Shown here: positions 1 through 64,000 of the stretch, piece after piece | Layout: each line of letters begins with the position of its first letter | How positions within the stretch are numbered: position 1 is the first letter of the stretch | Assembly (NCBI GenBank): GCA_021324305.1 | Contig: JAJPJI010000015.1 | Location: 124,001 to 188,000 of the forward strand | DNA length: 64,000 bases | From: Gammaproteobacteria bacterium | GTDB lineage: Bacteria; Pseudomonadota; Gammaproteobacteria; DSM-16500 | Reading direction: 5' to 3' | Notes under the pieces: generated by a model | Database searches by the model: none | What the model saw: the letters and a program-made list of their open reading frames with translations, nothing else | Told to the model about the DNA's origin: nothing | Made by a program: the position numbers and the translations under genes

Positions 1-200
1 GTGTTGGCAAATTCAATTTCAATGCGATCCGGATTTGGAGCATATTTTACGCGTCCATATGTTTTCGCGCTCAGGATAAAAGTAAATCGCGAAGAAGCAG
101 CGGATGGCTGAATGAGCAATCCGGAAAGATATACCGGCTCCGCTGCCAGAGTCGCGGCGCACAATAAAATAAGCATAATGGTCAATGCAATCCGTTGCAC
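1..200 (-). CDS. N-acetylmuramoyl-L-alanine amidase, N-terminal part (runs off the left edge)
   Basis: The reading frame starts at a GTG at 198-200, preceded by a strong Shine-Dalgarno (GAGGGAG), and continues past base 1. The first 25 residues are a signal peptide (MQRIALTIMLILLCAATLAA). They are followed by a beta-rich stretch typical of an AMIN domain (FTFILSAKTYGRVKY). It begins 21 bases after the tsaE stop; the order nnrD-tsaE-amiB is common in gammaproteobacteria. AmiB-type amidases cleave septal peptidoglycan in the periplasm during daughter-cell separation. Only 66 residues are visible and the catalytic zinc domain lies outside the window, so the call rests on the signal peptide, the AMIN-like pattern and gene order. 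Confidence 0.7.
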   Translation of the reverse strand, partial: MQRIALTIMLILLCAATLAAEPVYLSGLLIQPSAASSRFTFILSAKTYGRVKYAPNPDRIEIEFAN

Positions 201-221
201 GTCACACTCCCTCAGGCAGCC

Positions 222-683
222 CTACAAGTTATTCAATATATTTTCGCCACGCGCTGAATACGCTTCGAGCCTGATTTCCCTGCCCTGTTCGTTGAATGCA
301 ATATAGCAAGCCAAATCCGCTCCTGGCAATAATGGATACCCTTTCTCCGGCCATTCGATCAGACAAACGGCGTCCGGCGCAAAATACTCCTGTATTCCGA
401 TATGCAGGAGTTCATCCGGCGATTTCAGGCGGTAAAAATCGAAATGATAAATCTTTTTCCCTGCCACCTCATAAGGTTCGACCAGCGTGTAAGTCGGGCT
501 CTTGACCTTGCTGTGATAGCCAAGTCCGCGTAAAAAACCGCGGGTCAATGTGGTTTTGCCTGCACCCAGCGGCCCATGCAAAAATATGATCGCTCCGTTT
601 TCAACCGCAGCAGCGAGACGAGACCCAAACAAGAGCATGGCGTCTTCGGTTGCAAGATGTCTGGTCAGCAATGTTGGTTTCAT
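222..683 (-). CDS. tsaE: TsaE, ATPase for tRNA t6A modification
   Basis: This is a 153-residue P-loop ATPase, the usual length for TsaE (YjeE). The Walker A motif GPLGAGKTT lies at residues 37-45, and the family motifs SPTYTLVEPY and HFDFYRL follow. TsaE works with TsaB, TsaC and TsaD in the cytoplasm to place threonylcarbamoyl on A37 of ANN-decoding tRNAs; its ATPase activity is needed for turnover. The partner tsaD is at 10,441-11,460. It sits 30 bases downstream of nnrD and 21 bases upstream of the amidase gene, so the three probably form one transcript. Confidence 0.95.
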   Translation of the reverse strand: MKPTLLTRHLATEDAMLLFGSRLAAAVENGAIIFLHGPLGAGKTTLTRGFLRGLGYHSKVKSPTYTLVEPYEVAGKKIYHFDFYRLKSPDELLHIGIQEYFAPDAVCLIEWPEKGYPLLPGADLACYIAFNEQGREIRLEAYSARGENILNNL

Positions 684-713
684 TCAGTAGACCTTGTCAA
701 AGCAGGATAATTG

Positions 714-2207
714 TCAGACCTGTGCGGTATTATTGCTTAAACGGCGCAAGTACGGCATCAAATCCATGGCAAGCATGCCGCGCTCCCCGTCTTTTGCCGC
801 CAGATCGCCAGCCATTGCATGCATGCAGACACCCAGTTTGGCTGCCTCGCCCATTGGTATGCCTTGTGCAATCAGACCGCCTATCACCCCGCTTAGCACA
901 TCGCCCATTCCCGCTGAAGCCATGCCAGGATTACCCTTGTCACATAAGGCCGGCAATGAATTGGGCGCGAGAACCAGACTACCCGCTCCCTTGAGCACAC
1001 ACACTCCGCCATAGCGTTTATTGATTTCCTTGATGGCTGAAAGCCGGTCCTGCTGGATATCTTGTGATGTCATCCCGATCAGGCGCGCCGCTTCTCCGGG
1101 ATGGGGTGTCAGTACCCAGTTTTCATTATACTTATCAGTTTGCGCGAGCAGATTTAATCCATCGGCATCAACCACCAGAGGGTGTGCTTGTTTACAGATA
1201 TGTTCCCATATGCCTTTTGACCAATCCGACTGGCCGATGCCTGGGCCAAGAACGATCATATCCGCCCGCTCGAGCAATGGCTCGAGATCCGCAGGAGAAA
1301 CAACACCACGGCACATGATTTCAGGACAGGTAATATTCATCATGGCAGCATTTTCGGGATGCGTTGCAACGGTTACCAGCCCTGCGCCAACACGTAACGC
1401 GGCCTCCGCCGCCATGCGCGGCGCGCCTGAATATCCAAGATCCCCGCCCACCACCAGCACATGTCCAGACAATCCCTTATGCCAGTCGCGCGCGCGCGGC
1501 TTAAGATAGCTGCCATATGAACTGAAATGGATTTTTTCAGCAACAGGCTGAACGTAGGAAAATAATTCTGTCGGCAATTGCAAGTCATTGCAGACCAGTT
1601 CGCCTGTATATGCAATACCGCTGCCGGTTAACAATCCAAGCTTAGTCCCAATAAACGTGATTGTCGCAGCAGCATGCACAGCGGAGCCCAGGATGGTTCC
1701 TGTATCAGCATCGATTCCCGTAGGAATATCAATTGAAAAAACCGGAACTTGTACGCGCTGCATTTTTTTTATGGCAGCAACAATGTCGTCGCGCAAATTC
1801 TCATGCGCACCAATGCCGCAAATTGCATCAACAATCACATCGGGATGCTGTAAATTGACTTTTTCATCAAATGGATTCATGGGTATGCGAGCCTGACGAC
1901 ATGCTTCCATGGCATTTTTGGCATCTTCTTTCAGATTATCCTGGTTGCCAACTTGCCAGATTGACACATCCATCCCGCGCTCTTGCGCATGCAGCGCCAG
2001 TACATAACCATCACCGCCATTGTTTCCGCCGCCGCAGAACACCGCGATTTTTTGCGCTTGCGGCCAGCGGCGCTGCAAAAAATCAAAAGCCGCCTTTCCG
2101 GCGCGCTGCATCATTACCTGTCCGGTGATGCTAAACCGCTCTTGCGCAAGGCGCTCGAACTCGCGTATCTGCTGAGTCTGGTAAATGAGGGTTTTGATGG
2201 ATTGCAT
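714..2207 (-). CDS. nnrD: Bifunctional NAD(P)HX epimerase / ADP-dependent NAD(P)HX dehydratase
   Basis: This 497-residue protein repairs hydrated NADH and NADPH. The N-terminal YjeF_N epimerase domain (about residues 1-215) carries the NNGGDGYVLA nucleotide-binding stretch. The C-terminal ribokinase-like dehydratase domain (about 230-490) has GPGIG, VVDADGL and the signature NPGMASAGMGDVLSG. The length matches the fused bacterial enzyme. ATG at 2207 follows AAGGAAGG, a clear ribosome site. It is the first gene of the nnrD-tsaE-amidase string. Confidence 0.95.
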   Translation of the reverse strand: MQSIKTLIYQTQQIREFERLAQERFSITGQVMMQRAGKAAFDFLQRRWPQAQKIAVFCGGGNNGGDGYVLALHAQERGMDVSIWQVGNQDNLKEDAKNAMEACRQARIPMNPFDEKVNLQHPDVIVDAICGIGAHENLRDDIVAAIKKMQRVQVPVFSIDIPTGIDADTGTILGSAVHAAATITFIGTKLGLLTGSGIAYTGELVCNDLQLPTELFSYVQPVAEKIHFSSYGSYLKPRARDWHKGLSGHVLVVGGDLGYSGAPRMAAEAALRVGAGLVTVATHPENAAMMNITCPEIMCRGVVSPADLEPLLERADMIVLGPGIGQSDWSKGIWEHICKQAHPLVVDADGLNLLAQTDKYNENWVLTPHPGEAARLIGMTSQDIQQDRLSAIKEINKRYGGVCVLKGAGSLVLAPNSLPALCDKGNPGMASAGMGDVLSGVIGGLIAQGIPMGEAAKLGVCMHAMAGDLAAKDGERGMLAMDLMPYLRRLSNNTAQV

Positions 2208-2240
2208 AATTCCTTCCTTATGAACCGAACAGGTTTAACT

Positions 2241-2315
2241 ATACCCATTACACTTAGGATGCGAAATTAGAAAGATTCGTGCGTCAGAGTCCGCATTCTG
2301 AAGTGTAATGGGTAT
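2241..2315. repeat. Long inverted repeat between terC and nnrD
   Basis: The left arm (2241-2263) and right arm (2292-2315) are inverted copies: 15 bases match perfectly (ATACCCATTACACTT), then a one-base bulge and a further run of matches. The loop is about 28 bases. There is no T-tract on either side, so a classic terminator is unlikely. A related short palindrome (CCATTACA/TGTAATGG) occurs at about 6779-6803, which hints at a small dispersed repeat family. Confidence 0.6.
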
Positions 2316-2372
2316 ATTATCCCGGAAATGCCAGGCGAGCGCGAGTACCCACAATCGATGTGTCTCGCTCGA

Positions 2373-3320
2373 TCACTTGCGTTTAAAGTAAAGACTAAGC
2401 CCGGTAAACAGCAACAATATGGCCGCAATGACACACAATGATAACTCGACCGGGATAGTAATCCATGGAGCAATAAGCATTTTGGCACCGACAAAAACAA
2501 GTATGATGGCAATCCCATACTTGAGCAGATGCAGGCGGGTAACCATACCGGACAGCAGGAAATACATGGCGCGCAAACCAAGGATCGCGAAGATATTGGA
2601 TGTCCAGACGATAAACGGGTCTGTCGTGATCGCGAAAATGGCAGGAATGCTGTCGAAAGCGAAAAGCAGATCGCTGATTTCAATGAATATCAGCACAATC
2701 AAGAGCGGTGTCGCATATAGCAGTCCGTTTTTGGCAACAAAAAAATTCTGGCCATGAAGTGTATCCGTGATACGGATATGCCGTTTAAGCCAGAGGAATG
2801 TTCTGCTCGTCAGCAAATTTTTTTCTTCATGGACCGCAAACAGCATCTTGATGCCGGTCAGCAGCAGGAATATGCCAAAGAGATATAAAATCCAGTGAAA
2901 ATCCTTGATAAGCCAGGTGCCAAATAAAATTAACAAAAGACGCAAAACAATCGCGCTCCACACACCATAGGAAAAAACACGCTGCTGATAAGCATTTGGT
3001 ACCTGGAACTGATGGAAAATCAGATAAAAAGCAAACAGATTATCGATAGACAATGATTTTTCAATTAAATAACCGGTCAGAAAATCCAGTGAAATTTCTT
3101 CGGCGGCCAACGGATTGGTCGTCATGTACAAATAAGCCCACAACAAGACATTGAAGATTAACGCGCAGGCAATCCATGTCAGCGACCAATAGAGCGCGAC
3201 ACGGATGGATTCATGCGCGCGTGCATGTTTTTTGTCTAAAAGGAAAGTGTCAACGCTGAGGGCGACAACCAGAAAGACCGAGAACCCAAGCCACATCCAT
3301 GTATTTGCAATAACATTCAT
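2373..3320 (-). CDS. TerC/Alx family integral membrane protein
   Basis: The 315-residue protein has about nine hydrophobic segments and the TerC-family motifs EKSLSIDNLFAF and DLLFAFDSIPAIFAI, whose acidic residues are thought to bind metal. TerC/Alx proteins act in the inner membrane in manganese export or tellurite resistance; which one applies here cannot be read from sequence. It starts at ATG 3320. The leader upstream (3321-3440) is long and can form a strong hairpin, which suggests post-transcriptional control. Confidence 0.9.
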   Translation of the reverse strand: MNVIANTWMWLGFSVFLVVALSVDTFLLDKKHARAHESIRVALYWSLTWIACALIFNVLLWAYLYMTTNPLAAEEISLDFLTGYLIEKSLSIDNLFAFYLIFHQFQVPNAYQQRVFSYGVWSAIVLRLLLILFGTWLIKDFHWILYLFGIFLLLTGIKMLFAVHEEKNLLTSRTFLWLKRHIRITDTLHGQNFFVAKNGLLYATPLLIVLIFIEISDLLFAFDSIPAIFAITTDPFIVWTSNIFAILGLRAMYFLLSGMVTRLHLLKYGIAIILVFVGAKMLIAPWITIPVELSLCVIAAILLLFTGLSLYFKRK

Positions 3321-3334
3321 GAGAGGTCAATCCT

Positions 3335-3420
3335 CTTCTCCACTGCCTGAAACATGACAGGCTAGGCTCTGCCTCTTCTCCGTCCCGCAATAATTGCAGA
3401 ACAGAGGAAGAGAGAGCTCA
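3335..3420 (-). promoter_or_regulatory. Structured leader upstream of the terC-like gene
   Basis: On the minus strand, CUCUUCCUCUGUUC can pair with GGAGAAGAGGCAGAG further on, with an inner GCAA/UUGC hairpin between them. The string GGAGAAGAGG occurs twice in this leader. Alx/TerC genes are often controlled by the yybP-ykoY manganese riboswitch, but I could not match its conserved core here, so only a structured leader is claimed. Confidence 0.35.
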
Positions 3421-3440
3421 ATCCGGACCAGCAACAATTA

Positions 3441-4706
3441 TTAAATGACTCGCTCGACCGCAAATCCGATAACCAGTGTGGTTGCTATCAAAGCAAGCGC
3501 CACAATACCCCAGGTTCCCGAAATCACCAGCATCACAGCGGCAAACAATACCAGGAAGGCAAGCATGGGCTTGTTGGCGGGTACTTTATAGCTCACTTTT
3601 GGGAATTCCTTGCGATAGCGTCCAACCCAGGCCATCAATGGCGGCAAAAGTATCATCAGAATGAAGACACTGATGCCGGCAAATTCCAGCCCGAGAAGAA
3701 AGGCATTAGGATAAAACAATACCAGGGAAAGCGGCGGAATGAATGTCGCACCCAGAACCACTGCATTGCCCATTACACCCTGTTTTCTGACTTTTAACCC
3801 ATCGGATAAAAAGTCTGACAGACTGAGTGACACACTCAAGAAGGAGGTTGCCATGCAGATAGAAGTGAAAAACTTGACGATCATGGTGACATGATCTTTT
3901 TGCAGAATAGAGGTTAACGCTGCAACCAGATCACTGTTCGTATTCGTGGAGTTGGTAATCGCTCTCAGGCTGGGCGTGCCATCCAGCGGGATGACGCCCA
4001 TGATCACCATGTCCCAAGCAATATAGCAGATCAAAGGTATCAACGTGCCGATCAATATGGCTTTACGCAACGTTTTTATATCCTGACCAAAATACGTGCG
4101 CAAGCTCGGGATAATCATCAGACAGCCAAATGATACCGCCGTCACCGTCAAGCTTGATGGCGCAATAATGTGTTTGAATTCACCGCTATTCAGGTTTGTT
4201 GTGCTGACAAACGGCATCACCAGACAGATCAGGAGTAACAGCGCTCCCATTTTTCCAAACATCAGGAAGCGGTTGACATAATCAACAGAGCGAATACCAA
4301 GATAAACCACTGTTCCGAATAAAAAGGTGAACAGCACGGAAGCAGCCCACTGAGGAATGACCAGGCCGCTTGTAGCCAGGATGTAATGGAACAGATCACC
4401 GCCGCCTGCGATATATGCGCAAATAATTGAATACAATAAAACGAGATAGACAACCCATGCGACTGCCTGCCCGGACTTGCCCAGTGTCGCGCCAGCCATG
4501 GAGACCAGATTGCTGTTTGGCGGCAGCCATAAATTTACTTCCAGAAACAGGAAGGCACATGCTGTCATGACAGCCCAGCAGCCGACCAGAAGCACCAGGG
4601 ATCCCCAAAAGCCCAGTTGTGCTGTTGCCACCGGCAATGCCAGCATACCCGCGCCTATCGTTGTTCCAACAACCAGCAGAATACCGCCTATCAACTTAGA
4701 ATTCAT
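3441..4706 (-). CDS. Aromatic amino-acid permease, TyrP-like (copy 1)
   Basis: This is a 421-residue, roughly 11-helix transporter of the hydroxy/aromatic amino acid permease family. The N-terminal signature GTTIGAGMLALPVATAQLGFWGS matches the TyrP/Mtr type and predicts proton-coupled uptake of tyrosine or tryptophan across the inner membrane. The open frame extends upstream to 4805, but ATG at 4704-4706 is preferred: GAGGGA precedes it, and family members begin just before the first helix. A paralogue lies at 5491-6684, transcribed the same way. Confidence 0.88.
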   Translation of the reverse strand: MNSKLIGGILLVVGTTIGAGMLALPVATAQLGFWGSLVLLVGCWAVMTACAFLFLEVNLWLPPNSNLVSMAGATLGKSGQAVAWVVYLVLLYSIICAYIAGGGDLFHYILATSGLVIPQWAASVLFTFLFGTVVYLGIRSVDYVNRFLMFGKMGALLLLICLVMPFVSTTNLNSGEFKHIIAPSSLTVTAVSFGCLMIIPSLRTYFGQDIKTLRKAILIGTLIPLICYIAWDMVIMGVIPLDGTPSLRAITNSTNTNSDLVAALTSILQKDHVTMIVKFFTSICMATSFLSVSLSLSDFLSDGLKVRKQGVMGNAVVLGATFIPPLSLVLFYPNAFLLGLEFAGISVFILMILLPPLMAWVGRYRKEFPKVSYKVPANKPMLAFLVLFAAVMLVISGTWGIVALALIATTLVIGFAVERVI

Positions 4707-4805
4707 TTTTGAATCCCTCACGCATGTGAAAATATTAAAAAACACTAATTTAAAATAATACTGATTTATTCTTAACACTATCTGATCTCTCTTGCGAGGG
4801 ATCAT

Positions 4806-5120
4806 TTAACTTCTTGATATGATATTAAAATATCGAATAGTTAGCCCCGGCAGGGCATAACTCAAGCATGCGAGTGACCTGATGGGAATATTGAAAGCCC
4901 ACTCGTGAGGAAAACATTTTATAGTTGTAGAATTTTTTCATAGCTCTTCATGCTATAAAAATTATACAGAGATGTCAAAGGAACAACCAGTCAAGATCCT
5001 TTCCACCGCTATATGTTCTTAAGGATTTGATAAGCAATTTACTATATCATTTTATTCTTATTACTATCGGTAATTGCGCCCGTCGCACGATAAACACACA
5101 AGAAAAACGAGGTATGAAAC
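4806..5120. other. AT-rich intergenic region, no gene seen
   Basis: This 315-base gap separates the start of permease copy 1 from the small plus-strand gene. It is AT-rich and contains a short dyad (GATAT...ATATC) near 4816. It probably holds divergent promoters, but I see no site strong enough to place. Confidence 0.4.
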
Positions 5121-5363
5121 ATGAAACCACAACCCAATACAACACCTGACCATAATGATGGTTGTGTACAATTGCCAAAATCAAAAGATGTGTATTCTGA
5201 CAAAGGCTGCGTGAAAACCCCGGAACCCAAGCAGGTGTTCACCGCAAATTGGGACAGGTTATTCAGACAGAAGCCATCTTGCGTAAAAACTCCGTCAAAA
5301 GATAAAGTCATCCAGGCAGCTACCGAAGCATTCAAGTCATTTATTGGCCTGGGAAGAAAATAA
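5121..5363 (+). CDS. Small hydrophilic protein with three spaced Cys motifs
   Basis: The 80-residue protein is not recognised. It has three similar short units, GCVQLPKSK, GCVKTPEPK and SCVKTPSKD, about 20-30 residues apart, then an amphipathic C-terminus (AATEAFKSFIGLGRK). There is no signal peptide or membrane segment. ATG is preceded by ACGAGGT at good spacing, which supports translation on this strand rather than the overlapping minus-strand frame at 5042-5335. It lies between two TyrP-like paralogues but is transcribed oppositely, so no functional link is implied. Confidence 0.55.
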   Translation: MKPQPNTTPDHNDGCVQLPKSKDVYSDKGCVKTPEPKQVFTANWDRLFRQKPSCVKTPSKDKVIQAATEAFKSFIGLGRK

Positions 5364-5376
5364 GCCCGGACAAGAA

Positions 5377-5446
5377 GAAACCTCTGTTATTTACGCAGGA
5401 CCCATCATTGATAAATGAATCCTTTTCAGAGGTTTCGCTCTTCTTT
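5377..5446. terminator. Possible terminator between the small gene and permease copy 2
   Basis: The inverted repeat GAAACCTCT (5377-5385) / AGAGGTTTC (5428-5436) lies between two convergent genes, and CTTCTTT follows on the plus strand. The loop is about 42 bases and contains a smaller dyad (TCATTGATAAATGA). It could act in both directions, but the loop is long. Confidence 0.3.
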
Positions 5447-5490
5447 ATGCAAGCGCATGGTTTGTGCGTTTAACCCTCACCGCTAATATC

Positions 5491-6684
5491 CTATCCCACA
5501 AACTCCTTGATAATCATGACAATGGAAAACAATACCAGGAATATGAGCAACAGCTTGCCGCCTGGCACATGGAATTTGCCCTTGAAATTTTTTGCGTAAC
5601 GGCCACGCCACGCCATCCATGCAGGCAACAGGATCAGCAGCACAACGCAATAAATACCGGCATATTCCAATGCCTTGACAAAAACCCCCGGTGAAAATAA
5701 CACCACCAGCAAGGGTGGAAGAAATGTGATTGCTGTAATAATGAAATTGCCTTTGCCTTTTTTTTCAATCTGCAATCCATCCGACCAGAAATCTGTCAGG
5801 CATAATGCAACACCCAGAAACGATGTCAGTACGCAAATCGATGTAAACAGCTGCGCAAAAAAGGTAACCGAACTCTCAGCCGCCGCGGTACTCAATGAGC
5901 TGACGAGATCACTGGTCGAATTTTGGGATTTGAGGATGGCTATCAGACCATGTTCGCCGCCAAGCGGAATGATACCCATGATCGCCGCATCCCAGGCAAT
6001 ATAACAGATGAGCGGGATCAGACTTCCGATCAGAATGGCTCTTTTTAATTTTTCCACATCACCTGCAAAATAAATTCGTAAACTGGGAACAATCGCAGCA
6101 TAACCAAAAGACGTGATCGTCACTGTGATAGCGGTCGCAGATGTGATGGAATGAATATTGCCTGCGACCAACTTTGCTGTTGACACCAAAGGCAGCAAAA
6201 GAATGATTAATAAAAAGTAGGCACCAAATTTTACGAACATGAGACCACGGTTTACGTAGTCGACCGATTTTATACCAAGATAGACAATGGATCCGAATAC
6301 CATTGTAAACAGCACGGATGCAGCCCAGCGGGGCACTTCCACACCCGCTGCCGCGAGCAGGCTATGAAACAAATCACTTCCGCCGCCGATATAGGCACAC
6401 AGCAATGAATACAGCAGCAATAAAAATGTCACCCACGATATGATCTGGCCGACAGGACCTATCGTGGCCCGCGCCATGGTATTGAGATTACTATTCGTCG
6501 GCATCCACAAATTGACTTCGAGCAGTAAAAACGCACCCGCTGTCATGACAAACCAACAGACAAACAATAACACCAGCGAACCGATAAAACCTATCTGTGC
6601 AGTCGCGATAGGCAACGCTAACATGCCCGCCCCTATCGACGTACCTACGATGAGCAAGATACTGCCCAGTAATTTGAAATCCAT
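5491..6684 (-). CDS. Aromatic amino-acid permease, TyrP-like (copy 2)
   Basis: The 397-residue permease shares the signature GTSIGAGMLALPIATAQIGF and the whole helix pattern with the gene at 3441-4706, so the two are clear paralogues from an old tandem duplication. Predicted role: inner-membrane proton symport of tyrosine or tryptophan. The start at 6684 agrees with copy 1 (MDFKLLGSILL versus MNSKLIGGILL). Tandem TyrP-like genes are known in Legionella and Coxiella relatives, where amino acids are main carbon sources. Confidence 0.88.
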   Translation of the reverse strand: MDFKLLGSILLIVGTSIGAGMLALPIATAQIGFIGSLVLLFVCWFVMTAGAFLLLEVNLWMPTNSNLNTMARATIGPVGQIISWVTFLLLLYSLLCAYIGGGSDLFHSLLAAAGVEVPRWAASVLFTMVFGSIVYLGIKSVDYVNRGLMFVKFGAYFLLIILLLPLVSTAKLVAGNIHSITSATAITVTITSFGYAAIVPSLRIYFAGDVEKLKRAILIGSLIPLICYIAWDAAIMGIIPLGGEHGLIAILKSQNSTSDLVSSLSTAAAESSVTFFAQLFTSICVLTSFLGVALCLTDFWSDGLQIEKKGKGNFIITAITFLPPLLVVLFSPGVFVKALEYAGIYCVVLLILLPAWMAWRGRYAKNFKGKFHVPGGKLLLIFLVLFSIVMIIKEFVG

Positions 6685-7010
6685 TGTTAATCCCCCTATT
6701 GTTATTCTTCCCGGCCTGCGCGGTTCGGGGGTTGCCGAAACGAGCCAGCCGATACTCTTTTATTGTTGGCAAGAATCCATTACATAACGAGGTGTAATGG
6801 CTATACATTACCTGATTTGGACTTGATTGATATAGAAAATTTGTTTGTAAAGTGAGTATGTTTACCTGCTGCAGCAGGCAAAATAATAAGAGGTAAAATA
6901 GACAAAAGAATTGCGCACGCTATTTTGCGGATAAGAAGTTCCAATAATCTGATGATGGATACTTTGGCGCATTGTTAGATAATCAACTATAATCTGCTTT
7001 AATTTTAGCG
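6685..7010. other. Intergenic region between permease copy 2 and queG
   Basis: This 326-base region holds divergent promoters. A short palindrome CCATTACA/TGTAATGG lies near 6779-6803. A dyad GTAAA-N9-GTTTAC lies near 6848-6866; it resembles a TyrR box, but the spacer is too long. No reading frame in it looks real. Confidence 0.5.
6964..6993 (+). promoter_or_regulatory. Candidate sigma-70 promoter for queG
   Basis: TTGGCG (6964-6969) and TATAAT (6988-6993) are separated by 18 bases. Transcription would start near 7000, just before the queG frame. Confidence 0.5.
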
Positions 7011-8081
7011 ATGATTAATCTTTTTTGTCAAAACTTTTCTATGCAGCAATTAAGCCAGGACATCAAACAATGGGGCCGGGAACTGGGATTTCAGCAGATC
7101 GGCATCACCGATACAGACCTTTCACGCTACGAAAAACGATTTCTCGATTGGCTCGCGCTAGGTTTGCACGGAAAAATGGAGTATATGGAAAAGCATGGAA
7201 TAAAACGCTCCCGGCCTGCCGAACTCATTCCTGGCACCATACGGATTATTTCTGCACGCATGGATTATCTGCCGCCCAACACAGACATCGAAAAAGTCCT
7301 GCAAACACCTGGAAAAGGTTATATTTCCCGTTATGCCCTGGGTCGTGATTATCACCGCCTCATGCGCAAGCGCCTTGAAAAGCTGGCCCAGAAAATCCAT
7401 GCCGCCATAGGTGAATCCGGCTATCGCGTGTTTTGCGACAGTGCGCCTGTCCTTGAAAAACCGATCGCAGAAAAAGCCGGCTTAGGCTGGATAGGAAAAC
7501 ATACCAATCTCATTAACTCGAAAGCAGGTTCATGGTTTTTTCTCGGAGAAATTTATACAGACCTGCCCTTACCAGCTGACGAACCCATAACGAAAAGCCA
7601 CTGCGGAAGCTGCACAGCGTGCATTGATATCTGCCCAACACAAGCCATTATTGGTCCTTATCAACTGAATGCACAGCGCTGCATCTCTTATCTTACTATC
7701 GAACTTCGCGAATCCATACCTCTTGAGTTACGCCCGCTCATCGGCAACCGCATCTATGGATGTGATGACTGCCAGATAGTCTGTCCATGGAACAAGTTCG
7801 CCAAGCATACACGCGAACAGGATTTTTATCCGCGTCAGCATTTACTTGCACCTGAATTAATCGAACTTTTTTCGTGGACTGAAGATGAGTTTTTGCAAAA
7901 AACAGAAGGCTCGGCAATTCGACGCATTGGCCATGAATGCTGGCTGCGCAATATTGCCGTGGCCCTGGGAAACGCCCCGTACAGCGCGGCAGCCGTCCAT
8001 GCATTGCGCGAACGTCTGCACCACCCATCTGCGCTGGTGCGTGAGCATGTTTTATGGGCGCTGGATCAGCTATGTCGTTGA
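7011..8081 (+). CDS. queG: Epoxyqueuosine reductase QueG
   Basis: This 356-residue cobalamin-dependent iron-sulfur enzyme performs the last step of queuosine synthesis, reducing epoxyqueuosine in tRNA. Two 4Fe-4S cluster motifs are visible: CGSCTACIDICPT, and CDDCQIVCPW towards the C-terminus. The N-terminal QIGITDTDLSRY stretch and KHGIKRSRPAELIPGT are also typical. A second ATG at 7041 (MQQLSQDIKQWG) fits the family start and leaves a more normal leader behind the predicted promoter, so it may be the real start. Neither ATG has a strong ribosome site. Confidence 0.93.
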   Translation: MINLFCQNFSMQQLSQDIKQWGRELGFQQIGITDTDLSRYEKRFLDWLALGLHGKMEYMEKHGIKRSRPAELIPGTIRIISARMDYLPPNTDIEKVLQTPGKGYISRYALGRDYHRLMRKRLEKLAQKIHAAIGESGYRVFCDSAPVLEKPIAEKAGLGWIGKHTNLINSKAGSWFFLGEIYTDLPLPADEPITKSHCGSCTACIDICPTQAIIGPYQLNAQRCISYLTIELRESIPLELRPLIGNRIYGCDDCQIVCPWNKFAKHTREQDFYPRQHLLAPELIELFSWTEDEFLQKTEGSAIRRIGHECWLRNIAVALGNAPYSAAAVHALRERLHHPSALVREHVLWALDQLCR

Positions 8082-8147
8082 TGAGATTTTAGTCTGGCAT
8101 TCAATAAGCCCATGAAGATCGCCACACCAGCGAAGCTAGCAACTCAA

Positions 8148-8702
8148 TCAGTCTTTTATCACATTCAACAGCTTTTCCCGGTAATACCGAAGCTCTGCGA
8201 TTGAGTCACGAATATCGTCCAGCGCAAGATGCCGCGATTCTTTCTGCAATCCGTTATAAATTTTCGGCGCCCAGCGCAACGCGAGTTCCTTGAGTGTACT
8301 GACGTCAATCAATCGATAATGAAAATATTTTTCGAGTTCCGGCATGTATCGCGAGAGAAACCGTCGGTCCTGCCAGACGCTGTTACCGCACATGGGTGAT
8401 TTTCCTTCCGGCACATAGGCTCGTAAAAATTCGAGCGTTGCCTTCTCAGCCATTTGTTCCGTAATACAGCTTTCCTGCACACGGGTCACCAGTCCTGATC
8501 CATTATGCTGTCTCGTATTCCATTCATCCATTTGATCCAGCAATTCGTCAGATTGATGTATCGCGTACACCGGACCTTCCGCAAGGATATTCAATTCAGA
8601 ATCTGTCACAATCGTAGCGATTTCAATAATGCGGTCTTTTTCCGGATTCAATCCCGTCATTTCGAGATCCACCCAGATAAGGTTATTTGGATTTGCTGGC
8701 AT
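8148..8702 (-). CDS. orn: Oligoribonuclease
   Basis: This 184-residue DEDDh 3'-5' exonuclease degrades two- to five-base RNA fragments and pGpG in the cytoplasm. The first catalytic motif is in WVDLEMTGL, the third in the [10 protein letters not shown] stretch, and [12 protein letters not shown] is strongly conserved. The open frame runs up to 8816, but ATG at 8700-8702 ([17 protein letters not shown]) has AAAGGAGTGAGG just before it and matches family length. Because it hydrolyses pGpG, it also completes cyclic-di-GMP breakdown; a GGDEF protein is at 49,478. Confidence 0.95.
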
Positions 8703-8847
8703 GGTGCGCCTCACTCCTTTATTTTTGAGATTGTATCCTAGCATTATGCCATATTGATTGATAATGTATTTTTTAAGCAAAATTGACAAAAAAGAATTAT
8801 GAATGACAATATACACATAATTTTTAAACTCACAACGGGGATCAATT

Positions 8848-9741
8848 ATGAAATCAAATCGTGATCATCATGAAAGCACCAGCGATCGGAACGACACCTC
8901 CACCCTACCCCCCAAAAAAAGATTCATGGCCAAATTACGTTTGGAAAGCGCACCCACAGAATCTGGCGAGCCAGCTCAACATCCCGAAACTGTATCAGGC
9001 ATACCGTTATTGCCGGCAATAGAACCGGATGAACACGAAAGAGAAGACGCTTCATCTGATATGGAAATAAGTGATGACGACCAGCCTGGCAAGGCTAAGC
9101 CCAATATTATCTGGTTAAATCCGGCATTCTACGTCAGCAGCTCCACAACATTATTCCCCACGCCAAAGCCGCTCACGCATGCCAAGAATCCATTGCGCGC
9201 AGCGCTGGAACAACATTTTAGCCTGATGAATCAAACTGAATTGAAGCCTTATCACTATAGCGAAGTTCTACGCGAAATCGCCATTTATCATCGGGCACAC
9301 AGACACGAGAAAAAACCTGGCGAAGAAGATATTCTTTCGACTATTTTATTTTTACACGAAAAAGCCGTCGTCATTGAACCAGCCAGCAAACTTGCCGTTG
9401 AACAGCTGAGCAGTTACAGGCTCCACCAGCCCCTGTCAATCAGTGAAGGAAAAATCCAAAGCGCGCGTGTTACAAGATATGAAGAGGAATGCAGGAAACA
9501 CGGTCAGGTAAATTTCTTCTGGATGGCGCTTGATAAATATATTGATCGCCTGCGTACAATCTACCCTGATTTCAACGCCAGACTGGCTGAGGTTTGCAGA
9601 CATCTGAACGCATCGGATACCATCAACCGCATGCGCGCCAAACATGTGCCTGGCGAGCAGAAGATCGTCGCCTCATGCGAAGCCTTTTCTGATGCTGCGA
9701 AGCAGCTGGAAGTGAACACTGCTTTTAAAAAAATATTCTAG
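8848..9741 (+). CDS. Orphan hydrophilic protein
   Basis: I do not recognise this 297-residue protein. The first 110 residues are low-complexity, rich in Ser, Glu, Asp and Pro, and probably disordered ([15 protein letters not shown]). Residues 120-297 look helical and folded. There is no signal peptide or membrane segment. It lies between orn and plsY on a strand and spacing that suggest its own promoter. The architecture (disordered N-terminus, compact helical C-terminus, orphan) resembles type IV-secreted effectors of Legionellales, but no secretion signal can be asserted. Confidence 0.6.
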
Positions 9742-9815
9742 CAGTGTATGCAGAGAGGAGTTGGCACTCGCTGGCTCCTCATGTAGATTAGCGCATTTTA
9801 TAGGACAGGCAGAGC

Positions 9816-10421
9816 ATGACCAACCTGGAAATTGCAGTTGCAACATATATTTCATATCTGATTGGATCTGTATCAAGCGCCATCATTGTGTGCCGTGCAA
9901 TGGGTCTTCCCGATCCCCGCACACTGGGCTCCAGGAATCCGGGCGCAACCAATGTCCTGAGAATTGGCGGCAAAAAAGCCGCCATCATTACCCTCGCTGG
10001 CGATATGCTCAAAGGCGTCATACCAGTTCTCACCGCGAGGTGGCTGGGATTTGAAGCCAACGCGCTCGCCCTTATTTCCTTTGCGGCATTCCTCGGACAC
10101 CTGTTTCCCATTTTTTTCCGCTTTGAAGGCGGCAAAGGCGTAGCAACCGCGCTGGGGTGCATTCTGGCGCTCTCCTTTCCAGCCGGACTTAGCTGGATTG
10201 CAACCTGGGGAATTGTTGCCATGCTGTTTCGCTATTCTTCGCTCGCTTCTCTCATGGCTTCATTGCTAGCGCCGGTTTATATCTGGTATTTCACGGATAA
10301 TTTCCTCTGGGCAGCAACCACCGCCTTGATGAGTCTGATTCTGATTATTCGCCACCGCACGAATATCGCAAAATTAATTCGGGGCGAAGAAAGCAAGATA
10401 GGAAAAAAGAAAGCCGCTTAA
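9816..10421 (+). CDS. plsY: Glycerol-3-phosphate acyltransferase PlsY
   Basis: The 201-residue inner-membrane protein transfers acyl from acyl phosphate to glycerol-3-phosphate, the first step of phospholipid synthesis. The three PlsY motifs are present: SVSSAIIVCR in the first loop, GSRNPGATNVLR, and FEGGKGVATALG. About five hydrophobic helices are evident. It converges on tsaD with only 19 bases between the stop codons. Confidence 0.95.
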   Translation: MTNLEIAVATYISYLIGSVSSAIIVCRAMGLPDPRTLGSRNPGATNVLRIGGKKAAIITLAGDMLKGVIPVLTARWLGFEANALALISFAAFLGHLFPIFFRFEGGKGVATALGCILALSFPAGLSWIATWGIVAMLFRYSSLASLMASLLAPVYIWYFTDNFLWAATTALMSLILIIRHRTNIAKLIRGEESKIGKKKAA

Positions 10422-10440
10422 TCCAATTAGAGAGTATTCA

Positions 10441-11460
10441 TTAACTACCCTGTAATTGATCCAAAGGCCATCGGGGAAAAACTTCCACGCCGAACGCTTC
10501 ACGCTCGCCGGCCATCAACCGCTGGCATCCCACATAAGCAATCATTGCACCGTTATCGGTACAAAACTCGAGACGCGGAAAATAAAGCGCGGCCTCATGC
10601 TTTTTACACATTTCATGCAAGGCATGGCGCAGCGCTGAATTCGCACCAACTCCGCCGGCAATCACCAGCGTCCGAAACCCGGTCTGCTGCAATGCGCGGC
10701 GGCATTTGATCGTAAGCGTTTCGACCACAGCATCTTCAAATGCGCGGGCAATGTCCGCTTTGGTCTGATTATCATTGCCATGTGATTCTACCGTATGTAA
10801 AGCAAATGTTTTCAAGCCGCTGAAACTAAAATCCAATCCCGGCCTGTCTATCATGGGTCGCGGGAAATGAAACCGTTTTGGATCGCCTTTTTCTGCCAGT
10901 TTCGCGAGCGCCGCACCGCCAGGATAGCCTAACCCAAGCAGCTTGGCGGTTTTATCAAATGCCTCGCCGGCGGCATCATCCAGCGTATCACCGATAATTT
11001 CATATTTTCCCAACCCTTCCACCTTGACCAATTCGGTATGACCGCCTGAAACCAGCAAGGCTAGAAAAGGAAATGCTGGCGGATTCAGCTCAAGAAACGG
11101 AGCCAGTAAATGCCCCTCCAGATGATGCACGCCTATCGTTGGCACCCCCAGCGCAAAGCCTAATGTCCGCCCGAGCATGGCGCCAATCAATAGCGCGCCA
11201 ACCAATCCGGGGCCTTTTGTATATGCAACACCCTCTATGTCCTTGCAGGTGATGCCGGCCTTGATTAATACCTCATCAATCAACGGTACAGCCTTGCGCA
11301 CATGGTCGCGCGATGCAAGCTCTGGCACCACGCCGCCCCATTTGGCATGAATATCTGTTTGGCTATAAATGGTGTGCGCAAGCAGACCGCGCTTTGCGTC
11401 ATAAAGCGCGATACCAGTCTCATCACACGATGTTTCTATGCCCAAAACAAGCATGTTCAA
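10441..11460 (-). CDS. tsaD: TsaD, tRNA threonylcarbamoyladenosine transferase
   Basis: This 339-residue ASKHA-fold enzyme transfers the threonylcarbamoyl group to A37 of tRNA. Metal-binding [13 protein letters not shown] at the N-terminus and VSGGHTELV are all intact. It acts with TsaE (222-683), TsaB and TsaC. It is divergent from the LysR gene and faces away from rpsU, as in many gammaproteobacteria. Translation may start at Met1 or Met3 ([11 protein letters not shown]). Confidence 0.96.
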
Positions 11461-11593
11461 TCTTTACCCGGAACAAAAAAATGTGTCATATTCTATCACA
11501 CCGTATTTAACCGCCAAGCTTTGGCTGTGTCGATATGAATGCATAAAAAGCAAGCGTGCTCGTTGAACTTCTCAAAAAACCTGGAGTGAAATC

Positions 11594-12460
11594 ATGATTC
11601 CCTCTTCTTCTGATCTGGCTTATTTTCTGGAAGTAGCCAATCTGCTCAACCTTTCCCGTGCGGCTGAAACCCTGGGAATCAGCCAGCCGTCACTAACGCT
11701 TGCCATGCAAAGACTTGAAGATGCCGTTGGCACCGCCATCTTGATACGCCACAAACGCGGTGTTTCACTTACTAAGGCAGGCAAGCAGCTGCTTCTTCAT
11801 ACCCGTCAGCTGGTGCAGCAATGGGACACTATCAAATCCGAAACACTGGCATCCGTCCATGAAGTACAGGGATGCTATACAATTGGCTGCCACCCATCGG
11901 TTGCGCTTTATTCCCTGCCGCGCTTTTTGGCTGAGTTACTGGATAACTACCCTAAACTCGAGGTCAAATTAAGACATGATAGTTCACGCAAGATTACTGA
12001 GCAGGTGATTAATCTTGCCATTGATATCGGCATTGTGGTCAACCCCGTCAAGCATCCTGACCTGATAATCAAAAAACTTGCCGGCGATAAAATAACCCTG
12101 TGGCAAGGTCTTTCCAAACGCTCCCTCCAGGATATTCATTCGGATCGGGCTCAACTGATAGGTGATCCTGATCTGATCCAAACCCAGACAATCTTGAGAA
12201 GCCTTAAAAAAATGGGAATGAACTATTCCCGCATGATTACCACCAACAGTCTTGAGGTGGTGGCAGAATTAACCGCCATTGGTTGTGGTATCGGTATCCT
12301 CCCGGCCAATATCGCCAGATTGAAAAATCTTTCCAGCATACCCAAAGCGCCTTTTTATGATGATGAAATTTGCCTGCTTTATCATGGCAGTAACCGTAAT
12401 ATCAAAGCCATACAGGTAATTGCGGATGCGATAAAAAACGCCTTCCGCAATTCACGCTAG
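11594..12460 (+). CDS. LysR-family transcription regulator
   Basis: The 288-residue protein has an N-terminal winged helix (residues 5-65: FLEVANLLNLSRAAETLGISQPSLTLAMQRLE) and a periplasmic-binding-protein-like effector domain. The start has a good ribosome site (CTGGAGTG). LysR regulators usually control a divergent neighbour, but here the divergent gene is tsaD, an unlikely target. The regulated gene and inducer are unknown. Confidence 0.92.
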   Translation: MIPSSSDLAYFLEVANLLNLSRAAETLGISQPSLTLAMQRLEDAVGTAILIRHKRGVSLTKAGKQLLLHTRQLVQQWDTIKSETLASVHEVQGCYTIGCHPSVALYSLPRFLAELLDNYPKLEVKLRHDSSRKITEQVINLAIDIGIVVNPVKHPDLIIKKLAGDKITLWQGLSKRSLQDIHSDRAQLIGDPDLIQTQTILRSLKKMGMNYSRMITTNSLEVVAELTAIGCGIGILPANIARLKNLSSIPKAPFYDDEICLLYHGSNRNIKAIQVIADAIKNAFRNSR

Positions 12461-12672
12461 CGCCTCTTGCCAATGCAGAAGCGGGCCAAAAAAAGGGGCT
12501 TGATAAGCGCTCCCTTCAGAAACAAACTATACTGATTTAAATGGCGCTTAATTTTTGGACAGTCATGCGGCCGTAAGGAGATAGATATTCACCAAGCCTT
12601 TGCATTTCTTCGCATCTGGCATTAGAATTGGCGCTCTTCATTGATTAATAAATTTAGGATAAAGCTTACGAT

Positions 12673-12924
12673 ATGCCAACAGTACGTGTAAGAGACAACG
12701 AAAATTTTGAACTGAGCCTGCGCCGCTTTAAGCGTCTGTGCGAAAAGGCCGGTATTCTCGCCGACTTAAGACGCCATGAATTCTATGAAAAGCCCACCTG
12801 GAAACGTAAGCGCAAGAAGGCAGCTGCTGTAAAACGCTACCAGAAGAAGATCCTGCGTGAGCATATGGCATTGGAACGTGATCGTCAGCCAATTGGCACC
12901 GGCAACAAGAAAGAAGCTGCTTAA
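12673..12924 (+). CDS. rpsU: Ribosomal protein bS21 with a C-terminal extension
   Basis: The first ~70 residues are canonical bS21 ([32 protein letters not shown]). The protein is 83 residues instead of the usual 71, with an extra tail ([16 protein letters not shown]). bS21 is a small-subunit protein that aids 5' mRNA pairing. It opens the classic rpsU-dnaG-rpoD macromolecular synthesis cluster. Confidence 0.96.
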
Positions 12925-13033
12925 GTAATTCATTATCAAGCCCGGCCCGGCAATATCCGGGTTGAGCTTGTATGGTCAAATGCGGCGTGCAATCGACCGC
13001 AACTGTTAAACATTTTTTCAGCGAGCATAAACA

Positions 13034-13486
13034 ATGACATCACTGATCAAGGGAAAGATCCTTGAAGACATGAAAACCGCCATGCGCGAACAGAACAAAG
13101 ACCGCCTGGCAGCCATCCGTCTTATTATGGCCGCCCTCAAACAGCGCGAAGTTGATGAGCGTATTGAGTTATCAGACGAACAAATCATTGCCACCCTGAA
13201 CAAAATGATCAAACAGCGCCGTGATTCCATTTCACAATTCGAAGCCGGCAACCGTGCCGATCTGGCACAGAAAGAAGCGGAAGAAGTCCGTATTATCCAG
13301 CAGTATCTACCCGCCCAATTATCTGAAGCCGAAGTTGAACAGGCTGTTGCCGCAGCCATACAGGAATCGGGAGCCAGCTCTGCCAAAGACATGGGCAAAG
13401 TCATGGGCCTGTTAAAAACCAGACTGCAAGGCAAAGCGGACATGACCATTGTCAGCGCCAAGGTAAAAGAAAAACTGGCTGGATAA
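13034..13486 (+). CDS. GatB/YqeY domain protein
   Basis: The 150-residue protein is a stand-alone YqeY domain (ADMKTAMREQNKDRLAAIRLI-like N-terminus, then GKVMGLLKTRLQGKADM, the conserved glycine-rich end). The domain is related to the tRNA-binding tail of GatB amidotransferase. Its stand-alone role is not well defined. Placement between rpsU and dnaG is common in proteobacteria. Confidence 0.93.
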   Translation: MTSLIKGKILEDMKTAMREQNKDRLAAIRLIMAALKQREVDERIELSDEQIIATLNKMIKQRRDSISQFEAGNRADLAQKEAEEVRIIQQYLPAQLSEAEVEQAVAAAIQESGASSAKDMGKVMGLLKTRLQGKADMTIVSAKVKEKLAG

Positions 13487-13742
13487 TTGCACCAGTAGCC
13501 ACGCAAATGATTTCAGCAAACCCACTCCTGTCTTGAAGTTATACTCCCTGCCTTCAGATACAGCGTGACCCGTTTATTATTGATTTATTTTTTCAATTTA
13601 TTATCTTAAGCTTGCATTCATTTTGAGCCGGACAGCAGCATGCACGCTACCTAAACATTCCTGGCTCTGATATAACTATCACTCTGATTAAAAGTTTATT
13701 CTCTTGCAGGCAGGAGAATGAATCCTGATGTGAGGTCATAGC

Positions 13743-15494
13743 GTGAACATCCCGCGGGAATTTATCGAACTACTGTTAGCCAAAGTTGATATTGTCGACC
13801 TCATCAACACGCAGGTACCATTGCGTAAAAAATCTGGCAGTAACTATTTCGCCCGCTGCCCTTTCCACAATGAAAAAAGCGCATCATTTTCTGTCAGCCA
13901 ACCTAAGCAGTTTTATTACTGTTTTGGCTGCGGCGCGCATGGCAATGCAATCGACTTTATCATACAGCATGAACGATTAAGCTTCCCTGAAGCGATTGAA
14001 ACACTTGCACGCCAGGTCGGGATGGAGGTCCCTCATACATCCGGCAGCGTCAAAAAAGATGATTCACTGCCCGCATTATATGAAATAATGACTAACGTAA
14101 CCCATTATTATTATGAGCAAATGCGTAAATCGCAACGCGCCATCGGCTATCTTAAAAACCGTGGTATTTCCGGGAAAATAGCCAAACAATTCAGCCTGGG
14201 TTATGCACCAACCGGATGGAGTCATGTTCTCGACCAGTTTGGCAAGACCGAAGCGGATAAAAAGAAACTGCTGGACACCGGACTGATCATTAAAAAAGAT
14301 GATGGCGGCTATTACGACCGTTTCCGTGACCGCATCATGTTCCCTATTCATGACTATCGCGGCCGCATTATCGGTTTTGGCGGACGTATTCTTGATCAAG
14401 GTGAGCCCAAATACCTGAATTCGCCAGAAACCCCCTTGTTCCAGAAAGGCCACGAATTATATGGCCTGTACCAGGCCATACAAATTAATCGCAAACTGGA
14501 CCGTGTGCTGGTAGTCGAAGGTTATATGGATGTGGTTGCGCTTTTCCAACATGAGATCACCTATGCCGTTGCCACACTGGGAACTGCCACCACCAGCCAC
14601 CATTTGCAGCGCTTAATGCGTTATACATCAGAAATTGTGTTTTGTTTCGATGGCGATGAAGCTGGCCGCACAGCGGCATGGCGCGCACTTCAGGTTATTT
14701 TTCCGCTGATGCAAGATAATCTGCAAATCCGTTTTTTATTTTTGCCAGATGGAGAAGATCCTGATTCATTGATACGCAAGGAAGGCAAACCTGCATTTGA
14801 AAAGCGTTTATCTTCGGCCTTGTCACTTTCTGCCTTTTTCTTTCAGATATTAAGCAGGCAGAGTGATCTTGCCACGATTGAGGGACGCGCACGTTTCGCA
14901 GCATCAGCATTGAACTATATCAAACAGGTACCCGCGGGGATTCTACCCGAAATCCTGGTGGAAGAATTGGCCAAACGCGCAAGAATCGATGCAAGTGAAT
15001 TAAAGAACCAGGTCAAAAAGCCAGAAGCCGCCACCACTGACAGTTTCAGCCTTCCTGCCTCCCCGCAGGATTCAGCCAGGCCCAAGCTCAAGGCGCCCAT
15101 GCATATGGCTTTGGGATTGCTGGTCCAAAACCCGTCACTCGCAAATCTCATCACCGAGCCATTGCCCAGAAGCACCCTGCCTGGTCACGCCTTTCTTGGA
15201 CAGCTGCTCGAAATCATCAGGCAAAACCCGGCAATCAGTACGGCAAGCCTGGTTGAACAGTGGAAGGGACAAAAGGAAGAACGTTTTATCGCCAGCCTTG
15301 TCTGCTGGGAACATCTGATTCCCGAAACCGGCATCCAGAAAGAATTTCTGGGCGCCGTTCAGCAATTGACTCTCTTATCCATGGACGAGGAAATTAACCG
15401 GCTCCTAGCCAAGGCCGCCCAGGATCCCCTGACAGAAGAAGAAAAACAGGAATTAAGTCAGTGGATAGCAAAAAAGAAAATGCTGTCTGTATAA
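13743..15494 (+). CDS. dnaG: DNA primase DnaG
   Basis: The 583-residue replicative primase begins at a GTG (MNIPREFIELLLAKVDIVDLI). The zinc-binding CHC2 motif (CPFH...CFGC) lies at about residues 40-64. The Toprim core follows with VVEGYMDVVAL and FCFDGDEAGRTAA, then a helicase-binding C-terminal domain of lower conservation. It makes RNA primers at the replication fork. Confidence 0.97.
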   Translation: MNIPREFIELLLAKVDIVDLINTQVPLRKKSGSNYFARCPFHNEKSASFSVSQPKQFYYCFGCGAHGNAIDFIIQHERLSFPEAIETLARQVGMEVPHTSGSVKKDDSLPALYEIMTNVTHYYYEQMRKSQRAIGYLKNRGISGKIAKQFSLGYAPTGWSHVLDQFGKTEADKKKLLDTGLIIKKDDGGYYDRFRDRIMFPIHDYRGRIIGFGGRILDQGEPKYLNSPETPLFQKGHELYGLYQAIQINRKLDRVLVVEGYMDVVALFQHEITYAVATLGTATTSHHLQRLMRYTSEIVFCFDGDEAGRTAAWRALQVIFPLMQDNLQIRFLFLPDGEDPDSLIRKEGKPAFEKRLSSALSLSAFFFQILSRQSDLATIEGRARFAASALNYIKQVPAGILPEILVEELAKRARIDASELKNQVKKPEAATTDSFSLPASPQDSARPKLKAPMHMALGLLVQNPSLANLITEPLPRSTLPGHAFLGQLLEIIRQNPAISTASLVEQWKGQKEERFIASLVCWEHLIPETGIQKEFLGAVQQLTLLSMDEEINRLLAKAAQDPLTEEEKQELSQWIAKKKMLSV

Positions 15495-15708
15495 ATTTTT
15501 ATATTATTCAATCAATTGAGAATACACTGTACGGCCGTCGCCAGAGCCATCCCAAGCCATATGGATTGCTGCGCGCAAAATACGCTTTTGATATGCCGAT
15601 CATGACATTTGCCCGAAAATAGTAGATAATACAAGATCGTCTTGCTTTGCAAATACTTGGCTATACTATATACAGACAACCGTTTAATTTCAGACAGGTT
15701 ACCATACT

Positions 15709-17583
15709 ATGGATCAACAAGATTCCCAAAAAGAATCACAAAAGTCTCGCCTTAAAGAACTCATTACCCGTGGTAAAGAGCAGGGTTATCTTACCTATGC
15801 CGAAGTGAACGACCACTTGCCCGCTGACATCACTGATCCCGAACAGATCGAAGACATTATCAGCATGATTAATGACATGGGCATCAAGGTTTCCGAAGAT
15901 GCGCCAGAAATGGAAGAATTACTTCTCGCCGAAGGCGAAGCATCAGAAGACGAAGTCGCCGCAGAAGAAGTAGCAAATGCACTTGCTGTGGTTGATGGCG
16001 AACTGGGACGCACCACTGATCCAGTACGCATGTACATGCGCGAGATGGGCCGGGTAGAGCTGCTTTCGCGTGAAGGCGAGATCGCGATTGCCAAACGAAT
16101 CGAAGAAGGCATGAGCCAGATGCTGACCACGCTTGCCTATCAGCCACAAATGATTGCCGAGGTACTGGGTGATTACGATCGTGTGGAAAAAGGTGAATTG
16201 CGTTTAAGCGATGTCATTAGTGGTTATATCGAACCTGACCTCGAAGGTGTTGAAGATGATGGTGACGAAGGTGAAGAAGGCGCCAGCGCACCCAAAACCA
16301 AATCCGCCGAACCCGTTGTCGGAGATGTGGATGAAGAAGCCGAAGACGCTGATCCGTTTGATGATGAAGCCGGACTTGATCCGGTCAAGGCCAAGGAAAG
16401 ATTTGATGAATTGCGAAAAATCTATGCCGAAGCCGTTGCAGTAGAAAAAAAGCACGGACAAAAACACAAGAAATCCCTTGCCAAACGCGAAGATCTCGCC
16501 AAGTTTTTCATGGATATCAAGCTGTCTCCGCGTCAATTTAACAAGCTGTCGAGGAAAATGCGCAGCATGCTGGATGAGATCCGCGCCCAGGAAAGAATGA
16601 TTATGGATTTATGCGTCAACAAAGGCAAAATTCCGCGCAAGGCATTCATTACTTCATTCGTCAACAATGAAACCAATGTCGAATGGATCAAGCAGCATAC
16701 CAATAAGGCTTATTTCAGTGACCTGGAAAAATTCATTCCTGATATTCAACGTTCACAAAAGAAATTAATCAGCCTCGAAGAACAGATGCGCATGACAATC
16801 GCCGAAATCAAGGAAGTGAATCGCCGCTTGTCCATTGGCGAGGCTAAAGCCCGCCGCGCGAAAAAGGAAATGGTGGAAGCCAACCTGCGTCTCGTTATTT
16901 CGATCGCAAAAAAATATACCAATCGTGGCCTGCAATTCCTGGACTTGATCCAGGAAGGCAATATCGGCCTGATGAAAGCGGTAGACAAGTTTGAATATCA
17001 GCGCGGATATAAATTCTCAACGTATGCAACATGGTGGATACGCCAGGCAATTACCCGTTCTATCGCAGACCAGGCACGCACCATTCGTATTCCTGTACAT
17101 ATGATTGAGACCATTAACAAGCTAAACCGTATTTCACGACAGCTCTTGCAGGAAACCGGCCAGGAGCCAACGCCTGAAGAGTTAAGCCGCCGGATGAATA
17201 TCCCGGAAGACAAGATACGTAAAATCCTCAAGATCGCCAAAGAGCCTATCTCCATGGAAACACCAATTGGCGATGATGAAGATTCACATCTGGGTGATTT
17301 CATTGAAGACCTCAACACCATGTCACCTATCGATGCCGCAACCAACTTTGGACTGTCTGAAGCCGTACAAAAAGTACTGGGCTCACTGACACCGCGCGAA
17401 GCAAAGGTATTACGCATGCGTTTTGGCATCAACATGAACACGGACCACACTCTCGAAGAAGTCGGTAAACAATTTGATGTTACCCGCGAGCGTATCCGCC
17501 AGATTGAAGCAAAAGCCTTGCGCAAACTGCGTCATCCCTCCCGTGCTGAGCAATTACGCAGCTTCCTGGAAGAGCAGGAATAA
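15709..17583 (+). CDS. rpoD: RNA polymerase primary sigma factor RpoD
   Basis: The 624-residue sigma-70 has region 1.1, a long acidic non-conserved region (about residues 185-255, rich in Glu and Asp), then regions 1.2-4.2. Key motifs are [32 protein letters not shown] and the C-terminal [20 protein letters not shown]. It directs RNA polymerase to housekeeping promoters. A terminator follows immediately. Confidence 0.98.
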
Positions 17584-17599
17584 AACTCTCAGAATGACT

Positions 17600-17631
17600 C
17601 CCGTTGGCTTAAACCTGGCCAACGGGATTTT
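17600..17631 (+). terminator. Intrinsic terminator after rpoD
   Basis: CCCGTTGGC (17600-17608) pairs with GCCAACGGG (17618-17626) and is followed by ATTTTAT, a short T-rich tract 17 bases past the rpoD stop. Confidence 0.85.
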
Positions 17632-17665
17632 ATCTTGCATACCTAACTTCGGTGCCAGGATCAGC

Positions 17666-17671
17666 TATAAT
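17666..17671 (+). promoter_or_regulatory. -10 element of a probable lemA promoter
   Basis: A perfect TATAAT lies 32 bases before the lemA ATG and just after the rpoD terminator. No convincing -35 box is visible at normal spacing. Confidence 0.4.
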
Positions 17672-17702
17672 AGTTTCATGGACCTAATTTAAGGTACTGA
17701 CC

Positions 17703-18257
17703 ATGATTGCTCTTATCCTGCTTGGTATCATTGTTCTGATTGTTCTATATGTCATCTTTGCTTACAACCGTCTGGTACGCCTTAAAAACCTCACCCAGGA
17801 AGGCTGGAGCGGAATTGACGTCCAACTGAAACAACGCGCCAATCTTATTCCCAATCTGGTTGAAACTGTCAAAGGATATATGGGACATGAACGCGGCGTA
17901 CTTGAGCAAGTCACCCAGTTACGCACGCAAGCATTAGCATCCGGAAACATGCAGGAACGCGCCAATAATGAAAACATGCTTACCAATGCCTTGCGGCAAT
18001 TATTCGCTGTCTCGGAAAATTATCCTGACTTGAAAGCGAGCCAGAATTTTATTGACCTGCAAAACACGTTGACTTCGATTGAAAATCAAATCCAGCTCGC
18101 GCGTCGATACTACAATGGCACCGTCCGGGATTTGAATATCGCCATACAATCCTTTCCGAGCAATGTGATTGCCAATACTTTTAATTTCAAGCCCGCTGAA
18201 TTTTTTGAAATCGAGGATGCGAAAGAACGAGATGTTCCAGCTGTAAAACTCACCTGA
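17703..18257 (+). CDS. LemA family protein
   Basis: The 184-residue protein has one N-terminal membrane helix (ALILLGIIVLIVLYVIFAYNRLV) followed by a long helical bundle with the family motif NLTQEGWSGIDVQLKQRANLIPNLVETVKGY. LemA proteins are membrane anchored, with the bundle outside the cytoplasm; their precise role is unknown. It is 18 bases upstream of a DUF2207 gene, a pairing seen widely in bacteria, so the two likely function together. Confidence 0.93.
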   Translation: MIALILLGIIVLIVLYVIFAYNRLVRLKNLTQEGWSGIDVQLKQRANLIPNLVETVKGYMGHERGVLEQVTQLRTQALASGNMQERANNENMLTNALRQLFAVSENYPDLKASQNFIDLQNTLTSIENQIQLARRYYNGTVRDLNIAIQSFPSNVIANTFNFKPAEFFEIEDAKERDVPAVKLT

Positions 18258-18275
18258 TTTTTTTTAGGAGTTAAC

Positions 18276-20177
18276 ATGCTGAGGTTGAAGTTACTTTTGC
18301 TGCTCGCTTTAGCAGCCATTCTGCTTCTGATATCACCAGCGGCAGCCGCTCAATATCAACCAGAACGCATTTATAATTTTGTCAGCTCCATCGTTGTCAA
18401 CAAGAATGCATCCATTGATGTGACTGAAGTGATTTCCGTTTTTGCCAATCAAGATAGAATTACGCACGGCATTATAAGACGGCTGCCAACACGCTATGTC
18501 GACAGCTACGGTATTTCCCGGCATACGCAATATGATATCCAGCACATCCTGCTAAACGATCAGGACTCCACCTATCACATTGAACGTACGCTAGGCCAGC
18601 TTTCAATTTATATCGGCGACCGGAATACCATTCTTTCGCCTGGCGATTACACTTATACCATTCAATACCACGTCAATGGTGCCATTAATTCTTTGCGTGA
18701 CGCGGATGAACTTTACTGGAATATCACTGGAAATAACTGGGATTTTCCGATAGAACGAGCCCAGGCGAATATACAGCTTCCCGATGGCGCCTCCATCTCT
18801 CGATATGCGGGATATACAGGCGTCACCGGCAGTAAAGGACAGGATTATGCCGTGTCGCAGACCGCTCCCAACCAGATGACCTTCACAACCACACGTACCC
18901 TGGAGCCTGGAGAAGGGCTGACCGTGGCTGCAGCATGGCAAAAAGGCATCATCAGTCAGCCGACCTGGGGACAGTGGCTCTGGCAGCAGCTAACCCCAGG
19001 GCAATACCTGATCATTGAAATCACCTTCATTCTGATTGGTTATTATCTGCTGATCTGGAATTTTTACGGTCGACATCCTCCCAAAGGCACTATTATTCCA
19101 TTATTTGAACCGCCACAGAATTTAACCCCTGAAGCCATGCGCTATATTTTACACATGGGCTTTAATATCAAAACCTTCACTGTTGCGATTATCAATATGG
19201 CGACAGAAGGCTATTTGAAAATCGAAAATGACAACAATAAATTTTTCGTTGTTAATCAGGGGAAATCCATTGATATTCTCGCAGACGAAGAAAAAAACGT
19301 TGCGCTTGAATTATTCAATCAGGGATCATCGCTGGAACTGTCTTCCAGCAATTATGCGCAAATACGCAAGGCACAGCGGGCTTTGCAAAAAAAACTGCAC
19401 GACAAGTATCAAGCAACGTATTTCATTACCAATAACATCTATTTAATGGTCGGCGCCCTCTTTACATTGTTTGCGTTTGCCGCCGCGATCATTTCTGCTG
19501 ATGATCCTGCTTCAGCAGCCCAGGCAGTAGGATGGCTGTCGATATGGACATTCGCCTGCTCTGTCATCCTGATACAAATGTTTTACAAAATTGAGGAAGC
19601 AAAAGCCACAGGTTCCTTTTTGAAAATTCTCGGAGCAACCCTTTCCATTATTTTTGTTTCACCGTTCCTGATTGGTGAAGTCATTGGAATTTATATTTTC
19701 AGTTCGGCTATTCCGATTTTCACGCTGCCCATGCTGTTTTTTATTGTGGTCATTAATATTTTCTTTTATCACTTGCTCAAGGTGCCAACCATTGAAGGCC
19801 GAAAGTTGATGGACCAGATTGAAGGATTCAAATTATATCTTGCAACGACAGAACGATATCGTCTTGAGCAGATGAATCCCCCGCAAAAAACACCAGAATT
19901 GTTTGAAAAATATCTGCCTTACGCCATCGCTCTGGATGTGGAAAATCAATGGGGAGAAAATTTTGATGACGTTTTGCGTAACGCAGGCATTGAACCCAGC
20001 AGCTATCATCCGGTCTGGTACTCAGGCTCAGGCTGGTCGGTCGCTTCGGTTTCTTCCATGCCGCTATTCATCGGGGCAGCGATTACTACTTCCGTGATTT
20101 CATCCTCATCTTCTGGTAGCGGGGGCGGCGGATTCTCAGGCGGTGGTGGCGGAGGAGGCGGCGGAGGGGGATGGTAA
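18276..20177 (+). CDS. DUF2207 membrane protein with a glycine-rich tail
   Basis: The 633-residue protein has a signal peptide (about 1-25), an extracytoplasmic beta-rich DUF2207 domain (about 30-215), membrane helices near 240-260, 375-410 and 450-500, and a cytoplasmic region. It ends in an extreme Ser/Gly tail of about 30 residues (SGGGGFSGGGGGGGGGGGW). Such tails are typical of DUF2207 and TPM-domain proteins found with LemA. Function is not established. Confidence 0.9.
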   Translation: MLRLKLLLLLALAAILLLISPAAAAQYQPERIYNFVSSIVVNKNASIDVTEVISVFANQDRITHGIIRRLPTRYVDSYGISRHTQYDIQHILLNDQDSTYHIERTLGQLSIYIGDRNTILSPGDYTYTIQYHVNGAINSLRDADELYWNITGNNWDFPIERAQANIQLPDGASISRYAGYTGVTGSKGQDYAVSQTAPNQMTFTTTRTLEPGEGLTVAAAWQKGIISQPTWGQWLWQQLTPGQYLIIEITFILIGYYLLIWNFYGRHPPKGTIIPLFEPPQNLTPEAMRYILHMGFNIKTFTVAIINMATEGYLKIENDNNKFFVVNQGKSIDILADEEKNVALELFNQGSSLELSSSNYAQIRKAQRALQKKLHDKYQATYFITNNIYLMVGALFTLFAFAAAIISADDPASAAQAVGWLSIWTFACSVILIQMFYKIEEAKATGSFLKILGATLSIIFVSPFLIGEVIGIYIFSSAIPIFTLPMLFFIVVINIFFYHLLKVPTIEGRKLMDQIEGFKLYLATTERYRLEQMNPPQKTPELFEKYLPYAIALDVENQWGENFDDVLRNAGIEPSSYHPVWYSGSGWSVASVSSMPLFIGAAITTSVISSSSSGSGGGGFSGGGGGGGGGGGW

Positions 20178-20305
20178 TTTACATATAAATCAATCCAAAA
20201 GCATGCGTTTGACCTTTATTTAATCATCCCTTAATAATCAATCCATATAATGCTCACTCTTTAAATAAATATAAATAAAAAACATATAAACGAGAGTGGC
20301 TTGTC

Positions 20306-21832
20306 ATGCTTAAACGTCAAATGATCAGATCCAGGATCTTGTACCCTATTAATCGGGGGTTGCTAAGTGAGCTATCCGCAAATCATGACTACACGAATTT
20401 ATCGACAGAAGCCAGGAATCAATTAGATGCGTTAGGCAATGTCTATTACGATGACAGAACGCTTTATTTCCAGGCATCACGTGACAGCAGAACCTGCGCA
20501 AGGCATTTCATGACAGCCGTCGTCAATGACAATCATGCTTGTCAATTGATATCCGCCTCTCTAATGCTGAAGCAGCAAAACACTTGCTTATCCAGTAACG
20601 AAAAAGTATGGCCTAATTGCATTTCAATTGTCACAGCCTCACTGAAAGGTGAAAAAATTTGCTTTGTTGCACTTTCAGGAAAATCACAAGATGATTATGA
20701 CAAATCGGTTCTCATGAATAAACTGGATGAACTGGCTAACAATCTGAATAAAGTCCGGCATGTCAGACAGGATGAATATCATTATGCTGTCATCAAAGAA
20801 AGCAGTGCTCAATTCAAGTCTCATCTTCATCAACTGACCGGAAATGTAAGAGACTGCGCGGAATATGATTTTGGCGCGATGCTAGCAAAGCTTTACGAAC
20901 AACATGGTGAAGATTTCAGGGTAGAAGGTATAGTGAATTGCGCATTTTACCCATTTGAAAACAATCTTCAGATAAGTTACCGGGTTGAAAGAGGCAACAA
21001 GATTACCCAGGTCAAACAAAAAGCTGTTGAGTCTGATATCGCAAAAAAATTTTTCCATGGCGGTGAAAAATTTTCCATCAAGAGCATAAGCAAAATATAT
21101 CAAATTGATCTCATGCCCTGCTGTCAAACCTGTCAGGATAACAAGGATGCCTTCATGTGTACGCTTATGTACTTTCAGCAGCGTGGAAAAACACTGAACC
21201 ATTCATCTGGCAGAGCAAATTTGCGCCTGTCTGGCATTCAGGAACTTTCTCAATCCGAATCCAGCATGTTTGCATTTTTCCATCGGGGTGAATCAGAAAC
21301 AACGGTTAAAAAGACCAGACTTAAAAAACCATGCACTCCATCTGGCAAAATCCAGACTGAGCACGATCCTGATCTTGAGTTTGAAATTGAGTTCGAATTA
21401 CCAACCAAAGAAGATGCTGAGACAAAAAAGCATCCTTCGAATAATTCACAAGCTTGCGAAGAATCAAAAATGACTGAACGTAACCTGCATAAACGATCTT
21501 ATAAAGCGCAAAACTCAAGAAGGAAGAGAGGCCAAAGCAGGAACAGTCAAACGGAAACGAAGCAAGGCACGCAATCTCTGAAATGCAAAAAAAGCGCGGG
21601 TAAATCAAGCCTCCCTGACAAACCTGCCGCAATGACTATGTCTGCTGAAACAGAAAGCGAAGACAGACATAGTCAGGAAAAAGAGCAGATGCAAGCAAAT
21701 GACGCATCGCCATATATCTTTGGTATCTGGTGCTCAATGATAAATGCATTCAACCGATGCTGCCCAAATCATGATCCCGACAGTGACGATGAATATTCAG
21801 ATGACGATTCTTACAAGCCCAAATTTGAATAA
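20306..21832 (+). CDS. Orphan protein with a deaminase-like CAE...CxxC pattern
   Basis: The 508-residue protein is not a known family to me. Residues 108-127 read like the first strands of a cytidine-deaminase fold (IVTASLKGEKICFVALSG). Cys184-Ala-Glu186 lies at the start of a helix, and Cys273-x-x-Cys276 follows ~87 residues later. That is the order of zinc ligands and proton shuttle in the deaminase superfamily, although the usual Pro before the second motif is displaced by one residue (P271-C272-C273). Residues 340-480 are low-complexity and basic, and the C-terminus is acidic (DSDDEYSDDDS). It could be a secreted effector or toxin; this is inference. Confidence 0.5.
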   Translation: MLKRQMIRSRILYPINRGLLSELSANHDYTNLSTEARNQLDALGNVYYDDRTLYFQASRDSRTCARHFMTAVVNDNHACQLISASLMLKQQNTCLSSNEKVWPNCISIVTASLKGEKICFVALSGKSQDDYDKSVLMNKLDELANNLNKVRHVRQDEYHYAVIKESSAQFKSHLHQLTGNVRDCAEYDFGAMLAKLYEQHGEDFRVEGIVNCAFYPFENNLQISYRVERGNKITQVKQKAVESDIAKKFFHGGEKFSIKSISKIYQIDLMPCCQTCQDNKDAFMCTLMYFQQRGKTLNHSSGRANLRLSGIQELSQSESSMFAFFHRGESETTVKKTRLKKPCTPSGKIQTEHDPDLEFEIEFELPTKEDAETKKHPSNNSQACEESKMTERNLHKRSYKAQNSRRKRGQSRNSQTETKQGTQSLKCKKSAGKSSLPDKPAAMTMSAETESEDRHSQEKEQMQANDASPYIFGIWCSMINAFNRCCPNHDPDSDDEYSDDDSYKPKFE

Positions 21833-21996
21833 ATTTTGACCAAAATTGCAGGCGCCGGCGGACCAAGGACGGTTAACGCAGCTTCGTATTTTTCCTGTAC
21901 CTGAGTCATTTCCTTTACGTGCTTCATCTACTTTAACTAAGACTAGAAACCTGTTTAACTTCGATATATTATTGGCACTCTTGCAGTCTCCAAGAC

Positions 21997-22070
21997 GGGC
22001 CCATAGCTCAGTTGGTTAGAGCAGAGGACTCATAATCCTTTGGTCCTAGGTTCAAGTCCTAGTGGGCCCA
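21997..22070 (+). tRNA. tRNA with CAU anticodon (Met or Ile2), target of the integrative element
   Basis: The 74-base gene folds into a full cloverleaf: acceptor GGGCCCA/TGGGCCC, D stem GCTC/GAGC, anticodon stem GAGGA/TCCTT with loop CTCATAA, and T stem CTAGG/CCTAG. The anticodon is CAT, so it is elongator tRNA-Met or the lysidine-modified tRNA-Ile2; sequence alone does not decide. The discriminator base is A and no CCA is encoded (GTG follows). Its 3' half, from the anticodon loop onward, is the left attachment site. Confidence 0.93.
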
Positions 22071-22090
22071 GTGTAGAATCAATAGGTTAC
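22029..22090 (+). repeat. attL, 62-bp direct repeat (copy 1)
   Basis: It begins exactly at the anticodon loop of the tRNA, covers the 3' half of the gene and runs 20 bases beyond. It is identical base for base to 31606-31667, and the copy leaves the tRNA intact. It is typical of tyrosine-recombinase attachment at a tRNA 3' end. Confidence 0.95.
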
Positions 22091-22118
22091 AAAGTGGCGC
22101 GAAATCTCAGAAATCTCA

Positions 22119-22137
22119 TGTAGAAGGGGTGTAGAAG
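22119..22137 (+). promoter_or_regulatory. Left arm-type integrase sites (paired TGTAGAAG)
   Basis: TGTAGAAG occurs at 22119-22126 and 22130-22137, an 11-base period (one helical turn), 28 bases inside attL. The same pair with the same period lies near the other end at 31458-31476. Paired short direct repeats at both ends fit arm-type binding sites of a lambda-like integrase. Confidence 0.55.
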
Positions 22138-22165
22138 GAAAGATTAATAAATCAGGGAGCTTTTC

Positions 22166-22630
22166 ATGAAAAAAATACTATTCACCTATCTTTTACTTTG
22201 GATCTCACTCCCAGCATTCTCGGAAAACAAAGAAGCCATAAAAACAATAAAGGATATCTCCTTTGAACTAGCTTCTATAAATCAACAAATCGCCACACTA
22301 TCGCAAGAAAGCAATAAACCCACTAATAAAATTAAAGCCCAAGCCAAAGTAACAAAGTCTGGCATGATACAAATACAAGTACCTTTGAGCGCCATCAAAA
22401 GTACAACTCTTGGCCAATCCGCTTATCTTTATGGGAATTTCGAAAATAAAGAGGAAATGTCATTCCATATATTTAAATATCAAACCAAAGATGTGTACGA
22501 ACTTATAATATATAAAATGCGAGCATTAAAACTGAAATATGAAAATAACCCATATATTCGAATAACTGGTTTCAGTATTAATATTGGAATTCCACCCTCT
22601 GTTACTGTCGCCATGGAATTCAAAAAATAA
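22166..22630 (+). CDS. Secreted orphan protein (element cargo)
   Basis: The 154-residue protein is not recognised. It has a clear signal peptide (MKKILFTYLLLWISLPAFS, cleavage near residue 19). A short coiled-coil-like helix follows (IKDISFELASINQQIATLSQ), then a beta-rich domain of about 90 residues. The ribosome site GGGAG is well placed. It is the first gene inside the element's left end. Confidence 0.65.
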   Translation: MKKILFTYLLLWISLPAFSENKEAIKTIKDISFELASINQQIATLSQESNKPTNKIKAQAKVTKSGMIQIQVPLSAIKSTTLGQSAYLYGNFENKEEMSFHIFKYQTKDVYELIIYKMRALKLKYENNPYIRITGFSINIGIPPSVTVAMEFKK

Positions 22631-22641
22631 TGAGTGCGTAA

Positions 22642-22752
22642 ATGGAAAATCCTAAAAAAACATCCAATTCCAACAAAATGCCACCCTATCTGTTAGTACG
22701 AGAAGTTAAATTTTATGAGGATGACATATGTTATCAATCGGCCAGCACGTAA
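22642..22752 (+). CDS. Small ORF (36 aa) overlapping the HEPN-like gene start
   Basis: ATG at 22642 opens a 36-residue frame that ends 25 bases inside the next gene, in another frame. A weak GAGTG precedes it. The peptide is basic at its N-terminus, then mixed (PPYLLVREVKFYEDDICYQ). The overlap suggests translational coupling to the downstream gene. It may be a leader peptide, a tiny partner protein or chance. Confidence 0.3.
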   Translation: MENPKKTSNSNKMPPYLLVREVKFYEDDICYQSAST

Positions 22753-23375
22753 AATATTCAATTGACGCATTTCACCGTAATGAATTTTTGCTTGCATTTG
22801 AACAAGCATCAATCGCTATAGATATGACTGCAAAAAATTATTTTCTGGCAACTAAAAGTAGTGGAAAAAATTACAAAGAATTATTAACTGATTATTTATG
22901 GGTTTTAGAATTTATGTCATTTCCTGGCATCAATCTTAATGAATCTACTTTTGGGAATTTTTCTTTTACAGATTCATTTGATGAAACACATGACAATCCT
23001 TCAATTTCAGAAATACTATATCATATAGTACGTTGCAGCTTAATTCATGGTGATAAATCCGATCAAATTTTTAGATTTCATCGTGATGATAGCATATTTC
23101 TTGGTAAAGATATTCTTATCCTGCCATACCGAACACTTTGGGGCTTAATCGGCATAGTGACTTTTTGTTCAGCTAACAAAAATGAAACTACCTCTGACGG
23201 GTATTGGTTGACCATTAATAATCATCATTATGACATCAACATGTCATGGGGTATACAGGACAGTATATATGCACTATATACACAGCAGATTGCAAATTCG
23301 CCTAGAGTAAAATTAAACATACTTAAGGAACATTTTTATCCCATTAAAGAGAACGAAACGATGAATCAAGCCTAG
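22728..23375 (+). CDS. HEPN-like protein with an RX4H motif (element cargo)
   Basis: The 215-residue protein is mostly helical. Residues 13-40 (AFHRNEFLLAFEQASIAIDMTAKNYF) resemble the first helices of a HEPN domain. Arg102 to His107 (RCSLIH, followed by GD) matches the R-x4-6-H catalytic motif of HEPN ribonucleases, at the start of a predicted helix as in the family. HEPN nucleases cut RNA in abortive infection and toxin-antitoxin systems. No MNT partner is adjacent; the overlapping 36-residue ORF is the only candidate. Function in phage defence is inferred from the motif and from its position on a mobile element. Confidence 0.55.
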   Translation: MLSIGQHVKYSIDAFHRNEFLLAFEQASIAIDMTAKNYFLATKSSGKNYKELLTDYLWVLEFMSFPGINLNESTFGNFSFTDSFDETHDNPSISEILYHIVRCSLIHGDKSDQIFRFHRDDSIFLGKDILILPYRTLWGLIGIVTFCSANKNETTSDGYWLTINNHHYDINMSWGIQDSIYALYTQQIANSPRVKLNILKEHFYPIKENETMNQA

Positions 23376-23469
23376 TTATCTTTGGAAAACACAATGACAA
23401 GTTAGTGCATTTTTTCACGACAGTTACAAATAGGTCAACTTTTCCAACAATTATTCTAAACCAACAAAC

Positions 23470-23676
23470 TTAATTTTTTTGTTTCATATCATCCGCTATT
23501 ATCCCTAAATTTCCTTGTCTATACGAAGCCACCAAAAGCTTATCCTCAGTAACAACACAATACTCATTTTTTACATTCTTTAGAGATTCAGCTTCAGCAA
23601 AGCGAAATTCATCTAATTTATTTACAAAATCTTTAACAAAGATACCATCCTTTTCAACCATAAATTTACTAGTCAT
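23470..23676 (-). CDS. Small orphan protein downstream of the Cys-rich secreted protein
   Basis: The 68-residue protein is acidic and lysine-rich, with no signal peptide and no recognised domain (KNEYCVVTEDKLLVASYRQGNLGIIADD). ATG has GGAGAAATTCA just before it, a good ribosome site. It starts 15 bases after the stop of the secreted Cys-rich gene, so the two form a small operon. Confidence 0.55.
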   Translation of the reverse strand: MTSKFMVEKDGIFVKDFVNKLDEFRFAEAESLKNVKNEYCVVTEDKLLVASYRQGNLGIIADDMKQKN

Positions 23677-23691
23677 TGAATTTCTCCATCA

Positions 23692-23991
23692 TTAATTTTG
23701 AACACAAGCGCCTTCAATTTCTCCACTACCTTTAAGACATGTAGAACCGGGACCGCAATCAGTATCAAATTCACAAGTATCACCGGTTGTACCATTCGGA
23801 TCAGTTGGAGAATAAACCGGTTGTTGATCATTACTATTTCCAGGATCAATGCCGCCTGTACAAATTCCATAGATACTTCCAGAAGAAATAATACATGTAT
23901 TTCCTGGGCTACAATCTGTATCAAACTCACAAGCAAATGAGATATTTGAAAGGAAGAAAAGCAGAAAGAAAAGAAAGGATATTTTTTTCAT
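23692..23991 (-). CDS. Secreted Cys-rich protein with two repeats
   Basis: The 99-residue protein has a signal peptide (MKKISFLFFLLFFLSNISFA) and then two copies of one unit, CEFDTDCxPGxTC-x5-G-x-I-x-G-x-C, joined by an Asp/Pro/Gly-rich linker. Each unit has four cysteines, expected to form two disulfides in the periplasm or outside the cell. The Cys directly after the signal peptide could also be a lipidation site, but the preceding SFA is not a strong lipobox. The ribosome site AGGAG supports the start. Function is unknown. Confidence 0.65.
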   Translation of the reverse strand: MKKISFLFFLLFFLSNISFACEFDTDCSPGNTCIISSGSIYGICTGGIDPGNSNDQQPVYSPTDPNGTTGDTCEFDTDCGPGSTCLKGSGEIEGACVQN

Positions 23992-24047
23992 TTTTATTAC
24001 TCCTCGCTTTATTTAATTATAGCACGTATAAAAATCGATCCGTAAAA

Positions 24048-24176
24048 TCACTTAATTATTAATCCATAACCTCTTAACAATTCATCCAAATTAAATTCTT
24101 GATAAAAAGATGGATCGAATACTACCGCAAAATATTTTTTTAGTAAAAATTGTTCGGTATTAACCTCATTTTCCCT
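24048..24176 (-). pseudogene. Possible gene remnant without a start codon
   Basis: A 42-codon open stretch ending at TGA 24048-24050 reads like coding sequence (AVVFDPSFYQEFNLDELLRG) but is bounded upstream by a stop and has no ATG, GTG or TTG start. It sits in the 328-base gap between two divergent cargo genes and may be the tail of a decayed gene. The rest of the gap (24177-24328) is very AT-rich and holds nothing else I can name. Confidence 0.25.
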
Positions 24177-24328
24177 CTAATAAAAATCTCTTTTTTTTTG
24201 ACAAATAAATATTCATTAAATCAAAGCACTTCTGACTTTAGGTTGCATGTTATTCATTTTACTGCGAAAGAATTGTAAATACTCAAAATGGTATAATTCA
24301 TTTATGGATATATTTTGAGTTGAAGACA

Positions 24329-24778
24329 ATGCCAAATAACAAACAAAATCATTTATATGTCTTTGTTAAGGGAAACAAGGGAAAAGGTGGCTATGAGATA
24401 ACAGACACCGATTTTAACCCTATACATTCTGACGTTGTAGAAAATGGTGAGACAGCATCACCTTATCTAATGGACTTACAAGCGATTGAGAAGAGCTTGG
24501 AATACATAATAGATAATAAAGGCAATAATGGAATACCAAATGAACCTGTCATTTTCATATTTACTACTTTTGAAAACAATTACCATGTTGCTGCAGGAAT
24601 AAAAGAACCTCTAAGAAAGGAAATGAAAAAATTCATGAAAAATTTTTCTCAATTAAAAAGAAACTTAATTCGACCAGGTATCGCCTCGCACGATGAAGTA
24701 AAATGTTATTGGATTCCAGATAATTTTGAAAATCGCATTGAAGATGTAAAGAGGCTATTAGATGGAAAAAGCCATTAA
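24329..24778 (+). CDS. Orphan element protein, weak RNase H-like pattern
   Basis: The 149-residue protein starts at ATG 24329 with GAAG four bases before it; an in-frame TTG at 24320 is the alternative. The layout is a beta hairpin (LYVFVKGNKGKGGYEITDTD), a helix starting DLQAIEKSLEYI, a hydrophobic strand (PVIFIFTTFE) and a charged helical region. This order is reminiscent of a degenerate RNase H fold, but the full acidic active site is not visible. No function is claimed. Confidence 0.5.
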   Translation: MPNNKQNHLYVFVKGNKGKGGYEITDTDFNPIHSDVVENGETASPYLMDLQAIEKSLEYIIDNKGNNGIPNEPVIFIFTTFENNYHVAAGIKEPLRKEMKKFMKNFSQLKRNLIRPGIASHDEVKCYWIPDNFENRIEDVKRLLDGKSH

Positions 24779-24855
24779 TTAAAATCATTCATTGGATTAG
24801 TCTCAATAACTGTTAACTCAAGTGTCTCATTAAAATATCAGTATCGCTCTCAAAC

Positions 24856-25335
24856 TTACGAAAATTGTAAACTCATTATAGTTACATCGTTTTCAAACAA
24901 ACTATCGCTACCAATCACTACCCACCCCAACCTCCCATACCACTCAGAAATAGTCGGATCAAACGCAAGCAAGTATAATTTTTCATGACCAAATGATTTA
25001 GCTTTCACCTTAACCACATCAATAAGCGCCTCACCAATCTTTCGCCCGCGGTAGTTTGGATCTACTACTAAGCTACCCAGCCAAGGCGTAAGAGATGGCT
25101 GAATGCCGTCAGTTTTTCGCAGACAAACCATGCCGATTGGCTTCTCTTCATGCAGCGCCACAAATGCCATTGGCAGTTGCTCGGTATTCAAATGATCGAC
25201 AAGCTTATTTCGATTTCTTTCAACTGACGCACCAGGCACCCAGTGCTTACTTATTCCGTCATACCATAGCTGGGCTAGATGTGGAATATGCTCAGGGCAA
25301 TCGGTCAGTAGCTTGATTTGCATATCTTTTTTCAT
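24856..25335 (-). CDS. GNAT-family N-acetyltransferase
   Basis: The 159-residue protein has the GNAT core: IGMVCLRKTDG, then WLGSLVVDPNYRGRKIGEALI, whose RGRKIG is the acetyl-CoA pyrophosphate loop, and EKLYLLAFD. Substrate is unknown. ATG at 25333-25335 is preferred because GAGGG lies nine bases upstream; an in-frame GTG at 25344 is possible. It is 35 bases downstream of the replication-relaxation gene and may be a late cargo gene of that operon. Confidence 0.85.
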   Translation of the reverse strand: MKKDMQIKLLTDCPEHIPHLAQLWYDGISKHWVPGASVERNRNKLVDHLNTEQLPMAFVALHEEKPIGMVCLRKTDGIQPSLTPWLGSLVVDPNYRGRKIGEALIDVVKVKAKSFGHEKLYLLAFDPTISEWYGRLGWVVIGSDSLFENDVTIMSLQFS

Positions 25336-25370
25336 TTTATACACCCTCTTAGCTGGAGCTATTCTTTCAT

Positions 25371-26042
25371 CTACACTCGCCTATTACAACGACTAAGATA
25401 CGGTATTGAGTTTAAATCCAGTAACTCAGCCAAACTAAAAATCTTAATATACGTATCGTAATCATCTGCTGCCTTGATCATTTTTTTCATAATCTGTGGT
25501 GCGCAATAATACCAAGCTCCTCTAAAATCAAATTCGGTAATTAAATTACTGAATATCCTTTCCAATCGCCAACTACCCTTCATCGTTAACTCAACTTCAA
25601 TCGCAATTTGTCTGTTATCTGGAAACAATAAAACACCATCCGCTATATGTCCGCGCTGTCCCGCTTCCATTTTATATTTCTTGAATTTATCACGTATTAA
25701 TTCGCGCTCACTGATCCATACTGCTTCAGGGTATCGCTTAATCAACTGCATATAGACTGCTATCACCATTAATTGGTGATAATAATTTCCCAAATAAACC
25801 TTATCTACCGGCGGTAAATCTGTATGCCTTGCTCCATTTCGACTCAACCGAAATATTCCATGTTTCCCATGTAAAATTCGTTCATGTATGACCAAACCTT
25901 CTTTCACTAATCGCTGCATCACTTTATAGCTTCTAGGTTTTCGTAAACCAAACCATTTCTCAATGTGCACGATCTCACAAAAACCAAACTGATTTATAAA
26001 CTTCATGATCTCTCTATCTCTCTCAGTCAAAATCATATTCAT
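25371..26042 (-). CDS. Replication-relaxation family protein (element replication module)
   Basis: From ATG 26042 (or 26036) the protein is about 224 residues. It has an N-terminal winged helix (LTERDREIMKFINQFGFCEIVHIEKWFGL...SYKVMQRLVKEGLV) and a C-terminal alpha/beta region (HIADGVLLFPDNRQIAIEVELT) resembling a nuclease-type fold. This layout fits replication-relaxation proteins found beside origins of plasmids and integrative elements. The open frame extends to 26237, through a 32-bp hairpin, but the ribosome site AAGGGG points to the internal start. The region just upstream looks like an origin. Confidence 0.65.
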   Translation of the reverse strand: MNMILTERDREIMKFINQFGFCEIVHIEKWFGLRKPRSYKVMQRLVKEGLVIHERILHGKHGIFRLSRNGARHTDLPPVDKVYLGNYYHQLMVIAVYMQLIKRYPEAVWISERELIRDKFKKYKMEAGQRGHIADGVLLFPDNRQIAIEVELTMKGSWRLERIFSNLITEFDFRGAWYYCAPQIMKKMIKAADDYDTYIKIFSLAELLDLNSIPYLSRCNRRV

Positions 26043-26089
26043 AAACCCCTTATGTTTTTTGCTTTTAAAAATATTCAGTCGCTGCACTG

Positions 26090-26168
26090 AATCCTGCACG
26101 CTGGCGCCTGACCACAATAACATCGCTTTACGATTTGTTATTGTGGTCAGGCGCCAGCGTGCAGGATT
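26090..26168. repeat. Perfect 32-bp inverted repeat with a 15-base loop
   Basis: The arms 26090-26121 and 26137-26168 are exact reverse complements. The centre of each arm contains CTGGCGCCTGACCACAATAA or its complement and is GC-rich, unlike the AT-rich surroundings. No T-tract follows on either strand, so it is not an ordinary terminator. It could be a single-strand or double-strand replication origin, a nickase target, or the remnant of a palindromic insertion. Confidence 0.9.
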
Positions 26169-26271
26169 AAAGTCAGTATTGATCGGGCTTCCAACCGCTT
26201 TTACCACACTAATTTGAGTAGCCACCCTGTTAGACACTTTTCACTTAATCATTCAAATACCAGCCCACTAC

Positions 26272-26311
26272 CCGACAAAACCGACAAAACTACTATTGTC
26301 AGTTATGTCGG
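26272..26311. repeat. Dyad element, copy 1 (CCGACA...TGTCGG)
   Basis: The arm CCGACAAAACCGACAA (26272-26287) and the arm TTGTCAGTTATGTCGG (26296-26311) form an inverted repeat with two mismatches and an 8-base loop. The right arm, with preceding bases ACTA, is repeated at 29191-29206. It is a likely protein-binding site, for example for the replication protein. Confidence 0.6.
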
Positions 26312-26329
26312 TGATGACTCCTGCGTACC

Positions 26330-27943
26330 TTAGAAGAAATTTTCCGATGTTGGATGATGTATTTTCAATTTTGGATTGATGGTATAAATAGGGGATTTTG
26401 GCCTGCCATATTCATAATCTTGCAATTCCGGCCTGATCCAGCCTGCTTCCACCAACTCATCGCAAGCCTTTTGTACAACAGTTTTTTCATCCAGCATCGC
26501 CCATTCTTTACGATAAATATCACGCACCGAAAAAGATGTGCTCAGCTCACCGTCTTTGATTTTTTTAGCAAGTCTGGAAGCAGATTGGTAAACATGATTG
26601 TTGACCATCCCATAAATGCGGCGCGCATGATTTTCTAAATAACCGCACCAACCAAGCGCCATATAAAAAGCATCGCTTGATACTGCACGATATTGCTTAC
26701 CATCAGCTACTTCAATTAGATGAAAAATTAATGCGAGACTGGGCAAGAGACTGCTGAATTTAGAGAAATGTTCAACCAAAATGGGATGTTCATCATCGGC
26801 TTGTATTTTTTTCTCTTGAAAATTTTTATACCACTCATTAAATAAATTTTGTGCCATTTCATCAAAATGAAAATAGGCAAAACGATCACTCATTCCTTTA
26901 ATTGCACCAATTTCAACAGGATTTATCACAGCTAGCTTTTTAAAGACCTCAATCACTCGCTGTTTAGCCTGATGATGAGGGTTGCGATCAATAAATTCCC
27001 ATTTTTTTGGCTCATCAGGATAAATCAATAATTGAAACCGTTGTAATAATCCGTCATTATCTGCACCACGGATTGCATGATACAAATAGCGTGATAGTTT
27101 TGCTGGTTGTGTATTACCAAAAATTGAAATACACAAATTTTCAGTATGCACAGTTCCTCGGCTAATTCTATCTGTTGTGAGTGACCCATCACCATTCCAT
27201 GCTTCAAGAAAAAAGGCGCGATCGCCTTCGCGCCCTTCTTTTTCCCATGTTGAAAGCAACCCGACTAATTCATCACGATACAGCAAAAGACCACGGGGAT
27301 TATCCGCTAGTAATTCACTTAATTTTTCGACGGTAGTATCATTCGTTTTGTAACGTTTCCAAATTGGTTTTTTTGGTTCATTAGTTTGAATGAGATTTTC
27401 CTTCAATGTTAAAGATTCAAAAGACGATTCTTTTGATTTGGTTTTAAGCGCTTTTTTCCGCGCTGTTAATATGGTTGTTTTAATGGCTTCTTTATCTGCC
27501 TTATAAAATTCCATATCGGCTTGATAGCCAACCATTTCTTGGTCGTAAACTTTTTTTGCTTCTGATTCCAATTGCTTGATCACTTGCATCACCTCAGCAA
27601 CAGCAGGTGTTTTTAACATGCCAGGACGGCCTACAATGCCTCCCCACAAGTTAGGTATCACTAACCAATCATCATTCTGCTTTGGTTTAATCCCGCACGA
27701 TGTACCAATGATGGATGCCGTTGTAACCATAGCAGCAACTGCAACATAATCCGGCGGACATTGCATACGTTCTGCAACATCTGTAATCCAGTCTCGATAA
27801 GATTCAGGAATATGCGCCAACGCTAATGGTTTAACCTCTGATAAGGTATTGCGTAATGGTTCTGGCTCAGGCCAATCAATAACCGGAGTAAAATCTGTAT
27901 TTGAATTTGTTTGAAACTTATTGAACATTTTTCTTATAACCAT
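26330..27943 (-). CDS. DUF3987 domain protein (primase/replication-associated)
   Basis: The 537-residue protein matches the DUF3987 pattern of phage and island replication proteins: an N-terminal segment (PPDYVAVAAMVTTASIIGTSCGIKPK), WGGIVGRPGMLKTPA as a Walker-A-like loop, LLLYRDELVGLLSTWEKEG and AFFLEAWNGDGS as the Walker-B region, then SIFGNTQPAKL. Such proteins are thought to act as helicase or primase partners. It lies 38 bases after the AlpA-like gene in the same leftward operon. Confidence 0.8.
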   Translation of the reverse strand: MVIRKMFNKFQTNSNTDFTPVIDWPEPEPLRNTLSEVKPLALAHIPESYRDWITDVAERMQCPPDYVAVAAMVTTASIIGTSCGIKPKQNDDWLVIPNLWGGIVGRPGMLKTPAVAEVMQVIKQLESEAKKVYDQEMVGYQADMEFYKADKEAIKTTILTARKKALKTKSKESSFESLTLKENLIQTNEPKKPIWKRYKTNDTTVEKLSELLADNPRGLLLYRDELVGLLSTWEKEGREGDRAFFLEAWNGDGSLTTDRISRGTVHTENLCISIFGNTQPAKLSRYLYHAIRGADNDGLLQRFQLLIYPDEPKKWEFIDRNPHHQAKQRVIEVFKKLAVINPVEIGAIKGMSDRFAYFHFDEMAQNLFNEWYKNFQEKKIQADDEHPILVEHFSKFSSLLPSLALIFHLIEVADGKQYRAVSSDAFYMALGWCGYLENHARRIYGMVNNHVYQSASRLAKKIKDGELSTSFSVRDIYRKEWAMLDEKTVVQKACDELVEAGWIRPELQDYEYGRPKSPIYTINPKLKIHHPTSENFF

Positions 27944-27981
27944 AAATTCTCCTTTTATTAGTATTTATTTTCCTGGAAAAC

Positions 27982-28239
27982 TTATTTCGCTGAGGCAAGC
28001 ACTGCCGTTGATTGAATCGGTTGATGCTGTTCTAGCCATGCGCGTATATCTGATTTGCGATACCGAACTAATCCCCCCATTTTCACAAACGGAACGCCTG
28101 TCCCCACCCAACGATCACGCTCGAGGGTTGAAAGTGAGCAATCACGGATAGCTGCCACCGTTTCTTGAGAAAACATGACCCATTCTGGGGATAGTTCGTA
28201 TTCCTTGATTAAATCAAGACGAGATTTCATTGATTTCAT
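27982..28239 (-). CDS. AlpA/excisionase-like DNA-binding protein
   Basis: The 85-residue protein has a MerR-like winged helix: SQETVAAIRDCSLSTLERDRWVGTGVPFVKMGGLVRYRKSDIRAWLEQ. Residues GLVRYRKSDIRAWL are the hallmark of AlpA and Xis proteins. Expected roles are excision control and activation of the replication operon. It is the first gene of the leftward operon, 33 bases from a promoter with operators. AGGAG lies nine bases before the ATG. Confidence 0.85.
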   Translation of the reverse strand: MKSMKSRLDLIKEYELSPEWVMFSQETVAAIRDCSLSTLERDRWVGTGVPFVKMGGLVRYRKSDIRAWLEQHQPIQSTAVLASAK

Positions 28240-28272
28240 AAATATATACTCCTAGTAGTTAAAGTGTTGGAG

Positions 28273-28300
28273 ATATTACTATTTGTATATATAAATTCAA
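28273..28300 (-). promoter_or_regulatory. Leftward promoter of the alpA-DUF3987 operon
   Basis: On the minus strand, TTGAAT (28300-28295) and TAATAT (28278-28273) are 16 bases apart. The spacer is almost exactly occupied by operator copy 1 (28278-28295), so bound repressor would block polymerase. Confidence 0.55.
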
Positions 28301-28329
28301 GTTTTTTATTAACTATTTGTATATATAAA
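28278..28329. promoter_or_regulatory. Two operator repeats between repressor and alpA
   Basis: The 18-base sequence ACTATTTGTATATATAAA occurs at 28278-28295 and again at 28312-28329, with a 34-base period (about three helical turns). Each copy contains the near-palindrome TTTGTATATATAAA. They lie in the divergent promoter region, as expected for operators of the neighbouring repressor. Confidence 0.65.
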
Positions 28330-28337
28330 CTAGGCCT

Positions 28338-28366
28338 TTGAAATTTTTCTATACAATGTGTACTAT
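28338..28366 (+). promoter_or_regulatory. Rightward promoter of the repressor gene
   Basis: TTGAAA (28338-28343) and TACTAT (28361-28366) are 17 bases apart. A short palindrome TACA-ATG-TGTA overlaps the -10 region and could be a third operator for autoregulation. The repressor ATG follows at 28400. Confidence 0.5.
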
Positions 28367-28399
28367 TACACCTTGCTTAAATGCTACTGAGTCCAAATA

Positions 28400-29083
28400 A
28401 TGAGCTTTGATCATAAATTGTTTAGTGAATGGCCTGATCGCGTAAAAAGTCGATTGAAAGAACTTTCAATGACTCAAGATGATCTTGCACGCGAGATGGA
28501 GCTTACACGAGGTGCGATTGCTCATTATTTAGGCGGACGTCGTGTTCCACCCACAAAACAGTTCCAAAAGCTTGCAAAAATACTCAAGGTTGATCCGATT
28601 TGGCTACAGTATGGAATCCAACCTGATCCAAACGAGCCAAGACCATATTTCAAAGAACTTGATCCTTTGAATCCCATTACGCCAATTCCTATTATTACTT
28701 GGAAGCAAGTTGCTGAAACTGCTGATTTAGAACAGATCGATAAGCTAAAAAAAATTGAATATATTCCGCATCTTTACACAGATGAATTAGGTCATTATGC
28801 CTTGCGTATCAAAGGTGATGCGATGACTGCGCTATCAGGTCATATGACGAGTTTTAGAGAGGGAGACATTATTCAAGTTGATCAAGCTGCCAAACCCAGA
28901 CACAACGATTATGTTGTCGTTGTATTACATGGAGCGAAAGAAGCAACATTTAGGCAGTATATTATTGATGGTGGAATAGCTTATTTAAAACCTATCAATC
29001 CTCAATTTCCTCTTATTGAACTAGATGATAAAACCCGCTTTTGCGGAGTAGCGGTTTATCACATAGCTAAATCTAGCTTGTAG
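28400..29083 (+). CDS. CI/LexA-like repressor with a catalytically dead S24 domain
   Basis: The 227-residue protein has an XRE helix-turn-helix (residues 15-68: RLKELSMTQDDLAREMELTRGAIAHYLGG) and a C-terminal S24 peptidase fold. In self-cleaving repressors the serine lies in GDSM; here residue 141 is Ala (KGDAM). The catalytic Lys position reads Arg185 (ATFRQY). Both members of the Ser-Lys dyad are therefore missing, so RecA-stimulated self-cleavage is not expected. Induction would need another signal, such as an antirepressor. It is divergent from alpA, with operators between. Confidence 0.88.
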   Translation: MSFDHKLFSEWPDRVKSRLKELSMTQDDLAREMELTRGAIAHYLGGRRVPPTKQFQKLAKILKVDPIWLQYGIQPDPNEPRPYFKELDPLNPITPIPIITWKQVAETADLEQIDKLKKIEYIPHLYTDELGHYALRIKGDAMTALSGHMTSFREGDIIQVDQAAKPRHNDYVVVVLHGAKEATFRQYIIDGGIAYLKPINPQFPLIELDDKTRFCGVAVYHIAKSSL

Positions 29084-29173
29084 CTGCTTGACCACTTGTC
29101 GGCCAACATGTCGGGTGACTTGTAGGATGTTTTTCTTCATAAAGCATGGGAAAGCTTAATATGGTATCACTGT

Positions 29174-29206
29174 CATAACTGACAAAAATCACTATTGTCA
29201 GTTATG
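29174..29206. repeat. Dyad element, copy 2
   Basis: CATAACTGACAA (29174-29185) and TTGTCAGTTATG (29195-29206) are perfect 12-base inverted arms with a 9-base loop. The 16 bases ACTATTGTCAGTTATG (29191-29206) are identical to 26292-26307. The rest of the 29084-29334 gap holds nothing else I can identify. Confidence 0.65.
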
Positions 29207-29334
29207 GCGGTAGGTGAAATGGTTAACTTTAGTGAGTAAGATAAATTCATTAACTTGCCATCTATCTAAACCATCCTCCACAATCAATAAGTTAGAGGCT
29301 ATTAAGATCGGCATTTTCTGCTATAATTATCAAT

Positions 29335-29541
29335 ATGAAAACAAAATCACTCATCAAAACTAATCCATATCTCAAAGATGCAGCTAAGCGAAAAATGCTA
29401 GTAGCTCGCTCTGTGAGAACTTCTTGTGGTGTTGAAGGCATCAAACCAAAGCAGGATGATGTTATTCTGCCAACCATTACCCATCATAAAGACAAGAAAA
29501 TCTATAAACTGCTTAAGCGGACTGCACGAGCAGCATCTTAA
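29335..29541 (+). CDS. Small basic protein antisense to the end of fic
   Basis: The 68-residue protein (NPYLKDAAKRKMLVARSVRTSCGVEGIK) resembles a widespread family of short proteins with the pattern NPYL.D...R..M..R.V.TS..VEGI. I recall these beside Fic and nucleotidyltransferase genes but cannot name a function. It overlaps the 3' end of the minus-strand fic gene by 29 bases, tail to tail. Its promoter would lie in the 29084-29334 gap. Confidence 0.55.
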   Translation: MKTKSLIKTNPYLKDAAKRKMLVARSVRTSCGVEGIKPKQDDVILPTITHHKDKKIYKLLKRTARAAS

Positions 29542-30163
29542 AAATTTTCTTGATTGGCTCATAATCTAAATTCATACCAGCATGTATAGCCATAATATAT
29601 TCTATAAATCCTTGTTCATTTACGGTGCGATCAATTGCACTATAATTCAATGGTGGATTTTTTGACTGCATTGACATCAGATCAGCTAACAATCGAGCAA
29701 CCCTGCCATTACCCTCGCGGAAGGGATGAATCAATATAAATTCTACATGAACAATACCAAGCGCAAATGCAATCTGCTCAATATCTGAATAATGACAAGG
29801 AGTATATTTTGCAAGAAAATCCGACTCAAATTTTTCCATCAGATACACAATACGACTTGCCAGTGCAAACGAGAAACCTTCTTTTGATATATTTACAGTA
29901 CGGTATTTACCTGCAAAAGGATAAATTTCGCCAAGCCATAATTCATGAATGGCACATATATCTTCGGCTGTAAATCGATGGTTCTCATCAATCAAAGTCA
30001 GCAATTCTGATTCAGCCCTGCCTAACTCACGCTCCTCCAGCGCTTCCATTTTTTCTTTGGATTTGATGCCAAAAAAATTTTTAAGCACTTCTTGGTTTGA
30101 GTCTGGTTCAAAATCTTCATCTGATGGAACTGTATATCGTCCAGTTTTTTTAAATGTCATCAT
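29513..30163 (-). CDS. Fic-family protein
   Basis: The 216-residue protein has an intact Fic active site HPFREGNGR at residues 146-154, with the conserved helices before (IAFALGIVHVEFILI) and after. The upstream YPFAGKYRTVNISKEG is the flap that positions the target. Fic enzymes usually transfer AMP from ATP to protein hydroxyls. I see no clear inhibitory S/T-x-x-x-E-G/N helix, so an antitoxin may exist elsewhere or not at all. Its ATG overlaps the integrase stop by four bases, so it is translationally coupled to integrase. Confidence 0.92.
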   Translation of the reverse strand: MMTFKKTGRYTVPSDEDFEPDSNQEVLKNFFGIKSKEKMEALEERELGRAESELLTLIDENHRFTAEDICAIHELWLGEIYPFAGKYRTVNISKEGFSFALASRIVYLMEKFESDFLAKYTPCHYSDIEQIAFALGIVHVEFILIHPFREGNGRVARLLADLMSMQSKNPPLNYSAIDRTVNEQGFIEYIMAIHAGMNLDYEPIKKIFKMLLVQSA

Positions 30164-31440
30164 CCATTTCCTTCTTCAGCAGTTTTGTGATTTTGAAGAT
30201 TTCTTTTATGCTCTGAGATGTCAACCACATCAGCTGATTTAACTACACCAGCCAACTTCAATAAATGATCTGTTATTTTTTGCATTGGGACTCTCAATCG
30301 CTCCACATCCATCACAATATATCCCGCTGTCACATCCTGCGTCATTTTATGATTCAATAATCGCTTCAGCGCATAGGCAGGAATATCAAGGCTTTCAGCA
30401 ACAGTAATAAATGTCCGGCGCAAATCATGCAGCATAAACATGACACCGCTCTGCTCAATAATTTTCTTCATCACCTTACGCGGCTCAACGTTATAGCCTG
30501 TTTTACCGCTTCCAGGAAATACAAATTGAACATCTGATTCGGATTCCGCTCTACGATTTTCAAACAGTTTCAAAAGAAAATCAGACAATGGCAACACATG
30601 AGTATGATGATTTTTCGTATCAGAAATCGTGATTGTTTTCCCTTTAAAATCCACTCTATCCCAAGTCAGCTCAATCGCTTCTTGTCTGCGTAAGCCAGTA
30701 AAAAGCAATAACAAAAAGTAATCGCGCAAAATGGATGACTTTCCAGTACTGCGTTCGTCTTTCACTTCCATCACCGCATTAAACCACGCTGCCAATTCAT
30801 GCGTCTTGATAACCGTTTGCTTTCGGTCAACCCGGTACCATGCTCTCGTGTGTGACAAACGTTTCACCGGATTCTCTGGAATGAGCGACCTGCCCTGCGA
30901 ATCTTCATACTCACCCGCTGCAAAATTAAAAAGTGCGCGTAATAACCGCATCGCGGAATTAGCCCTTGCCTTGCTTCTTTCACCAAATTCACGATGCCGT
31001 TTTGCAATCATATCTTTAGTGATATCAAGTAACGGTTTACTCTGCCAGTCTGCAAATACCTGCTTCATGAGCCGGTTATAATCTATCAATGTGTTTGGCT
31101 TAAGTTCTTTTCTTGCGATCAGGTAGGCGTCAAAAGTTTCTTTCAAGGTAATTGATTTAATCTTCTTCTCTTTACGCTCAGCGATGGGGTCAATGCCAGT
31201 TGCAATTTTTCCCAATAATTTTTTAGCTTCATTGCGGGCTTGTTCGACGGTTAGCTTGCCATACTTGCCCAAAGTCATGCGTTTTACTTTTTTCCCTATC
31301 AGCGTTTCGACAACAAAACTCTTTACACCACCAGCCGTTATGCGCAGAGCAAAGCCTTTCAGCTCGCCATCACGATAAAATATTTGATCTTTATCTTTAG
31401 GTGGTTCTGCTCGATCTACAAACATTTTGGTGAGCTTCAT
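30160..31440 (-). CDS. Tyrosine-type site-specific integrase
   Basis: The 426-residue protein has the P4-type layout: an N-terminal DUF4102 domain (DGELKGFALRITAGGVKSFVVETLIG), a SAM-like core-binding domain, and the catalytic domain. Catalytic residues are visible in TGLRRQEA (Arg), LHDLRRTF (His-x-x-Arg), LNHKM (His) and GYIVMD (Tyr). It lies next to attR and reads inward, the normal arrangement for tRNA-targeting islands. AATGAGGAG precedes the ATG. Arm-type repeats lie 18-36 bases upstream, so binding could also repress its own promoter. Confidence 0.96.
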   Translation of the reverse strand: MKLTKMFVDRAEPPKDKDQIFYRDGELKGFALRITAGGVKSFVVETLIGKKVKRMTLGKYGKLTVEQARNEAKKLLGKIATGIDPIAERKEKKIKSITLKETFDAYLIARKELKPNTLIDYNRLMKQVFADWQSKPLLDITKDMIAKRHREFGERSKARANSAMRLLRALFNFAAGEYEDSQGRSLIPENPVKRLSHTRAWYRVDRKQTVIKTHELAAWFNAVMEVKDERSTGKSSILRDYFLLLLFTGLRRQEAIELTWDRVDFKGKTITISDTKNHHTHVLPLSDFLLKLFENRRAESESDVQFVFPGSGKTGYNVEPRKVMKKIIEQSGVMFMLHDLRRTFITVAESLDIPAYALKRLLNHKMTQDVTAGYIVMDVERLRVPMQKITDHLLKLAGVVKSADVVDISEHKRNLQNHKTAEEGNG

Positions 31441-31457
31441 TAATTCTCCTCATTCCA

Positions 31458-31476
31458 TGTAGAAGCCATGTAGAAA
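31458..31476 (+). promoter_or_regulatory. Right arm-type integrase sites (paired TGTAGAA)
   Basis: TGTAGAAG (31458-31465) and TGTAGAAA (31469-31476) repeat with the same 11-base period and orientation as the pair at 22119-22137. They lie between the integrase start and attR. Confidence 0.55.
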
Positions 31477-31605
31477 GATTGTTTAAAATGGATTAAATTC
31501 AGGTGTAACGGATTATAGGCATTTAAAAGCTTAAAACAAGGCATTTTTTGAAATTTAGAAATGTTTAGAAAAAATTAAAATCGCTTGAAACAAATAATAA
31601 ACGAG

Positions 31606-31667
31606 CTCATAATCCTTTGGTCCTAGGTTCAAGTCCTAGTGGGCCCAGTGTAGAATCAATAGGTTAC
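31606..31667 (+). repeat. attR, 62-bp direct repeat (copy 2)
   Basis: It is an exact copy of 22029-22090, that is, the tRNA 3' half from the anticodon loop plus 20 flanking bases. It is not a functional tRNA because the 5' half is absent. It marks the right end of the element. Confidence 0.95.
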
Positions 31668-31760
31668 GAGTTTTTCCGCCAGCAGTTTCAAGAGTGTGTG
31701 TAATTTAGGTGCAATGGTGTCTAAACAGTGGATACTAAATACGATGTTATTACTCCCCAT

Positions 31761-31988
31761 ATGCACTGCTTCAACAATTGTCAGTCCATTTCTCTGAGCA
31801 AAAATTGTGTTTGCATTTACTGCAAACAGACTTTCCCTAAAGATAGTGTTATAGATTGGGTGGAAACCGAAACAGAGAAAACAGCCATTTGTCCTTTCTG
31901 TGGTATTGACGCTGTGATTGGTGATGCAACAAATGCTCCGATTGCAGATAGTGAGTTTATCGAAGCCATACATCAGTATTGGTTTTAA
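31761..31988 (+). CDS. Small zinc-ribbon protein
   Basis: The protein has two CxxC pairs, CIYC near the start and CPFCGIDAVIGD 29 residues later, the spacing of a zinc ribbon. Homologous cytoplasmic proteins of unknown role end in a similar acidic helix. ATG at 31761 (75 aa) is the likely start; an in-frame GTG at 31728 would give 86 aa. The overlapping minus-strand frame (31656-31973) is its shadow. It belongs to the chromosome flank right of the element. Confidence 0.7.
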   Translation: MHCFNNCQSISLSKNCVCIYCKQTFPKDSVIDWVETETEKTAICPFCGIDAVIGDATNAPIADSEFIEAIHQYWF

Positions 31989-32049
31989 TTAAAGCCTTGA
32001 ACACAATCATCAAAGTCCGAAAAAATAAATAAAGCCACAAGGCTGTTAT

Positions 32050-32160
32050 TCAAACCATTTTTCTCCGAATCCGGGACAGCTTTGGGTTTTAAAACAAGGT
32101 GGTCAGGCGCTAGGGCGCGTTTTGATTGCGGAGTTTTTTAAAACAGATATTGATTATTAA
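32050..32160 (+). pseudogene. Possible 3' fragment of a lost gene
   Basis: An open stretch ending at TAA 32158-32160 reads like a protein tail (PGQLWVLKQGGQALGRVLIA) but has no start or upstream domain. It lies in the 220-base gap between the zinc-ribbon gene and the toxin remnant. I cannot name the parent gene. The gap otherwise holds nothing clear. Confidence 0.25.
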
Positions 32161-32233
32161 TCATTTAATAATATTTGATAATCCAGTTTTCTTTTATTAG
32201 AATTCGCAAATGTACCACAAAAGTGATACAATT

Positions 32234-32624
32234 ATGGATAGAGAATACATAGCATATTCTGGCAACAAATTTACTGTTGAATGGTATTACAACTCTAAAG
32301 GAAGAAGTGAAGCTTTAGACTACTTCAAGTCTTTGACCATGCAAGAGAGAATTAAGGTATTACACCTATTCAAGAGAATGGGAGATGTAGGGGAAATAAA
32401 AGACAAAACAAAATTTAATTATGAAGGCGATCATATTTATGCTTTCAAGCCAAAACCAGATAGATTTTTATGTTTCTTTTATGTTGGCAACACAAATTAT
32501 TGTGACCAATTCTTTTCGAAAGAAGCAGCCAAAGTTGCCACAAACTGAAAAAGATCGAGCTGAAAGAAACAAAAAAGATTATCAATTAAGAGTTAAAAAA
32601 GGTGAATATTATGCCCAAGGTTAA
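32234..32624 (+). pseudogene. RelE/HigB-type toxin, frameshifted
   Basis: The first frame (from ATG 32234) carries a Gp49/HigB-like toxin to GDHIYAFKPKPDRFLCFFYVGN and then goes out of frame to a stop at 32548. The missing C-terminus (IIVTNSFRKKQPKLPQTEKD and onward) continues in the +1 frame to 32624. Joining them near 32488-32496 restores a full toxin of about 130 residues. The restored frame overlaps the antitoxin start by 14 bases, as in intact pairs. One extra base is enough to explain it. It is either an inactivated toxin or, less likely, a +1 frameshift. Confidence 0.75.
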
Positions 32625-32961
32625 AAAACCATTATCAACCTTTGAACGAGAAATGAGGAATACCAAATTCAAAAAAGCTTTTGATAAAGGCTATAAAGAA
32701 TTTTTGCTGTCTGAATTATTGATTGCCATCATGGATGAAGATGAAATATCGGTAAGAGCTTTAGCCAAAGAAGCTGGCTTATCACCGACCATTATTCAAA
32801 AGATCAGGTCGGGCAAACAAGATGACTTGAAAATAAGTAATTTTGTGAGTATTGCTCATGCGTGCGGCTATAAAGTTATTTTAGAAAAAAATGATGATAG
32901 ATTTGAGATTGAAGATAAAAAGGGCAGCAAAAAAAATATTTTAAATTTTGTGCATGCTTAA
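32611..32961 (+). CDS. HigA-like antitoxin, XRE helix-turn-helix
   Basis: From ATG 32611 the protein is 116 residues. It has a helix-turn-helix (ISVRALAKEAGLSPTIIQKIRSGKQDDLKISNFVSIAHACGYKV). It would bind and neutralise the toxin encoded just upstream and repress the operon. The gene is intact while the toxin is frameshifted, the expected direction of decay. The longer frame from 32602 adds only three residues. Confidence 0.8.
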   Translation: MPKVKKPLSTFEREMRNTKFKKAFDKGYKEFLLSELLIAIMDEDEISVRALAKEAGLSPTIIQKIRSGKQDDLKISNFVSIAHACGYKVILEKNDDRFEIEDKKGSKKNILNFVHA

Positions 32962-32982
32962 CAATTTCATAATGAGAAAATA

Positions 32983-33582
32983 ATGGACATAAAATTAAGC
33001 CTTTCTATACCTATTTTCAAATGGATAAATTCCTCATTTTTTAAATTGAAAAATTTTATATCTAGGCCAAAAGTAGAAATTAAAGTTTATATTCAACCAA
33101 TAGTCTTTATTGAAAACAACACAGAGCATCATTTCCATTATTTATGTCTGACAATAGCAAATAATACGAAAAATGTATTACATTTAAATCCGCGTAACAT
33201 AAGGATAAACAATGAGCTTTATCAGGTCATCATTCAGGGGGATACAAATTTTGCACGATTAAATCCAGCTTCAACAAACAAGTGGGATGATTGTAAAAAT
33301 GAGGTATTCAAAATGTATCAATCAAATTGGTTGGACATATCAACAAATCGGTACTTATTTACGTTAAATCCATTCGAGCAAAAAATATTTCCTTTAAAGT
33401 TAATAAAATCCGGATCTCATATAATAACAAACCGCAAAAAAGAATCACTGCTGTTTTTTCCAAAATCTAAAATATCCGTTAGCCTAGAGATAAACAAAAA
33501 AAATCATGAATATGGTCTTGATAGAATATCTGTTTACGAGACATATATTAACTATCTTGCTTTCTATTCAGATACCAATTGA
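32983..33582 (+). CDS. Orphan protein in the decaying flank
   Basis: The 199-residue protein is not recognised. It is AT-rich at DNA level, basic and beta-rich (HYLCLTIANNTKNVLHLNPRNIRI), with no clear signal peptide; the N-terminus is amphipathic. The pattern suggests an immunoglobulin-like beta-sandwich, which is only a guess. It starts 21 bases after the antitoxin stop and may have been part of that transcript. Confidence 0.5.
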   Translation: MDIKLSLSIPIFKWINSSFFKLKNFISRPKVEIKVYIQPIVFIENNTEHHFHYLCLTIANNTKNVLHLNPRNIRINNELYQVIIQGDTNFARLNPASTNKWDDCKNEVFKMYQSNWLDISTNRYLFTLNPFEQKIFPLKLIKSGSHIITNRKKESLLFFPKSKISVSLEINKKNHEYGLDRISVYETYINYLAFYSDTN

Positions 33583-33587
33583 GAAAA

Positions 33588-33903
33588 ATATGGCAAAGCC
33601 ACGTATGATGCACAAGACAACTATCTCGATTTTACGCTCTATGGCACCGCCTTTTTAATCGGAACAGAAAACTTCGCACTTACCGTCTAACACGCCACCC
33701 AAAAGATCCAGGAAGACATTAAAAACGGAAACGAGCATATAGCAGATATATTTAAAGATTCAAGTCGAAGATATTCTTGCCTCATTGATGAACTAGATTC
33801 ACAACCTGTCTTAGAAAATCATCCGAACCAGGATATCTCAATATTAAAACTAACAATCATTAGAGCAAGACGTAAAACCCAAACCTTGGTAAAATCAAAA
33901 TAA
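33588..33903 (+). pseudogene. Decayed ORF with an internal stop
   Basis: In one frame the sequence reads KYGKATYDAQDNYLDFTLYG and onward, reaches TAA at about 33688-33690, and continues in the same frame for another ~70 codons (IQEDIKNGNEHIADIFKDSS) to a final TAA at 33901-33903. The coding character on both sides of the stop suggests a disabled gene that has also lost its 5' end. The parent family is unknown. Confidence 0.45.
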
Positions 33904-33992
33904 TGAAACGATACATTACCGTGCGTGGCCGCTCTTCACGAATCAAGAAAATAGAAAGCTATTTATGAGCAACTTTTATATTGGACTTGAAC

Positions 33993-34706
33993 ATGCCTAC
34001 CTACTCGCCTGCCTGGCCTCATACTGCCATTAAAGAAATATTTCCAGACATTTTTTTTGTGATGGGAATGAACAAAACTAATTATGATGGAACCGATCTT
34101 CAACATAGCCGCAATATGGTGATCGTTCGTGACAACAATCAACTCTCACTAATAAATACAGTAAGACTGAATGATAGTGGTCTTGCTGCGCTTGATGCAT
34201 TAGGAAAAGTTGAAAATATTATCAGGATTGGTGCTTTTCATGGACGAGATGATGCTTTTTATCTGGACCGATATCAAGCAAAGCTATGGGCTATAAAAGG
34301 AATGGATACTAACAATCATGTAATTGATGTTGAGCTAACTTCTGATGGCCTGATGCCCTTCCAGAAGTGTTCATTTTTCTAGTTTCTAACATCAAAGTTT
34401 CCTGAAGGTATATTACACATTGCCAAACATGGGGGCATTCTTATTACTTGCGACAGCGTGAAAAATTGGGTATCACCCGATCCTTTTTTTAGTGATGTAA
34501 CTGCCAAACTCTACCAAGAACAAGGCTTCTTCGGCTCTGCAAGTATCTCTAATATCTGGAAGCAAGCAACCGGGGTACAAGCTTCCGATTTTGAGAGGTT
34601 AAAACAATTTTCTTTTCATCATCTCATTAGCGCGCATGGCGAGCCGTTATTATATAACGCGCATGAGAAATTAAAGAAAGCCATTATGTCAGCATTTGGA
34701 GTTTAA
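33993..34706 (+). pseudogene. MBL-fold-like conserved protein, interrupted by an in-frame TAG
   Basis: The frame starts at MPTYSPAWPHTAIKEIFPDI, hits TAG at 34380-34382 and continues in the same frame through FLTSKFPEGILHIAKHGGIL and KNWVSPDPFFSDVTAKLYQE to 34706. Joined, it gives about 237 residues with DVFFVMG-like N-terminal strands, IRIGAFHGRDDAFYLDRY and LISAHGEPL, the pattern of a metallo-beta-lactamase-like hypothetical family. A single point mutation (for example from a Leu, Gln or Trp codon) explains the break. Confidence 0.7.
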
Positions 34707-34852
34707 GGTTTCCAGGTTCCCTATCTACTCTTTCCTTCCTTTAAGGCAACATGCTGATGACATGCGCTTCTGAAACACAATAAATATTTCATATTCACGT
34801 CCAAATCAATTTTTAATTGCTTTAATTATGGGACATAAATCATTTTCTGGGG

Positions 34853-36043
34853 TCAGGCATGACTTTTGCATTGCACATATAACAGCATAAAATCTGGCGA
34901 ATAATCAAACCATTCATGCAATTCAAACGCTTTTACAAAAACGACATCGCCTGATTTAATTTCCTGCACAGGCTGGTCACCATGACGAAACCTGGCATTG
35001 CCTGACAAAATATAATGAACCTCATCGCGATAATTTATATGCGGGAAAGATGGATAATTATCCGGCTTCACAAAACCGACAATGCAATTTTCATCAGTGA
35101 TAATACGTATCGCACCGGGGAAAGCCGCTGGAAGCATGGAATTGATGGCGTCATGGCGCACAACCTGCGCCAATGGCTGCTGCCTGACATTGCCAAATTG
35201 ATTTATGAATTTCAATATAACAGGAAGCAGACTAACAATATCATCCTCGATAAATTGTACAATATCAGGTCGCGGCCGATTAATAGACTGCAATAATTCA
35301 GTCGATGTTAATGATGTATTAGATGCATGAACAATCAAACAAGGACATTGCCGCAGCTGCGTTGTAAATTGTGGTAAATTCGCAGGATGGAGCAGAATGA
35401 CACCTGACAATGCTGGTTGATCAATCAAAGGCCAAATTGTGCTAGCACTTTCACCGCTACCAATTACGATCTTATTTTGTTTATCATTTTCAATAAAATG
35501 CCGAAGCTCTTCAACAGAACGTAATACGGTAAATGGAATCCCTTTTGCCTTTAACAAGGAGAAAATGTATGCATTATCATCTTCTTCACGAAATAGACAC
35601 CCCAGTGAAATTGCATCACTAATCTGCAACACATTCTCTGGAAAATATGCCCGACGCAGTTTTAAGCTGTCTTCGAATATTCGGTAATAATAAATCTGAT
35701 TATTTCTAACTTTGTATATACAAACATAATCAGTAGCAAATGGTTGTTTGTTTTTTTTAAAAACGCATTTTAGCGAACCAATTTCAACTACCGAGTCATC
35801 ATTCTCAATAAATTGTTCGACGTTACGGGAAAAGTTTTCAGTTGTGCCCGAAATTGCACGAAAATGCCTGATAATAGCTGCTTTACCGCGATGCACACCA
35901 CTCCATGGCGCTTCAATTTCATCCGAATGCCAAACAGCATCAGGAGCAACAAGTTGAAACGCAGACTGTTTATCATTGCTATTAAGCAATTGTTGAAATT
36001 TTTTAATTAGTTGGGCTGGATTATTGAAAGGTTCAATGTTCAT
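34853..36043 (-). CDS. SnoaL-like / cupin fusion protein
   Basis: From ATG 36043 the protein is 396 residues. Residues 1-125 form an NTF2/SnoaL-like domain (LVAPDAVWHSDEIEAPWSGVHRGKAAIIRHFRA...YRIFEDSLKLRRAYFP). Residues 140-290 resemble part of an alpha/beta hydrolase (KIVIGSGESASTIWPLIDQP), and residues 300-396 are a cupin (INYRDEVHYILSGNARFRHG...EIKSGDVVFVKAFELHEW). A role in small-molecule metabolism is likely; the substrate is unknown. The stop TGA lies in a GGGGTCAGGC string that recurs near 36174, so an old insertion may have cut the original C-terminus. Confidence 0.6.
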   Translation of the reverse strand: MNIEPFNNPAQLIKKFQQLLNSNDKQSAFQLVAPDAVWHSDEIEAPWSGVHRGKAAIIRHFRAISGTTENFSRNVEQFIENDDSVVEIGSLKCVFKKNKQPFATDYVCIYKVRNNQIYYYRIFEDSLKLRRAYFPENVLQISDAISLGCLFREEDDNAYIFSLLKAKGIPFTVLRSVEELRHFIENDKQNKIVIGSGESASTIWPLIDQPALSGVILLHPANLPQFTTQLRQCPCLIVHASNTSLTSTELLQSINRPRPDIVQFIEDDIVSLLPVILKFINQFGNVRQQPLAQVVRHDAINSMLPAAFPGAIRIITDENCIVGFVKPDNYPSFPHINYRDEVHYILSGNARFRHGDQPVQEIKSGDVVFVKAFELHEWFDYSPDFMLLYVQCKSHA

Positions 36044-36063
36044 GTTAATTATCCTCATCACGC

Positions 36064-36456
36064 TCAGGTTGGTGCAAAATGGATTCTCACGCGCATAACG
36101 GAGCCATTTACCATCAGCACAAAATTTTGGCCTCTGTTTGAAACGTAAGATAACAAATATTTTGAAACAGAAGTAGGGTCAGGCCTGACTCTTGACCGCT
36201 ATTACATGCTCAGATATGATTTAGGCTCGTTTTACCTCAAAGGTTGTCGTGCCATGCGCAAGATCACTGTCAGTCAAGCTGTTCATACAGAATTGTCTTT
36301 ATTGACAATGTGCAGCATAGACCTGATACTTTTGGCACGCTCCATTCTCATCGCCTGACACATTGTCTTTACCTATTCACTAACACGCTGATTTTAAACA
36401 CATTGATGCGCTCGAGACGCATGTAAACTATCATTATTTATTAAGAGACATAATGT
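36064..36456. other. Non-coding gap upstream of the MFS gene
   Basis: This ~390-base gap holds a REP-like GGGTCAGGCCTGAC palindrome near 36177-36190 and an inverted pair CTCTGTTT / AAACAGAAG just before it. Short frames in it do not look coding. Confidence 0.4.
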
Positions 36457-37704
36457 ATGAATACCTATTTACCGAAAAGCAAATCGACTCTTATGACGAT
36501 GTTGCCATTATTCATGGTGATTCTGATTGACGTGATGGGCATCGTTCTTGTACTGCCTGTATTGACGCTTTTGATATTACAACCTGACAGCGGCATGGTA
36601 AGCGCTGGCACCTCCCCATTTTTACGGGATTTTTATTATGGCCTCGCAATGGCACTATATCCGCTATTCATGTTTTTTAGCACGCCCATCCTGGGTGACT
36701 TGTCCGATAAATTTGGCAGGAAAAATATTTTATTGTTATGCCTGTTGATTAATTCACTGAGTTATCTTACTTCTGCAATCGGAATTATCAGCCATAGCCT
36801 GTTTATCTTTCTTGCCAGCCGCGCTATCGCCGGCATAGCGGCAGGCACACAGCCCATTGCCAGTGCTGCCATTATTGATTTGAGCACGCCTGAGACAAAG
36901 ACCAAAAATCTGGCATGGGTTGTTTTTGTGAGCTCGATCGGTTTGATCATTGGACCTCTGCTAGGCGGCATGACAGCAGAAAAAAACATGGCCAGCTGGT
37001 TTAGCTACCAAACACCTTTTTATCTGGCTGCAGGAATTTCACTATTAAACGGCGCATTGTTGATTTTCAGCTATCGCGAAACCCTATCCGAAAAAAAGCA
37101 TCATGCCATTCATTTGACGAAGGGCTTCATGTTATTTCTCGCTGCTTTTTTACAGGGAAATTTCCGTCTGTTATCCACCGTTTTCTTTTGTTTCATGCTG
37201 GGATGGAGCCTCTATTTTCAAACCATGAACTGGCTGTTACTGGATAAATTTCATTATTCTACTTCACAGCTTGGTATCTTTACCGCTTTCATGGGCGTTG
37301 TATTCGCTGTCACCACCAGCATCATTGTGCGTATTGTGATGCGGTTTGCCTCCGGCGAAACATCCGCATTCGTTGTGGCAGCCATGCTGATGGCGATAGC
37401 AGGATTTGGCAGCTGTTTCAGCAATAGCGAGATAGCGCAATGGCTATGGATGATCATGCTCGCTGGCAGCGAAGTGCTCTGCTACACCTTTATACTAAGT
37501 ATTTTTTCTGGTCTGGCAGACAGTGAGTCGCAAGGCTGGATCATGGGCGTGACAGGATCCATTGGCGCCATCACGTGGACAGTAGGCGGATTGCTTGCCG
37601 GCCCGCTTGGCTATGTCAATATTCACCTGCCGCTTTTCATTACCGGTAGTCTGGCATTAGGCAGCGCAGTATTGATGAAGCTATACCGCCGCAAGCATGA
37701 ATAA
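36457..37704 (+). CDS. MFS transporter, TetA/DHA1-like
   Basis: The 415-residue protein has 12 predicted helices and the MFS loop motif GDLSDKFGRKNIL between helices 2 and 3, and GLIIGPLLGG in helix 5, which marks exporters (antiporter motif C). It probably exports drugs or small metabolites across the inner membrane with proton exchange. No regulator is adjacent. Confidence 0.88.
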   Translation: MNTYLPKSKSTLMTMLPLFMVILIDVMGIVLVLPVLTLLILQPDSGMVSAGTSPFLRDFYYGLAMALYPLFMFFSTPILGDLSDKFGRKNILLLCLLINSLSYLTSAIGIISHSLFIFLASRAIAGIAAGTQPIASAAIIDLSTPETKTKNLAWVVFVSSIGLIIGPLLGGMTAEKNMASWFSYQTPFYLAAGISLLNGALLIFSYRETLSEKKHHAIHLTKGFMLFLAAFLQGNFRLLSTVFFCFMLGWSLYFQTMNWLLLDKFHYSTSQLGIFTAFMGVVFAVTTSIIVRIVMRFASGETSAFVVAAMLMAIAGFGSCFSNSEIAQWLWMIMLAGSEVLCYTFILSIFSGLADSESQGWIMGVTGSIGAITWTVGGLLAGPLGYVNIHLPLFITGSLALGSAVLMKLYRRKHE

Positions 37705-37780
37705 CATTAACAGACGATAACGTATCTCAAACTATCGCTATCTTGTCATTCATGCTGGTGAGTGATTTCATATTTACCTG

Positions 37781-38677
37781 TTACTCATCATGTTTGTCGA
37801 GACGTACCAGGCGCCGGGTTTCACAACGGCCAGTAAATTCATGGCTGGATGCTCTTTCATGCGGCGCCTGCTCCAACATTTTTCGCAAACCAGGTACATT
37901 CGTGCGTATCATTTCATTGATATCTGTTTGTGATGGACTATGGCTATAACCCAATTCAAACAACAACGACCATACCCCTGATTTCCAGAATGCATAATCT
38001 TCATAACAGCCATCCGCCGGATAAAGAACCTCCGTTGAATTCCCAACTGTGTATTTACTCATTTCAGTCGCATAATTTGCCAGCGATCTGAAAATATTGT
38101 CATAAGGCGTCGACACATCGTATGTGGAAATGCCCCAGGGATAGACCACAGCGGGATAAAAGGTATGCAGGGTCGCGGAAGCAGTAATATTTTCCTGATC
38201 AATGAATTTCGCGAGCGAGGCAGTTGATTTAAGATGATGAGGGCCTTCCGTCCCACAGGGTCCCGGATAATCACGATTGGGATCACGATAATGACCAGTT
38301 GCATCTCGTTCTTCGCGTTGCCTGGCGTTGTATCCGGAAATATTCAACACAGGAACCACGTAAACAGTCTGGCCGACAATGGGATTCACGGCAAGCGATG
38401 CCGCGAACGCCATTGCAACTTCTGTAGAACCGTATTCATTACCATGGTGAGTGCCGACAACCAGATTATGTACCGATCCGTTACCAATCACCACTCCCTC
38501 GATCATGTCTCCGCTATCTGAAGGACCGACAGTGATGCTCCTGACCGTGTCTGGATGCGCGCGCACCAATTCATGAAGGAAGTTTTTTACATCAGCGTAT
38601 TGTTTTTGAGTGAGGTCGCTGGCATAAGCCTGACCAGCCAATAATCCCACAAACAGCAAAAGATATTTAGGCGACAT
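37781..38677 (-). CDS. Secreted M14-type zinc carboxypeptidase
   Basis: From ATG 38677 (AAGGTAACCAGG before it) the protein is 298 residues with a signal peptide (MSPKYLLLFVGLLAGQAYA). The M14 zinc site is HGNE at residues 78-81 (His and Glu) and His171 (ATLHTFYP). DPNRDYPG at 132-139 carries the substrate-binding Asn-Arg, and Glu241 (LLFELGYS) is the catalytic glutamate. It should trim C-terminal residues from peptides or muropeptides in the periplasm or outside. The longer frame to 38710 is less likely. Confidence 0.85.
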   Translation of the reverse strand: MSPKYLLLFVGLLAGQAYASDLTQKQYADVKNFLHELVRAHPDTVRSITVGPSDSGDMIEGVVIGNGSVHNLVVGTHHGNEYGSTEVAMAFAASLAVNPIVGQTVYVVPVLNISGYNARQREERDATGHYRDPNRDYPGPCGTEGPHHLKSTASLAKFIDQENITASATLHTFYPAVVYPWGISTYDVSTPYDNIFRSLANYATEMSKYTVGNSTEVLYPADGCYEDYAFWKSGVWSLLFELGYSHSPSQTDINEMIRTNVPGLRKMLEQAPHERASSHEFTGRCETRRLVRLDKHDE

Positions 38678-38852
38678 CCTGGTTACCTTATTCATTTGAA
38701 ATTGGCGCATTCTAGTTGGTTGTTCAATGAATGTAAATATGCGAAAGCAGACGCTATATCAGTAACGTGAATTACTCCTCCTGAGAACACGTTCTTGCCT
38801 ACTTTCAGCTAGCTAATGTTATTTCATTAAATGTTCTTCAATCCTTGATATC

Positions 38853-39716
38853 TCACTCGCAGCCAGGCAAAGCAATCACATCTGTCTGATATTCAGTTTG
38901 AGCCAGCGCTGAAAGATAATCCCTGGAATTGCTTTTCACATCGTAGACCATTATCCCACCATATTTATTCTGCAGGATATAGGATGCGGCATTTTTCACC
39001 GGCAGCGTACCATAATGAGTGCTCTCGCCCAACGCCAAATGATTTTTCATCACTCCATATTGAACATATGGACTTAGTCGACGCTCATAACCGGAATATC
39101 CATAAGACATTTCCCAGCCATAATCGAGAAAGTCAGCAAGACGGTACCCATTGTAATTCGCCGCGAAATATCTCTGATCCGAAAACAAGGCCTTACTCAG
39201 GATTTTCCCCTTGAAGCGCGGATGATTCCTGATTGCCTGCGCGATTCTTATCATGGAGGTATCGTTCGTGGTGCACGTTGAATATTCATCATCAATATCC
39301 ACGCCATCCAGTTTATACCTGTTGATTGTATCCACGACATTATTAGCAAACATATCGATCGCATTTGCATCAGTCATGCATGACCAGCCTGCGTTTTGAT
39401 GGTTACCCAATAACGTCAGCAGCACTTTAATGCCTTTGGCCTGCAGCAGGCTCACCTGATTCGTATGGTTTAACAATGCATCGACCTGTGGATTAAAATA
39501 AATTTCCGGCCTGTTGGGATCCGACCCGTTAATATTCGCAGCAAAGATACCAACCATAGTGAAAAATGGCTTGCCGTTATCAGCCCGAATATAACAACCC
39601 GCTGTCGACAACCGGTTATCATTGACTTCAACATAACCCATATTAATGGTTGGATTGTTATCTGCGTATACACATAAAGAAGCAGTCAAACAGCCTGCTG
39701 CCAGCCATCTTCTCAT
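38853..39716 (-). CDS. Secreted GH18-family glycosidase (Endo-H-like)
   Basis: From ATG 39716 (GGAGATACC before it) the protein is 287 residues with a signal peptide. The GH18 active-site signature DGVDIDDE lies at residues 137-144, Glu144 being the acid/base. The short (beta/alpha)8 layout without insertion resembles endo-beta-N-acetylglucosaminidases that cut N-glycans, but a chitinase activity is possible. Secretion, with the M14 peptidase next to it, suggests degradation of external glycoproteins or polymers. Confidence 0.82.
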   Translation of the reverse strand: MRRWLAAGCLTASLCVYADNNPTINMGYVEVNDNRLSTAGCYIRADNGKPFFTMVGIFAANINGSDPNRPEIYFNPQVDALLNHTNQVSLLQAKGIKVLLTLLGNHQNAGWSCMTDANAIDMFANNVVDTINRYKLDGVDIDDEYSTCTTNDTSMIRIAQAIRNHPRFKGKILSKALFSDQRYFAANYNGYRLADFLDYGWEMSYGYSGYERRLSPYVQYGVMKNHLALGESTHYGTLPVKNAASYILQNKYGGIMVYDVKSNSRDYLSALAQTEYQTDVIALPGCE

Positions 39717-39824
39717 TGGTATCTCCATTTCAAATGATCAGGAATTTTTTATATATCAATTTTTTACACTTTATACCGCCAATGAGTGGTTTTTAAAAGT
39801 CTGCTGCTAAAATATTTGCTGCAA

Positions 39825-40802
39825 CTACACATGCTGGAAATATTGATATTCAGAGATGATATCGTCAATTGTGTCTTCAAGCGTCCATTGATGCTTATAA
39901 TTGGTCAGATTGTAAAACTTTTTCAAATCAGGCTTGCGCCGCATCGCGCTGACCGAACGCTCCATATACGCTTCTTCGAATGGCACATAAATTATTTCTG
40001 ATTTACTGTTCGCTCTTTCCCGGACAAGCATCGCCAAATCATTCATCTGAATTTCCCTGTCATTCCCGACATTAACGATTTCACCGACACTATTGCTGGC
40101 AGCGGCAAGAACATCCAGGGACGCAGCAAGATCTCTGACATCGCAGAAACAGCGCGACTGTTTTCCGTCACCAAATACGGTAATCGGCTGACCCCTGCAA
40201 GCCTGTTTGACAAATCTGGGTACCACTATGCTGTGACTGCTTGTTTGTCCGGGACCAATCGCATTAAATATCCGGACTACAGTGATTGGTGTATTGACCA
40301 CGTGATTGTAGACCATTCCCAGAGCTTCATCCGCCAGCTTGCTGATGGCAAAGCTCCAGGTCATTTGCGCAGCCGATTCAAACACCAGGCTGTCTTCCTC
40401 GTTTAATTGCGGCTTATCGGTAAGCCCGTAAACTTCTGAAGAAGATGCGATTATGACACGCTGGCCCGCGCCTGTTGCCTTGACTGCTCTTAACAGGCGT
40501 TCGGTTCCGGCAATATTTGTCGAGATGACCTTGATAGACGCACGGCTTAAGTGATGTACGCCCATCACTGCGGCCATATGATAGATTCGGTCAGCCAAAG
40601 CAACTGATTTCACCAAACCAGGCCAGATAATGATATCGGCCTTATCAAAATGAAATAAAGGATTGCTTCTGAAGGCGGTAATATTTTCCAGCGTTCCCGT
40701 ACTTAAATCATCAACAACATGAACTTTATCACCCTTTCCCAGATGATATCTTGCAATATGTGACCCAATAAATCCGCAACCGCCGGTTATTAAAACACGC
40801 AT
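39825..40802 (-). CDS. NAD-dependent sugar-nucleotide epimerase/dehydratase homologue, Tyr replaced by Phe
   Basis: The 325-residue extended SDR has the Rossmann motif GGCGFIGSH (7-15), SSSEVYG, and RIFNAIGPGQ. The catalytic motif is normally Y-x-x-x-K; here it is F151-A-I-S-K155 (codon TTT), so the active-site tyrosine is missing. Closest in pattern to UDP-glucose epimerase and UDP-glucuronate decarboxylase-like proteins. It may be a binding protein or use another base. AGGAGAGG precedes the ATG. Confidence 0.8.
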   Translation of the reverse strand: MRVLITGGCGFIGSHIARYHLGKGDKVHVVDDLSTGTLENITAFRSNPLFHFDKADIIIWPGLVKSVALADRIYHMAAVMGVHHLSRASIKVISTNIAGTERLLRAVKATGAGQRVIIASSSEVYGLTDKPQLNEEDSLVFESAAQMTWSFAISKLADEALGMVYNHVVNTPITVVRIFNAIGPGQTSSHSIVVPRFVKQACRGQPITVFGDGKQSRCFCDVRDLAASLDVLAAASNSVGEIVNVGNDREIQMNDLAMLVRERANSKSEIIYVPFEEAYMERSVSAMRRKPDLKKFYNLTNYKHQWTLEDTIDDIISEYQYFQHV

Positions 40803-41005
40803 TACCCATCACCTCTCCTTTAAGTATAGCCTTAATGCGACGCGATCAAGCCCGACATCCTGTCAACTTAAATAATCATTATTTATTAATTACTTAAAAT
40901 TTCGATATGCTGTTCTGTCATTCATGTCTTACAAACAGCCGGGGCAAATTCATGGCGTAGCAATGCTGATGAAGTTTTATCGGGAGTAGGAAAAATCTGA
41001 CAAAA

Positions 41006-41027
41006 CTGTCATCCAAACGTCATACTT
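41006..41027 (+). promoter_or_regulatory. Possible PhoB box
   Basis: CTGTCAT (41006-41012) is followed 11 bases on by ACGTCAT (41017-41023), the spacing of the two half-sites of a Pho box, and CTGACAA precedes it by one more turn. It lies ~60 bases before the small membrane-protein gene. No phosphate gene is near, so this is tentative. Confidence 0.25.
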
Positions 41028-41083
41028 CCATTTATTCGGCGGGCGTAGACTATTTATAGGTGAGCCGCACAAGGAACATGACG

Positions 41084-41407
41084 ATGATAAACTGGATATC
41101 AATGGTCGGTTATATTGCGGCTTTGCTGGTAGGAACAACGTTTTACATGAAATCGATGATACACTTGCGCTGTTTTGCGATCGCGAGCAATGTCTGCTTT
41201 ATGATTTATGCCTATTTTCACTCACCCCAGCTGTACCCAGTACTAATATTGCATGCATTTCTGCTGCCCTTGAATATCAATCGCCTCTGGGAACTGAGAA
41301 AACAGGCTCCTGGCAATAAATCACTGCTTGTAAAAAACGAATGGTCCAGGAATTATCTCCGCCCTGCATATCATTACTTTGACATCGGCATTAATTCACA
41401 CAGATAA
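41084..41407 (+). CDS. Small membrane protein, YgjV/Popeye-like
   Basis: From ATG 41084 (AAGGA eight bases before) the protein is 107 residues with three hydrophobic segments: WISMVGYIAALLVGTTFYM, LRCFAIASNVCFMIYAYF and LYPVLILHAFLLPLNINRL. The pattern matches a common bacterial family of inner-membrane proteins resembling the membrane part of Popeye-like proteins. Function is unknown. The longer frame from GTG 41060 lacks support. Confidence 0.65.
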   Translation: MINWISMVGYIAALLVGTTFYMKSMIHLRCFAIASNVCFMIYAYFHSPQLYPVLILHAFLLPLNINRLWELRKQAPGNKSLLVKNEWSRNYLRPAYHYFDIGINSHR

Positions 41408-41491
41408 ACAGCCACTCCTGGCGATATGACTTTAAAAATGTGCGTTATAATTAATTATGCATTTAAAACATGACGCCAGAAAAAACAAAAT

Positions 41492-42517
41492 ATGAATAGT
41501 TTCTTCAAGTTACCTGAGACCATCATTACCGCATCCTCGCCTGACAGACAAAAGGATTTTGGCGGACAAGCGAGTCAGCAACGCTGGAATGAATTTTCCG
41601 CACAGACCATCGAAATCTTCGCAAAGCTGCTGCCTACCTTCCCTGACAATAAACCAGAGGTCAGAGATGATATACGCTGCCCACCAGGCGTCTTCAAGAC
41701 AAGCGCAGGATGTGCATTTGCATTTCTGGCCAATCAACGGCGCATTATCGCCAAGGAGCTAAAGCATAAGCCTTTCACGCACCAGTTCGGCTGGTTCAAC
41801 AAGCCGGGCTTCCGGTCTTCGGATGACTTCAATCTCAAGCGTGATATTCCCGGACAAAGTGAAGCCATTCATAACCAGGTTATGGCACTCGCCAAAGATC
41901 TTGGGGAGAAATCATATTGCGACTACGGATGTTACGATATCAAGAAGAAGAGCGGCGAGGATTCATCGGTGATTTATATTATCAGAGTGAAGGATGCGAA
42001 TGCGGTTCCAGCGCTTTTACCAGTGAACGCGTCTGATTACGATGAAAGCATAGATGTCGAGCTTACGGTAACATTTACTGATTACCGGAAAGATAATCCC
42101 GAAACTTCAATTCTGGTCGAACATCCCGTCACTCCGTTTGATGTCTGGTATCAAGGCAAATCAGAATACATGGCGGACAAATTCAAAGACATTGAGCCAG
42201 TATTTCAAGCATGTATTAAATGGACGCCGGAAAATGGCATTGACAGCTTTTTGAAGAATATTGGTCGGCTGGCACATTTTTTTGCTCAAAACCAGCTTGT
42301 AGGAAAAGGTAATTCAGCCATTGTTGAATGGATGATGCGCGGATTGGCAAAACATGTTGGCATCGAACTTGGGGCATTCAATTATGATGAAAAAATCGGC
42401 TGGGATTTCAAGGCGTTTCTCACACCTAACAGGGATGACTATGCGGAGTGGTTCGCCAAGAAAGCATTTGTACAGCCCGAATATCATCCCACATCAACAA
42501 ACAAGCCAGGTTATTAA
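41492..42517 (+). CDS. Orphan cytoplasmic protein, possible effector
   Basis: The 341-residue protein is not recognised. There is no signal peptide or membrane helix. Residues 255-290 include NQLVGKGNSAIVEWMMRGLA, a Gly-Asn motif followed by an amphipathic helix that faintly recalls the Fic helix-turn-helix, but the HPF residues are absent. The N-terminal half is rich in aromatic residues and has SYCDYGCYD. The genome neighbourhood of secreted and orphan genes makes a secreted effector plausible; that is inference only. Confidence 0.55.
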   Translation: MNSFFKLPETIITASSPDRQKDFGGQASQQRWNEFSAQTIEIFAKLLPTFPDNKPEVRDDIRCPPGVFKTSAGCAFAFLANQRRIIAKELKHKPFTHQFGWFNKPGFRSSDDFNLKRDIPGQSEAIHNQVMALAKDLGEKSYCDYGCYDIKKKSGEDSSVIYIIRVKDANAVPALLPVNASDYDESIDVELTVTFTDYRKDNPETSILVEHPVTPFDVWYQGKSEYMADKFKDIEPVFQACIKWTPENGIDSFLKNIGRLAHFFAQNQLVGKGNSAIVEWMMRGLAKHVGIELGAFNYDEKIGWDFKAFLTPNRDDYAEWFAKKAFVQPEYHPTSTNKPGY

Positions 42518-42521
42518 AATA

Positions 42522-43049
42522 TCAGGAGTCAACCCTGGATAACTGCTCCCAGTCCTCTATCGTCATTGCCCAGCGTTCGTGATCGCGCCACTCGCCATTG
42601 ATTTTCAGATAACGCGGAGAATAACCTTCTTTTCGAAATCCATTGGCTCTCACCAGGCTGATGGAAGGAATATTTCCCGGCTGTATGTTTGCCTCCACCC
42701 TGTGCAGGGATAGGTCAATAAAAACCTTTTGCAAAACCAGCTTCAACCCAGCACTCATGTAACCCTTGCCCGCGTAATCACTCACCGAATAAAAACCCAG
42801 ATAGGCGCTCTGAAAATGACCGCGTACAATCTCACTCACATTAATCACACCAGCTATCTCGCCGTATGCGGCGCAGACCAGGAAGCTTTTCTGGTCAGGC
42901 TGCTGAAAACGCTGCACATAATCCCTGAATTCCTGCTTAGTCAAGGGCGGTGTCACCCATGGACTATGCAGTGAACGGCTGTACTGCATCGCTGTTAAAA
43001 ATGGAATTTCATCATCAAACTCCGGCTCACGAATGCTGACTTGTTTCAT
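42522..43049 (-). CDS. RimJ/RimL-type GNAT acetyltransferase
   Basis: The 175-residue protein has the GNAT fold of the RimJ branch: LGFYSVSDYAGKGYMSAGLKLVLQ, where AGKGYM is the CoA loop, LHRVEANIQPGNIPSISLVRANGFRKEGY, and a final WAMTIEDW. These enzymes acetylate protein N-termini or small amines. It converges with the orphan gene with four bases between the two stop codons. Confidence 0.88.
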   Translation of the reverse strand: MKQVSIREPEFDDEIPFLTAMQYSRSLHSPWVTPPLTKQEFRDYVQRFQQPDQKSFLVCAAYGEIAGVINVSEIVRGHFQSAYLGFYSVSDYAGKGYMSAGLKLVLQKVFIDLSLHRVEANIQPGNIPSISLVRANGFRKEGYSPRYLKINGEWRDHERWAMTIEDWEQLSRVDS

Positions 43050-43343
43050 AGATATCCGTTATATAAAAAATGCGAATCCAACCATTTAGTTTTGCGGATT
43101 TTAAGGCCTAATTTCGAAATTGCATAGCTGTTAGGGATAAAATCCCATAAAATGGTTTAATAACTGATTCAAGCTGAAACAGCATGTACACCCATACGGT
43201 TGACGGATTCACCTATAAATTTGCCGATCTGAAAACCCTGCTCGCTGGCAGCTCCACTATGGTGATTTTCATGCTTCATTGTTGGCTCGAGGCTCGGATA
43301 TAATGGCAAATGCCATCCCTGAATTCCTTGCAGGAGGATTCCC

Positions 43344-44747
43344 ATGCAGAGAATGAGCACCTACGCCTCACGAGATCCTATCAGCTCCAAGGATGCGGTT
43401 TTGCTGGCAAAACTTGAATTGATCGAATACCAGGTTGACAAGGAAAATATCAACAGCGATCCCACCGCTCAAACCATCGTTGATACCTGGTACACTGCTG
43501 CTAACTTTCTTTACGGCGATCAGCCGATTGATGACAGGCTTCTTGCCGACCGGGAATTTGAATTTGATGCGTATTACAGTGCCGCCATGAAAATGGCTGA
43601 ATTAAATCATGCTGATGCGCAATATAAACTGTTTCTGTATTACAAACTGATCGATGAGCCAAATACCGCCTTGTCCTGGCTGGAGAGAGCCGCTGGCAAT
43701 GGACATCTTTACGCAAAATTTTTCCTGTTCCGCATTCATAATGAAGGCGGTCTTGGCACACAATCAAACACCGATGCAGCACGTCGTGCGCTTCATGATC
43801 TGACACACCATCTTCAGGAAGAGTATTTCATGGTGACCGCTTACGCTGACGATCAGCAGAAACTGTCGTACCTTGAAGACATTGGCCAGCGCGTCTCATC
43901 CTGTCTTGACACTCGCCGCGGCTGCCTCAGGGATCAGCAATTTGTTTTACGCAAACAGCCCAATCTGCCCTATCTCGGCGACAAGGACACAACCCAGAGA
44001 GCGATAATCGCATTGAATGACTATCTTGAAGCATACAAAATCCATCTTGATCCCAAAAAACACACTTGGATAGCCGCCAATCATTTTCAACATGATAAAT
44101 TGCTAATCGATGAAAACAGCCATGTCGCACTCAGGCCGATGGCGATCGTCACTTTTATCCTGCAGAAAGACCAGATCTCCATCACGGATAATCTGTTGTT
44201 CAAGCAATTATTATTCAAGATGAAAATCAATTGCGTAAAAATTCTGGGCGGATCGCCCTATACACGTTCTTGTGTTCTTTCCGTTGATGACGTGGATGTA
44301 TTAAATGCCATTCCCGGTCTGTGTGATTCATACAATTTGAAAAAAATTACCATCATCCCTGATTTTTTTCAGGCACAAAAAAAGATCCCCCTGATTAGAC
44401 CTGTTCATGTGGAGGATGAATCAACAACCAGAAGGAGGAATTTTCTGTTGCGTCTGAAAAGCGAAGTGGATGACACAAAATGGAATGACAAAGCTGTCCA
44501 CCTGTTTAGCACATCGGCACCTGACCACATTCTTGATTTGCGAGATGCGTTGAAATTCCTGACCACTCAGACAGACAATCATTCCATTCATTCGCTATTC
44601 TTGACGGTTAAAATGTCTTTTGACAATCTCGCGCTAAGGAAAAGACATCCTGATGTCATTGAATTTTACAAGCGGACATCAATGGAGATTAACGAAATTA
44701 TTCATAACAAGCCTGCCAAACAAATATCTTCAAATTACTCACAGTAG
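43344..44747 (+). CDS. Sel1-like repeat protein, orphan
   Basis: The 467-residue protein contains at least two Sel1/TPR-like helical repeats at about residues 75-130 (AMKMAELNHADAQYKLFLYY; ALSWLERAAGNGHLYAKFFL). The remaining 300 residues are unrecognised. AGGAGG precedes the ATG at six bases. Sel1-repeat proteins in Legionellales often act on host processes or as scaffolds; no secretion signal is claimed. Confidence 0.6.
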   Translation: MQRMSTYASRDPISSKDAVLLAKLELIEYQVDKENINSDPTAQTIVDTWYTAANFLYGDQPIDDRLLADREFEFDAYYSAAMKMAELNHADAQYKLFLYYKLIDEPNTALSWLERAAGNGHLYAKFFLFRIHNEGGLGTQSNTDAARRALHDLTHHLQEEYFMVTAYADDQQKLSYLEDIGQRVSSCLDTRRGCLRDQQFVLRKQPNLPYLGDKDTTQRAIIALNDYLEAYKIHLDPKKHTWIAANHFQHDKLLIDENSHVALRPMAIVTFILQKDQISITDNLLFKQLLFKMKINCVKILGGSPYTRSCVLSVDDVDVLNAIPGLCDSYNLKKITIIPDFFQAQKKIPLIRPVHVEDESTTRRRNFLLRLKSEVDDTKWNDKAVHLFSTSAPDHILDLRDALKFLTTQTDNHSIHSLFLTVKMSFDNLALRKRHPDVIEFYKRTSMEINEIIHNKPAKQISSNYSQ

Positions 44748-44885
44748 GAAACACAGACGTTTGACGAATACAAGCTAGCGAACACCGCCGCCTGTTTGAA
44801 ACAGACGCAGGACCCTGGTGCGAAACCGTCAGACCTCGATTACAATGCGTGTCAATCACACGCCCAACCAGGAGTGCAATTTGCC

Positions 44886-45794
44886 ATGAAAGCTAAAATC
44901 CGCGGAACCGAAATCTATTTTGATGTGGCCGGCATGCAGCTGGCACCCGAAGATAATGACTTTGTTGAACGCCCTGTGATGTTTATGCTGCATGGAGGTC
45001 CGGGTGGCGATCATTTACGATATAAGCAGCATTCAATCGAACTCCAGGATGCGGCCCAATTGGTCATGATTGATCATCGCGGCTGCGGGCGCAGTAAAAA
45101 AACCAGAGCTTCTGACTATACACTGGACAATAATGTCGCAGATATTGAAGCCTTGCGAAAATATCTGGGCCTCGAACGCATTTGTATTCTCGGCACTTCT
45201 TATGGCGGCATGGTCGCGCAAAGTTATGCTGTCCGCTATCCCAAGCATGTCGAAAAATTAATTCTGGTTGCAACCGCGCCCAGTTACCTGTTCATCAATG
45301 AAGCTAGAGAGTATTTAAAGCTGCACGGCAATGCCGAACAGCTTGCTATCAGCAAACATCTATGGAATGGGTCATTCAAAAACCATGCGCAAATCATGGA
45401 ATATTTCAAGGCCATGGATACACTTTACTCTACAACCGCCAAAAAAAATAAAAAGCAATCATTTGGCCGGTCAAAAACCATCTGGTCACATGAGGCATTG
45501 AATAAAGGATTCGCTGGATTCCTGCGTCATTACGATGTCAGGCCGAAATTAAAAAACATCAACTGCCCAACATTGATTCTTGCCGGCGAAAAAGATTGGA
45601 TATGCCGACCGTCCCAATCCAGAACCATGGCGCGGCTCATAGCCGGTTCACAATTAAAAATATTCAGAAATGCAGGGCATGCCATCGCTGTTGATGCTCA
45701 CAAGCAATATATTAAAATCATCAGCGCATTTTTGAAAAAATCGCTGCCTGGGAAAAATTCTGCTAAAATCACTAAACGGAAGCGGTTAACATGA
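44886..45794 (+). CDS. Alpha/beta hydrolase, prolyl iminopeptidase-like
   Basis: From ATG 44886 the protein is 302 residues. HGGPGG (36-41) is the oxyanion loop of the proline iminopeptidase group, DHRGCGRS follows, and the nucleophile elbow is GTSYGG at 103-108 (Ser105). Acid and base are in AGEKDWICRPSQ and NAGHAIAVD. It should hydrolyse N-terminal prolyl peptides or esters in the cytoplasm. The upstream extension to 44796 is unlike family members. Its stop is 15 bases before the next gene. Confidence 0.85.
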   Translation: MKAKIRGTEIYFDVAGMQLAPEDNDFVERPVMFMLHGGPGGDHLRYKQHSIELQDAAQLVMIDHRGCGRSKKTRASDYTLDNNVADIEALRKYLGLERICILGTSYGGMVAQSYAVRYPKHVEKLILVATAPSYLFINEAREYLKLHGNAEQLAISKHLWNGSFKNHAQIMEYFKAMDTLYSTTAKKNKKQSFGRSKTIWSHEALNKGFAGFLRHYDVRPKLKNINCPTLILAGEKDWICRPSQSRTMARLIAGSQLKIFRNAGHAIAVDAHKQYIKIISAFLKKSLPGKNSAKITKRKRLT

Positions 45795-45809
45795 AATGGA
45801 ACCAGTCTG

Positions 45810-47282
45810 GTGAAAAAGCTGAATAATGTTGGGGCATTTTTATACATACTATTCTGTACCGGATTTACGCTGGGGACGATTACACTGTCAGTTATCGTTG
45901 AAAACCTTGTAACATATTTACGCCATTCTGGTAACGTGGCCAGTTATGAAAACATTATCGTCATTACCATTATTCTGATTTACCTGTTATATTCATTTCT
46001 TTTCTCGATATGGCTAACAAAATATTTTGCAAAACTATCACGCGCTGGTAAAGCTGTTCTCCTCTCTACTCTCACACTATTCACAGCCATGTGTCTTTGG
46101 TATTGGATGCACCCCGCTGGCACCATATCAGAATATATCATCGTATCAAACGATCAGCGCTTTGTTGCCGGACCCTATCCTGATAAAAACACAATTGAAA
46201 CATTAAAAAAACAGGGTTACACAGCCATTATCAGCCTGCTCAGCCCCTATGTGCTGCCATTTGAGCCTGTTTTGATCAATGAAGAAAAAGAAGAAGCGCG
46301 AAAAGCCGGCATTCCTGTCATTGAAATACCCATGCTTCCCTGGGTAACTAAGAATACCGATTCGATCAACAAAATCATCGCCCTCGCCAGTGCCAAAAAT
46401 CATAATAAATATTATGTTCATTGCTATTATGGCCGTGACAGAGTCTCCATGTTCATGCGTATCGTGAATCAATACTCTCCTGTTACATCATTGACCGAAA
46501 ACTACCCTGCTCCCCAAACTGGCATTGAAAATTTGCATACCGTGCAATTCGAGAGAGGCACAGCGATAGAAATCAACAAAAGCATCATCTTCGCACCCAT
46601 GCCCACGGAAGACGAATTTTTACGCTTCGTGGTAGCCGTTAATAATCCATATTTTGGAGTGCCGATTCACTCAGTTGTTTCAATACAATCCAGCGAAGCA
46701 TCTGTGACGCCAGCCGAGAAATCGCTCAAGCATTATGGCATCAATTTTTCAGTTATCACCATCGACAACTTGCCCTATGATCCGCTCGCCATATTCAATG
46801 CTGCGAAACAAATACGAGCCATGCCTGGTCCTACGCTGGTCTATACTTACTATGCCGACCCTGATCCCATGCCTGCGACCCTGAAGGGCATTCTCATCTC
46901 CTACCTGACCAACCTTCCCGTATTACCCCTTCAGGTTTTTGAGTCTCTAAAATTGACGAATGGGAAGGTTGAGGCCATCGCTCCCAATATAGCAATTGGG
47001 CCTCAGCCAACAGAGGAGGAGTACGGAAATACACTTTTTTACCTGGGTATCAGGGCAATTGCGTATATTGGCGATTGTAACGACAATCAATATAAATCCA
47101 ATCTGGCACTGGCCCTTTCTGCGCATCTCACATTTTCATGTTTTCAACCCACAGACGATAATCTGACAAAACAGCTTGCCCACGGCGGCCCATGGTATGT
47201 TTATGGTCCCAAGACAGAGATGATCGAAGACAACATCGAAAATGCATTCAGGCATTCAATTCCGGATTTAAAAGTGAAATAA
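45810..47282 (+). CDS. Membrane protein with repeated dual-specificity-phosphatase-like domains
   Basis: The 490-residue protein starts at GTG and has three membrane helices (about 10-30, 48-70, 83-100), then an extracytoplasmic or cytoplasmic tail. Residues 112-220 form a phosphatase domain with the signature HCYYGRDR (Cys205, Arg211; C-x5-R). A second copy begins FAPMPTEDEFL and has YTYYADPDP in place of the signature, so it is inactive. A third start, NIAIGPQPTEEEY, is truncated. dgkA follows 38 bases on, which suggests a lipid-phosphate substrate, for example phosphatidylglycerophosphate. Confidence 0.7.
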   Translation: MKKLNNVGAFLYILFCTGFTLGTITLSVIVENLVTYLRHSGNVASYENIIVITIILIYLLYSFLFSIWLTKYFAKLSRAGKAVLLSTLTLFTAMCLWYWMHPAGTISEYIIVSNDQRFVAGPYPDKNTIETLKKQGYTAIISLLSPYVLPFEPVLINEEKEEARKAGIPVIEIPMLPWVTKNTDSINKIIALASAKNHNKYYVHCYYGRDRVSMFMRIVNQYSPVTSLTENYPAPQTGIENLHTVQFERGTAIEINKSIIFAPMPTEDEFLRFVVAVNNPYFGVPIHSVVSIQSSEASVTPAEKSLKHYGINFSVITIDNLPYDPLAIFNAAKQIRAMPGPTLVYTYYADPDPMPATLKGILISYLTNLPVLPLQVFESLKLTNGKVEAIAPNIAIGPQPTEEEYGNTLFYLGIRAIAYIGDCNDNQYKSNLALALSAHLTFSCFQPTDDNLTKQLAHGGPWYVYGPKTEMIEDNIENAFRHSIPDLKVK

Positions 47283-47320
47283 TCGGCCATGTATGAGATT
47301 GCTCAGGAGATCCATAAACA

Positions 47321-47680
47321 ATGACAGGCTTGGTGATAAAACTGTACAAGGCATTTAAAAATTCCTGGAATGGACTCAAGTACGCATGGCGGACTCAATG
47401 GGCATTTCGGCTTGAACTGGTCATTTTTGTCATCGCCGTACCCGCCGCACTCTTCCTCGGAAAAAGCACGACACAATACGCGCTCATGATAAGTTCAGTA
47501 ATCCTCCTCCCAATGACGGAACTCCTTAATTCATCCATTGAAACCGCAATTGACAGAATCGGAACCGAATATCACAAGCTGTCCGGGCTAGCAAAGGATT
47601 TGGCATCAGCCGCAATGGTTGTCGCCGGCATCAATGTCCTGGCGATATGGGGAATTATTTTATTCGAACGGTTTTTCTGA
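47321..47680 (+). CDS. dgkA: Diacylglycerol kinase DgkA
   Basis: The 119-residue integral membrane kinase has three helices and the signature ELLNSSIETAIDRIG with catalytic Glu, plus KAFKNSWNGLKYAWRTQWAFR at the N-terminus. It phosphorylates diacylglycerol to phosphatidate, recycling lipid left by periplasmic glucan or lipid A modification. It lies just downstream of the phosphatase-like gene and probably shares its transcript. Confidence 0.95.
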   Translation: MTGLVIKLYKAFKNSWNGLKYAWRTQWAFRLELVIFVIAVPAALFLGKSTTQYALMISSVILLPMTELLNSSIETAIDRIGTEYHKLSGLAKDLASAAMVVAGINVLAIWGIILFERFF

Positions 47681-47858
47681 TCCCTCAGATTAATCGGTTA
47701 CGCTTTGCGCCATTTTGCTCATCTCATTTAATGTATCCCGTTACGTCGCTCCGAGTAAACATTTAGCGAAAAACACCTAATAAATTTGATGCACCTATCC
47801 GTCAAAATGATAATATTGTTTTATATTTTTTATATTTGTTCGAATGGAAGAGACTTAC

Positions 47859-49238
47859 ATGATACGCCACTCACTCCTAGCACTTACAGGATTATTACTG
47901 GCCATCTCTCCAGCGCTTGTCTGCGCCTCAGCCTGCAAGGATCTTACCAATACCATTAACGAAGACATCACTAAATACGCAGACACGTTAAAAAACCAGA
48001 ATCTACCCTGGATGAAGTTGAGTTTTTTGCAAGAGCAGTTGGGCGATGCGGCTGTTAGTGACGCCGGCAATAACCAGGTACAGTATGAATGGAAATGTGA
48101 GAATGACGATGGCTATCTCATCGCCAAAGCTGACAAAAGCGGCAGACTGCTCAATATCAGCGGAGAATATAATTCTTCTTCGGGAAGCGGACTTTTTTCA
48201 GCTAATGTACCCAACATCGCCGAAAGAGAATTCAATGAGGCACTGGAACAGATCAGACAAGCACCACCCGAACTCTTGCCCGTCGTACAGCCGGCTGAAG
48301 AAAAAAAGGAAAACAAGACAGTAGAGCAATGCAGCGCCATCATCGACCAGATCAGAAATGACACCTCAGAAGATCCAGCCAGATTCAAGCGGCCGCAATT
48401 TCCCTGGCTCAAACTTTCCTGGCTCCAGCAACAGCTCGGATCCACTCCAGTCACCGCTGGTTACGATTATGTCTATATCTGGGATAAGTACAGTTTATTT
48501 ATGGGAATGGATGGAACGACTGCGGCAAGCGGTAAATTACCGGAAGGCGCGCACCCCGCCTCTGTCGGAGAGCTTAATGCACTGCTAGGCCATCCGCGGA
48601 AAACACTTTTCGAAAAACTCAATCAATATAGCTGGCAATGTCCTGGAAACAATGGCTCATCGCTTAGCGTTATCACGGACAAAAAGAATTCCGTTATCTG
48701 GCTGGCTGGCAGAGATTGTACCGATGGACTATGCGGGAATTTCACCGCACCGCTCAAAGGCAGCGACCTGAAGCGGGAATTTTCCGCACAATCCCAACAG
48801 CAAACGCAAATGGAAGCACAAACGATTTCCATCATGCTGCGAGATTATAATGAGTTCTACAAAACAACCTTGCAAAATCAGGACGAACTCACCGCCGACA
48901 TCACAGCAAAAATCAAAAATTATTATTCCAGTTTAAGGACATGCAAACCAGGAATCTATCAGTACCCCATTCCAGTCATGCAAAGCTTTATCTTCAATAC
49001 ATCCGTGATTCGTGAACAAAAAGACGGCCGTTGTTTCGTTGACACTTCTTATGACATACCACAAATTGGCAAGGTAGAATTGAAATGCAAATATGATCCT
49101 CAAAGCCTGCAATTATTCACCGATGCGGAAGCGGATTCAGCCGCGCAAGGCAAAACCTCTTACGATACGGATCACCCTGATGAGCTGCAAAAGCTGAACA
49201 ACAATCAATGCCAGCGGTATCTGAACGGAGTCTTGTGA
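47859..49238 (+). CDS. Secreted orphan protein with duplicated domain
   Basis: From ATG 47859 (GGAAGAG before it) the protein is 459 residues with a signal peptide (MIRHSLLALTGLLLAISPALVCA). Two similar units occur: LPWMKLSFLQEQLGDAAVSD followed by YEWKC, and FPWLKLSWLQQQLGSTPVTA followed by YVYIWD. Four or more cysteines in the mature part suggest disulfides. Probably periplasmic or exported. Function is unknown; the duplicated LPW-x-KLS-x-LQ-x-QLG motif is its best handle. Confidence 0.6.
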   Translation: MIRHSLLALTGLLLAISPALVCASACKDLTNTINEDITKYADTLKNQNLPWMKLSFLQEQLGDAAVSDAGNNQVQYEWKCENDDGYLIAKADKSGRLLNISGEYNSSSGSGLFSANVPNIAEREFNEALEQIRQAPPELLPVVQPAEEKKENKTVEQCSAIIDQIRNDTSEDPARFKRPQFPWLKLSWLQQQLGSTPVTAGYDYVYIWDKYSLFMGMDGTTAASGKLPEGAHPASVGELNALLGHPRKTLFEKLNQYSWQCPGNNGSSLSVITDKKNSVIWLAGRDCTDGLCGNFTAPLKGSDLKREFSAQSQQQTQMEAQTISIMLRDYNEFYKTTLQNQDELTADITAKIKNYYSSLRTCKPGIYQYPIPVMQSFIFNTSVIREQKDGRCFVDTSYDIPQIGKVELKCKYDPQSLQLFTDAEADSAAQGKTSYDTDHPDELQKLNNNQCQRYLNGVL

Positions 49239-49477
49239 AAATCAGACAATTCACCATGGCGTAATAAAGATGCGTTTTTCAGAAACCAGCTCAGAATCTT
49301 CCAGGTCATGATCAGTCTGCCGTTTACGGATCAGACTGGGTGATAAAAAATATTTTCATCTAACCTGTTGATTATTAAATAAAGTGAACAAACATGTCCA
49401 TGCTAGCGGACGTTGCTATCCTTTTTTCTTGGCACAACAGATTTTATAATGTGAATATAGGAAATGGAGAAGGGATC

Positions 49478-50638
49478 ATGAAAAAGTACCACTCTGCATC
49501 CGGCTCAAATGTCAGAAAAAAAACCACCTCCACATCTTCTCAAGACAACAAAAAGCAGCGGCTAATTAATCACTTGAACATGATTATCAACACCCAGGCA
49601 TGCCTAGTGAGCACAACGTTTGATCTCGACAGATTCATGACCATGGTGACACAGCAAATACAAAATCTGACACCAGCAACAGGTGCAGTTATCGAACTGG
49701 CTCAAGGGGAAGAAATGGTTTATCGAGCAACCAGCGGCTCTATCGATAAATACCTGGGACTTCACCTGAATAAAAATGACGCCATTTCCGGGCTCTGCAT
49801 TCAGAGCCGGCAAATTTTACAATGTGACGATTGCGAAACCGATGTGCGCGTCAACAAGGAGGCCTGCCAGAAAGCAGGCGCACGATCCCTTGTCGTGGTA
49901 CCGTTATTTTACGAAGGCAATGCTGTCGGTGTATTGAAAATCATCTCCAGTAAACCTCATGCTTTCAATGAATTCGATATACAGACATTGCAGCTGATGG
50001 CTGGATTGATAGGCTCAGCTCTCGCTCATCAAATTCTTTACGATAAATCACAACAACTCTTAAAAGAAAAAACCGAAGCGATAGAAGAATTGAAAAAAGC
50101 AGAAATTAAATTGAAACATCTTGCACATCACGACAACCTGACTGGACTGCCCAATCGGAATCTGTTTAATGAACGGCTCAAGTCAGCGCTCCTGAAAGCA
50201 AAACGAAACAAGCAGATTATCGCCTTAATGTATCTGGATATCGATCATTTCAAGGATATCAACGATACCATGGGACATGGCATTGGGGACAAGCTGTTAA
50301 ATGCATTTGCCCTGCGTTTGCAAAAATGCATACGCAGTTCTGACACGGTGGCACGCTTAGGCGGCGATGAATTCGTTCTTCTCATCGAGAATATTGCGGA
50401 AAACAAGGATGTGGTCACAATCGCGAAAAAAATCCTCAAGGTCATTAATGAGCCTTTCAACTTCAATAAAAAAACCATTAATGTCACTACCAGCATTGGC
50501 ATCACGTATTTCAATGACGGCATCTCCACTTCTGATGAATTCATCAAACAAGCCGATGAAGCACTGTATGTGTCAAAGAATTCCGGACGGAATACGTTTT
50601 ATGTATTTCAGAATGAAATACTGTATGAAAAGACATAA
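49478..50638 (+). CDS. GAF-GGDEF diguanylate cyclase
   Basis: From ATG 49478 (GGAGAAGG before it) the protein is 386 residues: a GAF sensor domain (about 45-190), a short coiled coil (190-215) and a GGDEF domain with intact GGDEF at 295-299. RSSD at 286-289 is the inhibitory I-site, five residues before GGDEF. It should synthesise cyclic-di-GMP from GTP under control of a GAF ligand. Orn (8148) can remove the final pGpG. The 239-base gap upstream holds nothing I can name. Confidence 0.93.
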   Translation: MKKYHSASGSNVRKKTTSTSSQDNKKQRLINHLNMIINTQACLVSTTFDLDRFMTMVTQQIQNLTPATGAVIELAQGEEMVYRATSGSIDKYLGLHLNKNDAISGLCIQSRQILQCDDCETDVRVNKEACQKAGARSLVVVPLFYEGNAVGVLKIISSKPHAFNEFDIQTLQLMAGLIGSALAHQILYDKSQQLLKEKTEAIEELKKAEIKLKHLAHHDNLTGLPNRNLFNERLKSALLKAKRNKQIIALMYLDIDHFKDINDTMGHGIGDKLLNAFALRLQKCIRSSDTVARLGGDEFVLLIENIAENKDVVTIAKKILKVINEPFNFNKKTINVTTSIGITYFNDGISTSDEFIKQADEALYVSKNSGRNTFYVFQNEILYEKT

Positions 50639-50712
50639 CACTCTAGTATGATGCTCACGCCTATGTTTCACCTTGTTTACAACCATAACGATACACATAG
50701 ACCTTACAAAAA

Positions 50713-51711
50713 ATGTCATCCGAAGAAACCGTTCCCACTCTCTGGCTTGTATATGACGGCGAATGCCCAATTTGCCGGCCATCAGCCAACGCATTAAAAA
50801 TCAAAGCGGCAGTCGGCAAACTGGAACTGGTTAACGCCAGAGAGCCACATCCCATCCTTGCTGAAATCCGTCAGGCCGGCCTGGATATCAATGAAGGAAT
50901 GGTCGTCAAATTCAATAACAAGTTATATCACGGCACTGACGCCCAGCATTTCCTGGCGCTGGTCGGCACCACACATGACTGGATAAACCGCCTGAACTAT
51001 CTCCTGTTCCGCAACCAGTTTATGGCCCGCATTTTTTACCCGGTTCTTAGATTCGCGCGAACGTTTTTGCTTTCCATAAAGGGAATCCCTAAAATCAATC
51101 TCATGCAAACGAGAAACCAGCCAATATTCGAATCTGTTTTTGGCAACCACTGGAAAAATTTGCCGGAAGTTTTTCACAAGCATTATGCCAACCGGCCCAA
51201 CAGCCGGGACGTCAGCATTGCTGAAGGCAGCATGACTATTGAATATTCCGGCATGTATAAACTGCTGTCGCCGTTATTTGGATTCCTGCATTTACTGCCG
51301 CCAGGTCAGGCAGCCAATATTCCGGTGACTGTCACTTATCGCAGCCATCCTGATTCCTCTGCTTTTGAACTGGATCGCCGCTTTCGTTATCCCAATCAGC
51401 AGCCCTATCGATTCAGGACACGCATGATTCCTGTACAGGAAAATGTTGTCATTGAATTGATCCGTTTTGGTTTCGGCTGGCGCATGCAATATCAATTCGA
51501 CGGCAAAAAAGTCATTCTGCAGCATCATGGCTATGTATTCAGGATTTTAAATCATATTCTCCCTCTTCCACTGCAATGGCTGATGGGCAAAATCCATGCT
51601 GAAGAGGAAGCTGTTTCGACTGATACATTCCGAACGTTCATGACTATTTCGCATCCCTTGTTTGGTCACTATACTTATAACGGCGTATTTAAAATGATGA
51701 GTCAGACATGA
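50713..51711 (+). CDS. DUF393 (thioredoxin-like) fused to DUF4166
   Basis: The 332-residue protein begins with a DUF393 domain of the DCC1 type (WLVYDGECPICRPS; Cys18 and Cys21, CxxC), expected to have a thioredoxin fold and thiol-disulfide chemistry. Residues ~140-332 match the DUF4166 pattern (YRSHPDSSAFELDRRFRYP). Its last four bases overlap the start of the next gene (ATGA), so the two are translationally coupled. DUF393-DUF4166 with a saccharopine-dehydrogenase-like neighbour is a recurrent pair of unknown pathway. Confidence 0.8.
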   Translation: MSSEETVPTLWLVYDGECPICRPSANALKIKAAVGKLELVNAREPHPILAEIRQAGLDINEGMVVKFNNKLYHGTDAQHFLALVGTTHDWINRLNYLLFRNQFMARIFYPVLRFARTFLLSIKGIPKINLMQTRNQPIFESVFGNHWKNLPEVFHKHYANRPNSRDVSIAEGSMTIEYSGMYKLLSPLFGFLHLLPPGQAANIPVTVTYRSHPDSSAFELDRRFRYPNQQPYRFRTRMIPVQENVVIELIRFGFGWRMQYQFDGKKVILQHHGYVFRILNHILPLPLQWLMGKIHAEEEAVSTDTFRTFMTISHPLFGHYTYNGVFKMMSQT

Positions 51712-52814
51712 ATCATCCTGTACTGATACTAGGCGGTTATGGCAACTTTGGGCAGCGCATTGCTCATGCCCTGGTAAAAGCGCATATTCCGGTGATTATC
51801 GCTGGAAGACATCAGGATGCGGCAGACAAATTAGCGCGGTCAATCAAGCAGACATATCCGGATGCCTCCATCGAGATCAGCATTTTTGATATCCAAACAC
51901 AACTGGATGTGCAATTAAAAAAATTAACACCTCTGGTTGTGATCAATACCTGCGGACCATTTCAAACCTGTGATTACTCCATTCCCAAAATCTGTATCGC
52001 CAACCATGTACATTACATTGATCTTGCCGATGCCAGGGATTTTGTCACCGACATTTCTATTCTGGATTCTGATGCAAAAGCAAATGATGTATTGGTTGTC
52101 AGTGGCGCCAGTACCGTACCAGGTTTGTCATCCGCTGTATTAGAGCATTACAAAAAAGAATTTTCTGAAATTGATTCGCTGATATATGGCATCAGTCCTG
52201 GGCAGCAGGCGCCGCGCGGCCTTGCCACCACGCAAGCAATTCTGACCTATCTCGGCAAGCCGTTAAAACCCGTGCCGGGAAGCAAAACCATTCGCTACGG
52301 CTGGCAGGATTTATACCGGCAGGATTATCCAGAGCTCGGAAGGCGCTGGATGGCGAATTGTGATATTCCCGATCTTGATTTATTTCCAGAGCGGTATGCA
52401 ATCAAACGCATACAATTTTCCGCCGGCATGGAAAGCAGCGCATTGCATCTCGGCATGTGGTTGTTGTCATGGGTGATACGTATGGGCATACCGATCAATC
52501 TCGTCAGGCATGCACAATTTTTATTGAACATGAGCAATTATTTTAACTGGATGGGCACACCGCATGGCGGCATGCACATGCTGATAGAAGGCAAGGACCA
52601 GAATGGCAACCCCAAGACACTGAAATGGTTTCTAATTGCAAAAAACGGCGACGGCCCGCAAATCCCCTGTGTGCCGGCAATTGTATTGGCGAAGAAATTA
52701 ATCGCGCGGGCAGAGAATGAACGCGGCGCCATGCCATGTGTGGGAATGGTGGGGCTGGGAGAGTATCTGGAGGAATTGAAGGGATTTGCGATCAGGGTGC
52801 AGACAGAACAATAA
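51708..52814 (+). CDS. Saccharopine-dehydrogenase-like NAD(P)-binding protein
   Basis: The 368-residue protein has an N-terminal Rossmann fold (LILGGYGNFGQRIAHALVKA; GxGxxG-type) and continues as in trans-acting saccharopine dehydrogenase-like enzymes (VINTCGPFQTCDYSIPKIC, YIDLADARDFV, VSGASTVPGLSSAV). True saccharopine activity is unlikely; homologues act on unknown substrates. It overlaps the DUF393-DUF4166 gene by four bases. Confidence 0.85.
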   Translation: MNHPVLILGGYGNFGQRIAHALVKAHIPVIIAGRHQDAADKLARSIKQTYPDASIEISIFDIQTQLDVQLKKLTPLVVINTCGPFQTCDYSIPKICIANHVHYIDLADARDFVTDISILDSDAKANDVLVVSGASTVPGLSSAVLEHYKKEFSEIDSLIYGISPGQQAPRGLATTQAILTYLGKPLKPVPGSKTIRYGWQDLYRQDYPELGRRWMANCDIPDLDLFPERYAIKRIQFSAGMESSALHLGMWLLSWVIRMGIPINLVRHAQFLLNMSNYFNWMGTPHGGMHMLIEGKDQNGNPKTLKWFLIAKNGDGPQIPCVPAIVLAKKLIARAENERGAMPCVGMVGLGEYLEELKGFAIRVQTEQ

Positions 52815-52840
52815 CCGTGTTGATACCATTACCAGCCCGC

Positions 52841-53890
52841 TTATGGTCCATACCGGGTTGAACCGCGATTCAGCGCCACACTGCGCGCGACTGATTGACT
52901 GATTAACCGTTTCGCGACCAGATCATCCAGATATTGCTCCATGGTGCACATGCCTATGTCGCCATTGGTTTGCATAGTCATGAGCATGTGTGAAATCTTG
53001 TCCTGACGGATTTGATGACGAATTGCACGGGTCGCCAGCATAATTTCGAAGGCGGCAATGCGGCCGCCATTCATTTTCCTGACCAGCGTCTGACAGCAGA
53101 TTCCTTGCACGGTTTCCGCCAGCAGGTTACGCACACGGTTTTTTTCCGCGGTCGGGAACACATCCACAATACGGCTGATCGCGAGAGGCGCGGATGTTGA
53201 ATGCAAGGTTGCCATCACCAGGTGGCCCGTTTCTGCAGCAGTCAGTGACAAGCGTATCGTCTCAAGATCACGCAATTCACCCAGCAGGATGACATTGGGA
53301 TCCTGTCGCAGCGAAGCGCGCAAAGCAGCAGCATACTGCGGCGTATCGCGGTGTACCTGTATCTGGTTGACCGCGCTTTTTTTACTGGTATGAATAAATT
53401 CAATCGGATCTTCAATTGTGATGATGTTGCAGGACCGCAAGGTGTTGATGTAATCAATCATGGCAGCCAGCGTCGTACTTTTACCCGATCCGGCCGGGCC
53501 GGTGACAAGTATCAATCCATTGGACATGACTAACAATGATTTCAATACTGGCGGCAAGGACAACTCTTCAAACGTGGGCACTTTTTCCGGAATCACGCGA
53601 AAAACAGCAGCGATGCCGCGCTGCTGATGGTACACACTCACCCTGAAATTTCCGATGTGTTCAAAACTGACCGCGAGATCAATCTGTAACTGATTTTCAA
53701 ACTGGTCTTGCATGTCTTTCGCTAGTACACTGTAAATCAGCCGCTTGGTGACATCAGGAGGCAGTACAGGCATGTCTTTTATTGGCAGCAATTCACCATC
53801 AATACGTGTTAATGGCTGCAAACCTGGCAATATGTGTAAGTCGGATGCATGGCATTTAACTGCCATGTCCAAAAGCTCTGCCATTTCCAT
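52841..53890 (-). CDS. PilT-family type IV pilus retraction ATPase
   Basis: The 349-residue ATPase has the Walker A GPAGSGKST at residues 131-139, an Asp box near NIITIEDPIEFIH, Walker B in NVILLGELRDLETI, and a His box TGHLVMATLHS. PilT and PilU hydrolyse ATP to pull pili in for twitching motility and DNA uptake. PilT and PilU cannot be separated safely by eye; the C-terminal IRHQIRQDKISHML is closer to PilT. No other pil genes are adjacent. AGGAGAT precedes the ATG. Confidence 0.9.
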   Translation of the reverse strand: MEMAELLDMAVKCHASDLHILPGLQPLTRIDGELLPIKDMPVLPPDVTKRLIYSVLAKDMQDQFENQLQIDLAVSFEHIGNFRVSVYHQQRGIAAVFRVIPEKVPTFEELSLPPVLKSLLVMSNGLILVTGPAGSGKSTTLAAMIDYINTLRSCNIITIEDPIEFIHTSKKSAVNQIQVHRDTPQYAAALRASLRQDPNVILLGELRDLETIRLSLTAAETGHLVMATLHSTSAPLAISRIVDVFPTAEKNRVRNLLAETVQGICCQTLVRKMNGGRIAAFEIMLATRAIRHQIRQDKISHMLMTMQTNGDIGMCTMEQYLDDLVAKRLISQSVARSVALNRGSTRYGP

Positions 53891-54018
53891 TGCGATCTCC
53901 TGCTGAATTGACTGGTCGGGTGGTTATTCTTAAATAGTACAAAGTTTATGTGTTATTAGCTAGGGCTGAGGGAAAGAGCTAAGCAGAGGGATTCAGTGAG
54001 CCGACAGTCCATTTACCC

Positions 54019-54090
54019 ATGTCATGCCAGCGCAAGCTGGCGTCCCGAACATGCTGTGATCCTCTATCCCTGCCTTCACAGGGATGACAA
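54019..54090. repeat. Composite REP-like palindromes
   Basis: GCCAGC/GCTGGC (54026-54041) and ATCCCTG/CAGGGAT (54066-54085) are two hairpins flanked by GTCAT at the left and ATGAC at the right. The same GTCAT...ATGAC architecture occurs at 57707-57789. They look like members of a dispersed non-coding repeat family. Confidence 0.6.
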
Positions 54091-54102
54091 GCGCCATGTC
54101 CG

Positions 54103-55437
54103 TCAACCATTCATATCCTTGCAGCCGTCAATGGAACCCTTGATAGAATCTAGATCTATTTTACCTGACTCATTGACAGTGAATGCGTAATCAATATCGG
54201 GACCATAATATTTTTTATTTATATACCCAGCATTTTGCGGATAATAATAAGTGCATTGCCTGATGACTTTGTCATTGAGCACAATGCGCATATCAATCTT
54301 GTTTACATCCTCAGGAATGCCGCAGGAACAGGAATAATAACTGCATTGACAATTTGATGAACGGCCTGCCTTGCCAAAAATGCTTCCAATCGCAACGTTA
54401 TCCCGATTACTGTAAGACTCGTATTTACTGACCTCATGGGTCAACTGATTGAGATCAAGAATGGTGTTCCAGTCTGAATCCGCATCTGATTTGTATTGAA
54501 TCGCCAGTTTGTCCTGGATGCCAAAACCGGATCCGTTCCCGGTCAGCCTGACAGAGCCATAAATCATTTTGCCGGGAAAATTCACTGGATGGCTTCTGTC
54601 ATTGCCAAGCACCGTATCCGAATTGACGCCCTTGGACTGCAAATGGTCCCATTCGCTTGGCAGCCGGTTCACAACATCATCCGCAAGTGATTTTTCAGAT
54701 GCAGGTGTTGCTGCAGCGCAATTATCAAATGGGACAGACCCGTAACCATTGCACATGTTGACCAGCAAGCCTCTGTTGTCACTTAATTCCACAAGCTGCT
54801 TAAGCCAGCTTTCCAATGGCAGCGGCGCATCATAATTAAGCGCTGGATCGAGAACATAAAGATGATTGGTCTGCTGGTCACGAATCACTGGCGCAACATG
54901 ATACCAAAACGATAACAAACCGTTTGGTCCCATTCCAAACGGAGATAATAACTGGAGATTTCCAAATGCAAACACTTTCGCTGGGCGAGGTAGTACCTTG
55001 TTGTTATACAAGGAAACAGCAGCGGCGGCACGTTCAAAACACCAGTCGATCGGGTATCGCCATGGAATCGTGCGTTTGTTTTGCGGTTCAATTGGATCAA
55101 TCAGGAATCTTTGATCCCGCAAATAGATAAACTGCTCGTTAATTGTCTGATAATCAGGCCACACAGGCACCTGGCTCATCAAGATCTGCTGCCTGTCTAA
55201 CGTGGTTGAATCCCATTGAATGGCTGAATCATAAATTGATCCGCTTTGCTTATGGTTGTTCAGCATGGCTGCTCTTGCAGTGATTCGCCAATCCTTTCCT
55301 GGTTCACGATAAGCTGAGTTGGGATTTAATGCATAGGCAATATTGGCGACAGTCAACAATCCAAACAATACTCCGCTGACAAGATTTTTTTTCAGGTTTC
55401 CACTATAATACCAGCAGGAATCATGAAGATTTTTCAT
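54103..55437 (-). CDS. Secreted protein-glutaminase (deamidase)
   Basis: From ATG 55437 (AAGGA before it) the protein is 444 residues with a signal-anchor-like N-terminus (LVSGVLFGLLTVANIAYA). Residues 125-200 hold a papain-like triad: Cys133 (DWCFERAAAAVSLY), His180 (FWYHVAPVIR) and Asp197 (YVLDPALN), the order seen in protein-glutaminases that deamidate protein Gln to Glu. A further 200 residues form an unrecognised domain with a Cys-rich patch (NCQCSYYSCSCGIP). Target unknown; outside the cytoplasm. Confidence 0.65.
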   Translation of the reverse strand: MKNLHDSCWYYSGNLKKNLVSGVLFGLLTVANIAYALNPNSAYREPGKDWRITARAAMLNNHKQSGSIYDSAIQWDSTTLDRQQILMSQVPVWPDYQTINEQFIYLRDQRFLIDPIEPQNKRTIPWRYPIDWCFERAAAAVSLYNNKVLPRPAKVFAFGNLQLLSPFGMGPNGLLSFWYHVAPVIRDQQTNHLYVLDPALNYDAPLPLESWLKQLVELSDNRGLLVNMCNGYGSVPFDNCAAATPASEKSLADDVVNRLPSEWDHLQSKGVNSDTVLGNDRSHPVNFPGKMIYGSVRLTGNGSGFGIQDKLAIQYKSDADSDWNTILDLNQLTHEVSKYESYSNRDNVAIGSIFGKAGRSSNCQCSYYSCSCGIPEDVNKIDMRIVLNDKVIRQCTYYYPQNAGYINKKYYGPDIDYAFTVNESGKIDLDSIKGSIDGCKDMNG

Positions 55438-55507
55438 ATTCAATCCTTGTAAGTAATAATACACGTCAGTCTTTCACAACCACGCAAGATACAGGTGACT
55501 GCGCTTC

Positions 55508-56059
55508 ATGCAAAAATTGCCGCGGGAATTTTACAACAGAGAGACAGTCGTTGTCGCCAGGGATTTGCTTGGCAAATACCTGGTCCATCAAACGCATGGC
55601 AAACAGCTGATCGGTAAAATTGTCGAGGTGGAAGCTTATTTGGGACCGCATGATCTCGCCGCGCATTCTGCCAAGGGTAGAACCAAACGCACGGAAGTCA
55701 TGTTTGGCCCTCCCGGCCATGTCTATGTGTACCTGATATACGGCATGTATTACTGCATGAATATTGTGACTGAACAGGAAGGGCATGCGTCTGCCGTATT
55801 GTTACGCGCGCTCGAACCGGTTCAGAATATTGACGCGCGTACGCAAGGTCCCGGATTGCTATGCAAAGCCTTGCATGTTGACAAGCGGCTGAATGGACAT
55901 GATTTGTTAAGCGATGATTTATATCTCGCTGAGCCTCCTGAATCAACAGCTATTACTATCGTAAAAAGACCTAGAATCGGCGTACATTATGCAAAACATT
56001 GGGCCAAGCGACTGCTGCGGTTTTATATCAAAGACAACCCTTACATTTCCCGGAAATAG
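55508..56059 (+). CDS. 3-methyladenine DNA glycosylase, AAG/Mpg type
   Basis: The 183-residue protein matches the alkyladenine glycosylase family: VARDLLGKYLVHQTHGKQLIGKIVEVEAYLG (the last Glu is catalytic), DLAAHSAKGRTKRTEVMFGPPGHVYVYLIYGMYYCMNIVTE, and RGPGL-like QGPGLLCKAL. It removes alkylated purines from DNA. Length is normal for the family. It stands divergent from the protein-glutaminase gene, 70 bases apart. Confidence 0.93.
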   Translation: MQKLPREFYNRETVVVARDLLGKYLVHQTHGKQLIGKIVEVEAYLGPHDLAAHSAKGRTKRTEVMFGPPGHVYVYLIYGMYYCMNIVTEQEGHASAVLLRALEPVQNIDARTQGPGLLCKALHVDKRLNGHDLLSDDLYLAEPPESTAITIVKRPRIGVHYAKHWAKRLLRFYIKDNPYISRK

Positions 56060-56140
56060 CAGTCCCCAGCCGCTTCAAGATATCGAACATCACAGGTATA
56101 ATCGAATGTCATAAGCACCATATTAAAACAGGAGTCCCAT

Positions 56141-56467
56141 ATGAGTATTGTTAAAACGATTGATGCGCATACATTAAAAGCATGGCTAGACAATGATGAA
56201 GCAATTTTGATTGATGTTCGTGAACCCGCTGAATACGCCGCAGAGCATATTAAAGACTCCATACTCATCCCTTCCGGTACCATCACTAAACAAAACCTGC
56301 CTGCTCTCGAGAGCAAAAAACTGGTGATTCATTGTCAGCTAGGCAAGCGTGGCAGCACCGCTTGTGTGAAATTGAATGTTGAAGACCCGACTATCGATGT
56401 TTATAACCTGGATGGCGGCATAATTGCATGGATCAATGCAGGCTATAAAACAGAAAAGACGCGATAG
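56141..56467 (+). CDS. Rhodanese-like sulfurtransferase
   Basis: The 108-residue single-domain rhodanese has the active-site loop HCQLGKRG with Cys65, and conserved ILIDVREPAEYAAEHI and DGGIIAWINAGY. It carries sulfane sulfur on the cysteine. The physiological acceptor is unknown. It begins 81 bases after the glycosylase gene on the same strand. Confidence 0.93.
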   Translation: MSIVKTIDAHTLKAWLDNDEAILIDVREPAEYAAEHIKDSILIPSGTITKQNLPALESKKLVIHCQLGKRGSTACVKLNVEDPTIDVYNLDGGIIAWINAGYKTEKTR

Positions 56468-56695
56468 ACTGTCTTTTCAAAAGCACAGTTTTGTATAAAA
56501 ACAAATTTGCTTTAAGCCAATAAAATTAGCTGGTTGCTTACTTTTTTTTCACAGCAAGCATTATTTATTCATATTTTACCGTTAGAGACAATTAATGAAC
56601 AGTCTCTTTAAAAAAAGCTTCAAACATCTCTATATGCTCAGGTTAAAATAAGCCACCAAAAAATAAGTAATCCTCCCTGAAAACAGGAAATTGAA
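56468..56695. other. Intergenic gap, nothing identified
   Basis: The 228-base AT-rich stretch between the rhodanese and NlpC/P60-like genes contains no frame or repeat I can support. A promoter for the downstream gene is likely but not placeable. Confidence 0.4.
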
Positions 56696-57691
56696 ATGCT
56701 TTGTTTAATGATGGATCAATTGTTAAGCCGGATATTATTGCAATTCATATCCAGACTGAATTTAAAAAAAATAATCATGATGATTGCCATGCTGGCATGG
56801 ATGTCGCATTCGTGTTTTGCCGCAACCACACATCACACTGCTTCAGCAAATAAACCGGGCACACACAAGCAAACACGCACACTCGCTCATACAAAACAAA
56901 AAAAGGCCAAATCAAAAGCGGGCAAACTGTCCAGACAGAAAAAAACCTCGCACCGTAAATCAACTACGAAGAAGCCCAAAAAGAATCAGCGCAGAACCGT
57001 CAATTCCACGCCAATAACAACAACAGAAAATCCGCGCGCAAAAATCAATGTCGATAACATTGAACAAGCACATCTTCCCGGATATTTATTAACTTCTATC
57101 GAACGAAACCTCGTGGATTTTGTTCGTAAAACAGTTGCCACGATCCGCTATACCGCCTACAAGCTGGGTGGTACTCGCATTGATGACTCACGTGGCATTT
57201 ATGTTGTTGACTGCTCAACCTACGTTGACCATATCCTTAAAACTGTCTACCCCAATGCTTATACCAGTCTGACATCCTGGACCGGCTCGGAAAAGCCCAC
57301 TTCTGATGACTTTTATCATTACTTCATTAATCTTTCCGGTGAATCACGACACTGGAACACGATTGATGACGTGGAAAAACTCCGACCCGGCGATGTACTC
57401 GTCTTCCGCTATAAGAACCGTTCCGGAAATGAAACCGGCGGACATGTGATGGTTGTCATGGATAAACCTGTGCGTGATGGCAATACATTCATGGTGAGAA
57501 TCGCCGACTCGGCGCCATCGCGCCACAGTGAAGATACACGTACACGGCATACATCCGGTATCGGAATTGGCACAATGTTACTGAAAGTCAATCCAAAAAC
57601 CTTTCAGCCTTATGCCTATGCCTGGAAAGTGGGATCACGCTGGGAAAGCAACGTGAATTTTGCCATGGCGCGGCCCGTAGACGTCAGTTAA
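56696..57691 (+). CDS. Secreted NlpC/P60-like peptidase with a Lys-rich linker
   Basis: The 331-residue protein has an N-terminal signal segment (KKIIMMIAMLAWMSHSCFA), then about 60 residues that are unusually rich in Lys, Arg, Thr and Ser (SKAGKLSRQKKTSHRKSTTK), then a papain-like domain. Cys173 (VVDCSTYVDHIL) and His250 (GGHVMVVMDK) fit an NlpC/P60 or CHAP-type active site. It may cut peptidoglycan peptides; the basic linker could bind anionic polymers or the wall. AGGA precedes the ATG. Confidence 0.72.
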   Translation: MLCLMMDQLLSRILLQFISRLNLKKIIMMIAMLAWMSHSCFAATTHHTASANKPGTHKQTRTLAHTKQKKAKSKAGKLSRQKKTSHRKSTTKKPKKNQRRTVNSTPITTTENPRAKINVDNIEQAHLPGYLLTSIERNLVDFVRKTVATIRYTAYKLGGTRIDDSRGIYVVDCSTYVDHILKTVYPNAYTSLTSWTGSEKPTSDDFYHYFINLSGESRHWNTIDDVEKLRPGDVLVFRYKNRSGNETGGHVMVVMDKPVRDGNTFMVRIADSAPSRHSEDTRTRHTSGIGIGTMLLKVNPKTFQPYAYAWKVGSRWESNVNFAMARPVDVS

Positions 57692-57706
57692 GTGGCTGCT
57701 CACACT

Positions 57707-57789
57707 GTCATTCCCGCGAAGGCGGGAACCTATCCATTCATGGACACCATTGCGCAATGAAAATGGATTCCCGCCTTCGCGGGAATGAC
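57707..57789. repeat. Large REP-like inverted repeat
   Basis: GTCATTCCCGCGAAGGCGGG (from 57707) and its reverse complement ending at 57789 form ~24-bp arms around a ~33-base centre. Each arm is itself a hairpin (TTCCCGC-GAA-GGCGGGAA). GTCAT/ATGAC termini match the element at 54019-54090. It could stop transcription from the gene on the left. Confidence 0.8.
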
Positions 57790-57798
57790 AAGAATAAC

Positions 57799-57858
57799 CT
57801 TGCACACATGACATGAAAAGCTTGCACACATGACATGAAAAGCTTGCACGCTTGCATG
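57799..57858 (+). repeat. Tandem 22-bp repeats
   Basis: The 22-base unit (starting CTTGCACACATGACATG) occurs at 57799-57820 and 57821-57842, followed by a degenerate third copy. It sits directly after the REP-like repeat and ends near the doxD-like gene stop. Confidence 0.75.
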
Positions 57859-57890
57859 GAAAAAACCGCACGTTCACACGAAAAAACCAC

Positions 57891-58988
57891 TCAATAAACA
57901 ATCTCACGGTGAATGATTTGACTGTTCCGAAGAGTCAGCTCCCAACGTTTGCCATCGATGGAATACAAACGCAGCTGATACTGACCCGGCACCATGTTCA
58001 GGAATTTTATTTCCGGAACCAGGGTAATATTGGCCTTGGCGCTTACAGGGGCTTCAATTCCGTATATGCCAGTCTTGATTCGATTATAGGCATAAACATT
58101 GACTATGTTATTCTGTGGCAGTGCGCTCAATTGCTTCCCTGACCACAATTCTATAATGGTGCCATCTGGATTCAGCAGCTCGGCGCGAATGATATGACAT
58201 GGCTGTGAAGGTGCCCCCGCATCAACGTAAGCAGTAAACGTAACCGCGCCATCAGGCGACAGAACACCATCGCTGAGATTGACATGGTATTCAACTGGAC
58301 TAACAGGCCCAGGATGGTAACGTGAAAAAATGGCACCGCGATAATAATTATAAGTTGATAAAGTAAAAAATACCGTGAACACAAAAAACAGAATACCTGT
58401 GCGCTTCAGGGTCTTGTATGACCAGGGGCCGCTAGCGAAGGTGATAAACCATGCTTTGTCAGCCAGCGCCGGATAACGACGTAATAGCCAGCTGTCAATT
58501 GAATAGATTGAACCGCCAGAGAGAGCCAATGTTAATCCGATAGAAAGATTAGCGACCGACATGGTCCATTCATCAATGCATGTACCACCCTCCCATCCAA
58601 ATATGACCATCAATGCAATACTGAGCAATACCGTGACAAAACCTGCCGCGCGCGTAAAAATGCCTGCTATCAATGCCGCTCCGCTTAATAATTCGACCAG
58701 ACTAAAAACAATGATCGCTGCGTATAACAAATAGAAATGCTGGAGAAGAAAGCTGATTACGTCGCCCACACCAAGCAATGCACCCGGCATCGCGCTCTGT
58801 AATTTATTTGCCATCCATTGCGTTGCATATGGATTCAATTTTTGCGGTGCATAAAAGAACCGGCGCGAGCCTCCGCCCCAAAATATCCATCCCTGAACAA
58901 ATCGGATGCATAAAATGCATAAGCCTGCAATTCGCCATTCGTAAAAGGCTGGCATCGATAATGAGTAGTTGACATTGTCCCTGTACAT
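57891..58988 (-). CDS. DoxD-DoxA fusion (thiosulfate:quinone oxidoreductase-like) membrane protein
   Basis: From ATG 58988 (AGGGA before it; 59006 also possible) the protein is 365 residues. Residues 1-205 hold about five membrane helices of the DoxX/DoxD family (ELLSGAALIAGIFTRAAGFVTVLLSI and GWEGGTCIDEWTM). Residues 215-365 are a beta-rich extracytoplasmic domain in the position of DoxA (GVLSPDGAVTFTAYVDAGAP). In Acidianus, DoxD and DoxA form thiosulfate:quinone oxidoreductase; in other bacteria the role is unproven. Confidence 0.78.
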   Translation of the reverse strand: MYRDNVNYSLSMPAFYEWRIAGLCILCIRFVQGWIFWGGGSRRFFYAPQKLNPYATQWMANKLQSAMPGALLGVGDVISFLLQHFYLLYAAIIVFSLVELLSGAALIAGIFTRAAGFVTVLLSIALMVIFGWEGGTCIDEWTMSVANLSIGLTLALSGGSIYSIDSWLLRRYPALADKAWFITFASGPWSYKTLKRTGILFFVFTVFFTLSTYNYYRGAIFSRYHPGPVSPVEYHVNLSDGVLSPDGAVTFTAYVDAGAPSQPCHIIRAELLNPDGTIIELWSGKQLSALPQNNIVNVYAYNRIKTGIYGIEAPVSAKANITLVPEIKFLNMVPGQYQLRLYSIDGKRWELTLRNSQIIHREIVY

Positions 58989-59161
58989 GAAAATTCCCTG
59001 CTTCATTACTGCCCGGATAACGTAACACCAGATACAGTCACAATCTCCCAGTGTTACGCAATGAAAATAATGCTTTCCTTATACGAGCATAATGATTCTT
59101 TATCTGCATGAACAACATTGTTTGAATGGCTGCCCGTCATTCATCTCATGCCAGTGTATAA

Positions 59162-59626
59162 TCACATTGGTTTATTTGTCATTAAATAAAATACCATTAT
59201 CAGGCTTATAAAAGCCGGCCATCCCAGGCAAAACCAGTATCTAAAATAGCGAAAATAGAGTGGCGGCAGTGCTGTATTTGATTGATGTGCGGCAATCGCC
59301 ATGTCGCGCAGTTTTAACTGAAGATAAACTACTGGAAACCAGCAGCAGGCAGCGACAAGATAGCCTATGATTGATCCCCAGATCCAGAAAGACGATAGCG
59401 AATACCCTCCAAGATATACCAATCCCAGTCCTGTAATCGGCTGTATAATTCCGGATGTCGTCGTAAATATCCAATCTGCGAAAACCACATAGCGCGCTGT
59501 TGTTGCAATGATGTATACATCACGGGTTCTGTGCGCCAGAAACAGGTTACTTGCCGTACCGATCCCTGTTCCAAACAGAATTGTCGAACTCACAACATGA
59601 ATGAATTTCAACCAGAGATACAGCAT
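59162..59626 (-). CDS. DUF2269 family membrane protein
   Basis: The 154-residue protein has four helices and the pattern LKFIHVVSSTILFGTGIGTA near the N-terminus, with histidine in the first helix as in DUF2269. It is inner-membrane, of unknown function. GGAG precedes the ATG. Confidence 0.83.
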   Translation of the reverse strand: MLYLWLKFIHVVSSTILFGTGIGTASNLFLAHRTRDVYIIATTARYVVFADWIFTTTSGIIQPITGLGLVYLGGYSLSSFWIWGSIIGYLVAACCWFPVVYLQLKLRDMAIAAHQSNTALPPLYFRYFRYWFCLGWPAFISLIMVFYLMTNKPM

Positions 59627-59750
59627 GAGTTTTTTAGCTCCAGGATAAGATTCGCAAATAATTCAGTATCCTACAAAGCGGCAAAATGATCCCGCTTCGA
59701 TACTGCCGGACAAATAAAGTATAATAATTAAATAATATCAGGGATAACCT

Positions 59751-60311
59751 ATGCCAGACAAAAAACGCATTTTCCTGTATATCGCAATACTGATACCTGT
59801 AGCGATGATTCTCGTGACCGCCTTCGAAGTTTATTTCCACCAGGTTTCCTTGAATCCAAAATACAATTTCCTCTACATCCTGTCTAAAAGTGAATATGGA
59901 GCAGGATGCTGGTTAAAAGCAAAAAGCCAGTTCTATCCGGAAACCAGCACAGATAAAAAAGAAACACCGCAACCAGATACGGATGCCTGCAAGACAACCC
60001 AGTTTTATATCTATGATTTTTCGAAAAATACGAGCACGGCTATAACCCAGGATGAAGCAAAACAATTAAAACTGTCTCCTGCATACCAGACCGTCTCTCC
60101 TGATGGTTTTGACATCAGTTATTATTGCACTTCATCAGAAGTGCTTGACTGGCCTTTGATCAATGTCAATAACCTAGATGTATGCGTGAAAAAAAATGAC
60201 TACACAAAACGACTGCATCTGCGTCACTACACCACCGGAGTGAATGGCTATTACAATTTCTATTTCATAAGCTGGATTTTGAATAATAACGCAAGCACTC
60301 CCGGGAAATAA
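59751..60311 (+). CDS. Orphan membrane-anchored protein
   Basis: The 186-residue protein has one N-terminal helix (IFLYIAILIPVAMILVTAFEVYF) and a soluble domain with four cysteines (GAGCWLK, TDACKTT, YYCTSS, LDVCVKK), probably disulfide-bonded outside the membrane. It is unrecognised. AGGGATA precedes the ATG, and the DUF2157 gene follows 10 bases after its stop, so they are co-transcribed. Confidence 0.55.
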   Translation: MPDKKRIFLYIAILIPVAMILVTAFEVYFHQVSLNPKYNFLYILSKSEYGAGCWLKAKSQFYPETSTDKKETPQPDTDACKTTQFYIYDFSKNTSTAITQDEAKQLKLSPAYQTVSPDGFDISYYCTSSEVLDWPLINVNNLDVCVKKNDYTKRLHLRHYTTGVNGYYNFYFISWILNNNASTPGK

Positions 60312-60321
60312 GGAGACCAGC

Positions 60322-61218
60322 ATGACTCAGGATTCATCCGCAAATGACAGCCGCATCCTGAAAATATTCAACTATGTCGGCGGAACATTGATATTTTTGG
60401 GAATCGCATATTTTATAGCGAACAACTGGTCAATCCTGAATAATTTCACCAGGATATTTACCACGCTGGGGTCGGCGATAGCCGCATTTATGGCAGGCGC
60501 CTTGTTTCACGCATCACACAAATATGAGTCTGCCGCATCCGCGTTTTTCATGATTAGCGGATTGCTGCTGCCAATCGGGCTGGGAGTCACACTTATTGTA
60601 TCGAATGTCTCCTGGGGCCCGGAAGAAGCCAATCTTTTGATTTTCGGAATATCCCTCGCAGCATTCATGCTGGCACTGTTTTATTCTCCCAGGGCCGTTT
60701 TTCTGTTATTTACCATCATTTTTGCATCGCTGTTTTATCTGAGCCTGATCAGCTTTTTGACCTCGGAGTATACGTTCTACTATGATCATTTGCTTGATTA
60801 TGAAGTGATTGCTCTCGGTTCCGGTTATATTTTCCTTGGCTATTACCTGGATTCCAACAACTTGCCAGCGCTGAGCGGACCCCTTTATTTTTTTGGCGGA
60901 TTATTTGTCCTGTTTGAAAGCTTTACCATGGGCAGCAATTTTTTTATTGGCTATAACCAGCCCAGGTGGGAAATCGTTACCGGCATTCTCATTATTTTAT
61001 CATTCGCGTTTTCAGTTCCGCTAAAAAGCAAATCTTTTCTGTATCTGGGCGCGATTTTCCTGATTTTATACATCGGTGACATTTCCAGCCGGTTTATCGA
61101 GCTGTTTGGTGACCTTGGCTGGTCACTGATTCTCGTGATCATGGGTCTTGTGTTAATGCTGATAGGCTATCTGGTCTTTGTCATCCACAAAAAAATCAAC
61201 CGTATCAAGCTTGATTAA
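60322..61218 (+). CDS. DUF2157-like multi-pass membrane protein
   Basis: The 298-residue protein has 8-9 hydrophobic helices beginning IFNYVGGTLIFLGIAYFIANNWS, the pattern of DUF2157 membrane proteins. Function is unknown. AAGGAG precedes the ATG. Confidence 0.75.
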   Translation: MTQDSSANDSRILKIFNYVGGTLIFLGIAYFIANNWSILNNFTRIFTTLGSAIAAFMAGALFHASHKYESAASAFFMISGLLLPIGLGVTLIVSNVSWGPEEANLLIFGISLAAFMLALFYSPRAVFLLFTIIFASLFYLSLISFLTSEYTFYYDHLLDYEVIALGSGYIFLGYYLDSNNLPALSGPLYFFGGLFVLFESFTMGSNFFIGYNQPRWEIVTGILIILSFAFSVPLKSKSFLYLGAIFLILYIGDISSRFIELFGDLGWSLILVIMGLVLMLIGYLVFVIHKKINRIKLD

Positions 61219-61236
61219 TCCACACGTATCGACTCA

Positions 61237-61971
61237 TCATCCTTTACCCAATGATAAAGACGGCAGCGATTGCTGCGCGCTTTCAATCCAGGTTTGCGGC
61301 CGCCTTGTTGAGCGGCTGTAGATAAAAAATCTTAATTCAGCATATGACTGTTTGGCATACCCAACCGCAGATTTACTATTTTCCTCATCGGTGATAGCCA
61401 TTTTGACAACTTCATTATCCGCATTTTTTCTCCTGAAAAAACTCAATATATCGCCCGAAGATTTTTTAATGTCATCCAGCACCGGCCTTCTGTGGATTGG
61501 GTTAAGCAGCAAGAGCTGCTTGAATGGCTCTGAAATACCATTCCAGTCCTTCAATGGTTTCTTTAAATCCTCGGTCTTGATGAGAGGCAAAATGGTTTCC
61601 GCAAGGACAAGAAAATTTTTGTCCGATGTAACCTGCTTGCCGCCGCTTTCTATACACCAGACATATATGTCATATAATCGGCTTAACTTTTCCTGGTACT
61701 GCCGTACATAATCAGCGCGTCCAAAAAATTCATGCGACAATCCCATATAGGCAAGACAAACAACCAGGGCAGCCACTGTACCCATTGATCCGATAAACCA
61801 GGCACAGCCGATCAACGCAGCCACGCATTCAGTCCTGTGATCATAGCTGCATAATTCATCGTAGTCATGGGTAAAATCACGGATTTCCTGGTGGATAAAC
61901 GCCTGGTGCATTCTATTTCCGCGTTCAAATTTCAGATTTGCATAATCAATATCTATCCTTGATGATGTCAT
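61237..61971 (-). CDS. Orphan protein with one membrane hairpin
   Basis: From ATG 61971 (AGGAG before it) the protein is 244 residues. A hydrophobic hairpin lies at about 50-80 (CVAALIGCAWFIGSMGTVAALVVCLAYMGL), flanked by charged helices. The C-terminus is basic and Ser-rich. It converges on the DUF2157 gene. I do not recognise it. Confidence 0.55.
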   Translation of the reverse strand: MTSSRIDIDYANLKFERGNRMHQAFIHQEIRDFTHDYDELCSYDHRTECVAALIGCAWFIGSMGTVAALVVCLAYMGLSHEFFGRADYVRQYQEKLSRLYDIYVWCIESGGKQVTSDKNFLVLAETILPLIKTEDLKKPLKDWNGISEPFKQLLLLNPIHRRPVLDDIKKSSGDILSFFRRKNADNEVVKMAITDEENSKSAVGYAKQSYAELRFFIYSRSTRRPQTWIESAQQSLPSLSLGKG

Positions 61972-62169
61972 GCCTATCACTCCTGTTCAAAAACAAATTC
62001 AAGATGTGTAATCAGCATTTTTTGAATTTGCGTGGATCTCGGGAAAGTTTAAACATAATTTAATCATCTTACGTGATTCAGGAATAACCTTGCAAGATGG
62101 CGCTTTCCCGAGATCCCGGTTATTATAAGATCATGGGTTCATGCAATTTCTGGCAATCTGGAGCAACCT

Positions 62170-62322
62170 ATGCGAACCATATTGAAATCAACACTGCTTC
62201 CACTTTCACTCTTGGCAATTCTGATTTCCCTTTTGTGCAGCTGCAATACCGTACAAGGCTTTGGCGAGGACTTGCAGCAGGGCGGCGAAGCACTGCAACA
62301 GGCTGCCAACGAAAATCGTTAA
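62170..62322 (+). CDS. Entericidin-like small lipoprotein
   Basis: This 50-residue gene is easy to miss. It reads MRTILKSTLLPLSLLAILIS, then a lipobox (LCSC, lipidated Cys24), then NTVQGFGEDLQQGG and ALQQAANENR, the EcnA/EcnB pattern. GGAG lies seven bases before the ATG. Entericidins are outer-membrane lipoproteins linked with envelope stress or antidote/toxin pairs in enterobacteria. Its stop overlaps the stop of the patatin gene on the other strand by three bases. Confidence 0.85.
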   Translation: MRTILKSTLLPLSLLAILISLLCSCNTVQGFGEDLQQGGEALQQAANENR

Positions 62323-64000
62323 CCTGATTTATTTTTATGTGTATGCAGCTGCCGCATCGTTTCTGTATAGCCGATTTCAATTAATTTCCCTGCTTCTTCA
62401 GGATTTGAATGCAGCAATTTAAACCTGCTCAAGTCCAGATTGACAAAAACATTGGCAGCCAATGCATTCTGCTTACCCTTGGCCAGCGAGCCTACAAATA
62501 TTCCGCGTAAAAATGTATCAATAAAACTCGGATATTTATATTTACTTTTCCCCAAGCCAAACCGCGAAAGAAACGCCTCAGTGAAAGTCAAAACAGGTGG
62601 AAACCGGTATTTTTCGGCATGCGGCGCAAAACTATTCAAATCAACGGCGATCACTTTCCCTTTATGGCCGATATACTCCCGCATCACATCAACGGGCAGG
62701 TTATTCAATAAACCTCCATCAAGATGAATATCTCCATTCAACAGCATGGGCGGTATGATTCCGGGAAGCGATGTGCTGGCGCGAATTGTTTCCCATAACA
62801 TGCCAGTGCGATGAATTGCTTCTGAGTTATTCGATAAATTACAGGAAACGCAAAAAAATGCGAGCCACATATCCTCTATCATTTTTTGGCCAAAGGCTTC
62901 CTGCTGTGCCTGTGTAAATTTCTTTGCATTGAAAAGCGAAATCACTGGCCAGGTCAGACTGCGCAATGCAATGGATTTCCTGGAACTAAACACAATGTTA
63001 TAAAATTTCTCGTGCATTTCATCGTACGACTGGTTCATTGCATAACACGCAGCGACGACTGCACCAGCACTCGTGCCTCCGATAATATCGATAGGAATTT
63101 TCGATTCACGTATGGCTCTGATCGCACCCAGATGCGCCCATCCTCGAGTGCCGCCGCCACTTAACACAACACCTACCGCCTTGCCGCGCATAAAACGCAG
63201 CAAGCGTTGAATGTCATTTGTTTTGTCAAGACGCACATGGTGATGAAAACTGAAATCAGCAAGAGCAAACCATGCTGAGGTGTTACTGGGTTGGTCAGTG
63301 TTCTTGTGATGCAACAGCAGCAATACAGGATCTGCGCGTAAATGCAATCGTCTGCTTGTGATTTTATCAAGCACATGACTGTCAATCTCCGGGTGAGAAT
63401 CACCAAATGCAGCTATATAAATCTTGTCGGCTTTGCTCAGGCATGCTTTCGCCAGCGGCGAATCAAATGATCTCAGAATATAGATATGCCGGTGTGAAGC
63501 CTTCCTGCTTTTCACCATTCGCGAAATCATTTCATTAACACCCGCGAGACTCATGTTAGGATCACGAAATTCAGGCTGATAATCGGAAAAAAGTGTCATC
63601 CTGCGAAAATCCTCTGAGTGGACGGCGATTTTTTCAAAAAAATTTTGCAGCGATACCTGTTTGCTTGCCGGCACGACAACAATATGCCTGATATTTTTTG
63701 CCGCTGATATCATTTGTATGATGCTCTTGGAACGCGTGATGATTGGCTGCAATGCGGCAAACATGACTGCTGGATAATGATGGCATATGTCAAGAAAATC
63801 TTCCGTTTTCAAGCGCAGCAGGTGTGAATCCTTCAAGGCCCGAATGGTCAAGGAACGCGGTTCGCTGGAAAGGGCTCCCAGCTCTCCGACTGTTTCACCG
63901 GGATCGATATGACCGAGAATTCTGGATTCACCCGTCGATTCAGTGACTTCTGCGGATAGCTTTCCAGCGACGAGCACATAAACGCTTTCAGAAGGGTCCC
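62319..64000 (-). CDS. Cyclic-nucleotide-binding patatin-like phospholipase (5' end beyond window)
   Basis: The frame is open to base 64000, so the N-terminus is cut. What remains begins in a cNMP-binding domain (VYVLVAGKLSAEV, then DPGETVGELGAL). After a ~150-residue linker comes the patatin domain: GGGTRGWAHLG oxyanion loop, GGTSAG with the nucleophile Ser, and DGGLLNN with the catalytic Asp. This is the bacterial NTE/RssA-like layout; the enzyme hydrolyses phospholipids or lysophospholipids, possibly gated by a nucleotide. Patatins of Legionella and Coxiella relatives include secreted effectors, but this one looks membrane- or cytosol-based. Confidence 0.9.
   Translation of the reverse strand, partial: DPSESVYVLVAGKLSAEVTESTGESRILGHIDPGETVGELGALSSEPRSLTIRALKDSHLLRLKTEDFLDICHHYPAVMFAALQPIITRSKSIIQMISAAKNIRHIVVVPASKQVSLQNFFEKIAVHSEDFRRMTLFSDYQPEFRDPNMSLAGVNEMISRMVKSRKASHRHIYILRSFDSPLAKACLSKADKIYIAAFGDSHPEIDSHVLDKITSRRLHLRADPVLLLLHHKNTDQPSNTSAWFALADFSFHHHVRLDKTNDIQRLLRFMRGKAVGVVLSGGGTRGWAHLGAIRAIRESKIPIDIIGGTSAGAVVAACYAMNQSYDEMHEKFYNIVFSSRKSIALRSLTWPVISLFNAKKFTQAQQEAFGQKMIEDMWLAFFCVSCNLSNNSEAIHRTGMLWETIRASTSLPGIIPPMLLNGDIHLDGGLLNNLPVDVMREYIGHKGKVIAVDLNSFAPHAEKYRFPPVLTFTEAFLSRFGLGKSKYKYPSFIDTFLRGIFVGSLAKGKQNALAANVFVNLDLSRFKLLHSNPEEAGKLIEIGYTETMRQLHTHKNKSG

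Follow-up and report, generated by a model that had tools for sequence, protein, structure and literature searches.

Phage satellites of the P4 and PICI type combine an integrase, an AlpA protein, a repressor and a replication ATPase within a size similar to that of the element described here, which differs from them in having a relaxase homologue and no clear packaging gene that we could find. Streptococcal integrative mobilizable elements (IMEs) whose relaxase is a MobC (PF13814) likewise unite (PMC5357655) an integrase and a MOBC-type relaxase without a mating channel, although they belong to a different phylum and carry a VirD4-type coupling protein, none of which was found here. SGI1, too, is a chromosomal island that a conjugative helper mobilises and that supplies an oriT and mobilisation proteins itself, but it uses MpsA and MpsB where the present element has a MOBC protein (PMC9299015, PMC6414798). 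According to PMC12857230, the MOBC relaxases of CloDF13 and pAD1 are PD-(D/E)XK relaxases, and the pAD1 relaxase TraX, which has a winged helix at its N terminus, binds five direct repeats located 70-120 bp from nic. The MobC-like protein studied here shares the PD-(D/E)XK type, whereas the site proposed for it is a long palindrome in which the core is conserved and the arms are free. For an IME that has its own relaxase the term 'iMOB' is used in PMC11389934.

Results

The window (the whole 64,000-nucleotide stretch of DNA analysed) contains a 9.6 kb element bounded by 62-bp direct repeats (Table 1). As an earlier note on this DNA had claimed, the repeats are perfect (the two copies show no mismatch), start inside a CAU tRNA gene, in its anticodon loop, and enclose an integrase gene, which starts 165 bp inside the right copy. 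ARAGORN placed the anticodon, which fits either elongator Met or Ile2, at position 35 of the tRNA gene, so that the repeat starts two bases ahead of it; the last 42 nt of the gene thus fall within the repeat, which then runs on for 20 nt past the gene end. No further copy was found when the same genome was searched, and the chance expectation for a 22-nt part of the repeat was 0.00 in the window. The TGTAGAAG-type paired sites, putative arm sites of the integrase, are found at 22119 and 31458, just inside each end. The G+C content is 36.9% within the element versus 46.5% to its left, and low G+C extends beyond the right repeat, outside the element, to about 36000.

Other genomes of the genus carry displaced tRNA 3' halves too: they lie close to the intact tRNA in G001, G006, G013 and G002, the last with two in tandem, while G016 has one on a different contig. 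In the eight relatives compared (a set that left out G003, G006, G007, G010 and G016), left-flank collinearity was present in seven (G001, G002, G008, G009, G012, G013 and G015) and not seen in G005, while an empty site with both same flanks was not found, because the right flank is not conserved in the stretches compared.

Table 1. Features of the element and its integration site (window coordinates).
Feature	Position	Strand	Evidence
tRNA gene, anticodon CAT, integration target left intact	21997..22070	+	ARAGORN; Rfam RF00005 75.1 bits
Left 62-bp direct repeat (attL)	22029..22090	+	repeat comparison
Left paired TGTAGAAG site, putative integrase arm site	22117..22147	+	repeat family and comparison
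Cargo ORF, 154 aa, signal-peptide-like start (by inspection), no family match	22166..22630	+	
Cargo ORF, 215 aa, no family match	22728..23375	+	
Cargo ORF, 68 aa, no family match	23470..23676	-	
Cargo ORF, 99 aa, cysteine-rich, signal-peptide-like start (by inspection)	23692..23991	-	
Cargo ORF, 152 aa, weak sub-cut-off matches only	24320..24778	+	
Cargo ORF, GNAT acetyltransferase	24856..25344	-	PF00583 1.4e-12
mobC-like gene, MOBC-type replication-relaxation protein (relaxase homologue)	25371..26030	-	NF041423 2.4e-9; alignment
Perfect 33-bp inverted repeat, 13-nt loop, candidate oriT	26090..26168	.	repeat search, covariance model
Second inverted repeat, CCGACANAACTGACA type, directly after DUF3987 gene	26275..26316	.	
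DUF3987/YfjI protein, AAA+ replicative-helicase-like	26330..27943	-	
HTH_17/AlpA-type regulator, likely excisionase	27982..28239	-	family matches
S24 (CI/LexA-like) repressor	28400..29083	+	PF00717 5.8e-16; phrog_4
Further copy of CCGACANAACTGACA-type inverted repeat	29169..29212	.	
68-aa protein, motif SCGVEG, likely Fic antitoxin	29335..29541	+	motif search
Fic protein, complete HPFREGNGRVAR motif	29513..30163	-	PF02661 1e-18; PADLOC PDC-S04 3.6e-71
Tyrosine integrase, P4 type (Arm-DNA-bind_3)	30160..31440	-	family matches
Right paired TGTAGAAG site, putative integrase arm site	31456..31486	+	repeat family and comparison
Right 62-bp direct repeat (attR, displaced tRNA 3' half)	31606..31667	+	

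The immunity, excision and replication-type genes noted earlier correspond to the S24 repressor, the AlpA/HTH_17 protein and the DUF3987 gene, and the absence of capsid and tail genes was confirmed among the element ORFs scanned, which also lacked mating-channel genes; a Pfam scan found no T4SS part among the 13 ORFs. The further claim that conjugation genes were missing did not hold, as a MOBC-type relaxase homologue and an oriT-like palindrome are encoded. The integrase has all of the catalytic-type R, HxxR, H and Y. Both motifs that we take to mark a Fic-antitoxin pair, HPFx(D/E)GNGRxxR in Fic and [ST]xxxE[GN] in the partner, were found, the SCGVEG of the 68-aa protein being presumably the antitoxin motif; this protein has an 81% identical counterpart in G002. 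The matches of the 99-aa cysteine-rich ORF (DX, Dickkopf_N and Lustrin) were all under the Pfam cut-offs, and the inverted repeat that follows the DUF3987 gene is also present in G002 and G005. When the single DUF3987 protein was the query no relative was found in genome or viral contigs; an alignment query gave 319 relatives, of which 80 were kept, and among these loci, many of them short, L047 and L048 carry MobC (HMM).

The product of 25371-26030(-) is, by homology, a MobC/MOBC-type relaxase homologue, and would be expected to nick DNA. Since it scores 36.8 bits against NF041423, below the curated cut-off of 200, we name it a MOBC-type homologue and not a member of that subfamily; the Vibrio mobC scores 245 bits. 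A Pfam scan gave no PF13814 match for the protein of the window, and the G009 homologue matched both NF041423 (4.8e-15) and PF13814 (7.8e-5). An alignment of 10 MobC-like sequences showed invariant H, R, D, E, E and K residues, among them the PD-(D/E)XK-type catalytic residues H128, D131, E145, E147 and K151; two of the 10 are plasmid proteins, one from Vibrio that is annotated mobC and one from a Carboxydocella plasmid typed as MOBC. For a possible N-terminal winged helix there were weak TrmB/HTH-type matches only, a single-sequence structure model (pLDDT 41.2) was too poor for use, and sequence searches against solved structures returned nothing meaningful. The longest mobC frame opens at 26237, and the homologues begin near 26030. 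MobC-like matches occurred in 18 distinct plasmid records, of which 14 were examined (a second Lactiplantibacillus, a Staphylococcus, a Pantoea and a second Arsenophonus record were left out).

In the window the palindrome lies about 60 bp upstream of the mobC-like gene. Such a palindrome adjoins 10 of 13 mobC matches, at about 30-95 bp upstream in the eight loci measured, and was not seen in the roughly 140-170 bp of upstream sequence available for the mobC of G025:C125. Family genomes with MobC had it in 8 of 9 cases, versus 1 of 26 without MobC (p=3e-6). The arms covary, with 109 double changes against 1 single-sided one, and 94.4% of arm positions were paired versus 66.0% in a shuffled control, in a set of copies partly collected because they were palindromic. 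Arms that vary and yet stay complementary suggest that a hairpin or two-fold symmetry, and not the arm sequence, is what matters. R1, a covariance model of 17 palindromes, had matches in this genome and G178 only (in the latter, with a mobC-like gene 112 bp downstream) among 369 genomes of the class, in 5 of the 14 mobC-like plasmid regions (E<0.01), those of Actinomycetota and Bacillota, and, weakly, in 1 of 78 DUF3987 loci without MobC. Four of the 14 plasmid regions and CloDF13 lack such a palindrome, the CloDF13 record giving neither a significant model match (E=0.19) nor a match to the MobC HMM, and some plasmid regions also have inverted repeats of comparable length at other places. Next to the best foreign palindrome lies a Streptomyces protein, a tblastn match of 22.9% identity with no NCBIfam match. 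A search with the inner-core pattern yielded 38 places in 36 genomes versus 26 for the reversed control; 16 of these 38 extend by eye as palindromes, the outer arms reaching at least 11 in 14 of them and being short in the two of G034:C8, and 11 of the 16 are beside mobC, one of which is downstream of it (G005). A palindrome pattern gave no match in viral contigs. A second element of the same genome, beside the tmRNA gene, has three such palindromes, and no MobC was detected in it.

Model matches in G021 were rejected as members of this class, being a different, multi-copy palindrome. A model match of 23.7 bits was recorded at L122. Outside the element, a 20-nt stretch (32099..32118, +) is 85% like one palindrome arm; it has no covariance-model match and is possibly a palindrome remnant or a chance similarity.

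Discussion

We believe that the element is probably an IME that encodes a relaxase of its own and has a palindrome as its oriT, and that it is predicted to be nicked, excised and transferred. Of the features that define an IME, it has an integrase and attachment repeats, no complete mating channel of its own, a relaxase recognised only by homology and an oriT proposed from the palindrome. The S24 repressor would hold it silent, its excision from the tRNA gene would need the integrase together with the AlpA-type factor, and DUF3987, which has an MCM-like AAA+ fold, would probably drive replication of the circle. The MOBC-type protein may then bind and nick the palindrome upstream of its own gene, and to exit, the strand would use the coupling protein and VirB channel that a helper conjugative element like those seen in G009 and G019 provides; Fic and its small partner may serve as a maintenance or defence module. 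The borrowed parts are most likely this coupling protein and VirB-type channel, not a capsid. Where the earlier note had proposed a self-replicating island or phage satellite borrowing transfer functions, the island with borrowed transfer is supported and the phage satellite is not.

That the element is a P4- or PICI-like satellite packaged by a helper phage appears very improbable. The integrase, S24 repressor, AlpA protein and replication ATPase in 9.6 kb do form a satellite-like set, and the AlpA-type protein has a weak match to phrog_57 (terminase small subunit, E=0.004), but this ranks below its HTH and excisionase family matches, and no other packaging-type match appeared among the ORFs scanned (PHROGs were run on 10 of the 13). 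The MobC module also argues against packaging, MobC having no match in the phage collection and no relative among the 77 stretches that a pattern-based scan drew from viral contigs; DUF3987 matches in phages are remote (six records, all under 60% identity). The genome, 92% complete, has no match to phrog_2, which we take to be the terminase large subunit. An island that decays and is retained for its cargo after losing mobility has a small probability too. It would account for the broken DUF3987 copy of the G002 relative and for the lack of a detected helper in the same genome, where a search for VirB-type channels (Dot/Icm-type systems being outside its scope) gave no VirB4 or matching coupling protein; against it, the 62-bp ends are identical and the integrase, MobC, DUF3987 and Fic frames are open, with their key motifs kept.

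The palindrome itself could be read otherwise. It follows a replication-type ATPase gene in the window, L029, L034, L171 and L174, and in the last two, where the ATPases are of other kinds and MobC is absent, this leaves room for a role in replication. MOBC proteins may, moreover, be multifunctional rolling-circle initiators, as a review (PMC5714925) suggests. We nevertheless hold it unlikely that the site is a replication origin and the MobC-like protein an initiator instead of a relaxase for transfer, since the palindrome and mobC of G009 and G019 stand together within a VirB operon, between virB11 and the coupling-protein gene, and plasmid MobC homologues adjoin or sit near coupling-protein genes. 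An RNA hairpin or operator controlling mobC would suit the short distance upstream of that gene, but is quite unlikely, since one-sided (G-U type) changes fill one cell against 109 double ones (a scarcity to be expected in part for those copies that were picked out as inverted repeats), three L171 copies lie between convergent gene ends, and the palindrome has no Rfam match at gathering score.

On a wider scale, the chances seem to us about even that MOBC-type relaxases of several phyla share an unrecognised class of oriT: a palindrome whose core (TGACCACCCA ... ATCGTnCC ... TGGGTGGTCA) is conserved and whose outer arms are free in sequence but kept complementary by DNA-level selection or copy-correction. 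Such a class would be findable by covariance model and would expose relaxase-free hitchhikers, as the tmRNA-side element may be, relying in trans on the MobC of the tRNA element. Among the literature matches listed, none has a title that deals with a palindromic MOBC oriT, and an earlier description is possible. With a candidate oriT defined by structure, beside such genes from Gammaproteobacteria to Actinomycetota, nic mapping would become directly testable. Being predictable, it would mark as mobilizable islands that resemble phage satellites or inert DNA, and would uncover relaxase-free elements dependent on mobilizable islands, while arms that change and yet stay complementary pose a puzzle on how such sites evolve.

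Ends of the element and its tRNA target

The earlier note had placed the element between perfect 62-bp direct repeats starting exactly at the anticodon loop of a CAU tRNA gene, with an integrase inside the right one. This description was borne out, since the repeats are identical at 62/62 positions, begin in the anticodon loop and cover the 3' half of the tRNA gene plus 20 bp more, and the integrase gene starts 165 bp inward of the right copy. No third copy of the repeat was found in the genome carrying the window (own genome, G000). Paired TGTAGAAG sites just inside the left and right ends are putative integrase arm sites. The left flank of the tRNA gene was collinear with the window in seven of the eight relatives compared, and displaced tRNA halves were present near the intact tRNA gene in G001, G002, G006 and G013 and on a separate contig in G016. 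Because the right flanks differ, an empty site bearing both window flanks was not demonstrable, and none was found among the relatives compared. Low G+C persists beyond the right repeat, in a region that also has a HigB-like/XRE pair and a sequence similar to one half of a palindrome; this region perhaps represents the remains of an older element.

Location of the features discussed (window positions unless a locus is named)
Feature	Location	Remark
tRNA gene	21997-22070	anticodon CAT
62-bp direct repeats	22029-22090; 31606-31667
Small cysteine-rich proteins	23692-23991; L171:16541-17038	one per element of own genome
MobC-like gene	25371-26030	minus strand
Candidate oriT palindrome	26090-26168
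Inverted repeat CCGACANAACTGACA ... TGTCAGTTNTGTCGG	26275-26316, 29169-29212; L029:4279, 6287-6325; L034:4947-4987	3' of the DUF3987 gene in three elements
DUF3987/YfjI gene	26330-27943	minus strand
Fic gene and small partner	29335-30163	convergent, overlapping
Region outside the right repeat	31668-36000
Half-palindrome-like stretch	32099
Closest element, G002	L029:1619-12009	outer of two
Tandem elements, G002	L029:1619-19549	same tRNA
tmRNA element, own genome	L171:10967-19709	L171 = G000:C18:148000-167999
Related element, other genus	L047:1635-12236	JABDBD010000031.1
Tandem palindromes, Sporomusa plasmid	L226:4458-4616	upstream of mobC-like gene

Core and cargo genes

Read from its right end, the element carries an integrase, Fic with a small partner, an S24 repressor, an AlpA-type HTH protein, DUF3987, the MobC-like gene and cargo up to the tRNA gene. 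The closest element, in G002, matches it in integrase (86%), Fic (74%), Fic partner (81%), HTH (65%), DUF3987 (54%, frame broken in G002) and MobC (76%), has no match to the S24 repressor, and bears a cargo unlike that of the window, namely a type II restriction-modification set, Vsr and a HEC-01-like pair. Both tandem elements of G002 have their own MobC and palindrome. S24, HTH, DUF3987 and MobC are also retained in G005, next to an ORF of ankyrin type by inspection, in a stretch at a contig edge with no integrase or Fic match. Therefore, in the few relatives compared (G002 and G005), there is a common core with exchangeable cargo beside an intact tRNA gene. The L047 element has an integrase, AlpA, a DUF3987 protein (61% identical) and its own coupling-protein gene (PF02534, 5.4e-39).

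Fic matches the PADLOC candidate defence family PDC-S04 (3.6e-71), and its small partner bears the inhibitory-type motif SCGVEG. DUF3987/YfjI, of unknown function in Pfam, has a confident predicted structure with an MCM-like AAA+ helicase fold. The inverted repeat 3' of its gene is a possible replication site or operator. By inspection, each of the cysteine-rich proteins begins with a signal-peptide-like segment and is internally duplicated.

MobC-like protein and adjacent palindrome

The MobC-like protein matched NCBIfam NF041423 (MobC family replication-relaxation) at E=2.4e-9 and 36.8 bits, below the curated cut-off of 200, and had no match to PF13814 (Replic_Relax); its G009 relative gave 4.8e-15 and, for PF13814, 7.8e-5 (23.3 bits versus 25.3). 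H85, R109, H128, D131, E145, E147 and K151 (window numbering) were invariant across ten sequences, including a Vibrio plasmid protein annotated as mobC and a protein from a plasmid typed MOBC. The available part of PMC12857230 presents PD-(D/E)XK endonucleases as relatives of MOBC relaxases. MobC was present in 9 of 36 family genomes.

Roughly 60 bp separate the MobC start from an upstream palindrome of two fully complementary 33-nt arms and a 13-nt loop, shuffled versions of the element reaching 8-11 versus 33 for the real one. Such a palindrome adjoins 10 of the 13 mobC matches in family genomes; of the others, G025:C233 is a fragment, G032:C81 begins at a contig edge, and G025:C125 showed no palindrome in the ~140-170 bp of upstream sequence examined. 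The inner-core pattern alone occurred at 38 places in 36 genomes versus 26 for the reversed control. Sixteen of these were palindromes by eye, 11 beside mobC and five (one in own genome on contig C18, two each in G002 and G034) elsewhere in MobC-bearing genomes (chance 0.012). R1, a covariance model of 17 palindromes, matched 8/9 family genomes with MobC versus 1/26 without (p=3e-6), a test that was not blind, as the model was built from family members, and whose sole MobC-less match, in G021, was an unrelated repeat. Three G021 loci (L188, L192, L195) hold multi-copy palindromes of another type (GGGTGGGCAAAGCG...), like dispersed REP-like repeats. Among 80 DUF3987 loci, R1 matched both MobC-bearing ones and, weakly, one of the 78 without MobC.

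The outer arms of 18 copies, with a mean mutual identity of 36%, formed 248/250 Watson-Crick and zero G-T pairs, a figure that overstates pairing, as arm ends were set by complementarity. When 17 copies were aligned, omitting one near-duplicate and the Carboxydocella copy, 94.4% of cells were paired versus 66.0% after shuffling, and changes affected both sides in 109 cells and a single side in 1. These counts favour a DNA-level symmetry over an RNA hairpin. Many copies carry an inner repeat, ATCG-TAC-CGAT, in the loop, which is a candidate nic.

Over 369 class-wide genomes, a draw with few members of the own family and searched under stricter filters, R1 matched own genome and G178 only (29.3 bits, E=1.4e-4). 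There, 112 bp separate the palindrome from a downstream MobC-like ORF (HMM 6.2e-11; NF041423 3.1e-10), which is followed by an ORF resembling, by inspection, a coupling protein. At E<0.01, R1 also matched 5 of 14 plasmid regions chosen for MobC similarity (Streptomyces, Arthrobacter, Paenarthrobacter, Brachybacterium and Carboxydocella), the palindromes of Arthrobacter and Paenarthrobacter being identical and thus not independent. The Streptomyces palindrome scored 60.1 bits (E=3.6e-15); the plasmid protein had no NCBIfam match, its MobC likeness coming from a tblastn match (22.9% identity, E=4e-5). By plain scan, an inverted repeat scoring at least 15 (shuffles, at most 13) was found upstream of mobC or the coupling-protein gene in ten regions, the five matched by R1 plus three Vibrio, Sporomusa and Lactiplantibacillus, and not in the other four (two Acinetobacter, a Plautia symbiont and Arsenophonus); some of the 14 contain comparably long repeats at other places as well. 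In the Sporomusa plasmid, three palindromes lie in tandem; their loops are identical (ttttatggg), and their arms differ but are complementary.

Putative oriT and search for a helper

Relaxase genes commonly lie near oriT and with transfer genes. In G009 and G019 (loci L147 and L148), palindrome and mobC are flanked by virB11 on one side and a coupling-protein gene on the other, and virB4 to virB10-type genes precede them; PF03135 identified VirB4, TIGR02788 identified VirB11 (scoring over the cut-off in L147), and inspection supplied the remaining VirB assignments and the coupling protein. The G009 coupling protein shares 62% identity with its G015 counterpart and 60% with that of G019, and in G015 the gene is also 3' of mobC. 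Because of this position inside VirB gene sets, we regard the palindrome beside mobC as a putative oriT. Of the G009/G019 transfer set, the window element has only the palindrome and mobC. Own genome (92% complete) gave no match to VirB4 (PF03135), PF02534, the G009 coupling protein (which PF02534 also misses) or phrog_2; therefore, as judged by VirB4, coupling-protein and phrog_2 searches, no helper was seen in the assembly.

MobC integrative mobilizable elements (IMEs) are already known but rare: the available part of PMC5357655 counts two MobC relaxases among 144 streptococcal IMEs, and describes these with a VirD4-type coupling protein; none was found in the window element. The literature searched, which covered the core MOBC literature in part, did not show an element combining a MOBC-type relaxase, a replication helicase and a Fic module without a coupling protein, nor a MOBC site characterised by free arms that are symmetric. 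We therefore call the element a variant of a known IME type, this gene combination and the free-arm site being new so far as that search shows.

A second element of own genome, beside the tmRNA gene, contains an integrase, a DUF6387 protein, a DUF3631 ATPase, a HipA-like protein and three oriT-like palindromes, and MobC had no match within the 20 kb examined around it. Elements carrying only an oriT are termed iOriT in the available part of PMC11389934. If the palindrome is an oriT, the tmRNA element would be such an oriT-only element, and could use the MobC of the tRNA element.
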